Assembly: GCA_026390635.1 (NCBI GenBank)
Contig: JAPLFO010000155.1
Span: 1 to 32,595, forward strand
Direction of reading: 5' to 3'
DNA from: Ignavibacteriales bacterium
GTDB taxonomy: Bacteria > Bacteroidota > Ignavibacteria > UBA10030 > UBA8401
Length of the DNA stretch: 32,595 nucleotides
In this document: positions 1 through 32,595 of the stretch, piece by piece
Position numbering within the stretch: position 1 is the stretch's first letter
Layout of the letters: every line of letters starts with the position of its first letter
Program-made: the position numbers and the translations under genes
The notes under the pieces: generated by a model
Told to the model about the DNA's origin: nothing
The model's input: only the letters and a program-made list of their open reading frames with translations
Databases searched by the model: none

Positions 1-239
1 ATCCGAATCCTTTCAATCCCAGCACAAGGTTCACATATCAACTAGGCGGATCGGGATTTGTCTCGGTCAAGATCTATGATGTACTGGGCCGGGAAGTGGC
101 GACGCTTGTCAACGAAGTCCAGCAAGCCGGCACATACGCTGCAACATGGAACGCAACCGGCAATGGTTCCGGAATTTACTTCTGCACACTGCAGGCTGGT
201 GCCTTCAGTGAGACCAAGAAAATGCTTTTGATGAAATAG
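1..239 (+). CDS. C-terminal fragment of a T9SS-secreted protein (sorting domain only)
   Basis: An open frame enters from the left edge (first full codon at 3) and stops at 237-239, giving 78 residues. It begins PNPFNPSTRFTYQL and continues with the KIYDVLGREVATLV and GIYFCTLQAG blocks and a basic end (TKKMLLMK). This is the standard type A T9SS C-terminal sorting domain, the signal that takes a cargo protein across the outer membrane and is then removed or attached to the surface. The cargo part lies outside the window, so its function is unknown. Its position beside another T9SS protein suggests it belongs to the same polysaccharide locus, which is inference. Confidence 0.85.
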   Translation, partial: PNPFNPSTRFTYQLGGSGFVSVKIYDVLGREVATLVNEVQQAGTYAATWNATGNGSGIYFCTLQAGAFSETKKMLLMK

Positions 240-260
240 GGGCATTCGTCTTTCGTAATC

Positions 261-290
261 GAAGGGCTGAGATCACATGCTCAGCCCTTC
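261..290 (+). terminator. Hairpin terminator candidate after the left-edge gene
   Basis: A perfect 11-bp inverted repeat (GAAGGGCTGAG / CTCAGCCCTTC) encloses an 8-nt loop, 22 bases after the stop codon of the left-edge gene. The sequence that follows is pyrimidine-rich but has no uninterrupted T run, so termination efficiency is uncertain. Confidence 0.6.
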
Positions 291-376
291 GTCGTTCTCT
301 GCCTTTGTTGATGAAAGGTGCGAACAGAAAAATCCAAGTACAAAAAGACGTTCGGTCCTATATCTCGATGAAAAAT

Positions 377-389
377 GGAATAGCATTCC
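377..389. promoter_or_regulatory. Short palindrome just upstream of a ribosome binding site
   Basis: GGAAT-AGC-ATTCC is a perfect 5+3+5 inverted repeat that ends three bases before the AAGGA Shine-Dalgarno of the gene starting at 406. It could be an operator or a small leader hairpin. Nothing in the sequence identifies its ligand. Confidence 0.2.
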
Positions 390-405
390 CTAAGGATAGA
401 TAATC

Positions 406-1488
406 GTGTATAAAACTGCCCTTTGTATTGTTCTTCTAGCCAGCCCTCTTGTGGCATTCTCCCAGGTTATTCTCGAAGCTGATGGACCGGGCAATACGTA
501 TGAATTGATTTGCAGTGTCCTGGCCCCGGGCAACGATGCGGTAGAAAACCCTGAGTGTATCCATCCAGCATTCGGCAGACACATTGCAGAGATATGGGAC
601 GCCGATTTAAATCAATACGTTTTTGAGTTCTATTCTCATGTAACACCGGATAACGATCGCTGCATCAATCTGGACAGGCAGCGGATTGAAATTAAAACCT
701 ACGAACCGTCTCCCGACAATCTGAAAGGTATCGTGGGCGAGACGATTACTTACAAATGGAAGTTCAAACTGCCCGTTGGGTTTCAACCTTCGAGCAGTTT
801 CACCCATATTCATCAGATAAAGGCCGTGGGAGGCAACGACGGAGACCCCTTGTTTACCTTGACACCGAGGAAGGGCTCGCCGAACAAACTGGAACTTATC
901 CATGACAATACAACAAAGATCGCGACCGTAAATTTGTCATTGTTCGAAGGAGTATGGGTACAGTGCACAGAGGTGATAAAAGTCGGTTCGGCGGGAACCT
1001 ATTCAATCGTGATTAAAAAAGTGGCTGATGGGACGACCATTCTATCGTATAGCAGCTCCGGGATCATGACTATCCGTTCTGACAACAATTTTATCCGGCC
1101 GAAATGGGGAATATATCGGAGTCTGGACCATCCATCGGATCTTCGCGATGAAGCAGTGCGTTTTGCCGGTTTCTCAATTCAAGAAGGCGCGACCGGAGTC
1201 AAGCGGTCAGAAGCAGCAGCTCCGGAAAAAATATTCCTGCAGCAGAACTATCCTAATCCCTTCAATCCTTCAACAATCATCAGTTATCAGATTTCCGCAC
1301 CGGCACATATTCAATTGGCAATATATGATTGCCTGGGGAGAGTGGTGGACGTCTTGGTTGATCGGGCCCAATCTGCCGGCTATTTTCAAACAACATGGGA
1401 TGCATCCCGCCATCCCGGCGGAGTATATCTGTGCCGGCTTCACATAGGTGACTACATGGCGTCGAGGAAGATACTCTTATTGAAATAG
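406..1488 (+). CDS. Secreted beta-jelly-roll protein with T9SS sorting domain; possible polysaccharide lyase
   Basis: This 360-residue protein has an N-terminal signal peptide (about 1-19, ending AFSQ), a single globular domain (about 25-265) and a T9SS type A sorting domain (about 276-360, NYPNPFNPST at 281-290). The GTG start is preceded by AAGGA with a 9-nt gap; a nearby upstream ATG runs into a stop. The globular part has a pattern seen in concanavalin-type lyase folds such as PL7, PL13 and PL20. It has a basic/acidic strand (RQRIEIK, 91-97), a central H-I-H-Q strand (134-137) and a late K-W-G-I-Y-R strand (233-238). These would line the cleft of a jelly-roll lyase. It lies just before the regulator and lyases of a uronate-polymer locus, so a surface endo-lyase or binding protein is likely. 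I cannot assign it to a named family. Confidence 0.7.
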   Translation: MYKTALCIVLLASPLVAFSQVILEADGPGNTYELICSVLAPGNDAVENPECIHPAFGRHIAEIWDADLNQYVFEFYSHVTPDNDRCINLDRQRIEIKTYEPSPDNLKGIVGETITYKWKFKLPVGFQPSSSFTHIHQIKAVGGNDGDPLFTLTPRKGSPNKLELIHDNTTKIATVNLSLFEGVWVQCTEVIKVGSAGTYSIVIKKVADGTTILSYSSSGIMTIRSDNNFIRPKWGIYRSLDHPSDLRDEAVRFAGFSIQEGATGVKRSEAAAPEKIFLQQNYPNPFNPSTIISYQISAPAHIQLAIYDCLGRVVDVLVDRAQSAGYFQTTWDASRHPGGVYLCRLHIGDYMASRKILLLK

Positions 1489-1576
1489 CCGTGCTGCAGC
1501 GAATCAATGGGCTTGCGATGAACACAATAGGCGCACAGAAATCCGGAATACTGCCGACAAAAGAGGGCTTTTTTGC

Positions 1577-1605
1577 TTGACTTTTCCCAGAAGTAGTATT
1601 ATGTT
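1577..1605 (+). promoter_or_regulatory. Candidate promoter of the GntR regulator gene
   Basis: TTGACT at 1577-1582 and TATGTT at 1600-1605 are separated by 17 bases, about 45 bases upstream of the regulator start. This resembles a sigma-70 promoter. Bacteroidota-type promoters differ, so the assignment is tentative. Confidence 0.35.
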
Positions 1606-1624
1606 CTTGTAACATGTATGACAT
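1601..1624. promoter_or_regulatory. Overlapping dyads, candidate autoregulatory operator
   Basis: Two overlapping perfect inverted repeats lie here. ATGTT-N5-AACAT covers 1601-1615 and ATGT-ATG-ACAT covers 1614-1624. The second has the TGT-N3-ACA spacing typical of operators for FadR-subfamily GntR regulators. It sits immediately downstream of the candidate -10 element and 24 bases before the regulator gene. Autoregulation is an inference. Confidence 0.4.
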
Positions 1625-1647
1625 CATTCATCAATCTTCCATGACCC

Positions 1648-2370
1648 ATGTTCACGCCTATAGCAAGCCGGGAACCGTTGAGCAAGACGGTTGCCGCCAA
1701 AATTGAAGAAGCGATCAGGGAACGGCATCTGAGCACCGGAGACCGGCTTCCGTCGGAGCATGAGATGTGCGACCAATTCGGTGTCAGCCGTACTGCCGTG
1801 CGCGAAGCATTGCGGATGTTGAGTGCGCGAGGTCTGATTTCCATTCAAAAAGGGAAGGGAAATTTCGTCAAAGATCTCTCTGTGGATACCGTCACGGATT
1901 CACTCCAATTGTATCTGCGAACCAACACGAAGCATGGATTTGTGATCGACGTCGTACGTGCACGGCAGATTATCGAACCGTCAATCGCTGCAGCAGCTGC
2001 AGTCAATCGGACGGAAGAAGACGTCGTCAAACTGCGCGGTGATATCGACCAGCTTTGCCGCTGCAACGAAGATTTTGAAAAGTTGGCAGCTTTGGATATG
2101 CAGTTTCACCTCGATATTGCCGTAGCGTCACACAATACACTCATGCCGCTTATTCTCGATCCCATTCACAAGCTGCTTCCCAATATTAAAAGCTCGATCT
2201 ATAAAACCGTTGATGAGGCCCGGGATTCTGCGGTCGAATATCATTCAAAAATCCTGAATGCTATCATCCAACGAAGTCCAGGCAAAGCCCATCGTGAAAT
2301 GACAACGCATCTGGCAATCGCAGAAGAACATGCGCTACGCATGATACGGGCCAATGCTCTAAAAGAATAG
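1648..2370 (+). CDS. FadR-subfamily GntR transcriptional regulator (FCD domain)
   Basis: This is a 240-residue protein. An N-terminal winged helix-turn-helix (about 9-75) carries the GntR hallmark RLPSEHEMCDQFGVSRTAVRE, which I split as RLPSEHEM and GVSRTAVREALR. A C-terminal all-helical FCD ligand-binding domain (about 95-230) follows. The metal/ligand-binding residues of FCD domains are present: D150, H154, H199 and H221. FadR-type regulators with this layout sense sugar acids such as gluconate, hexuronates or KDG-type intermediates and usually repress their target operons. The gene sits at the head of the uronate catabolic genes, so it probably controls the locus with a pathway intermediate as effector. 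Dyads at 1601-1624 and 16021-16033 are candidate binding sites. No good Shine-Dalgarno precedes the ATG at 1648, so the start is only moderately certain. Confidence 0.88.
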   Translation: MFTPIASREPLSKTVAAKIEEAIRERHLSTGDRLPSEHEMCDQFGVSRTAVREALRMLSARGLISIQKGKGNFVKDLSVDTVTDSLQLYLRTNTKHGFVIDVVRARQIIEPSIAAAAAVNRTEEDVVKLRGDIDQLCRCNEDFEKLAALDMQFHLDIAVASHNTLMPLILDPIHKLLPNIKSSIYKTVDEARDSAVEYHSKILNAIIQRSPGKAHREMTTHLAIAEEHALRMIRANALKE

Positions 2371-2383
2371 TCCGACTTCCGCC

Positions 2384-2408
2384 GATAGCGCCCGGCATTC
2401 ACGCTATC
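2384..2408. promoter_or_regulatory. Inverted repeat between regulator and reductase genes
   Basis: GATAGCG and CGCTATC form a perfect 7-bp inverted repeat with an 11-nt loop, 14 bases after the regulator stop codon. There is no T run, so it could be a weak terminator, an mRNA-processing hairpin or an operator for the downstream pair of genes. Confidence 0.3.
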
Positions 2409-2477
2409 ATGAAAGTGATTCGCGCTGCACAGAGAGTACCATCCCTTATTGCCACATCAATTCTTAAAGGACTTTCG

Positions 2478-3233
2478 ATGAAAGAACTAATGAACAAGGT
2501 CGCTCTTGTTACCGGCGGTGCGCGCGATATCGGCCGCCAAGTATCGCTGAAACTTGCCGCCCAGGGTGCCGCAGTCGCTGTGAACTACTTTGACAATCCG
2601 GCGGATGCTCAGGAAACCATTAAGGCGATCGTGGACACCGGAGGCAAAGCGGTCGCTATTCAGGGCGACATGACAAAGTTTGCCGATGCACAGCGGCTGG
2701 TCGAAGAAACGCAGAAGACGTTCGGTGCTATGATCGATATTCTCGTCAACGTTGCAGGCGGGCTAATGGGCCGTCATACGGTACTTGAAATGGAAGAATC
2801 GTTCTGGGATGCCGTGATGAATGTGAATCTAAAGAGCGTCTTCCTTGTCACAAAAGCAGTTCTGCCTTACATGAATGACGGCGGAGCCATCGTCAATTTC
2901 TCAACACAGGCGACACACGACGGCGGCGGTCCGGGTGCCATTGCCTATGCGTCGGCCAAAGGCGGCGTTCTTGTCTTCACCCGCGGACTGGCGAAAGAAT
3001 TGGCTCCAAAAAAGATCCGCGTGAATGCGGTATCTCCCGGAATGATCAACACAACATTCCACAACACATTTACCAAGCCCGAAGTACGTCAGCGCGTTGC
3101 GTCCATGACGCCGCTGGGACGTGAAGGCGAGGCGCACGAAGTCGCAGATCTTGTGCTCTTCCTTGCATCGGAACGCTCCTCATTTATCAACGGCGAAACT
3201 ATTCAGATCAACGGCGGCATTTTCTTCGCATGA
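2478..3233 (+). CDS. SDR oxidoreductase, probable DEH (4-deoxy-L-erythro-5-hexoseulose uronate) reductase
   Basis: This 251-residue short-chain dehydrogenase has a nucleotide-binding motif TGGARDIGR (12-20), catalytic S142, and the Y157-A-S-A-K161 pair. Its NAVSPGMI segment and C-terminal NGETIQINGG are typical of classical SDRs. In alginate pathways an SDR of this type reduces DEH, the open-chain form of unsaturated monouronate, to 2-keto-3-deoxygluconate with NAD(P)H. The frame is open from an earlier ATG at 2409, but AAAGGA at 2466-2471 fits ATG 2478, where the Rossmann fold begins. The stop overlaps the PL17 start (ATGA), so the two are translationally coupled, linking the reductase to alginate lyase. 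The substrate is inferred from this context; another keto-uronate is possible. Confidence 0.82.
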   Translation: MKELMNKVALVTGGARDIGRQVSLKLAAQGAAVAVNYFDNPADAQETIKAIVDTGGKAVAIQGDMTKFADAQRLVEETQKTFGAMIDILVNVAGGLMGRHTVLEMEESFWDAVMNVNLKSVFLVTKAVLPYMNDGGAIVNFSTQATHDGGGPGAIAYASAKGGVLVFTRGLAKELAPKKIRVNAVSPGMINTTFHNTFTKPEVRQRVASMTPLGREGEAHEVADLVLFLASERSSFINGETIQINGGIFFA

Positions 3234-5413
3234 AAATACGAATCCTTCTATTCGCATCGCTGATCTTGCCCTCACTATTGTTGGGCGCAGACGAGCGGCC
3301 GTGCATGGTCTTTACGGGGCAGGACACGCGCCTGATCCGGGAAAACCTGGGCAAATATCCGATGTTCGATTCCGTTTTTGTGCAGGCAAAATCGCAGGTG
3401 GAACGGGCGCTGGCGGTCCCGATGGACGTGCCGCTGCCCAAAGACGCCGGCGGATACACGCACGAACGTCATAAGCAAAACTACACGGAAATGTACCTGG
3501 CCGGATTGCTTTACTCGGTGACCGGCGAAGAACGGTATGCCGTATTTGTCCGGGAGATGCTGCGGAAATATGCAGCATTGTATCCTACGCTGGGAGAACA
3601 TCCGGCGCGGGCGGGTGAATCAGCCGGCCGTCTCTTCTGGCAGTCGCTGAATGAGACTGTCTGGTTGATGCATGCATCGCAGGCATATGACTTCATCTAC
3701 AACTGGTTGAAGCCTGCCGACCGGGAGCTGTTCGAAAAGAACATTTTCAGGCCGATGACGGAATTCTTCACGGTCGATCGTGTCAGCGAACACGACAGGA
3801 TTCATAATCACGGCACTTGGATGGTAGCAGCTGTCGGTATGGCAGGCTATGCGATGAGGGATCAGGACCTTGTCGATAAAGCACTATACGGAACGAAAAA
3901 GGATTCCTCTGCCGGATTTCTGAAACAGGTTGAACAACTGTTCTCTCCCGATGGTTTCTACACAGAAGGGCTCTACTATTTCCGTTACGCCATCATGCCG
4001 TTCATTCTTTTTGCACAGGCCATCGAGAACAATCAGCCGGGATTGAAAATCTTTGAGTATAGAGACCAGATTTTCAGGAAGGCGGTATATACCGGCCTTC
4101 AGTTGACCAACATGAACGGCGACTTCTTTCCGATTAATGATGCAATGAAGGAAAAAAATTACCGCTCTCCCGAAGTGATCCTCGCACTTGCGATCATCTA
4201 CCAGCGGTATGGTCAAGATCCGGCACTATTGTCCATCGCGAAGCAGCAGGGAAGCGTCGCACTGCTGGGTGCGGGAGTGTCTGTCGCAAAAGCTCTTACT
4301 ATAGAAAAAAAACCGCCGCTCTTTCCATATCGCAGCATGGAATTCACCGACGGTGAACGCGGTGATGAAGGCGGTTTTGCGGTGCTTCGCAGCGGCAGCC
4401 AGGATGATCAACTCGTCGTCGGCTTGAAATATACCGGGCACGGATTGTCGCACGGGCACTATGACAAGCTGAGCATACTTGCCTATGACGCCGGCCATGA
4501 AATTCTGCAGGACTACGGCGCTGCGCGATTCATGAATGTCGAATCCAAGTTCGGCGGCAGATATTTGCCGGAGACGAAGGCATTCGCAATGCAATCAATC
4601 GCGCACAACACTGTTGTGGTGGACGAAAAATCGCACTACGACGAGAAAATCAGTATCTCTGAAAAACAACATGGAGACAGACAATATTTCCATGCCGAGA
4701 ATCCGGATTTTCAGGTGACAAGCGCAACTTGCACGACAGCGTATCCCGGAGTTGCGATGCAGCGGACAATGGCGATGATCCGCGATGAAAAGAATTCAAA
4801 ACCGGTTGTTCTCGATCTTTTCCGTGTTGTCTCCGATAGGGAACACCAGTATGACCTGCCGTTCTATTATGTGGGACAATTCCTCTACAGCTCTGTGCCG
4901 TACACAGCGTACGACAAGAAACGGACGACGGTCGGATCTGCCAATGGATATCAGTATCTCTGGAAGGAAGCAGAAGGGAAACCCTCGGGTCCGGTAAAGT
5001 TTTCCTGGCTGAACGGCAGCCGCTACTATACCGTGACCGCATCGTCCGATACGGGGATAGAGGTCGTATTTGCGCGCATCGGTGCGACAGACCCGAATTT
5101 TAATCTGCGGCCTGAAGGTGCAGTGATACTCCGGAACAGGACCCGCAGCGCGGTCTTTGCATCGGTCATAGAACCGCATGGACTCTGGGACGGTAACAAA
5201 GAGATCTCCCGCGATGCGTACGGCGGAGTCGCTTCGGTCGCGGTGTCGGCTTCCACGGCGGAAGGCACAGTTGTCCAGGTGCTTTGGAAAGATGGACGAG
5301 TCTGGACGGTACTGGTCTCTAATCAGGACTCAGCGCCCGCGAAACGTCACTCAATTCAATCGGGCGCCCGGAATTATGAGTGGACCGGCGACGCTGCAAT
5401 TGTGAAATACTAG
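3230..5413 (+). CDS. PL17 family alginate lyase (exo-acting oligoalginate lyase)
   Basis: This 727-residue protein has a signal peptide (about 1-20) and no T9SS tail, so it is probably periplasmic. The N-terminal (alpha/alpha) toroid (about 40-360) carries the N193-H194-G-T-W motif and D241-GFYTEGLYYFRY with Tyr at 249, 250 and 253. The C-terminal heparinase II/III-like beta-sandwich (about 375-725) has SHGHYDK with H408 and H410. PL17 enzymes use an Asn/His pair and a Tyr from the toroid plus a sandwich His, with exolytic beta-elimination releasing unsaturated monouronate from oligoalginate. The length is normal for the family. The start overlaps the upstream SDR stop by four bases. The product would feed KdgF and DEH reductase encoded on either side. 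PL17 activity on mannuronate-rich oligomers is known; substrate preference here is not visible. Confidence 0.92.
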   Translation: MKIRILLFASLILPSLLLGADERPCMVFTGQDTRLIRENLGKYPMFDSVFVQAKSQVERALAVPMDVPLPKDAGGYTHERHKQNYTEMYLAGLLYSVTGEERYAVFVREMLRKYAALYPTLGEHPARAGESAGRLFWQSLNETVWLMHASQAYDFIYNWLKPADRELFEKNIFRPMTEFFTVDRVSEHDRIHNHGTWMVAAVGMAGYAMRDQDLVDKALYGTKKDSSAGFLKQVEQLFSPDGFYTEGLYYFRYAIMPFILFAQAIENNQPGLKIFEYRDQIFRKAVYTGLQLTNMNGDFFPINDAMKEKNYRSPEVILALAIIYQRYGQDPALLSIAKQQGSVALLGAGVSVAKALTIEKKPPLFPYRSMEFTDGERGDEGGFAVLRSGSQDDQLVVGLKYTGHGLSHGHYDKLSILAYDAGHEILQDYGAARFMNVESKFGGRYLPETKAFAMQSIAHNTVVVDEKSHYDEKISISEKQHGDRQYFHAENPDFQVTSATCTTAYPGVAMQRTMAMIRDEKNSKPVVLDLFRVVSDREHQYDLPFYYVGQFLYSSVPYTAYDKKRTTVGSANGYQYLWKEAEGKPSGPVKFSWLNGSRYYTVTASSDTGIEVVFARIGATDPNFNLRPEGAVILRNRTRSAVFASVIEPHGLWDGNKEISRDAYGGVASVAVSASTAEGTVVQVLWKDGRVWTVLVSNQDSAPAKRHSIQSGARNYEWTGDAAIVKY

Positions 5414-5456
5414 TCATTGTGCCTGTCACATAAGCAATGAATCAGAAAGGGTGCGT

Positions 5457-5798
5457 ATGGAAAAACAGAGTCCGTTGTTTGTGTTTGGTGAAGAAATCCC
5501 CTGGACGCCTGTCGGCGAAGGCGTCAATCGCAAGATTCTGGGGTACGGTCCTGATTTGATGATGGTAAGCGTTACTTTTAAGAAGGGCAGTATCGGCTAT
5601 GTGCATAAACACCCGCACCGTCAGGTCAGCTATGTCACTTCCGGATCGTTTGAAGTGAATATCGGCGGCGAGAAAAAGATACAAAAAACAGGTGATTGCT
5701 ACTATCTGCCTGCGGATGTCGAGCATGGAGTCGTTGCTCTTGAAGACTCGAGCCTGATCGACGTATTCACGCCCGTGCGGGAAGACTTCTTGAAGTAA
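5457..5798 (+). CDS. kdgF: KdgF-like cupin, unsaturated monouronate ring-opening (linearisation) protein
   Basis: This 113-residue single-domain cupin has metal-ligand candidates in H50-K-H52-P-H54-R-Q56 and H90. It ends with D102-V-F104-TPV-R108-EDF, the C-terminal signature of KdgF proteins, whose Asp, Phe and Arg line the active site. KdgF promotes conversion of 4,5-unsaturated uronate monomers from pectin or alginate into the linear ketonised form (DKI or DEH), which would otherwise form slowly. The ATG at 5457 has GAAAGG six bases upstream; the GTG at 5451 abuts that sequence and is unlikely. It lies 43 bases after the PL17 gene and before the transporter, as expected for a step between exo-lyase and reductase. 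Confidence 0.85.
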   Translation: MEKQSPLFVFGEEIPWTPVGEGVNRKILGYGPDLMMVSVTFKKGSIGYVHKHPHRQVSYVTSGSFEVNIGGEKKIQKTGDCYYLPADVEHGVVALEDSSLIDVFTPVREDFLK

Positions 5799-5824
5799 TG
5801 GGATCACGTCGTATGAAAGAATCT

Positions 5825-5916
5825 GGCCACAGAGATCACAGAGGACACAGAGGCTGTTGTGCCATGACGATTGGTTGGCACATATGATCGAGATATTCTC
5901 TGTGGACTCTGTGGCA
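5825..5916. repeat. Nested palindromic element with CACAGAG repeats
   Basis: The left arm (5825-5843) carries GCCACAGAG followed by CACAGAG. The right arm (5898-5916) is its near-perfect reverse complement, CTCTGTGG followed by CTCTGTGGCA. A second perfect 7-bp inverted repeat (TGTGCCA at 5858-5864, TGGCACA at 5876-5882) lies inside. The whole stretch could fold into one long two-tier hairpin and fills most of the gap between kdgF and the MFS gene. It looks like a dispersed MITE-like palindrome or extragenic repeat rather than a terminator, as no T run follows. Confidence 0.6.
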
Positions 5917-5933
5917 AAAGAAGGGAATCTTAG

Positions 5934-7205
5934 ATGAAAAAAGTTCGCGGGCTCCGGTGGTGGATTGTCGGATTGGTCGCGGCCGCAACGGTCGTCAACT
6001 ATATTCACCGGAGTTCACTCTCGGTGATGTGGCCCGATATTTCCAAAGAACTGGGCATGACAAAAGAGGACTATAGTGCCATCATTACGTCGTTCATGAT
6101 CTTTTATGCCATAGGACAGAGCGTGTCCGGCAAACTGTTTGACAAAATCGGGACGCGCTTGGGATTTGTGGTTTCCATCGTTGTCTGGTCCGTTTCTGCC
6201 GGCCTGCACAGCGTTGTATCATCGCTTGCGGGACTAAACATTGTGCGTGCAACGCTCGGCTTGGGTGAGGCGGGCAACTGGCCCGGCGCAGCGAAGTCGA
6301 ATGCCGAGTGGTTTCCGGCTAAAGAGCGGGCGTTGGCGCAAGGAATATTTAATGCCGGCGCATCACTGGGGGCGGTGATCGCCGCTCCGATGGTTGCGCT
6401 GATCTATGTCTATTTGGGCTGGAAGATCACTTTTGTGGTGATCTCTTTGTTCGGGCTTCTTTGGATAATTCCCTGGCTGTTTATGAATCGTGCAACTCCG
6501 GATAAGCATCCGTGGATCACTGACGAGGAACGATCCCTTATATTGTCCGATAGACCGAAAACAGGCGCTCCAGGTGAACAGGTTTTGGCCGTCCGTGCGC
6601 TGCTTGGATACAAGCAAACGTGGGCAATCGTCGTGTCGCGTTTTTTTGTCGACCCTGTCTGGTGGCTGTTTGTGAACTGGCTTCCCATCTATCTAGCGGA
6701 ACAATTCGGGTTCAATGTGAAAGAGATCGGCTACTTTGCATGGGTGCCGTATGTTGGTGCCGCGGCAGGAAGCCTTCTGGGCGGCTGGATATCCGGACAT
6801 TATATCGGCAAAGGATGGAGCGTGAATAAGGCGCGTAAGACCGTCATTGTTGCCGGTTCCATTGTGATGATGCCGGCATTGCTCGCATCAGCCTATGCGG
6901 CGACACCGATAGCTGCCGTCTGTATGATTGCGATCGTACTCTTCGGATTTCAGGTGGTAATCAACAACATCCAAACCTTGCCGTCTGACTATTTTTCCGG
7001 TGCCAACGTTGGTATGGTGGCGGGCCTGGGAGGTACGAGTGCGATCATCGGCGTCTTGATCACGAGCTGGCTGGTTCCAGCTATGACGAAAACCAGCTAC
7101 GTGCCTTTCTTTTTATTGGGCGCCTCGCTTGTTCCGCTCTCGCTCATTGCATTGTTCAGTCTTGGCGGTAGAGTGCAGAAGGTGGAAGTCAAAAAACCGG
7201 TGTAG
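5934..7205 (+). CDS. MFS transporter, anion:cation symporter family (ExuT-like uronate permease)
   Basis: This 423-residue protein has about 12 hydrophobic segments. The first helix carries the NYIHRSSLSVMWP stretch, close to the N-Y-x-D/H-R signature of ACS-family hexuronate permeases. GKLFDKIGTR (loop 2-3) is the MFS signature. GLGEAGNWPGAAKSNAEWFP in helix 4 is typical of ExuT/GudP-type sugar-acid carriers. Such proteins import hexuronates by proton symport across the inner membrane. Next to kdgF and kduD, the likely cargo is DEH, DKI or unsaturated/saturated monouronate. AAGAAGGG lies about ten bases before ATG 5934. The C-terminus is short and basic. Confidence 0.87.
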   Translation: MKKVRGLRWWIVGLVAAATVVNYIHRSSLSVMWPDISKELGMTKEDYSAIITSFMIFYAIGQSVSGKLFDKIGTRLGFVVSIVVWSVSAGLHSVVSSLAGLNIVRATLGLGEAGNWPGAAKSNAEWFPAKERALAQGIFNAGASLGAVIAAPMVALIYVYLGWKITFVVISLFGLLWIIPWLFMNRATPDKHPWITDEERSLILSDRPKTGAPGEQVLAVRALLGYKQTWAIVVSRFFVDPVWWLFVNWLPIYLAEQFGFNVKEIGYFAWVPYVGAAAGSLLGGWISGHYIGKGWSVNKARKTVIVAGSIVMMPALLASAYAATPIAAVCMIAIVLFGFQVVINNIQTLPSDYFSGANVGMVAGLGGTSAIIGVLITSWLVPAMTKTSYVPFFLLGASLVPLSLIALFSLGGRVQKVEVKKPV

Positions 7206-7314
7206 ATCATTTGCGGATGATGCTATTGGATAAGCCTTTCAAAAGCATGTGCAGCATGGATATTGAAGAATGTTGTTCCCATCACTGAGCCATTTATCGC
7301 AGAAAGGAAATACA

Positions 7315-8070
7315 ATGAGCACTCTTTTTGATCTCTCAGGAAAAACCGCTATTGTGACCGGAGCCAGTACCGGACTTGGTATGGGAATGACCCTCGGTCT
7401 TGCTGAGGCCGGTGCGGATATCGTTCTCGTGGATCACGTGGAAAGCGAAGAATCCGCCGCGCAGGTGCGCGCACTCGGCCGCAAAGCCGTGACGGTGAAA
7501 GCGAATCTGATGGAGATGTCGTCCATCTCCATGGTGATCGACAAAGCGATCGAGTCTTTCGGCAAGGTGGACATCCTTATCAATAATGCGGGCATCATCC
7601 GCCGTACGCCGGCCATCGATTTCAGCGAAAAAGATTGGGACGACGTGATGACCATAAATGCCAAGACGGTCTTCTTTCTCTCGCAGGCGGCTGCACGGGA
7701 TATGATGAAGCGAAAGTATGGCAAGATCATCAACATTGCTTCTCTGCTCGCGTTCCAGGGCGGCGTTATCGTTCCATCCTATGCTGCAAGTAAAGGCGCT
7801 GTCGCACAGGTGACCAAAGCACTGGCGAATGAATGGGCGCAGCACGGCATCACGATCAACGCAATCGCTCCGGGATATATGGCGACCAACAACACGAAAG
7901 CGCTTCGTGAAGACACCGGGCGCGAAAAAGCAATTCGTGAGCGGATCCCGGCGGGACGCTGGGGATTGCCGAGTGATCTGCAGGGTGCTGCCGTATTTCT
8001 GGCATCGACGGCGTCTGACTACGTCAATGGTCATGTGCTCGTGGTCGATGGCGGATGGCTTGCACGCTGA
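7315..8070 (+). CDS. kduD: 2-dehydro-3-deoxy-D-gluconate 5-dehydrogenase (KduD)
   Basis: This 251-residue classical SDR has TGASTGLG (15-22), NNAGIIRR, S143, Y156-AAS-K160 and the long KduD signature NAIAPGYMATNNTKALR. It ends VVDGGWLAR. KduD interconverts 2,5-diketo-3-deoxygluconate (DKII) and KDG with NAD(H) in pectin and glycosaminoglycan uronate degradation; some homologues also reduce DEH. The open frame extends to a TTG at 7270, but AAAGGA (7303-7308) and the usual N-terminus favour ATG 7315. The isomerase KduI, which normally makes its substrate, is not in this window. With the SDR at 2478 it gives the locus two possible routes to KDG. Confidence 0.92.
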   Translation: MSTLFDLSGKTAIVTGASTGLGMGMTLGLAEAGADIVLVDHVESEESAAQVRALGRKAVTVKANLMEMSSISMVIDKAIESFGKVDILINNAGIIRRTPAIDFSEKDWDDVMTINAKTVFFLSQAAARDMMKRKYGKIINIASLLAFQGGVIVPSYAASKGAVAQVTKALANEWAQHGITINAIAPGYMATNNTKALREDTGREKAIRERIPAGRWGLPSDLQGAAVFLASTASDYVNGHVLVVDGGWLAR

Positions 8071-8122
8071 ACAAACCCTGACGGTCACCGGGCGAAGCCG
8101 AGGTGATCTCCACCACAAAATA

Positions 8123-9673
8123 ATGACTCAAATGATTACCATGAATCGAATTGTCTTTTTTTTTCTAGCCGCCTGCGCCAGCGCTCTCTCCGCGCAGGTA
8201 CGTTTGCCTGCCGTCTTTTCATCCAATATGGTACTGCAGCGTAACGTGGAGATTCCGGTCTGGGGGTGGGCCTCTCCCGGCGAAGCAATCAGCGTCTCCT
8301 TCAACGGCACAATTGTCCGGGCAATCACCGATACGGGCGGTATATGGACCGTCTCGTTGGCGCCGATGAAGGAGGGTGGTCCGTACGAACTTCTCGTTCG
8401 AGGTTCCAATGAAATACGGCTGAAAAATGTGATGGTCGGGGTAGTCTGGTTCTGTTCGGGACAATCGAATATGGAATTGTCGGTGGCGAAAGCCGCAAAT
8501 GCCGAAAACGAAATCGCAGCCGCGGCGCATCCGATGATCCGCCTCTTCACGGTGAAACGTGCAGTAGCGGAGACGCCGCAAACAGATTGTAGCGGACGTT
8601 GGGATGTCTGCTCTCCAAAGACAGTTCCCGGATTCTCTGCCGCGTCATATTACTTCGGCTGCGAACTGCAGAGCAAACTCGGCATCACGGTGGGACTTAT
8701 CCATAGTTCGTATGGAGGATCGCCGATCGAAGCATGGATGACGCCGGACGCATTGAACAGTGATCCTGATTTTCTCTCAATACTCGATCGCTGGAAGAAA
8801 AGTGTCGCGGTCTATCCGGAGAAGAAAAAAGAATTCGATCTGCGGCGTTCGGAATTGTTGAATGCATGGCAGGCGGATTCCGTAAAAGCAGCGAAGGAGG
8901 GAAGTGCCCCGCCGCCACGTCCGCAGGAGCCGCTGGGTCCCGGCAGCAAATCGACACCCTCCGGTCTGTATCATGCGATGGTTGCACCGGTCCTGCCGTT
9001 TGCGGTGGAAGGAATTCTTTGGTACCAAGGTGAATCGAATGTGTCGCGTCCCTATCTTTACCGCAAACTCTTCCCGGCTCTCATTCAGGACTGGAGAAAA
9101 CTCTGGAAGAAGGAACTGCCGTTCTACTATGTGCAGCTGCCGAATCTGAAACGCGCGCCGGAGCCGTCGCGCAGCGGATGGGCGGAACTGCGTGAGGCGC
9201 AATTGATGACGCTTGCACTGCCAAAAACAGGTATGGCGGTGACGATCGATATTGGTGACCCGATGAACCTTCATCCCGGTAACAAACAGGATGTCGGCCT
9301 CCGTCTTGCCGGTATAGCGGAAGCCTTGACGTATGCATTGCCCGTCGGTTACTGCGGCCCGCTCTACCGGTCTGCCCGTGTGGACGGCGCATCGATGCGG
9401 ATCTCCTTCGATTACGCAGAAAAGCTCCGGGCGGCGGACGGAAAACCGCTGACTGGATTCATGATCGCCGGCAGCGATCAACTCTTTGTGAGCGCGGATG
9501 CACGTATCGATGGCAGCAGTGTGATCGTGTCGAGTGCGTCGATCGCGCAGCCGGCCTCCGTGCGGTACGCATGGGGGGACAATCCATCCTGTAATCTGAC
9601 GAATGACACAGGCATTCCGGCGTCGCCGTTCCGGACCGATGACTGGCGGGAACCAGTGCTGGACAAGAAATAG
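8123..9673 (+). CDS. Secreted sialate O-acetylesterase-like carbohydrate esterase (SGNH fold)
   Basis: This protein of about 516 residues has an N-terminal signal peptide (FFFLAACASALSA). A beta-sandwich start (VFSSNMVLQRN, VWGWASPGE) is followed by an SGNH hydrolase domain. Block I is CSGQSNMEL with nucleophile S115, then YYFGCELQ, LIHSSYGGSPIEAW, ILWYQGESN and the D-x-GD...LHPGNK block with catalytic H384. The family removes O-acetyl groups from sugars, including sialate, xylan and other acidic polymers. Beside alginate lyases the likely job is deacetylating acetylated mannuronate; this is inference. Three in-frame ATGs (8123, 8132, 8141) give workable signal peptides and none has a clear Shine-Dalgarno, so the start is uncertain. 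It is followed one base later by the PL6 gene, implying an operon. Confidence 0.85.
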   Translation: MTQMITMNRIVFFFLAACASALSAQVRLPAVFSSNMVLQRNVEIPVWGWASPGEAISVSFNGTIVRAITDTGGIWTVSLAPMKEGGPYELLVRGSNEIRLKNVMVGVVWFCSGQSNMELSVAKAANAENEIAAAAHPMIRLFTVKRAVAETPQTDCSGRWDVCSPKTVPGFSAASYYFGCELQSKLGITVGLIHSSYGGSPIEAWMTPDALNSDPDFLSILDRWKKSVAVYPEKKKEFDLRRSELLNAWQADSVKAAKEGSAPPPRPQEPLGPGSKSTPSGLYHAMVAPVLPFAVEGILWYQGESNVSRPYLYRKLFPALIQDWRKLWKKELPFYYVQLPNLKRAPEPSRSGWAELREAQLMTLALPKTGMAVTIDIGDPMNLHPGNKQDVGLRLAGIAEALTYALPVGYCGPLYRSARVDGASMRISFDYAEKLRAADGKPLTGFMIAGSDQLFVSADARIDGSSVIVSSASIAQPASVRYAWGDNPSCNLTNDTGIPASPFRTDDWREPVLDKK

Positions 9674-9674
9674 A

Positions 9675-10994
9675 ATGAGACTGTGCTCCGCAATACTGCT
9701 CCTGCTTGCTGCTGTGCCGGTCTCTGCCGGACTTTGGAAGGCGGACAATGCTGATCAGATCAAGACGATCGCAAAGGAGTTGCAGCCCGGCGATACGTTG
9801 GTGCTGGCTGACGGCGAATGGAACGATGCCGTCGTCGCGATCCATGCCGAGGGGACGGAAACACAGCCCATCCTTGTTTCAGCGCAGACGCCGGGGAACG
9901 TGATATTCACCGGCAGTTCAACATTTTCCATTTCCGGTTCCTGGATCACGGTCCGGGGTATGCAGTTCACCGGCGGAGCGATCAAAGAGGGATCGGTGGT
10001 CGCTTTCCGTACGTCGTCCTCCCGGTTCGCGTCGCATTGCCGTCTGACAGAATGCTCCATCATCGACTATAACCCTGCAGACAAATATCTGGACTATAAG
10101 TGGGTCTGCCTCTACGGCAGGAACAATCGTGTGGATCATTGTACGTTCATCGGGAAGAGACATCAGGGAACACTTCTTGTGATTTGGCCGGACGGTGAAC
10201 CGAACTACCACCGGATCGATCACAATTATTTCGGACCCCGGCCGGAGCATGGAAGGAACGGCGCGGAGATCATTCGTGTGGGAACGAGCGATGTGTCCAT
10301 GAGTACGTCGCGCAGCCTTGTGGAGTATAATGTTTTTGAGAAGTGTAACGGAGAAATGGAGATCATCTCCAACAAATCCTGTGAGAATGTGTACCGCTAC
10401 AATACATTTCTTGCCTCTGCAGGGACGTTGACACTGCGGCACGGCAATCGCTGCGACGTGTACGGCAACTGGTTCTTCGGCAATCGGGCAAAGAACACAG
10501 GCGGTGTTCGCATCATCGGCGAGGATCACAAAGTATACGACAATTGGTTCCAGGACCTCAATGGCGGCGACCGTTTCGCGCCGCTGGTCGTCATGGATGG
10601 TGTGAAGGATACACCGCTCAACGGGTACTATCAGGTGAAGAATGCACTCGTCCGGTGCAATATCTTCGTGGATTGCAGTTGGGGCATCATCATCGGGGCT
10701 AGGAATACCGACTACTCCGGTTTCGTCCCGGCCGATACAATCAGGATCACGGAGAATTCCTTCTTCCGCACTCGAAGTCCGCTGACGATCATCACGAAGC
10801 CTCTGGCGGCCTTTTATGCTGCCAACACGGTGTCTGAAGGTACTGTTCCGGATGTTCCGGGATTCGCTTCGGTGTCCGATGAAGTTCCGCAGGCAACTCT
10901 TCTTCTGCAGCGGCTGCGGGATGATGGAAAGATTCCGACCGAAATACTTCCGGTGGACCGCAGCACAGTCGGTGCTTCATGGAGCAGAAAATGA
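9675..10994 (+). CDS. PL6 family alginate lyase (short, periplasmic form)
   Basis: This 439-residue protein is a signal peptide (about 1-18, ending PVSA) plus one parallel beta-helix domain of the PL6/chondroitinase B type. The calcium-binding acidic pair E227-M-E229, the catalytic base N233-K234-S and the acid-side R255 in L-R255-H-G-N-R259 are all present. The repeated N-x-F/W-x rungs (YNVFEKC, YNTFLAS, YGNWFFG, YDNWFQD) are typical of the helix. PL6 enzymes cleave alginate by beta-elimination, with exo or endo modes depending on the member. There is no T9SS domain or second toroid, so periplasmic action on oligomers is likely. ATG 9675 follows the esterase stop by one base. The stop overlaps the next PL6 gene by four bases (ATGA), so the two lyases are coupled. 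Confidence 0.92.
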   Translation: MRLCSAILLLLAAVPVSAGLWKADNADQIKTIAKELQPGDTLVLADGEWNDAVVAIHAEGTETQPILVSAQTPGNVIFTGSSTFSISGSWITVRGMQFTGGAIKEGSVVAFRTSSSRFASHCRLTECSIIDYNPADKYLDYKWVCLYGRNNRVDHCTFIGKRHQGTLLVIWPDGEPNYHRIDHNYFGPRPEHGRNGAEIIRVGTSDVSMSTSRSLVEYNVFEKCNGEMEIISNKSCENVYRYNTFLASAGTLTLRHGNRCDVYGNWFFGNRAKNTGGVRIIGEDHKVYDNWFQDLNGGDRFAPLVVMDGVKDTPLNGYYQVKNALVRCNIFVDCSWGIIIGARNTDYSGFVPADTIRITENSFFRTRSPLTIITKPLAAFYAANTVSEGTVPDVPGFASVSDEVPQATLLLQRLRDDGKIPTEILPVDRSTVGASWSRK

Positions 10995-13900
10995 ATTATC
11001 GCACTTCCATGAAGCCGTTGTTCTCGGTGATGGTCTTGTGGGTGATTGCCGGCGGGACTCTGTTTGCAGCGGCAGATTCCGTCGTCGTGCGCACATCGTT
11101 TGAAGGCAGCGATCTTCCGGCCTACAGCGTCGGCTCGGTGGCCGGACAGAATAACTGGAGCATCGCCGGCGGCGAAGGAAAGATTGTCGCCGATCCCGCC
11201 GCAGCACATGCGGGAGCCAATGGATTGAAGATGGTGACCGCATCGGCGCTGGGTGTTCTGTATACGCCGTTCAGCGGTACGGTGCAGGGACCGGGCGGCA
11301 TTCTCTATTTTGATTGCTATATCAAAATTGCTGCTTCATCGGGAAAAGAATTCACGATGAATGTGAACGATCTTTTCGGCGGCAGCCAGAAACGCGCAGC
11401 GGTAGTAGATTTCTCAGTGCCGGTCAGCGGAACCGGAAGTATTCGCATCTACAATGGCGGATCAAAAGTTGTAATTGCACCCTATGCCATCGGAACCTGG
11501 TATCGTATCAGCGGAAAGCTGAATTTCAACGATTCTATCTATCAAGTTTGTGTCAATGCCGGGACGGCGGTGACTGCACAATTTCGCGAACCCTATTATG
11601 CCAAAGGGAGCGGCTCTCGACCAGCCGGGACGAAGGAATTTCATCAGATTCTTTTCAATCTCGGAGCAGATGACAATACAGGAACAGTGGATGCTGCGGT
11701 GGATGAGTTATACGTCGGTTCCGCAATACCCCAGGGCGTAACATTCGGAGCTGTCGTCGTCAAATACAAAGTAAGCGTAATGCAGCCTGACGTCGGAACA
11801 ATCACCCTCGCGCCTTCCGGTTCTAGCTTCGATGCGGGAACGACAGTCAGGGCAACGCTGTCGCTTCCGGGCGGCTATAAAAATCTTGGATGGACCGGAG
11901 ATGTCTCCGGAACCGATACAATGGTGACGTTTCAGGTAGCGACGAATATGTCGATAGGTGCAACGGTCGGGGTCGATTCGACGCACCCTCCGAAAACATA
12001 CAGAGTAACTGTAACACAACCATCGTATGGCGCAATTACGTTATCATCGAATGGAGTTGCAGCAAATTCGTTCTATATGTATTCAAAAGTGACTGCAACG
12101 CTTGTCTTGCCTCCCGGCTATCGGAACAACGGCTGGCGCGGTGCATTGTCGGGAACCGAACTCGTGAAATCCTTCACGCTGCTCAGCGACACGACACTCA
12201 CCGCGGAAGTGCTTCCGCCGCTTGCGGGTTCACGGAAAACATTTTCGACGGCCTCGGCATTCAAGGCCGCAATGGCGCTGGCGGCAGCAGGAGACACATT
12301 GGAACTAACCAACGGCACATACGATGTCGGCACGATATCGCCCGATTCCGGTTCGATCTCAGGGACAGCAGAAAACCCGATCCTCATCCGGGCAGCGAAT
12401 CGCGGTGCGGTGGAACTCAACGGAAGCTCAGCCTTTGATTTAAGATTTTCCGCTTACATCACCATCGAAGGCTTCGTCTTTACCGGCTCGGCGTCCACCG
12501 CAGTCAGAACTGAGTGTTCGCATCATATCCGGATCACCCGGAATGTCTTTCGGATGACGGAGGCCGCATCGAATAAATGGATCCTGATCGGCGGGTACTA
12601 CCGCCAGCCGCTTCCGCTTAGTCATCACAACCGCATCGACCACAACCGGTTTGAGAACAAAACACAGCCCGGAAATTTCATCACCATCGACGGGTCACCC
12701 CAGACCATCAACAGTATCGATAATCCGTTCTGTGCGTCATCCCAAAACGACCGGATCGACCATAATTATTTCAAGAAGTCCGGTCCCCGGATCGACAATG
12801 GAATGGAATCGATCCGGGTCGGTTGGAGCAAATTGTCGCTGACGAGCGGATATACCGTTGTGGAGGAGAATCTCTTTGAAGACTGCGACGGCGATCCGGA
12901 GATCATCTCCGTCAAGTCCTGCGACGACACTATCCGGTTCAACACATTCCGGCGATCGTTGGGAACACTCTCACTGCGCCATGGGAACCGGAGCACGGCC
13001 TGCGGAAATTTCTTCTTTGGAGAAGGGAAGACAACTCAATACACCGATCCGGCCACCGGCAGCACGTCGACTATTGGAACGGGCGGCATCCGCTTCTACG
13101 GAGATGATCACCGTATCTACAACAATTACTTCGAAAACCTGACGGGCGATCGCTGGGATGCAGCCATTACCATTACAAACGGCGATCAGGATTATCCCAG
13201 CACCAGCCTGGACGGACATTTCCGTCCGCGGCGGGCCGTTGTTGCATTCAACACAATGGTGAACAACGCTCATAATATTCAGATCGGATATACGGGAAGC
13301 GGCTATGCTAAGCCGCCGCAGGATATTACGATCGCGAACAATCTTATCACCGGCTCGCAGTTTGAATTGGTGAAAATTCTGACGGCGCCAATCTCCACAG
13401 TGTTCAGCGGCAACATCATGTTTCCGGTATCGGGCGCGACGCTTGGCATGACGGCCGGTGCGGCCGAAGCGCGCGTTGTCGATCCACTTCTGGAACGACG
13501 GGATTCTCTCTGGCGTCTTTCCGGTGCAAGTCCCGCAATCGATGCCGCCGTAGGCATATATGAGTTCATCGATATCGATATGGATGGGCAGCTGAGACCT
13601 GGTCTTAAAGATGTCGGTGCGGACGAGCTTTCCGTCACTCCCAAAATCCATAGGCCGCTTCTGGCGCAGGATGTCGGCCCGGATGCGCCAGAGATGACGG
13701 TGACCACAGTCTCCGGAAGGGATCTACCGCCTGTGCCTTTGCCTGCAGTTCTCTTTCCGAATTATCCGAATCCGTTCAATCCATCGACCATGATTCATTT
13801 TGTGACCCCGTTTTCAGGCGTGGCGAGACTTGGTGTTTTTTCCCTGTTGGGTCAGGAAGTGGCAGTGATTTTCAATGGTCGCGTTGAGAGCGGACACTTA

Positions 13901-14005
13901 TACCGGGCTGTCTTTGATGCACGCGGATTAGCCAGTGGCCTTTATTTTGCACGCCTCGAATTCGGCGGCCGGCTCAACGCACAAAAAATGATTTTGGCAA
14001 AGTAG
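10991..14005 (+). CDS. Large multidomain PL6 alginate lyase with T9SS sorting domain
   Basis: A protein of about 1004 residues, in order: signal peptide (about 1-27); a concanavalin-like jelly-roll module (about 32-250), probably carbohydrate-binding; two divergent InlB-B-type repeats (about 256-330 and 335-405, each with a [F/Y]-x-V-x-V-x-Q-P start and a GW-G core); a PL6 beta-helix (about 415-885); a linker; and a T9SS type A tail (about 917-1004, NYPNPFNPST at 924-933). Catalytic K642 (SVKS) and R663 (L-R-H-G-N-R667) keep the same 21-residue spacing as in the short PL6 upstream. The acidic pair is D635-P-E637. It should act at the cell surface or outside, making oligomers for the periplasmic lyases. 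ATG 10991 overlaps the previous stop (ATGA) and has GGAG seven bases upstream, better than ATG 10979. Confidence 0.92.
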   Translation: MNYRTSMKPLFSVMVLWVIAGGTLFAAADSVVVRTSFEGSDLPAYSVGSVAGQNNWSIAGGEGKIVADPAAAHAGANGLKMVTASALGVLYTPFSGTVQGPGGILYFDCYIKIAASSGKEFTMNVNDLFGGSQKRAAVVDFSVPVSGTGSIRIYNGGSKVVIAPYAIGTWYRISGKLNFNDSIYQVCVNAGTAVTAQFREPYYAKGSGSRPAGTKEFHQILFNLGADDNTGTVDAAVDELYVGSAIPQGVTFGAVVVKYKVSVMQPDVGTITLAPSGSSFDAGTTVRATLSLPGGYKNLGWTGDVSGTDTMVTFQVATNMSIGATVGVDSTHPPKTYRVTVTQPSYGAITLSSNGVAANSFYMYSKVTATLVLPPGYRNNGWRGALSGTELVKSFTLLSDTTLTAEVLPPLAGSRKTFSTASAFKAAMALAAAGDTLELTNGTYDVGTISPDSGSISGTAENPILIRAANRGAVELNGSSAFDLRFSAYITIEGFVFTGSASTAVRTECSHHIRITRNVFRMTEAASNKWILIGGYYRQPLPLSHHNRIDHNRFENKTQPGNFITIDGSPQTINSIDNPFCASSQNDRIDHNYFKKSGPRIDNGMESIRVGWSKLSLTSGYTVVEENLFEDCDGDPEIISVKSCDDTIRFNTFRRSLGTLSLRHGNRSTACGNFFFGEGKTTQYTDPATGSTSTIGTGGIRFYGDDHRIYNNYFENLTGDRWDAAITITNGDQDYPSTSLDGHFRPRRAVVAFNTMVNNAHNIQIGYTGSGYAKPPQDITIANNLITGSQFELVKILTAPISTVFSGNIMFPVSGATLGMTAGAAEARVVDPLLERRDSLWRLSGASPAIDAAVGIYEFIDIDMDGQLRPGLKDVGADELSVTPKIHRPLLAQDVGPDAPEMTVTTVSGRDLPPVPLPAVLFPNYPNPFNPSTMIHFVTPFSGVARLGVFSLLGQEVAVIFNGRVESGHLYRAVFDARGLASGLYFARLEFGGRLNAQKMILAK

Positions 14006-14020
14006 AGCCAATACGGAGAA

Positions 14021-15220
14021 ATGTATCAAACAATGAAGAGTCCGATCCAGTTGATGCTATTATTCCTGATTGTGGTTCCCGTACTGTTTGCGCAGCGTCC
14101 GAATCTTTCACTGATCAACGTCCGTCGCCTGGAGCTGGCCCGGGACTCCTACCGTGCGGGAAGCGCCGATGTCACTCCAATCGTTGAAGCGCTCACGCGC
14201 AATGCGGACAAAACACTGCGGTTGGAACCTGTCACTGTGATGATGAAACGCCAGATTCCCCCGAGCGGCGATAAGCATGACTATATGAGTCTTGCGCCGT
14301 ACTGGTGGCCGGATCCGAAGAGCAAAGACGGCCTGCCGTATATCCGCCGTGACGGCGAGACCAATCCGGAGCGGGAAGAGTATAGTGATCGGGCAAATTT
14401 CGGAAAGATGCAGTCATCGGTCTTCACTCTTTGTCTCGCATACTACTTTACCAGTCGGGAGAAATATGCTGCCGGTGCAGATAAATGGATAACGGCCTGG
14501 TTTCTCGACCCTGCGACCAGAATGAACCCGAACATGAATTTCGCCGAAGCAGTTCGCGGCCGTAACGACGGTCGGGGTTCCGGCATTATCGAGATCCACA
14601 TGCTTTCCAATATGCTGGACGGAGTCCTGCTGCTGAAAGGCGCCCCTGGGTGGCCAGCAGAACGGCAAAAGGCGATGAGCGAATGGTGCCGGGTATATTA
14701 TGACTGGCTAACGACGAGCAAGCAGGGATTGGACGAACAGAATGCACCCAACAATCACGGTTCATGGTATGATGTCCAGCGCGTGTCGCTGGCATCGTTT
14801 CTCGGCATGAAGGACACTGTCATCCGCATCCTCAAAGAAAGCCGACACCGAAGAATTGCCTCGCAGATAGAACCCGATGGACGGCAGCCGAAGGAACTGG
14901 AGCGTACGCGTGCGATGGGTTATTCGACATTCAATCTGCAGGCGCTTACCTTCTTGGCAATAGCTGGAAGCAATAACGGGGTTGATCTCTGGAATATTTC
15001 CTTGGAAGGACGCAGCATCAAAAAGGCGATCGATTGGATGCTTCCATTCTATCTTGGAGAGAAACGATGGGAATACAAGCAGATCAGCGAGTTCAAGTCA
15101 CAGGAAGCATTTGAAGTATTGATTCGTGCCGGTGCCTATCTCGGAAAAGAATACTATGATGCGGCGATGTCGGTAGCACCGAAGGATCGCGAAAAGAACC
15201 AAACATTCTTGATGTATTAA
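14021..15220 (+). CDS. Alginate-lyase superfamily enzyme (PL5/PL38 type)
   Basis: This 399-residue protein has a signal peptide (about 1-25, ending VLFA-Q) and an (alpha/alpha) toroid of the Alginate_lyase Pfam type. It has the family block YMSLAPYWWPDP, an N244-N245-H246-G-S-W-Y motif, and E294-R295-T-R297-AMG-Y301 with FNLQAL. The Asn/His pair and the Arg/Tyr group match the catalytic positions of the superfamily. PL5 members cut mannuronan; PL38 members include endo-glucuronan lyases. The NNHGSW form looks closer to PL38 than to classical AlgL. There is no T9SS tail, so it is probably periplasmic. GGAGA stands only two or three bases before ATG 14021, and ATG 14033 is an alternative. It lies 15 bases after the large PL6 gene, probably as the last gene of that lyase operon. 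Confidence 0.87.
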   Translation: MYQTMKSPIQLMLLFLIVVPVLFAQRPNLSLINVRRLELARDSYRAGSADVTPIVEALTRNADKTLRLEPVTVMMKRQIPPSGDKHDYMSLAPYWWPDPKSKDGLPYIRRDGETNPEREEYSDRANFGKMQSSVFTLCLAYYFTSREKYAAGADKWITAWFLDPATRMNPNMNFAEAVRGRNDGRGSGIIEIHMLSNMLDGVLLLKGAPGWPAERQKAMSEWCRVYYDWLTTSKQGLDEQNAPNNHGSWYDVQRVSLASFLGMKDTVIRILKESRHRRIASQIEPDGRQPKELERTRAMGYSTFNLQALTFLAIAGSNNGVDLWNISLEGRSIKKAIDWMLPFYLGEKRWEYKQISEFKSQEAFEVLIRAGAYLGKEYYDAAMSVAPKDREKNQTFLMY

Positions 15221-15334
15221 GACGAAACAAATCTCCATGTAATTAATGCCCTCAAGGGCGAACCTGTCTTCATAAAAAGGGCATACGTCAGCGACAATTT
15301 ACCAGTATCACATCTAACAAATATCAGGGCCGAT

Positions 15335-15994
15335 ATGATTAAAGAAGATGTTCTTGAAAGAATTGCCGAAAGCGGTGTCGTCGCCGTCATTCGAATGAAG
15401 GACACGCCGCGCCTGCAGAAAGTCATCGAAGCCGTCCGCAACGGCGGCGTGAAAGCAATCGAGATTACAATGACTCTCCCGAATGCGGTCGAGGTGATAC
15501 GATCGATGGCGGCGTCGAAACCGGATGATGTTGTGCTGGGCGCGGGGACAGTAACCGATGTTGAAACGGCGCGCGCTGTAATTGACGCGGGAGCACAGTT
15601 TGTTGTGGGACCGATTCTCAATCTCGACATCATCCGGCTCTGCAAAGAAAGGGAAATTGCCTGTATGCCCGGCTGCTATACGCCGACAGAAATATTTGCC
15701 GCGTGGCAGGCGGGAGCCGATATTGTAAAAGTGTTCCCGGCCACGTCACTCGGTCCGAAATATCTAAAGGATATCGCCGGTCCATTCCCACTGATCCGCA
15801 TGATGCCCACAGGCGGCGTGACGGTGGAGAATGTCGGCGAGTGGATTGCCGCGGGTGCCGTCGCCGCAGGTATCGGAAGTGATCTCTTGGACAAGAAAGC
15901 CATCGACGAAGGCCGCTATGAAGTGTTGACGGAGCGGGCTGCGAGAATGACAGAGAACGTTCGGATCGCAAAATCGAAGTTGAGATCAGCGTAA
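15335..15994 (+). CDS. eda: KDPG/KHG aldolase
   Basis: This 219-residue class I aldolase is a complete TIM barrel of normal length. E43 in IEITMT is the catalytic base position, GAGTV starts the phosphate/substrate loop, PGCYTPTE is the usual loop, and K132 in DIVKVFPA is the Schiff-base lysine. MPTGGV and GIGSDL bind phosphate. It splits 2-keto-3-deoxy-6-phosphogluconate into pyruvate and glyceraldehyde-3-phosphate, the last step of uronate catabolism. The next gene encodes the kinase that would make its substrate. It is separated from the lyase operon by 114 bases, so it may have its own promoter. Confidence 0.95.
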   Translation: MIKEDVLERIAESGVVAVIRMKDTPRLQKVIEAVRNGGVKAIEITMTLPNAVEVIRSMAASKPDDVVLGAGTVTDVETARAVIDAGAQFVVGPILNLDIIRLCKEREIACMPGCYTPTEIFAAWQAGADIVKVFPATSLGPKYLKDIAGPFPLIRMMPTGGVTVENVGEWIAAGAVAAGIGSDLLDKKAIDEGRYEVLTERAARMTENVRIAKSKLRSA

Positions 15995-16020
15995 TCTGAT
16001 CCTGTGTAGATCCTCAGTGT

Positions 16021-16033
16021 TTTGTGGAACAAA
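16021..16033. promoter_or_regulatory. FadR/GntR-type operator candidate upstream of the kinase gene
   Basis: TTTGT-GGA-ACAAA is a perfect dyad that fits the TTGT-N3-ACAA form bound by FadR-type GntR regulators. It lies 55 bases before the kinase start, inside the 94-base gap after eda. It shares the TGT-N3-ACA core with the dyad in front of the GntR gene at 1614-1624. Regulation by that protein is inferred. Confidence 0.45.
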
Positions 16034-16088
16034 TGCCTTTTGCTTCGAGGTGTTCCGTTTGACAATTCAATTTCCTTCTGAAAGGACC

Positions 16089-17183
16089 ATGAAACCTATG
16101 CCGCTCTCAATAAAAAAAGGAGACCAAACCGCCTTCGACGTGATGTCGTTGGGCGAATGCATGATCCGTCTCAGTCCTCCGGGCCATCAGCGTATCGAAC
16201 TCACGCCTGTTTTTGAAGCATATGCCGGCGGCGGCGAGTACAATGTCACTTATGCGCTCGCCCGCTATGGTATGCGGACGTCATTCATTTCAAAACTTGT
16301 TGATAATCCCCTCGGCCAATTCATCAAGAACCACGCGCGTGCCAGTGGCATGGATGTGAGTGAAATCGTGTGGGTGCCGTTCGACGGTTCCGGCCGGACA
16401 GACCGCATCGGTTTGAATTTCACCGAAGTCGGTATCGGCGTGCGGGCCAGTGTCACGCTCTACGATCGCGGCAACACGGCTGTCTCTCATATGAAGCGAG
16501 GGGACGTGGATTGGAACCGCATCCTCAAAGAACGCGGCGTACGGTGGTTCCACACCGGAGGCATCTTCACCGCGCTGAGCGATTCCTGTGCGGAGGTCGC
16601 GCTCGAATCCATGAAGGCAGCGCACGACGCAGGAACTATTGTCAGCTACGATCTCAATTTCCGTAGCAAACTGTGGTCCAGCAAAAAGGCGATTGAGATA
16701 ACGAAGAAACTCGTTCCATACATCGACGTCCTGATCGGGAATGAAGAAGATTTCCAAAAAGTACTCGGCTTCGAGGTCGAAGGCACGGACGAAAATTTGA
16801 ACTCCCTTCCGATTGAAGGATATAAGAAGATGGTGGAGAAGGTTGTGAAGACCTATCCTCATATTCGCGCGGTCGGGACAACCCTGCGGGAAGTTGTCTC
16901 CGGCCTGGTGAATAACTGGTCGGCGATCATGTACTATGACGGCGTTTTTTATGAATCAAAAAAATATTCCGGACTTGAAATCGAAGACCGCGTGGGCGGA
17001 GGGGACGGATTTTGCTCCGGCTTTGTGTATGGACTGCTCCATGACATGACGCCGCAGGAGTGCATCGAAATGGGTGCTGCTCACGGAGCGCTTCTTCAGT
17101 CAACCCGCGGCGATACGAGCATGGTGACGATGGAAGAGATCCGGCACGTCATGGGCGGCGGCGGCGCGCGCATCAAGCGATAA
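16089..17183 (+). CDS. kdgK: 2-keto-3-deoxygluconate kinase (PfkB family)
   Basis: This is a PfkB-type sugar kinase of about 364 residues. The N-terminal motif is FDVMSLGECMIRL, AGGGEYNVTYALARYG is the sugar-binding glycine-rich stretch, and the C-terminal signature VGGGDGFCSGFVYGLL contains catalytic D306. IGNEED lies between them. KDG kinases of this family phosphorylate KDG to KDPG with ATP in the cytoplasm, and the neighbouring aldolase uses KDPG. At about 364 residues it is slightly longer than E. coli KdgK (about 309) because of inserts around 130-150 and 245-265. The frame is open from 16017, but AAAGGA (16081-16086) supports ATG 16089, or ATG 16098 with a longer gap. The substrate is inferred mainly from context. 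Confidence 0.87.
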   Translation: MKPMPLSIKKGDQTAFDVMSLGECMIRLSPPGHQRIELTPVFEAYAGGGEYNVTYALARYGMRTSFISKLVDNPLGQFIKNHARASGMDVSEIVWVPFDGSGRTDRIGLNFTEVGIGVRASVTLYDRGNTAVSHMKRGDVDWNRILKERGVRWFHTGGIFTALSDSCAEVALESMKAAHDAGTIVSYDLNFRSKLWSSKKAIEITKKLVPYIDVLIGNEEDFQKVLGFEVEGTDENLNSLPIEGYKKMVEKVVKTYPHIRAVGTTLREVVSGLVNNWSAIMYYDGVFYESKKYSGLEIEDRVGGGDGFCSGFVYGLLHDMTPQECIEMGAAHGALLQSTRGDTSMVTMEEIRHVMGGGGARIKR

Positions 17184-17225
17184 CAGGCTGCGGTATAGAT
17201 TGCACCAAGATCAGAAGGTCGCTAC

Positions 17226-18092
17226 ATGAAATCGCTTCTTTTATTTGGCTCTGTCTTTTGTTTCGCCTTTGCACTGATTGCGCAGGGTTCATCGACCTCG
17301 ATGGACCTTCCGGCAGGATGCACTGTCCATCCGGATCTTGTCTATAAAACGGCGGGTTCATGGAAAGGACTGCTCGATCTCTATCTGCCGGGAGATACAA
17401 CGAAGCCCGTTCCGCTGGTGCTCATGTTCCACGGCGGCGGATGGAACCACGGCAAGAAGGCGAATGTGCAGCGCGGTGCGTTGATATATTTGAAATATGG
17501 CTGGGCGGTTGCCAATATCGAGTACCGTCTGTTGGATGTTGCCCCTGCACCGGCCGCGGTGGAAGATGCACGTTGCGCATTGCTGTGGCTCGTCAAAAAT
17601 GCAAACAGGTTTTGTCTCGACCCGCAGCGCATTGTAACGACCGGTTCCTCCGCCGGTGGTCACCTTGCACTCATGATGGGACTGCTGCCGCCGGAAAATC
17701 GCTTCGACAAGGATTGCGAAACAGGACAGAATTACCACATCGTCGCCGTCATTAACAATTTTGGAGTGACGGATATTGTCGAGGCGTTGAAGAAAACTCA
17801 TTGGCTGGATGGCGCTCCGGATAAAGCAAGTTTGGCAGAATCATTGTCGCCGTTGACGTACATCAAAAAGGGAATTCCGCCGATCATCACTGTGCATGGA
17901 GATGAAGATCCGCTGGTGCCCTATTCACAGGCCGTGCGGCTGCATCAGAAACTCGACAGTGCGGGGGTGAAAAACTATTTCTACACAGTCCATGGCGGCA
18001 AACATGGAAAGTTCAGCAAGGAGGAGGGGACTGCATTCAAAAAGCAGGTGAAGCATTTTCTTGAGGAACTGGGAATGCCAACTGGAAAATAA
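17226..18092 (+). CDS. Secreted alpha/beta-hydrolase, esterase type (BD-FAE/lipase-like)
   Basis: This 288-residue protein has a signal peptide (about 1-20, FAFALIAQ). The esterase core has an HGGGW oxyanion-hole motif, G140-S-S142-A-G144 with nucleophile S142, HGDED with D228 as the acid, and G-G-K-H260 as the general base. The layout matches the carboxylesterases often found in polysaccharide loci that act on acetyl or feruloyl esters. AGAAGG seven bases before ATG 17226 fixes the start. It lies 42 bases after kdgK and is probably co-transcribed. It gives the locus a second esterase besides the one at 8123. Its exact ester substrate cannot be read from the sequence. It is the last plus-strand gene of the catabolic locus; the next gene converges on it. 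Confidence 0.82.
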   Translation: MKSLLLFGSVFCFAFALIAQGSSTSMDLPAGCTVHPDLVYKTAGSWKGLLDLYLPGDTTKPVPLVLMFHGGGWNHGKKANVQRGALIYLKYGWAVANIEYRLLDVAPAPAAVEDARCALLWLVKNANRFCLDPQRIVTTGSSAGGHLALMMGLLPPENRFDKDCETGQNYHIVAVINNFGVTDIVEALKKTHWLDGAPDKASLAESLSPLTYIKKGIPPIITVHGDEDPLVPYSQAVRLHQKLDSAGVKNYFYTVHGGKHGKFSKEEGTAFKKQVKHFLEELGMPTGK

Positions 18093-18201
18093 ATCCACCT
18101 TCTGAAGGGTACAAGCAACCTGTCGCGGTCTCCGGTGGCAGAAGATTCCGCGAGTCATCGACGTTGGATCAAAGACTCTGTGAATCGAACCGATGCCTCT
18201 T

Positions 18202-18372
18202 CTACAGCTTCAAATACTCCAGCAACTTGTACATAAGCATCGCCGGCCAAAAGAGAGCCTTCACCAACCCAAAGGCGCCATCCCAGAATGACGTAGAATG
18301 CTGAATGAGATAGACCGCTGCTCCGATGAACGCCATGCCGTAAACCGTTCCCCATGTACCGTTCTCCTTCAT
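18202..18372 (-). CDS. Small two-helix membrane protein, function unknown
   Basis: This is a 56-residue minus-strand protein starting MKENGTWGTVYG. It has two hydrophobic segments (about 10-22 and 30-48) separated by QHSTSFW, and ends in the basic KLLEYLKL. AAGGGA lies six bases upstream of the ATG at 18372, better than the GTG at 18385-18387. The regular hydrophobic pattern, aromatic belt and good ribosome site argue that it is real although very short. It converges on the esterase gene at 17226. I do not recognise a characterised family. Confidence 0.65.
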   Translation of the reverse strand: MKENGTWGTVYGMAFIGAAVYLIQHSTSFWDGAFGLVKALFWPAMLMYKLLEYLKL

Positions 18373-18602
18373 AGGACATCCCTTCACTCGATGGTGGTTA
18401 ATGTTTGTTCGTGGATGGTGCTGCCTCGGAAAAAGCTATTGTGAGTCGTTGATGCGACGCATGCTGCCGTATCATAATGATGATCTGGAATTGCAGACAT
18501 CATTTCCGAGAAAACACAAGCTGCCAAAAACAAGAGTAATCATTCCCGGGCGGATTGGAAGGTTCCATGGTTTATAATTCCCGGAAAGCCGCTGTTGATC
18601 TG

Positions 18603-18620
18603 CCCCCCCCCCAAAAAAAA
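18603..18620. repeat. Homopolymer junction: ten C followed by eight A
   Basis: A run of ten C and then eight A lies 14 bases downstream of the stop codon of the minus-strand gene at 18635. On the minus strand it reads eight T then ten G, so the T run could help terminate that gene. Such runs are slippage-prone and also common sites of sequencing error. Confidence 0.9.
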
Positions 18621-18634
18621 GGCGAGCAGAGATC

Positions 18635-19222
18635 TCACCGGTATCCTTCGCGCGCGCGTAACGGGTGTGAAATTATGCGGATGGAGTCTTCTCTCGACTG
18701 CTCTTTGATATTCCAGCGGTTATCTGTTTCGACGCCGGTTCCATCGAACAGTGACGTGAGAGAATTATTCGCATCGCGCCTGTTAATGTAGATTCGAAAG
18801 GAGCTTCTGATCCAGCCTTCATAAAAATCCAACTTGATATATCTCTGCCCAAGAAAAACTCCGAACACAATCTTACTAATCTGCCGATAGGGGAGGCGCC
18901 ACGCCTTGTTCCGAAAGAGGCCATGCTTTTGAATGAGTACGCCCTGCGGCCTGATTTCCAGAGTGTCGAAATGGACCAGGCCCCCGAAATAACCGAACTT
19001 CTCTGGAACGATGGCGACCCCTAATGCAAAGGTTGTTTGTCTATCCCGGTTGTGGGAATCGGATAGTTCTATCGGGATCATAAGTGCAGCGACAAAGAGA
19101 GCCGACACTACTATCCGCAGTGGGGGCATCGTGCGGATGAAAGATGCGAGCCTTGTGTCTTTCCATTCATGCTTCACTATTTTGTCCCGGCGAATGAAGA
19201 AGTGTTGCGCAAATGTGCACAT
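18635..19222 (-). CDS. Hypothetical membrane protein with a PH-like C-terminal domain
   Basis: This is a minus-strand protein of about 195 residues. It has one clear transmembrane segment (LRIVVSALFVAALMIPIEL) after a polar N-terminus. A beta-rich domain follows, with strands LEIRPQGVLIQKHGLF, WRLPYRQISKIVFGVFLG and YIKLDFYEGWIRSSFRIYI. This resembles bacterial PH (bPH2-like) domains found on small membrane proteins. The frame is open back to a TTG at 19246. No start has a convincing ribosome site; ATG 19222 is used here, and GTG 19177 or ATG 19129 are possible. It lies just downstream of a tRNA-Gln gene and its terminator on the same strand. The function is not known. Confidence 0.6.
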   Translation of the reverse strand: MCTFAQHFFIRRDKIVKHEWKDTRLASFIRTMPPLRIVVSALFVAALMIPIELSDSHNRDRQTTFALGVAIVPEKFGYFGGLVHFDTLEIRPQGVLIQKHGLFRNKAWRLPYRQISKIVFGVFLGQRYIKLDFYEGWIRSSFRIYINRRDANNSLTSLFDGTGVETDNRWNIKEQSREDSIRIISHPLRAREGYR

Positions 19223-19250
19223 TTGAAAACTTGTAATCGCCGCCAAATAG

Positions 19251-19275
19251 AAAACGGCTCTATTGAGCCGTTTTT
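19251..19275 (-). terminator. Intrinsic terminator of the tRNA-Gln gene
   Basis: AAAACGGCTC-TATT-GAGCCGTTTT is a perfect 10-bp stem with a 4-nt loop, starting two bases beyond the 3' end of the tRNA. The stem is A/T-flanked on both strands, so it could act in both directions. Its position fits termination of the tRNA on the minus strand. Confidence 0.85.
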
Positions 19276-19276
19276 G

Positions 19277-19349
19277 CTGCCCCGTTAGGGCTCGAACCTA
19301 AACTCTTCTGATCCAGAGTCAGACGTGTTGCCAGTTACACCACGGGGCA
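19277..19349 (-). tRNA. tRNA-Gln (anticodon CTG)
   Basis: A full 73-nt cloverleaf reads on the minus strand. The acceptor stem is TGCCCCG/CGGGGCA and the D arm carries GTGTAACTGGCAACAC. The anticodon stem TCTGA/TCAGA holds the loop CTCTGGA (anticodon CTG, reading CAG). The T arm is TTAGG-TTCGAGC-CCTAA and the discriminator is G. The 3' CCA is not encoded. The TGG-TGTAA D-arm start is typical for bacterial tRNA-Gln. Confidence 0.95.
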
Positions 19350-19373
19350 GTAGAATTATTTATCTTTCCCCAA

Positions 19374-19398
19374 AACCCCGCGCGCTTTTTGCGGGGTT
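19374..19398 (-). terminator. Hairpin between the zinc-ribbon gene and tRNA-Gln
   Basis: AACCCCGC and GCGGGGTT form a perfect 8-bp stem with a 9-nt loop. Read on the minus strand the stem is followed by TTTTG. It is well placed as the terminator of the minus-strand gene that ends at 19524, before the tRNA begins. Confidence 0.7.
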
Positions 19399-19411
19399 AC
19401 ACCACGGGGCA
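19396..19411 (-). repeat. Duplicated 5' fragment of tRNA-Gln
   Basis: These 16 bases are identical to 19334-19349, the 5' end of the tRNA-Gln gene (acceptor 5' strand plus start of the D arm). They lie 62 bases upstream of it in the same orientation. The rest of the tRNA is missing, so this is a remnant or an integration-type direct repeat. Confidence 0.85.
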
Positions 19412-19523
19412 ATATTGAGCGTTCCTTGCTCAGGGTAACTGAAAAATATAGGAAATTCTTCCCCTGTAATCAAGTCAATTTTGGCGCGTCTGATGATCCG
19501 CTATTGCTGCCTTTGTCTCCCCT

Positions 19524-20804
19524 TCAAGCATTCTTTGCCGTGTCGGCAGGTTTGGTATCCGGAGCTTTTGGGGCGATAGGGGGTGCAGATATTTTTTTCT
19601 CCGGTTGCGAAGTGACGGATGTACCGATTTTCTTCGGAGTCGCATTGTCTTCGACGCTTTTTGCGGAAGTCATTTCCTCCGGTGCCTTCGCATCAGTGGA
19701 AGCGGCAACGGGTTCTGCTCCTTTTTCATCCGGTTTCGAAGAATCCGTACTCTCTGTGTCGGACTTTTTTTCGAGAATGGGGGCACCGGATTCATCAAGC
19801 ATAATTACATCCGATTTCTCTTCGTCCGCTGGAGCATGGAATAGGCCTTCACGCCTCAGTGGAGATCCACAGGTCGGGCACGAAATTGGATCGAGTGTCA
19901 TGCCTCTTCCGGCGCCGGGCACTGAGGCCCACGGCGGTTCGGAACAGACAGGGCAGTGGAATGAAGCGCCGAGGAAAATAATGCCGCAGCCGAAGAGAAC
20001 AAACCCGGCGATAACGGCGATCACTTCTTCATCCGCCCACTTGGTCTGTGCGAATCCATGGATCGTCAGCGAAAGTGCGATCACAATAATGCCGAGCAGA
20101 ATAGGCGTCAGCGCGAGCGGCACCAGGCGTTTGCGCCGCTGCTGGAATTTCTGGATGACCATATCCGGACCCATGGAGCTATAAATCGCTTTCCATGCGA
20201 TTTCCTTCCGCCGCAGGTTTTCGAGAGTTGCTTCTGCCATCCGTTTTCTGAATCTGAATATGAGGATGCCGATGATGAGAAAGATGATGCCGCCGGCAAG
20301 TGCAAAGTAAACAGTGTCGATGATTTCCGTCTCAGTTTGAATGCTTCCGTACAACTTCGAAGCGCCGGCACCTACAAGGGTGAGCCCGATCGCGAGCATG
20401 ATAATGGCAACGTACACATAGCTGAAGAGCGTTTCTTCAGTCCGCATTTCTCTCGCAGCGGCATCCGGGACCGATTGAAGGTCGGCCAACGTCGACGGAC
20501 GCACGACAACGTGCATCCAGGCTCTGTAGGAGAGGGCGGCATATGTCAACACCGTGCCAAGAGTGAGGACGGTCACCCTTACGAAGATGTTCACTTGTTC
20601 GGCAAGCAATTCGCCTGCGACCGCCAACACCACGGCGACGGCAAAGCTTGCCAATCCCGCAGCTGCTGCAAGTGGTCTTCTGTTCATCCACGTCAAACTT
20701 GCATAGCACTCGCGGCATTGCACCATCACGGGGCCGGCGCCATGCGCCAGTTTAAAATACTCGCGGGGCGGAAGGGGAGAGCTTTGGCATTTGGGACATT
20801 TCAT
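19524..20804 (-). CDS. Six-helix membrane protein with two zinc-ribbon motifs and a disordered tail
   Basis: This is a 426-residue minus-strand protein. It starts MKCPKCQSS with a CxxC pair that joins a second pair (CREC) into an N-terminal zinc ribbon. Six hydrophobic helices follow between about residues 40 and 290. A second ribbon (HCPVC...CPTCG) comes after the last helix, and then about 110 residues rich in Ala, Asp, Glu, Lys, Pro, Ser and Thr. The ATG at 20804 has AGCAGG about five bases upstream and begins directly at the CPKC motif; the 12-residue extension to 20840 is unlikely. Paired ribbons at both ends of a membrane core suggest a cytoplasmic metal-bound or protein-binding platform. 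The family is not recognised and no function is assigned. Confidence 0.78.
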   Translation of the reverse strand: MKCPKCQSSPLPPREYFKLAHGAGPVMVQCRECYASLTWMNRRPLAAAAGLASFAVAVVLAVAGELLAEQVNIFVRVTVLTLGTVLTYAALSYRAWMHVVVRPSTLADLQSVPDAAAREMRTEETLFSYVYVAIIMLAIGLTLVGAGASKLYGSIQTETEIIDTVYFALAGGIIFLIIGILIFRFRKRMAEATLENLRRKEIAWKAIYSSMGPDMVIQKFQQRRKRLVPLALTPILLGIIVIALSLTIHGFAQTKWADEEVIAVIAGFVLFGCGIIFLGASFHCPVCSEPPWASVPGAGRGMTLDPISCPTCGSPLRREGLFHAPADEEKSDVIMLDESGAPILEKKSDTESTDSSKPDEKGAEPVAASTDAKAPEEMTSAKSVEDNATPKKIGTSVTSQPEKKISAPPIAPKAPDTKPADTAKNA

Positions 20805-21329
20805 ACAAACCTGCTTTCTTGAGAACGCTGTACCGTGCACTGTTCAACGAATATTTTCGAGATCTTCCTTATCTGGTGTTGCTTCAGCGGCATATCTGCG
20901 GCAATCTGTTTCACTGCTCACGTTGAATGCCTGGAAAGATGGCTGAAAAATCCACATCGATGTGAAATGTTACGATCGTGAATGGAGCCCGCATTGTAGC
21001 GCAACTCCGTGGAGTCGCGTCCAAGGATGCGACAGATCGAGACCACGGACTCGATCTACAGTATGATCAATCGCCGGACGGCATTTTTCGATCGGATTTC
21101 CAGGACAGTTCTTTGTGCACGGCTGTGCCAATGTACCGAAAGAAGGGAAAACTATCAAGGACGATCGTAGGTATGGTCACGCTGGAACTATGTTATTTAC
21201 GATCAATGTTCTTATTTTAGAGAGACCTGAGAGGGACGAAGAGAAGATCTCAATGCTCGTATCGCACCGAAGCCTTAAACGCGCATTGTTCTGGAGTGTC
21301 AAATACATATGCAAAATGCAGGAGGAGTT
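20805..21329. other. Divergent intergenic region without a supported gene
   Basis: This 525-base gap separates a minus-strand gene (start 20804) from a plus-strand lipoprotein gene (start 21330) and should hold both promoters. The short open frames here lack ribosome sites and protein-like composition. The only clear structure is the hairpin group at 21004-21057. Confidence 0.6.
21014..21057. repeat. Two abutting hairpins in the divergent intergenic region
   Basis: GTCGCGTC-CAAG-GATGCGAC (21014-21033) is an 8-bp stem with one G-T wobble and a tetraloop. It is immediately followed by AGATCGAG-N8-CTCGATCT (21034-21057), a perfect 8-bp stem. A smaller dyad ACTCC/GGAGT (21004-21015) overlaps the left side. 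There is no T run, so this is more like a structured RNA segment or extragenic palindrome than a terminator. Confidence 0.5.
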
Positions 21330-21812
21330 ATGAAAAGTACAATGTTCGTGGTGGTGGTTGCGATTGCGGCATTTTCCTTTGCAGGATGCGCATCCGGCCA
21401 GTACACCCAAAAACACGGAACACGCGTTGTGAGGATTGACACACTGCGTGCAATGACGACGCAGGATGTTCTGGCGCTTTCAAAGGCTGGCGTCAGCGAC
21501 AGCCTGGTCGTCTCCATGCTCGATGCGTCCGATTCATGGTTTCAATTGAAACCGCGGGAAGTTGTCGAGCTCAAAAATGCAGGCATCAGTGAAAAAGTGA
21601 TCGCTGCAATGCTGTCAACAAGGGAGGAACAATCCCAATCGACGGAATCGGGCAGTGTGAGTTACTATACGTACTGGGACGGCGGATTCTATCCATTTTG
21701 GGGATCTTGGGGCTATCGGCCCTTTCGGTCCGTCTACGTATATCCGTCACGGGTAGTCCATCGAAGCCATGGCTTTTGGATGCCTCGCGGCGGTGGGCAT
21801 CGCCGCCGGTGA
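21330..21812 (+). CDS. Outer-membrane-type lipoprotein with a tandem helical repeat
   Basis: This 160-residue protein has a lipoprotein signal peptide ending FAGC with lipidated C20. The next part has two similar helical units, DVLALSKAGVSDSLVVSML and EVVELKNAGISEKVIAAML. They share a hydrophobic-x-L-x-x-A-G-[VI]-S pattern seen in small lipoproteins of this group. The C-terminal third is rich in Tyr, Trp, Phe, Gly, Arg and His (YYTYWDGGFYPFW; ends GGGHRRR), suggesting a surface-exposed disordered tail. GGAGGAG three bases before ATG 21330 gives a strong ribosome site and rules out the upstream ATG 21309. The function is unknown. Confidence 0.8.
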   Translation: MKSTMFVVVVAIAAFSFAGCASGQYTQKHGTRVVRIDTLRAMTTQDVLALSKAGVSDSLVVSMLDASDSWFQLKPREVVELKNAGISEKVIAAMLSTREEQSQSTESGSVSYYTYWDGGFYPFWGSWGYRPFRSVYVYPSRVVHRSHGFWMPRGGGHRRR

Positions 21813-21838
21813 TTTTCAATGCCTCGGCTGCAGCGTCC

Positions 21839-21864
21839 CGCCCTGAAGAGCCTTCTTCAGGGCG
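21839..21864 (+). terminator. Hairpin terminator candidate after the lipoprotein gene
   Basis: CGCCCTGAAG-AGCCTT-CTTCAGGGCG is a perfect 10-bp stem with a 6-nt loop, 26 bases after the stop codon. The nearest T run (five T) is about 18 bases further on, so it may act as a stability hairpin or a weak terminator. Confidence 0.6.
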
Positions 21865-22210
21865 CGCGCCCAGGTGCGGATATTTTTCCGCGTCTGCGAC
21901 GCTGAGGATCCTTTCTATCAATGCGCGCCAATGGGTGTTTTCCTCCAGAAACACTTGAACCAAATTTGTCAGATTCGTAGGTTTTCTTGCCTTTCGGAAC
22001 GCAGTTTCATATATTTACGTTGATGTTTTCTATTTTGGCAACCATCCTTTCGAGGGCGAAAGGCCGTAGTGTGCGCTGTTGTCGCGTCGCGCGCTTATAA
22101 CGAGCAGGGTTCGAGATCTGATCGTCCAATCAAGAACTCTTTAATTCTAAATTGCTATTGAGGGGAAGAAAGAGCGCACTTCCTCCAACACAGGAAATAC
22201 AGTCGAGAAA
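21865..22210 (+). other. Intergenic leader of the signalling operon
   Basis: There is no supported gene in this roughly 345-base stretch. It should contain the promoter of the five-gene signalling operon. A perfect hairpin CCTTTCG-AGGG-CGAAAGG lies at 22046-22063, about 150 bases before the first start codon, and could be part of a structured leader. AT-rich segments at 22010-22040 (TATATTTA, CTATTTTGG) are the most promoter-like sequence. Confidence 0.45.
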
Positions 22211-23932
22211 ATGCCCCAAGATCCTTCGAAATCAACATCAGCGAAAACAGCGGCCAAACAATGCTTCATGGCCGCTGATCGCTTCCTGAAGGATTTTCGT
22301 TTTGACGAAGCGCGTCGGGAAATCGAGAAAGCAAAACAACTCGATCCGACAAATATGTATGTGCATGCATTTCTCGATCGCATCAACTACTTTGAACAGC
22401 AGCGAAAAAAAGAAGCAAGCAGTGGCGAACCGCCGCCGAAAAAAGCTTCGCCTCCTCCACCAGCACCAAAAACTACTCCGCCTCCGAGTCCTCCGGCGCC
22501 ACAACAGAGTGCGTCGCCTCCGGCTTATGTTCCACCTGCGCCGCCTCCGAGTCAACCGGTGCCACAACAGAGCGCGCCGCATCCACCTTATGTTCCACCG
22601 GCTGCGCCGGTCTCACCACAGTATGTGCCGCCACCGTCTGCACCTCAGTATGTTCCACCGCCGCCGCAGGTACCACAGTATGTGCCGCCGCCGTCTGCAC
22701 CTCAGTATGCTCCACCGCCGCCGCAGGTACCACAGTATGTTCCACCGCCGTCTGCACCTCAGTATGCTCCATCGCCGCAGCAGGTACCACAGTATGTGCC
22801 GCAGCAATCTGCTCCTCAGTATGTGCCACAGCCGCAATATGCGCCGCCGCCGCAGGTGCAGTATGCTCCACCGCCGATGCAGCAACCGCAACATCCCCAG
22901 CAGGATCAGTACGATCCTTATGCTCCGCAGCAGCGGTATGCAGCCCCCGTCCCGTCGCAACCGACACTGACTTATGTTCCGCCGGCTCCTGAGTTGCGAA
23001 GACCGCCATCCAATGGCTCTCAGCAGTATGAGCCGACTGAAGCGGCTGCTCCGCCGGCACCGCCTCAGGCGTATATGCCGGAGCAGCAGCGGGCACCTGA
23101 ACCGGCCTCTGGTGCAACGGAATCTCAACTGGAACAAATGAAGCGGCAGATCGAACTGCTTACGCAGGCGCTGGAACAGGAGAAAGTCGCACGCGAAGAG
23201 ATTAAGAAACAGCAGATCCAGGGGGCGGTCACGCAATTTCGTCAGGCACTGGAAAAAGCATGGAGCAATGGAGCGCCGCCGGAAACGGAAGTCAATGAAT
23301 TGCATAAGCTGGCCGTCAATCTGCAGATTTCTGACGTAGTCGAGCAGACCGTTACTCGCGAAGTGAAACTCGACACCTACAGCAAGGCGGTCAAGGAAGT
23401 TATTGCAAAGCGGCAACTGTTGCGCAGTTCATCTTCAACGCTGGAGTGGTTGCGCAAGGTGTATCAGGTGACGTTGGAGGAATATCTGGAGTACGAATCG
23501 AAATTCCTGCTCGATCTTGTCGCCGACCAGTACAGGGGAACGCTCTACCAGATTTCGCATGACGATGCAGTTCTTGCCAACATAACGCCAAAATTGAAAT
23601 CATTCGGTTACGCGGTGGTCACATCAAAGTCACCGGAAGAGGCTCTTGAGAAGATCGAGAAGATAAATCCGAATCTGATTCTGTGCGATACGGATTTTGG
23701 TCCGCAGGCCTTGAGCGGTATCCGGTTCCTCCATGTCATCCGCAACAATTCCAAATTCAATACGCTTCCGTTCATACTTCTGTGTCATCAATCGGAAGTT
23801 TCCCAGCTCCAGTCTTCGGAATTGCGTGCGAATGAGTCGTATGTGCAAAAGCCCGTCAACTTCGATGAATTGACAAGCGTGATAAACAAAAAACTGGTGC
23901 AATACAGGGAATATATTGCCACATTGAGTTGA
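22211..23932 (+). CDS. TPR-like / PQY-repeat / coiled-coil protein with C-terminal receiver domain
   Basis: This 573-residue cytoplasmic protein has no signal peptide. Domains in order: an N-terminal helical pair like a TPR (about 10-60, with FDEARREIEKAKQLDP); a long Pro/Gln/Tyr-rich region (about 75-305) built on 19-residue PQYVPPPSAPQYxPPPPQV units; a coiled coil (about 310-350, QLEQMKRQIELLTQALEQE); a helical linker; and a receiver domain (about 445-573). The receiver has an acidic pair (HDDAVLAN), phosphoacceptor-position D493 after the LILC strand, and K547 in QKPV. The Ser/Thr switch position is a Cys (LLCHQS). It opens an operon of kinases and receivers and may serve as a phospho-controlled scaffold, which is inference. 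The start at 22211 has only a weak GAGAAA upstream. Confidence 0.8.
   Translation: MPQDPSKSTSAKTAAKQCFMAADRFLKDFRFDEARREIEKAKQLDPTNMYVHAFLDRINYFEQQRKKEASSGEPPPKKASPPPPAPKTTPPPSPPAPQQSASPPAYVPPAPPPSQPVPQQSAPHPPYVPPAAPVSPQYVPPPSAPQYVPPPPQVPQYVPPPSAPQYAPPPPQVPQYVPPPSAPQYAPSPQQVPQYVPQQSAPQYVPQPQYAPPPQVQYAPPPMQQPQHPQQDQYDPYAPQQRYAAPVPSQPTLTYVPPAPELRRPPSNGSQQYEPTEAAAPPAPPQAYMPEQQRAPEPASGATESQLEQMKRQIELLTQALEQEKVAREEIKKQQIQGAVTQFRQALEKAWSNGAPPETEVNELHKLAVNLQISDVVEQTVTREVKLDTYSKAVKEVIAKRQLLRSSSSTLEWLRKVYQVTLEEYLEYESKFLLDLVADQYRGTLYQISHDDAVLANITPKLKSFGYAVVTSKSPEEALEKIEKINPNLILCDTDFGPQALSGIRFLHVIRNNSKFNTLPFILLCHQSEVSQLQSSELRANESYVQKPVNFDELTSVINKKLVQYREYIATLS
22616..22843 (+). repeat. 57-bp in-frame tandem repeat in the PQY region
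   Basis: Four units of 57 bases start at 22616, 22673, 22730 and 22787, each beginning CCACAGTATGT; the last is diverged. Each encodes 19 residues (PQYVPPPSAPQY... then PPPPQV). The length is a multiple of three, so copy-number change by slippage would keep the frame. It is a coding minisatellite, not a CRISPR array, because there are no unique spacers. Confidence 0.88.
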
Positions 23933-23955
23933 AAGCGTACATAAGGGAGAACGTC

Positions 23956-24324
23956 ATGGCAAAAAAAATCCTGCTGGTGGAAGACGACGAGGACAATCGC
24001 GATCTCGTCCAATTTGTGCTGAGCCGGAGCCGTTTGGGATCGACTCTTCTGATTGCCGAGAACGGACAGCAGGCGGTGGAAATGGCGAAGGCGGAAATGC
24101 CGGATTTGATTTTGATGGATATGCAGATGCCCGTCATGGATGGTTGGACGGCCGTTCCACTCATCAAAGCCGATCCGAGCACAAAGCATATCCCCATCAT
24201 CGCCTTCACTGCTCAGGCAAAAGTGGAAGACAAGGCGCGAACGATAGAGATCGGGTGCGTCGAACACTATTCGAAACCGATGGACCCCGAAGAATTGCTG
24301 GGCCTCATCAAAAAGTACATTTGA
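23956..24324 (+). CDS. Single-domain response regulator (CheY-like)
   Basis: This 122-residue stand-alone receiver has the acidic pocket D10-D11, phosphoacceptor D55 (LILMDMQMP), switch T85 and K107 in SKP, so all catalytic positions are intact. There is no output domain. AAGGGAGA five bases before ATG 23956 fixes the start; the frame's earlier ATG at 23929 has no such site. It lies 23 bases after the scaffold-like protein and 7 bases before the hybrid kinase. The likely role is a phosphate shuttle or protein-binding output in the operon's phosphorelay. The HisKA-type kinase next door is the natural partner. Confidence 0.93.
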   Translation: MAKKILLVEDDEDNRDLVQFVLSRSRLGSTLLIAENGQQAVEMAKAEMPDLILMDMQMPVMDGWTAVPLIKADPSTKHIPIIAFTAQAKVEDKARTIEIGCVEHYSKPMDPEELLGLIKKYI

Positions 24325-24331
24325 GGGTACG

Positions 24332-27217
24332 ATGATCAAGACTCGTCTCTTTTGGAAGGTGCTCGGGAATTTCGCACTTCTGCTCATCGTTCTGTCTGCG
24401 ATGACCCTGTTGACGCTGAATATTCTTTCGCAGATAGAAAAGAATTTCAATCTTTCGGCCGGCAGCACGCAGACGCTGGACAATCTCGAGAGACTCCGCA
24501 CCTATGTGGATGAAGTACCGGCAGCGGTGGATCGATACATCTTTCGCAAAGACAAAAATGCCCAGCTGATCTACGAGAAGGGATGGAAGGACTTTGATGT
24601 CATCATTCTTGGAATGCAGCGCGAGATCGAAGATACATCTGTGGTTCGTTCGCTCAGCGACATTCGTACGCTGTTCTATGACTGGATGACGACAGTGGGT
24701 GATAAGAAGATGGTGCTGGGTGCCAGCATCTCCAACGGAAAAGACGTCTCGGATTCTTTACAGATCCTCGCACTGATCGAGGCCCGGCACGGGCATCTAC
24801 CTGCCGCCCGGACGCAGTTGCGCATTCTGTTCGAAAAATCGATGACCACCCAGCCGCTCGGCATCGCACGCGCCACATCGTTGACGAAAGAACTTGGAAC
24901 ATTCATCAGTCTGACGAACATACTCCTTGCGATATTTGCGGTTGCGCTGGGATTTGTTCTCACCCGCTCGCTGACAACGCCCATCCGTCTGCTGAAGCAG
25001 GGAACACAGAACATTATGGCGGGCACCTTCCAGCCGATCATCCTGCATCGGTCGGACGAACTCGGGCAGCTTGCAGCGGACTTCAACAAGATGTCGGTGA
25101 TGCTCGGCAACAATTACACGCGATTGAAAGCGTACTCCGAGCTTGTCACAGCGTTGAACAGCCATTCGGACATGGATGCGGTGGAAACGGAAAGCCTTCG
25201 CCTGCTGTGTCAGCATTCGCGTGCCTCCGTTGGTGCGTTGTATATTGGAAGAGAAGAGGATTCCCTGTTGCATCTTGCCGCGGGATATGCACTCAAGGAA
25301 CAGGGTGTGCCGATCAAGACGCTTGGATTCGGTGAAGGCATTCCGGGCCAATGTGCGCTGGAGCGGCGGGTCATGGAGATCTCCAATATCCCGCCGTCAT
25401 CCGGCTTCGCGATCGATACGGGATTGGTGGAAGTCCCGCCGGTGTGCATTATCGCCGTACCAATTCTCTTCAAGGAAAAACTATTGGGCGTGCTGGTGCT
25501 TGGAAGCATGCGTCCGTTCGACGAGCTGGACAAGGAGATCATCAACAATTCCGTGCCGCAGCTCGGTGTGGCAATCACAAACGCACAGAACTTTGAGGCC
25601 TCGCAAAAACTGTCACGCGAGATTGCTCTGAAAAATGACGAGTTGAACGGCAAGAACGCAGAGCTTGAAAAAGCATACCGTGTGAAATCAGATTTTCTGG
25701 CAAGCATGTCGCACGAACTACGGACCCCTTTGAATTCGGTCATCGGCTTCAGTTCGGTGCTGCTTGGGCCGAACGGTGATCCGTTGACACCCGACCAGCG
25801 TATGGGTCTCGAGAAGATTCTGAAGAACGGCCGGCATTTGCTTCAGTTGATCAACGACATCCTCGATTTCTCAAAGATCGAGTCGGGCAGAATGTCTGTG
25901 AATGTGGAAAGCGACGACGCTGTCAGTATTATTGCCAGCTCCATCACAGCCATCGAATCGCTTCTACAGGCCAAGGGGCTTGTGTTGAAGCAGAATATTG
26001 AGCCGGATCTGCCTATTCTGCAAACAGACGTTCTGAAGGTGAAACAGATTCTTGTCAATCTTTTGAGCAATGCCGCCAAGTTTACGGAGAAGGGCGAGAT
26101 TACCGTCACTGCAACAGCGAAAGGGCCAAACATTCTCATTGCTGTTAAAGACTCCGGCATCGGTATCAAGAAAGAAGACTACGCGAAGGTTTTTGAGGAA
26201 TTCCAGCAGATTGACAGTTCGAATACCCGCAAATACAAGGGAACGGGATTGGGGATGCCGATATCCCGGCGTCTTGCGCGCCTCCTTGGCGGCGAACTTA
26301 CGCTTGACAGCGAATTCGAGAAGGGGTCGACATTCACGCTGACAATTCCGGCAACGTATGTCGATCCGGGAAAAGAGAAAGAAATGCAGCTGCAGAAGCC
26401 TGCAAGTTCTATGCCGACCGGTGCGCCGGTTGCCCTTCCTCCGCCGCCCACCATAGCAACGGAGAAGCCGCGCGTGGATGGTGTGAAGGTGCTTTGCATC
26501 GACGACGATCCCGACGTTATCGAAATTCTGAAAGGATATCTCATCCCGGAGGGTTATGAAGTGACAGGCGCATCATCCGGTGATGAAGGAATCACACTTG
26601 CGGCAGAATTGCGCCCGGCGCTGATTACTCTGGACATCATGATGCCGCAAAAGGACGGCTGGCAGGTCTTGCGCGAATTGAAGCAAAACCCGGTGACGCG
26701 TGACATTCCAGTGGTTATTCATTCCATTATCGAGAACAAGCCGCTGGCGGTTTCGCTCGGTGCCGTCGATGTGATGCCGAAACCGGTCGAACCGAAGACC
26801 CTGTTGGATCTTGTATCGCGCGTGGCGGTGTCAAAAGATCAATCGGTGCTGTTTGTGGACGATAGCGTGGAATTCACCTCCGTCATCAAGCAGTTTCTCG
26901 AGAGCGAGGGTTTTGCGGTGGAAATTGCCAACAACGGGCAGCAGGCCTTGGACAAGCTGGAGAGCATAACACCGGCGGTTATCTTTCTTGATCTGATCAT
27001 GCCGGTGATGGACGGTTTTGAGTTGGCGCAGCGCTTGCGGAATGACAACCGCTGGCGCAACATCCCCGTGGTGGTTCTTTCCGGCAAGGAACTGACAGAC
27101 GAAGAATGGAAGAGGCTGAATATGTTCAACACGGAGTTTTTGAAAAAAGGAGATCTCACGCAGGCATCTTTGGCCACTACAATGCATTCGTTGCTGCATC
27201 CGGCCGGACGATCCTGA
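24332..27217 (+). CDS. Membrane hybrid histidine kinase (HAMP-GAF-HisKA-HATPase-REC-REC)
   Basis: This 961-residue protein has a transmembrane helix at about 9-30 and a periplasmic helical sensor (about 35-190). A second helix follows at about 193-215, then a HAMP linker (about 215-265), a GAF domain (about 270-420) and a coiled coil. HisKA has phosphoacceptor H461 in SMSHELRTPLN. HATPase has N-box NLLSNAAKF, G1 DSGIGI and G2 GTGLGMPIS. Two receivers have D768 (TLDIMMPQKDG) and D887 (FLDLIMPVMDG). Receiver 1 keeps its KP motif (MPKPV), whereas receiver 2 has KKG instead. The kinase should sense a periplasmic or cytoplasmic (GAF) signal and pass phosphate through its receivers to partners in the operon. 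There is no Hpt domain in the window. The signal is unknown. Confidence 0.93.
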   Translation: MIKTRLFWKVLGNFALLLIVLSAMTLLTLNILSQIEKNFNLSAGSTQTLDNLERLRTYVDEVPAAVDRYIFRKDKNAQLIYEKGWKDFDVIILGMQREIEDTSVVRSLSDIRTLFYDWMTTVGDKKMVLGASISNGKDVSDSLQILALIEARHGHLPAARTQLRILFEKSMTTQPLGIARATSLTKELGTFISLTNILLAIFAVALGFVLTRSLTTPIRLLKQGTQNIMAGTFQPIILHRSDELGQLAADFNKMSVMLGNNYTRLKAYSELVTALNSHSDMDAVETESLRLLCQHSRASVGALYIGREEDSLLHLAAGYALKEQGVPIKTLGFGEGIPGQCALERRVMEISNIPPSSGFAIDTGLVEVPPVCIIAVPILFKEKLLGVLVLGSMRPFDELDKEIINNSVPQLGVAITNAQNFEASQKLSREIALKNDELNGKNAELEKAYRVKSDFLASMSHELRTPLNSVIGFSSVLLGPNGDPLTPDQRMGLEKILKNGRHLLQLINDILDFSKIESGRMSVNVESDDAVSIIASSITAIESLLQAKGLVLKQNIEPDLPILQTDVLKVKQILVNLLSNAAKFTEKGEITVTATAKGPNILIAVKDSGIGIKKEDYAKVFEEFQQIDSSNTRKYKGTGLGMPISRRLARLLGGELTLDSEFEKGSTFTLTIPATYVDPGKEKEMQLQKPASSMPTGAPVALPPPPTIATEKPRVDGVKVLCIDDDPDVIEILKGYLIPEGYEVTGASSGDEGITLAAELRPALITLDIMMPQKDGWQVLRELKQNPVTRDIPVVIHSIIENKPLAVSLGAVDVMPKPVEPKTLLDLVSRVAVSKDQSVLFVDDSVEFTSVIKQFLESEGFAVEIANNGQQALDKLESITPAVIFLDLIMPVMDGFELAQRLRNDNRWRNIPVVVLSGKELTDEEWKRLNMFNTEFLKKGDLTQASLATTMHSLLHPAGRS

Positions 27218-27252
27218 TTACAAGTCACTTTCACGGACGATGTGAAATCATC

Positions 27253-28413
27253 ATGAAAGACACAACAGCGGAAGAACCCACAATTCTGGCGGTCGACGAT
27301 ACGGAAGACAATCTGGACCTGCTGGAATTTGTCATGAAACGGAAGCCGGTCAGGTTTCTTCGAGCAAGCAGCGGACGGCAATGCCTCTTGCTGGCACGGG
27401 AGAAGAATCCCGATGTCATCCTCTTGGACATCCAAATGCCCGAGATGGATGGATTCGAAACATTCCGGCAACTTCGGGCGAATGCAATGACCGCGAAAAT
27501 TCCCGTCGTTTTCCTGACGGCAACTCGCAAAGATGCGGACAGCATCCAGAAGGGACTGGAACTCGGCGCCGATGGCTATCTGACAAAGCCCATCGATCCC
27601 GAAGAACTTCTGGTGCGCGTGCGGATGCTGGTGCGGATTAAACGCGCCGAGATGGAACTGGAACGGACGAAGGCGGATTTCATGGCGATGCTGGTACACG
27701 ACCTCCGCAGTCCTTTGAATGGCATTCGCAGCGTTATCGACTTTCTGCGCGAGATGCGCGATCAAGGCCGCGAAATGAAGGCAGATCATCTCAATCTGCT
27801 GGACGCAGCATCCGAATCGACCAGGCGAATGCTGGGCCTGATCAATAACATTCTGGACCTTTCGAAATTTGAGGCGGGCAACATGGCGCTCGAAAAGGCT
27901 CCGGCCGCCATTCAGCCTCTGATCGAAAGTGCCTGTCGGGAGTTGGCTGTTCAGTTCAAGCAGAAAGACATTCAGCTCGCAATGACCTTCGCGCCGAACC
28001 TTCCCGATGCGGTGATTGACGGGAGCAAAGTGGGACAGGTCATGATGAATCTATTGAGCAACTCCTTCAAGTTCACCGCCAGCGGCGGCAAAGTGTCGAT
28101 TGACGTCGGGCAGTGTCTGGAGTTTTCCACGGCGGCAAATGCGGCAATTCCATCGATCGAGGTGACGGTGACGGATACCGGAGTTGGAATACCGAAGGAA
28201 GAGATACCGTTGCTGTTCGAACGCTATCGACAGATCTCCACGTCGAAAACTGCAAAACAGAAGGGAACCGGCCTCGGCCTTTCCATCTGTAAATTGATTG
28301 TGGAAGCACATGGCGGATCTATCCGCGTCGAGAGTGAGCTGGGACAATACTCCAAATTTAAATTCACTATTCCCATCGATACATCTTCTGTCACAACAGC
28401 GAGTCAACAATGA
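27253..28413 (+). CDS. Receiver-histidine kinase (REC-HisKA-HATPase), cytoplasmic
   Basis: This 386-residue soluble kinase starts with a receiver (about 8-125, D15-D16 pocket, D59 in LLDIQMPEMDG, KP in LTKPID). HisKA follows with H149 in MLVHDLRSPLN, then a HATPase domain with NLLSNSFKF, DTGVGI and GTGLGLS. The REC-first order means its kinase activity is probably set by phosphorylation from another protein, such as the hybrid kinase upstream. The frame is open from 27106, but the receiver begins only after ATG 27253, which lies 35 bases after the previous stop with a weak ribosome site. A TTTCAC/GTGAAA dyad (27229-27247) sits in that gap. The stop overlaps the next start by four bases (ATGA), indicating coupled translation. 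Confidence 0.92.
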   Translation: MKDTTAEEPTILAVDDTEDNLDLLEFVMKRKPVRFLRASSGRQCLLLAREKNPDVILLDIQMPEMDGFETFRQLRANAMTAKIPVVFLTATRKDADSIQKGLELGADGYLTKPIDPEELLVRVRMLVRIKRAEMELERTKADFMAMLVHDLRSPLNGIRSVIDFLREMRDQGREMKADHLNLLDAASESTRRMLGLINNILDLSKFEAGNMALEKAPAAIQPLIESACRELAVQFKQKDIQLAMTFAPNLPDAVIDGSKVGQVMMNLLSNSFKFTASGGKVSIDVGQCLEFSTAANAAIPSIEVTVTDTGVGIPKEEIPLLFERYRQISTSKTAKQKGTGLGLSICKLIVEAHGGSIRVESELGQYSKFKFTIPIDTSSVTTASQQ

Positions 28414-29474
28414 AAGATAAAATTCTGGTTGTAGATGATGAGGACAGTCTTCGGCTAACCCTTAAATTTCGACTTGCCGACGCCGGATTTGATGTCAGAG
28501 ACGCCGCCGATGGTGAACAGGCGATCGCCTTGCTTGAAGTCGAGTCCGCCGATATGGTTCTGCTGGATATTAATATGCCGCGCATGGACGGAATCGAAAC
28601 GCTCGGGCTGATCATACAGGCGCATCCGTCAACCGATGTCGTCATGTTGACCGGATTTGCCGATTTCTCCACCGCAATCGACTGCTTGAAGAAAGGCGCG
28701 AAGGATTATCTGGTGAAGCCGATCGAAGTGACCGAGCTCATCACGCGGGTACGATCAATCCTGCGGGCAAGAAATGCGGAGCGTTCGCTCGGCGAATTAC
28801 AGCGGCGGCACAATTCCGTCGTACTCTTCGAGATTCTTCCGGGACTCTTCTCCCTGCAGTCGTCCATTGATGGGCTCTCGCGCAGCAAAATGACGCATGA
28901 TCAGGAGTTGCTTCTGCGGCAGGCATTGTCGTCGGCTGCGCTGCTGCTCGAACACACCAGCGGCTTGGTACAATGTGCCCAGGCTGATACTATTCCAGTG
29001 GATATTGTGAAAGCCGATGTCGATTTCGGGCCGCTGATCCAATCTATTGCAGAACGATACGAAAAAGAAGCGGCATCGCGGGGTATCCAATTCCAGCAGA
29101 AAGTCGGCAAGAATCTGCCGCGGCTTGCCATTGATACCGAAAAAATCGGGTATGCATTGGACCTTCTCGTTGGCGGCGCTTTCCGTTTGGTGGAGAAGAA
29201 GAAAAAGGTTCAATTCAGTGTTTCAGTCCTTGCTGCTGCCGAAGTGTTGATGGAGTTGAGAGTCCCATTCATTTACGGTGGAGAAGAACCGGGTTCGCTT
29301 TTCCCGATTTTTGCCGAGGATGCCAATGCAGATCCGGAGAACAAAAGAAAAGATCTTGGCTTTGTAATTGCCCGGCGTATCGCGGAAGAGCACGGTGGGA
29401 AGATCTGGATCGATACATCGAAGGTTGACGAGGTGCTTGTCAGCTTTGCGCTTCCGGTAGGGGAAACGGCTTGA
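28410..29474 (+). CDS. Receiver domain fused to a degenerate histidine kinase-like module
   Basis: This 354-residue protein has an intact N-terminal receiver (about 3-120): D9-D10 pocket, D53 in LLDINMPRMDG, and K103 in VKPIEV. The C-terminal half has the length and spacing of a HisKA plus HATPase unit. However, the His-box is lost (RRHNSVVLFEIL lacks the H-E/D-x-R-x-P pattern), the N-box Asn is missing (ALDLLVGGAFRL), and the glycine-rich G1 box is not recognisable. Only the G2-like DLGFVIARRIAEEHGGKI end is clear. It may act as a phospho-gated pseudokinase that binds or regulates the preceding kinase. It overlaps that gene by four bases and is followed by a strong terminator, so it is the last gene of the operon. 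Confidence 0.83.
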   Translation: MKDKILVVDDEDSLRLTLKFRLADAGFDVRDAADGEQAIALLEVESADMVLLDINMPRMDGIETLGLIIQAHPSTDVVMLTGFADFSTAIDCLKKGAKDYLVKPIEVTELITRVRSILRARNAERSLGELQRRHNSVVLFEILPGLFSLQSSIDGLSRSKMTHDQELLLRQALSSAALLLEHTSGLVQCAQADTIPVDIVKADVDFGPLIQSIAERYEKEAASRGIQFQQKVGKNLPRLAIDTEKIGYALDLLVGGAFRLVEKKKKVQFSVSVLAAAEVLMELRVPFIYGGEEPGSLFPIFAEDANADPENKRKDLGFVIARRIAEEHGGKIWIDTSKVDEVLVSFALPVGETA

Positions 29475-29545
29475 TCCTACCGGATTGAACTGCTGCAGGA
29501 TATAGTGAATGCTCTCGGCGAACATTGGGCGTCTATCGAACGAGT

Positions 29546-29577
29546 GGGGACATCAGAGATGATGTCCCCCTTTTTTT
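29546..29577 (+). terminator. Strong intrinsic terminator of the signalling operon
   Basis: GGGGACATC-AGAGAT-GATGTCCCC forms a perfect 9-bp stem with a 6-nt loop. One C and then seven consecutive T follow. It stands 71 bases after the last stop codon of the signalling operon. Confidence 0.95.
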
Positions 29578-29675
29578 ATTTTTGCGAAAGAAGCCATCCA
29601 ATCCGCTCCCACAAATAAGAGAAGTTGAGAACTGCAATTTCAGTGCTCACAGTAACTCGTTGTTCCGTAATGGAT

Positions 29676-29708
29676 TGCCATACATGACAAAAATTGTCAT
29701 GTATGGCA
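29676..29708. promoter_or_regulatory. 33-bp perfect palindrome, candidate Rrf2 operator
   Basis: TGCCATACATGACAA and its exact reverse complement flank an AAA centre (15+3+15 bases, no mismatch). It lies 48 bases before the Rrf2-type regulator gene and upstream of cydAB. The inner TGACA-N5-TGTCA core is the likely protein-binding part. The distance fits an autoregulatory operator over the promoter; a transcript hairpin is also possible. Confidence 0.7.
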
Positions 29709-29756
29709 TTATTATTGCCTTTATATTGATCATTCGAAACTCATCAGAGCCAGGAA

Positions 29757-30173
29757 ATGCAGCTCACAAATACCGGTGAATACGCCCTGAGGGCGATGCT
29801 CTATCTAGGGTCGCACCCCATGGGGACGATAGTTCCAATCTCCGAAGTGTCAAAAAACGCGATAGTTCCAGAAAATTTTCTGCGCAAGATCGTCGGACTG
29901 CTTGCAAAGGCGAGAGTCATACGTTCCGTCCGCGGTGCGTCCGGTGGTGTCGGGCTTGCCAAACCGCCGGAGTCACTGACGATGTATGATATTATTGAAG
30001 CGGTTGAAGGAAAGATATATCTTAACCAGTGCCTGATGGGAAGTCACATCTGTGCGCTGTCATCCACGTGTGCCGTTCACAGCATTTGGTGTGAAGCCCA
30101 GGAAGCCCTCAAGAAGGTGTTGACTTCCAGGACCCTTGCAGACCTATGTGCGCTGACGACATACACTACATGA
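29757..30173 (+). CDS. Rrf2-family transcriptional regulator with Fe-S cluster cysteines
   Basis: This 138-residue protein has the Rrf2 winged helix at its N-terminus (LTNTGEYALRAMLYL, VPENFLRKIVGLL, and a wing around RGASGGVGL). C92, C99 and C105 lie in the loop before the dimer helix, spaced x6 and x5. This matches the cluster-ligand spacing of IscR/NsrR/RsrR-type members, which sense iron-sulphur status, nitric oxide or redox state. YDIIEAVEG is the usual mid-domain block. The gene is 28 bases upstream of cydA, so it probably controls the bd oxidase in response to NO or oxygen stress; which signal applies is inference. AGGA lies very close to ATG 29757. The palindrome at 29676-29708 is its likely site. 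Confidence 0.9.
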   Translation: MQLTNTGEYALRAMLYLGSHPMGTIVPISEVSKNAIVPENFLRKIVGLLAKARVIRSVRGASGGVGLAKPPESLTMYDIIEAVEGKIYLNQCLMGSHICALSSTCAVHSIWCEAQEALKKVLTSRTLADLCALTTYTT

Positions 30174-30201
30174 TTTCACTCAACAATTAGGAGGAACCAC
30201 A

Positions 30202-31542
30202 ATGAATCTGGATGTGGAACTGCTCTCTCGACTCCAATTTGCGATGACAATAGGGTTTCATTTTTTCTTTCCGCCGCTCTCCATCGGGCTCGGCTGGCTG
30301 CTTGTCATCTTCGAGTGGAACGGCTGGAGAAAAAATGACGAATCCTATGTCCGCATAGGAAAGTTTTTTGGAAAGATTCTTGCGCTGACTTTTGCCGTCG
30401 GTGTGGCCACCGGTGTCGTGATGGAATTTCAGTTTGGCACCAATTGGGCTCAGTACTCCAAGTTCGTCGGCGATATATTCGGCGCGCCGCTGGCTGCAGA
30501 AGGAGTTTTCGCCTTTTTCCTGGAGTCCGGCTTCCTCGGGCTTTATCTGTTCGGCCGGGGAAAAGTATCAAAAGGGATGCATTGGTTTTCCGCTTTGATG
30601 GTTGCCGTTGGAGCCACAATCTCCGCCTTCTGGATTCTCGTCGCCAACTCGTGGCAGCAGACGCCTGCCGGTTTTATTGTCCAGAACGGCCGTGCGGAGC
30701 TGACAAATTTTTCAGAGGCAATCTTCAATCCTTCGACACTGCCGCGATTGCTGCACACCGTTGATGCTGCCCTGATCGCCGGTGCTTTCATGGTGGTGGG
30801 TATTTCCGCCCATCTTATTCTGAAAAATAAAGAAGCAGAGCTTGCAAAGAAATCGCTGAAAATCGCAGCCATCTTCGGTCTCATTGTTTCGTTGATGGAA
30901 GTGTTTCCTTTCGGTCACCTCCATGGACAACAGGTGGCACAAACACAACCGGAAAAGTTTGCAGCAATTCAAGGACTCTACGCATCCGAAAACGGCGCAC
31001 CGGTTGTGATGTTCGCACTACCGATCAATCCTCCGCCGGAACTAAAAGCGCGGATAGCTGTGCCTGTCCCCGGACTTCTGAGCTGGCTGGCATTTGGTGA
31101 TGCGCATGCGCGCATTCGGGGATTGAATGAGTTTCCCAAGGATGAAATTCCGCCGCTGTTCCTGACTTTTGTCTCCTATCACAACATGGTAGTGCTTGGA
31201 ATGTATTTCATTCTGATTATGGCCATCACCGTTTACAAGCTGTACAGGAAAACTTTGTGGGAGAGCAAAAAACTCCTCAAGGTTCTCGTATGGTCCATCC
31301 CGTTGCCGTTGTTCGCGTGCCAACTCGGTTGGATTGCGGCGGAAGTGGGACGTCAGCCGTGGATCGTCTATAAATTGATGAAGACAAAGGACGCGTTCTC
31401 GGCGACGCTTTCCGGCGGGGAAGTCCTCTTCTCGCTTATACTGTTCGGCGTGATCTACGCTGCCCTTGGTGTGTTGTATCTTTATCTCTTGACCAAAGAA
31501 ATCAATCACGGTCCGGAACCGGCAAAGGAGGTGGCAGTATGA
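30202..31542 (+). CDS. cydA: Cytochrome bd ubiquinol/menaquinol oxidase subunit I
   Basis: This 446-residue polytopic membrane protein belongs to the short-Q-loop type (E. coli CydA has 522 residues). Haem ligands are present: H20 (GFHFFFPP), H185 (LLHTVDAAL) and M329 (SYHNMVVLG). The Q loop GQQVAQTQPEKFAAIQG contains K252 but has Q257 where the family normally has Glu. GRQPW is present near the C-terminus. With CydB it forms a high-affinity oxygen-reducing quinol oxidase in the inner membrane, useful under microaerobic or NO stress. AGGAGG stands 7 bases before the ATG. The stop overlaps the cydB start. Control by the adjacent Rrf2 protein is likely. Confidence 0.95.
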   Translation: MNLDVELLSRLQFAMTIGFHFFFPPLSIGLGWLLVIFEWNGWRKNDESYVRIGKFFGKILALTFAVGVATGVVMEFQFGTNWAQYSKFVGDIFGAPLAAEGVFAFFLESGFLGLYLFGRGKVSKGMHWFSALMVAVGATISAFWILVANSWQQTPAGFIVQNGRAELTNFSEAIFNPSTLPRLLHTVDAALIAGAFMVVGISAHLILKNKEAELAKKSLKIAAIFGLIVSLMEVFPFGHLHGQQVAQTQPEKFAAIQGLYASENGAPVVMFALPINPPPELKARIAVPVPGLLSWLAFGDAHARIRGLNEFPKDEIPPLFLTFVSYHNMVVLGMYFILIMAITVYKLYRKTLWESKKLLKVLVWSIPLPLFACQLGWIAAEVGRQPWIVYKLMKTKDAFSATLSGGEVLFSLILFGVIYAALGVLYLYLLTKEINHGPEPAKEVAV

Positions 31543-32417
31543 TGGAATTTCTGGATGTAAACACATTGAGGGTTATATGGTACCTGCTGGTCGGCGTTCT
31601 GATAATCGGCTATGCCATTCTTGACGGCTTCGATCTTGGTGTCGGTGTGCTTCATTTGTTCACCGGAGATGAGCATGAGAGAAGAATTCATCTGAATGCT
31701 ATCGGCCCCGTCTGGGACGGAAATGAAGTGTGGCTCCTGACCGGCGGCGGTGCGTTGTTTGCGGCATTCCCGTTTGTCTATGCCACGGTCTTCAGCGGCT
31801 TCTACATTGCGTTTATGCTGCTGTTGACGGCATTGATCTGCAGGGCCGTCTCGTTTGAATTCCGCGGAAAGGTTGATTCCCAGCAGTGGCGGGCGGTATG
31901 GGATTGGGCGTTCGGTCTTGGAAGTCTCGTTCCCGCGCTACTGTACGGCGTCGCTATCGGCAATGTGATGCGTGGACTTCCGATCGATAAAGATGGAACA
32001 TTCACCGGTACATTTCTCGGATTGCTGAATCCGTATTCGCTTCTGATCGGGGTTGTGAGCCTTGTGCTCTTCACGCTGCATGGCGCAGTCTATCTCACAC
32101 TCAAAACCGATGGAGCACAGAAGGAAAAGCTTGTCCGTCAGATTCCGGCTCTCTGGATAATGCTGGTGGTGCTGTATTTTCTTGCATCGGCGGCGACAGC
32201 GTGGACCTCGCCATTCCTGATGGACGGCGTATTCTCCAATCCCCTCTTTTATGTGCTGGTGCTGCTGATGGGTATCTCGTTGATGGGTATTCCGGTGCTG
32301 GTAAAGAGGGCAAAATATTTTCCGGCGTTCCTTTCTTCATCAGCTGCAATCGCGTCCATGGTCGCAACATTGAAACCGCGCGAAGAAATGAGGCATACCG
32401 GTATAGTTATATTCTGA
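31539..32417 (+). CDS. cydB: Cytochrome bd oxidase subunit II, C-terminally truncated
   Basis: The N-terminal 280 or so residues are a clear CydB ([27 protein letters not shown], split here as [10 protein letters not shown] and [12 protein letters not shown]; then [18 protein letters not shown]). The protein is only 292 residues against about 335-380 for the family. It follows the family to [15 protein letters not shown] and then ends in [14 protein letters not shown]. The expected Y/F-P-x-L segment, the NA-SS loop and the last helix are missing, and none of the three frames downstream restores them. AAAGGAGGTG before ATG 31539 is a strong ribosome site and the start overlaps cydA. Either the gene has lost about 170 bases at its 3' end or the assembly is wrong here. 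Function without the last helix is doubtful. Confidence 0.9.
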
Positions 32418-32463
32418 ACCAGTTGCCACCCCAATCATTTTTTCCATTGCTGAATTTTTTCTC

Positions 32464-32595
32464 ATGCGGATTGTAAGCGGGATATACAAAGGGCGCCGGC
32501 TCCAGCCACCTGTGAATCTGCTTGTCAGGCCAACCACCGATTTCGCCAAGGAGGGATTGTTCAATGTGTTGAATAATATGGTTGATTTTGAAGCG
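32464..32595 (+). CDS. rsmD: 16S rRNA (guanine966-N2)-methyltransferase RsmD, N-terminal part
   Basis: The frame from ATG 32464 runs off the right edge after 44 codons. It begins [16 protein letters not shown] and continues [18 protein letters not shown]. This matches the RsmD N-terminal pattern (MRIIxGxxKGRxL then RPTxxxxxExLFN) that precedes the SAM-binding fold. RsmD methylates G966 of 16S rRNA during small-subunit assembly. Only the start is present, so catalytic motifs cannot be checked. It is a housekeeping gene, 46 bases after the shortened cydB, with no obvious Shine-Dalgarno. Confidence 0.87.

Follow-up and report, generated by a model that had tools for sequence, protein, structure and literature searches.

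A conserved five-gene receiver and kinase cassette with a putative pseudoreceiver scaffold in Ignavibacteria-type bacteria, and its possible link to a type IV filament machine

Introduction

Two-component networks that contain pseudo-enzymes are already known. For example, DivL carries a tyrosine at its histidine site, and the scaffold-like part of FrzS is a long coiled coil. Within the DivK-DivL-DivJ/PleC network of Caulobacter, the pseudokinase DivL binds the phosphorylated form of DivK (PMC4211667). The pseudoreceiver of FrzS in Myxococcus functions without phosphorylation of an aspartate (PMC1974792), and in the activation of type IV pili it binds SgmX (PMC12632262). In addition, the PATAN-CheY regulators PixG, PixE and LsiR are receiver proteins thought to signal to the PilB1 extension ATPase by contact (PMC7690835). 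Nearly all of the pseudoreceivers studied are orphans (PMC12632262).

Here, we analyse a stretch of 32,595 nt (the window), which is the entire contig C144 of the 3.98-Mb assembly of an Ignavibacteriales bacterium and carries a set of five co-oriented ORFs (22211-29474, all on the + strand; Table 1). No description of this gene combination was found in the literature searched, and a search on signalling clusters of Ignavibacteria returned nothing relevant. Our leading reading, to which we give slightly less than even confidence, is that the five genes form a conserved phospho-signalling hub with an output by protein contact, for which a type IV filament machine is the likeliest target. A putative pseudoreceiver sits here in one operon with its likely partners, namely two live-looking kinases, a lone receiver and a pseudokinase; a few purified proteins would therefore be enough to test how a pseudoreceiver is switched.

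The locus is comparable with the Caulobacter network in that a lone receiver (gene 2) would be served by kinases, together with a pseudokinase (gene 5) that potentially reads the phosphorylated receiver, and in one orthologue of gene 5, that of L037, the His is replaced by Tyr, as in DivL. Compared with DivL, gene 5 has an intact N-terminal receiver of its own in the place ahead of the kinase core, where no PAS sensor domain was identified by Pfam, docking is only proposed here, and no counterpart of the CtrA/CckA branch was seen. Gene 1 is similar to FrzS in the union of a pseudoreceiver with a further scaffold-like part and in a tie, here a proposed one, to type IV pilus control. However, the pseudoreceiver of gene 1 is C-terminal, the N-terminus is TPR-like, the helical region preceding the pseudoreceiver is the best conserved part, and the protein comes from a TPR-helical-REC family abundant in the order. 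The PATAN-CheY regulators are alike in contact signalling to a pilus ATPase, as proposed for the hub, while the kinases here are of HisKA type rather than CheA. A PATAN-type identity was considered for gene 1 and rejected, since Pfam lists no PATAN domain in it.

Composition and boundaries of the cassette

The initial annotation had described a five-gene operon with six receivers and no output domain. The ORFs are real, and no Hpt, cyclase or DNA-binding domain was identified by Pfam in any of the five genes. Successive genes are separated by 23, 7 and 35 nt, followed by a 4-nt overlap; that is, the single overlap had been correctly noticed, while there are three short gaps rather than two. 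A terminator-like hairpin is indeed present behind gene 5, as had been claimed.

Table 1. Features of the window discussed in the text.
Feature	Coordinates	Strand	Description
Sugar-acid/polysaccharide utilisation cluster	1648-18092		Recognised by eye
Gene 1	22211-23932	+	573 aa; TPR-like N-terminus, Pro-rich linker, coiled coil, conserved helical region, C-terminal putative pseudoreceiver
Tandem repeat	22605-22835	+	57-bp unit, 3.9 copies, 90% matches (Tandem Repeats Finder); encodes the PQYVPPPSAPQYAPPPPQV linker of gene 1
Gene 2	23956-24324	+	122 aa; single-domain CheY/DivK-type receiver (Pfam E 6e-25)
Gene 3	24332-27217	+	961 aa; membrane hybrid kinase; HAMP, GAF, HisKA, HATPase_c, REC, REC (Pfam)
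Gene 4	27253-28413	+	386 aa; cytoplasmic REC-HisKA-HATPase_c kinase (Pfam and alignment)
Gene 5	28410-29474	+	354 aa; intact receiver and degenerate kinase body; HATPase end at E 0.0096, below the cut-off (Pfam)
Terminator-like hairpin with T run	29546-29569	+	72 nt 3' of gene 5; 10-pair stem with 6 G-C pairs; GGGGACATCAGAGATGATGTCCCC, then CTTTTTTT; T-run tail given as CTTTTTTTAT
Perfect palindrome	29676-29708		TGCCATACATGACAAAAATTGTCATGTATGGCA; 15-bp arms; about 50 nt 5' of the Rrf2 gene and cydAB

Response_reg was matched once in each of genes 1 (a weak match), 2, 4 and 5 and twice in gene 3, so that the count of six receivers stands at the level of the fold. It should be noted that six receiver folds do not amount to six working receivers, because the receiver of gene 1 has neither the acidic pair nor the Thr; five working receivers are plausible. 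The cassette has no Hpt between its receivers as an Hpt-based phosphorelay has, the genome search found no free-standing Hpt in the window genome, and the sole Hpt of that genome sits in a CheA-like protein (CheA named by eye). The five genes also contain none of the CheA, CheW and MCP domains (Pfam) by which a Pil-Chp/Tax-type chemosensory locus is recognised. Among NCBIfam models, only generic receiver and kinase models were returned for the cassette, and all of the matches listed were below the cut-off.

The build of gene 1, in which conserved ends flank an elastic middle, would fit a scaffold. Its Response_reg match covers residues 451-558 (E 3.3e-9), and TPR_2 was matched below the cut-off. 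Full-length orthologues range from 384 to 806 aa with varying linker length, and the linker that joins the TPR-like start to the coiled coil ranges from Pro-rich to a long coiled coil, while the helical region immediately before the receiver varies least. The scaffold-like character assigned to this protein at first sight is supported. Judged by its residues, the receiver is a pseudoreceiver: the acidic pair (CheY D12/D13) is replaced in 20/20 orthologues, the window counted, T87 is kept in only one and is Cys in 11 of the 20, and the phosphoacceptor site (D57) is occupied by D, E, H, Q or S. In the window protein, D57 and K109 are retained and the other key receiver residues are gone. The AlphaFold model of residues 300-573 retains the receiver fold (best Z 19.3), a comparison that applies to the receiver only, since the PDB matches were filled by that domain. 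No match to gene 1 was found among phage records. The order also holds a large paralogous family with a TPR-like start, a helical region and a receiver, including L032:6909-8015 (G000:C103) and many relatives; in the two paralogues aligned (L031 and L032), D12, D13, D57 and K109 are intact and Ser is at the T87 position.

All five key residues of gene 2 (E-D, D, T, K) are present and conserved in 18/18 orthologues, which are 66-77% identical to the window protein. Gene 3 has the order TM, extracytoplasmic region, TM, HAMP, GAF, HisKA, HATPase_c, REC and REC (TM helices by eye). According to the alignments, its catalytic motifs are intact (SHELRTPL and the N, G1 and G2 boxes), as are those of gene 4 (VHDLRSPL, the N box and GTGLGL), and D-D, D and K are present in both receivers of gene 3.

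Gene 5: a conserved receiver on a decaying kinase body

The window protein of gene 5 is homologous to gene 4 along its length, and its L024 orthologue aligns with gene 4 over 366 residues, which makes the members of this family homologues of a complete REC-kinase. In the window, as the initial annotation had recognised in calling it a pseudokinase, the DHp His is replaced by Phe and the N box is lost in the orthologue alignment, as in a pseudo-histidine kinase, which is recognised by a missing phosphorylatable His or missing ATP-binding boxes. The DHp His is retained in seven orthologues (L022, L024, L025, L027, L028, L041 and L043) and is absent from the window and nine other aligned orthologues, where F, D, Y or E is found. 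These losses fall on several branches of the tree built from genes 3 and 4. In addition, the ATPase domain is gone in L035, L039, L041, L043 and L045. The receiver residues, on the other hand, are retained in all of the orthologues, that of L045 being without the domain start. On this comparison, gene 5 appears to be a decaying kinase with a conserved receiver, whose kinase part has been lost repeatedly in relatives, and the series offers natural examples of stages on the way from a kinase to a non-catalytic reader.

Gene order in relatives

By gene 1, the close relatives are MAGs registered under Ignavibacteriales, Ignavibacteriae or Bacteroidetes, and the group is termed Ignavibacteria-type here. 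The five window proteins were compared with the ORFs of the relatives' loci by BLAST. Besides the window, at least 14 loci of this type (L022, L024-L029, L034, L035, L037, L039, L041, L043 and L082) have the complete order 1-2-3-4-5, so that the expectation of a kept gene order is borne out and a chance grouping is ruled out. Three loci truncated at contig ends (L023, L038 and L042) are outside this count, and in L045, where the reading of gene 2 is broken, the case was settled by tblastn. Scattering, which the initial annotation had named as the counter-evidence, does occur in part: the set is split in G031, with genes 1-2-5 at 308 kb of contig C16 (L030) and genes 3-4 on contig C1 (L096), and one genus (g3) has genes 2-3-4 without genes 1 and 5 (L097 and L100, partly L098 and L099). 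Since genes 2-3-4 are found alone in that genus, they constitute the core, and genes 1 and 5 a second layer.

DUF6901 as a sixth gene

In relatives, a gene of about 235-270 aa directly 3' of gene 5 matches DUF6901 (PF21842; E 1.8e-82 for the copy in L024). It follows gene 5 immediately in 15 of the 16 relative loci that reach past gene 5 (L022, L024-L029, L034, L035, L037, L039, L041, L043, L045 and L082; in L035 the gene is masked by an overlapping ORF and was found by tblastn), the sole exception being L030. In the window genome, for which statements beyond contig C144 rest on sequence searches, DUF6901 is on contig C76 rather than beside the cassette. Its neighbour there, transporter-like by eye, is homologous to the gene following DUF6901 in L024 and L027, which suggests that the cassette may have moved in the window genome while the DUF6901 gene stayed behind. 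Consequently, the cassette is not the self-contained unit that had been supposed, and the genus with genes 2-3-4 alone and the split set of G031 also speak against self-containment.

Co-occurrence was evaluated in 41 relatives, taking 50% identity or more as a gene 1 orthologue. DUF6901 is present in 9/10 genomes with gene 1 and in 0/31 others (Fisher p 3e-8), or 8/8 against 0/16 when counted per genus. The tenth genome, G004, is 87% complete and its contig ends in gene 3. Gene 1 and DUF6901 are far apart in two of the nine (G000 and G031). No paper on DUF6901 was found, and the co-occurrence is the first functional lead for this family in the literature searched. DUF6901 nevertheless exists outside the hub and is not exclusive to it, because 16 genomes of other families, outside the order, carry it with no gene 3 orthologue at E 1e-100. 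The domain has a conserved Cys motif, C-x2-CPL...CPVA. The matches of its predicted model (pLDDT 79, pTM 0.76) to solved structures did not go beyond a Foldseek E of 0.08 or a Z of 2.6 and were not trusted, and its sequence has no match in the PDB. As a separate observation, DUF6901 without the cassette in several other families of the class (L085-L087, L089-L090 and L093) lies in a housekeeping-like neighbourhood with dxr-like and S-adenosylmethionine synthetase-like genes (by eye).

Filament genes beside the cassette and the proposed mechanism

Genes for T2SSE (GspE/PilB-type) and T2SSF (GspF/PilC-type) proteins, supported by Pfam in the case of L026 and by homology elsewhere, adjoin the cassette in L026, L029, L034, L035, L041, L042 and L045, and in L082 a T2SSE (GspE) gene adjoins gene 1. 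They follow DUF6901 in L026 and L034; in L035, L041, L042 and L045 they are upstream on the same strand, and in L029 upstream on the opposite strand. The adjacency of GspE and the cassette takes at least three arrangements in several lineages. The filament genes are not beside the cassette in the window or its nearest relatives, and the GspE-type ATPase of the window genome is on a short contig, C12.

Across 98 genomes of the order, 23 have both the ATPase clade and gene 3, 16 have gene 3 alone, 4 have the ATPase alone and 55 have neither (p 2e-8), so that the clade occurs in 23/39 genomes with gene 3 against 4/59 without. In eight genomes, the two genes are on one contig, 4.4-5.4 kb apart. 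Taken separately, however, neither of the two families having gene 3 shows a significant association (p 0.05 and 0.43), and thus the order-wide signal could largely be shared ancestry. Adjacency in several arrangements is stronger evidence than this co-occurrence. The purpose of the set, called unknown at the outset, can be narrowed by the neighbourhood in relatives to a possible role with a machine of the type IV filament/type II secretion family.

Between the GspE gene and a small hydrophobic protein, a further receiver protein was noticed in two loci (L035:7654-8517 and L041:8140-8943), of which the receiver alone matches Pfam; the hub might phosphorylate it. By eye, the small hydrophobic proteins next to GspE resemble pseudopilins, an identity set aside because Pfam gives it no support.

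From the parts, their motifs, the gene order and the co-occurrence, we infer the phosphotransfer routes, the docking, the filament client and the effector role of DUF6901 as follows. The cue sensed by gene 3 would come from the envelope or be a small molecule. Gene 3, gene 4 or both would phosphorylate gene 2 as well as the receivers of genes 3, 4 and 5; in its phosphorylated form, gene 2 may then dock on the DHp-like body of gene 5, like DivK~P on DivL, and/or on the gene 1 scaffold, and the layer of gene 1, gene 5 and DUF6901 would relay the state by binding. The switch would be the phosphate on genes 2 and 5, with the gene 1 pseudoreceiver serving as a docking face that itself takes no phosphate. 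As target, the type IV filament (PilB/GspE-type) machine is the likeliest, its genes being beside the cassette in several lineages. Output through protein contact, as first suggested, is still rated likeliest, there being no output domain within the five genes.

A bolder version is possible, although we consider it unlikely to hold in full: a pseudoreceiver scaffold, a decaying REC-kinase and a DUF6901 effector touching the motor would constitute an undescribed class of two-component hub that runs a type IV filament machine of Ignavibacteria, and the gene 5 proteins of living species would mark a path that starts from a kinase, passes through a phosphotransferase-like form and ends in a plain receiver on a docking body.

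Other readings of the cassette

Alternatively, the cassette may serve cell polarity or the cell cycle in a network of the PleC/DivJ-DivK-DivL type, with a scaffold that marks a site in the cell and filament genes that are mere neighbours or one client among others. The logic of the parts would be the same: two kinases and a pseudokinase accompany a lone receiver, and the linker of the scaffold is of low complexity. The hub can apparently exist without the filament ATPase, as each of the two families includes eight gene-3 genomes in which no member of the ATPase clade exceeded the cut-off used. Beside the cassette, however, no gene for polarity or the cell cycle was recognised, DUF6901 and T2SSE/T2SSF recurring there instead, and we regard this reading as rather improbable.

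It is also conceivable, at a still lower level of confidence that we would call doubtful, that the genes make up an ordinary phosphorelay with a transcription factor elsewhere, an orphan response regulator, as its output. Such a DNA-binding regulator could take the phosphate, as the initial annotation had warned: genes 3 and 4 appear to be ordinary active kinases, and an NtrC-type regulator (by eye) is located at most 10 kb upstream in L035, with homologues in L041 and L045. But a DNA-binding regulator is inside the cassette in no relative read, and genes 1, 5 and DUF6901 stay linked, none of them with an output domain known to Pfam. That gene 5 is instead a step of reverse phosphotransfer replacing the missing Hpt, as a Spo0B-like dimeric His phosphotransferase and not a contact reader, is very improbable. 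L041 and L043, which alone among the ATPase-less orthologues still carry the His, have the build of such an enzyme, but with the His lost in the window and nine others this cannot be the role of gene 5 in general, and the receiver is the conserved part.

Surroundings of the cassette in the window

Downstream of the cassette, the window contains an Rrf2 gene and cydAB (Rrf2, Cyt_bd_oxida_I and Cyt_bd_oxida_II by Pfam), and the perfect palindrome in front of them is likely an operator of the Rrf2 regulator. The utilisation cluster upstream includes, by eye, a GntR-type regulator, dehydrogenases, an MFS transporter, and lyase-like and kinase genes, and products in it bear C-terminal signals of the NYPNPFNP type (by eye).
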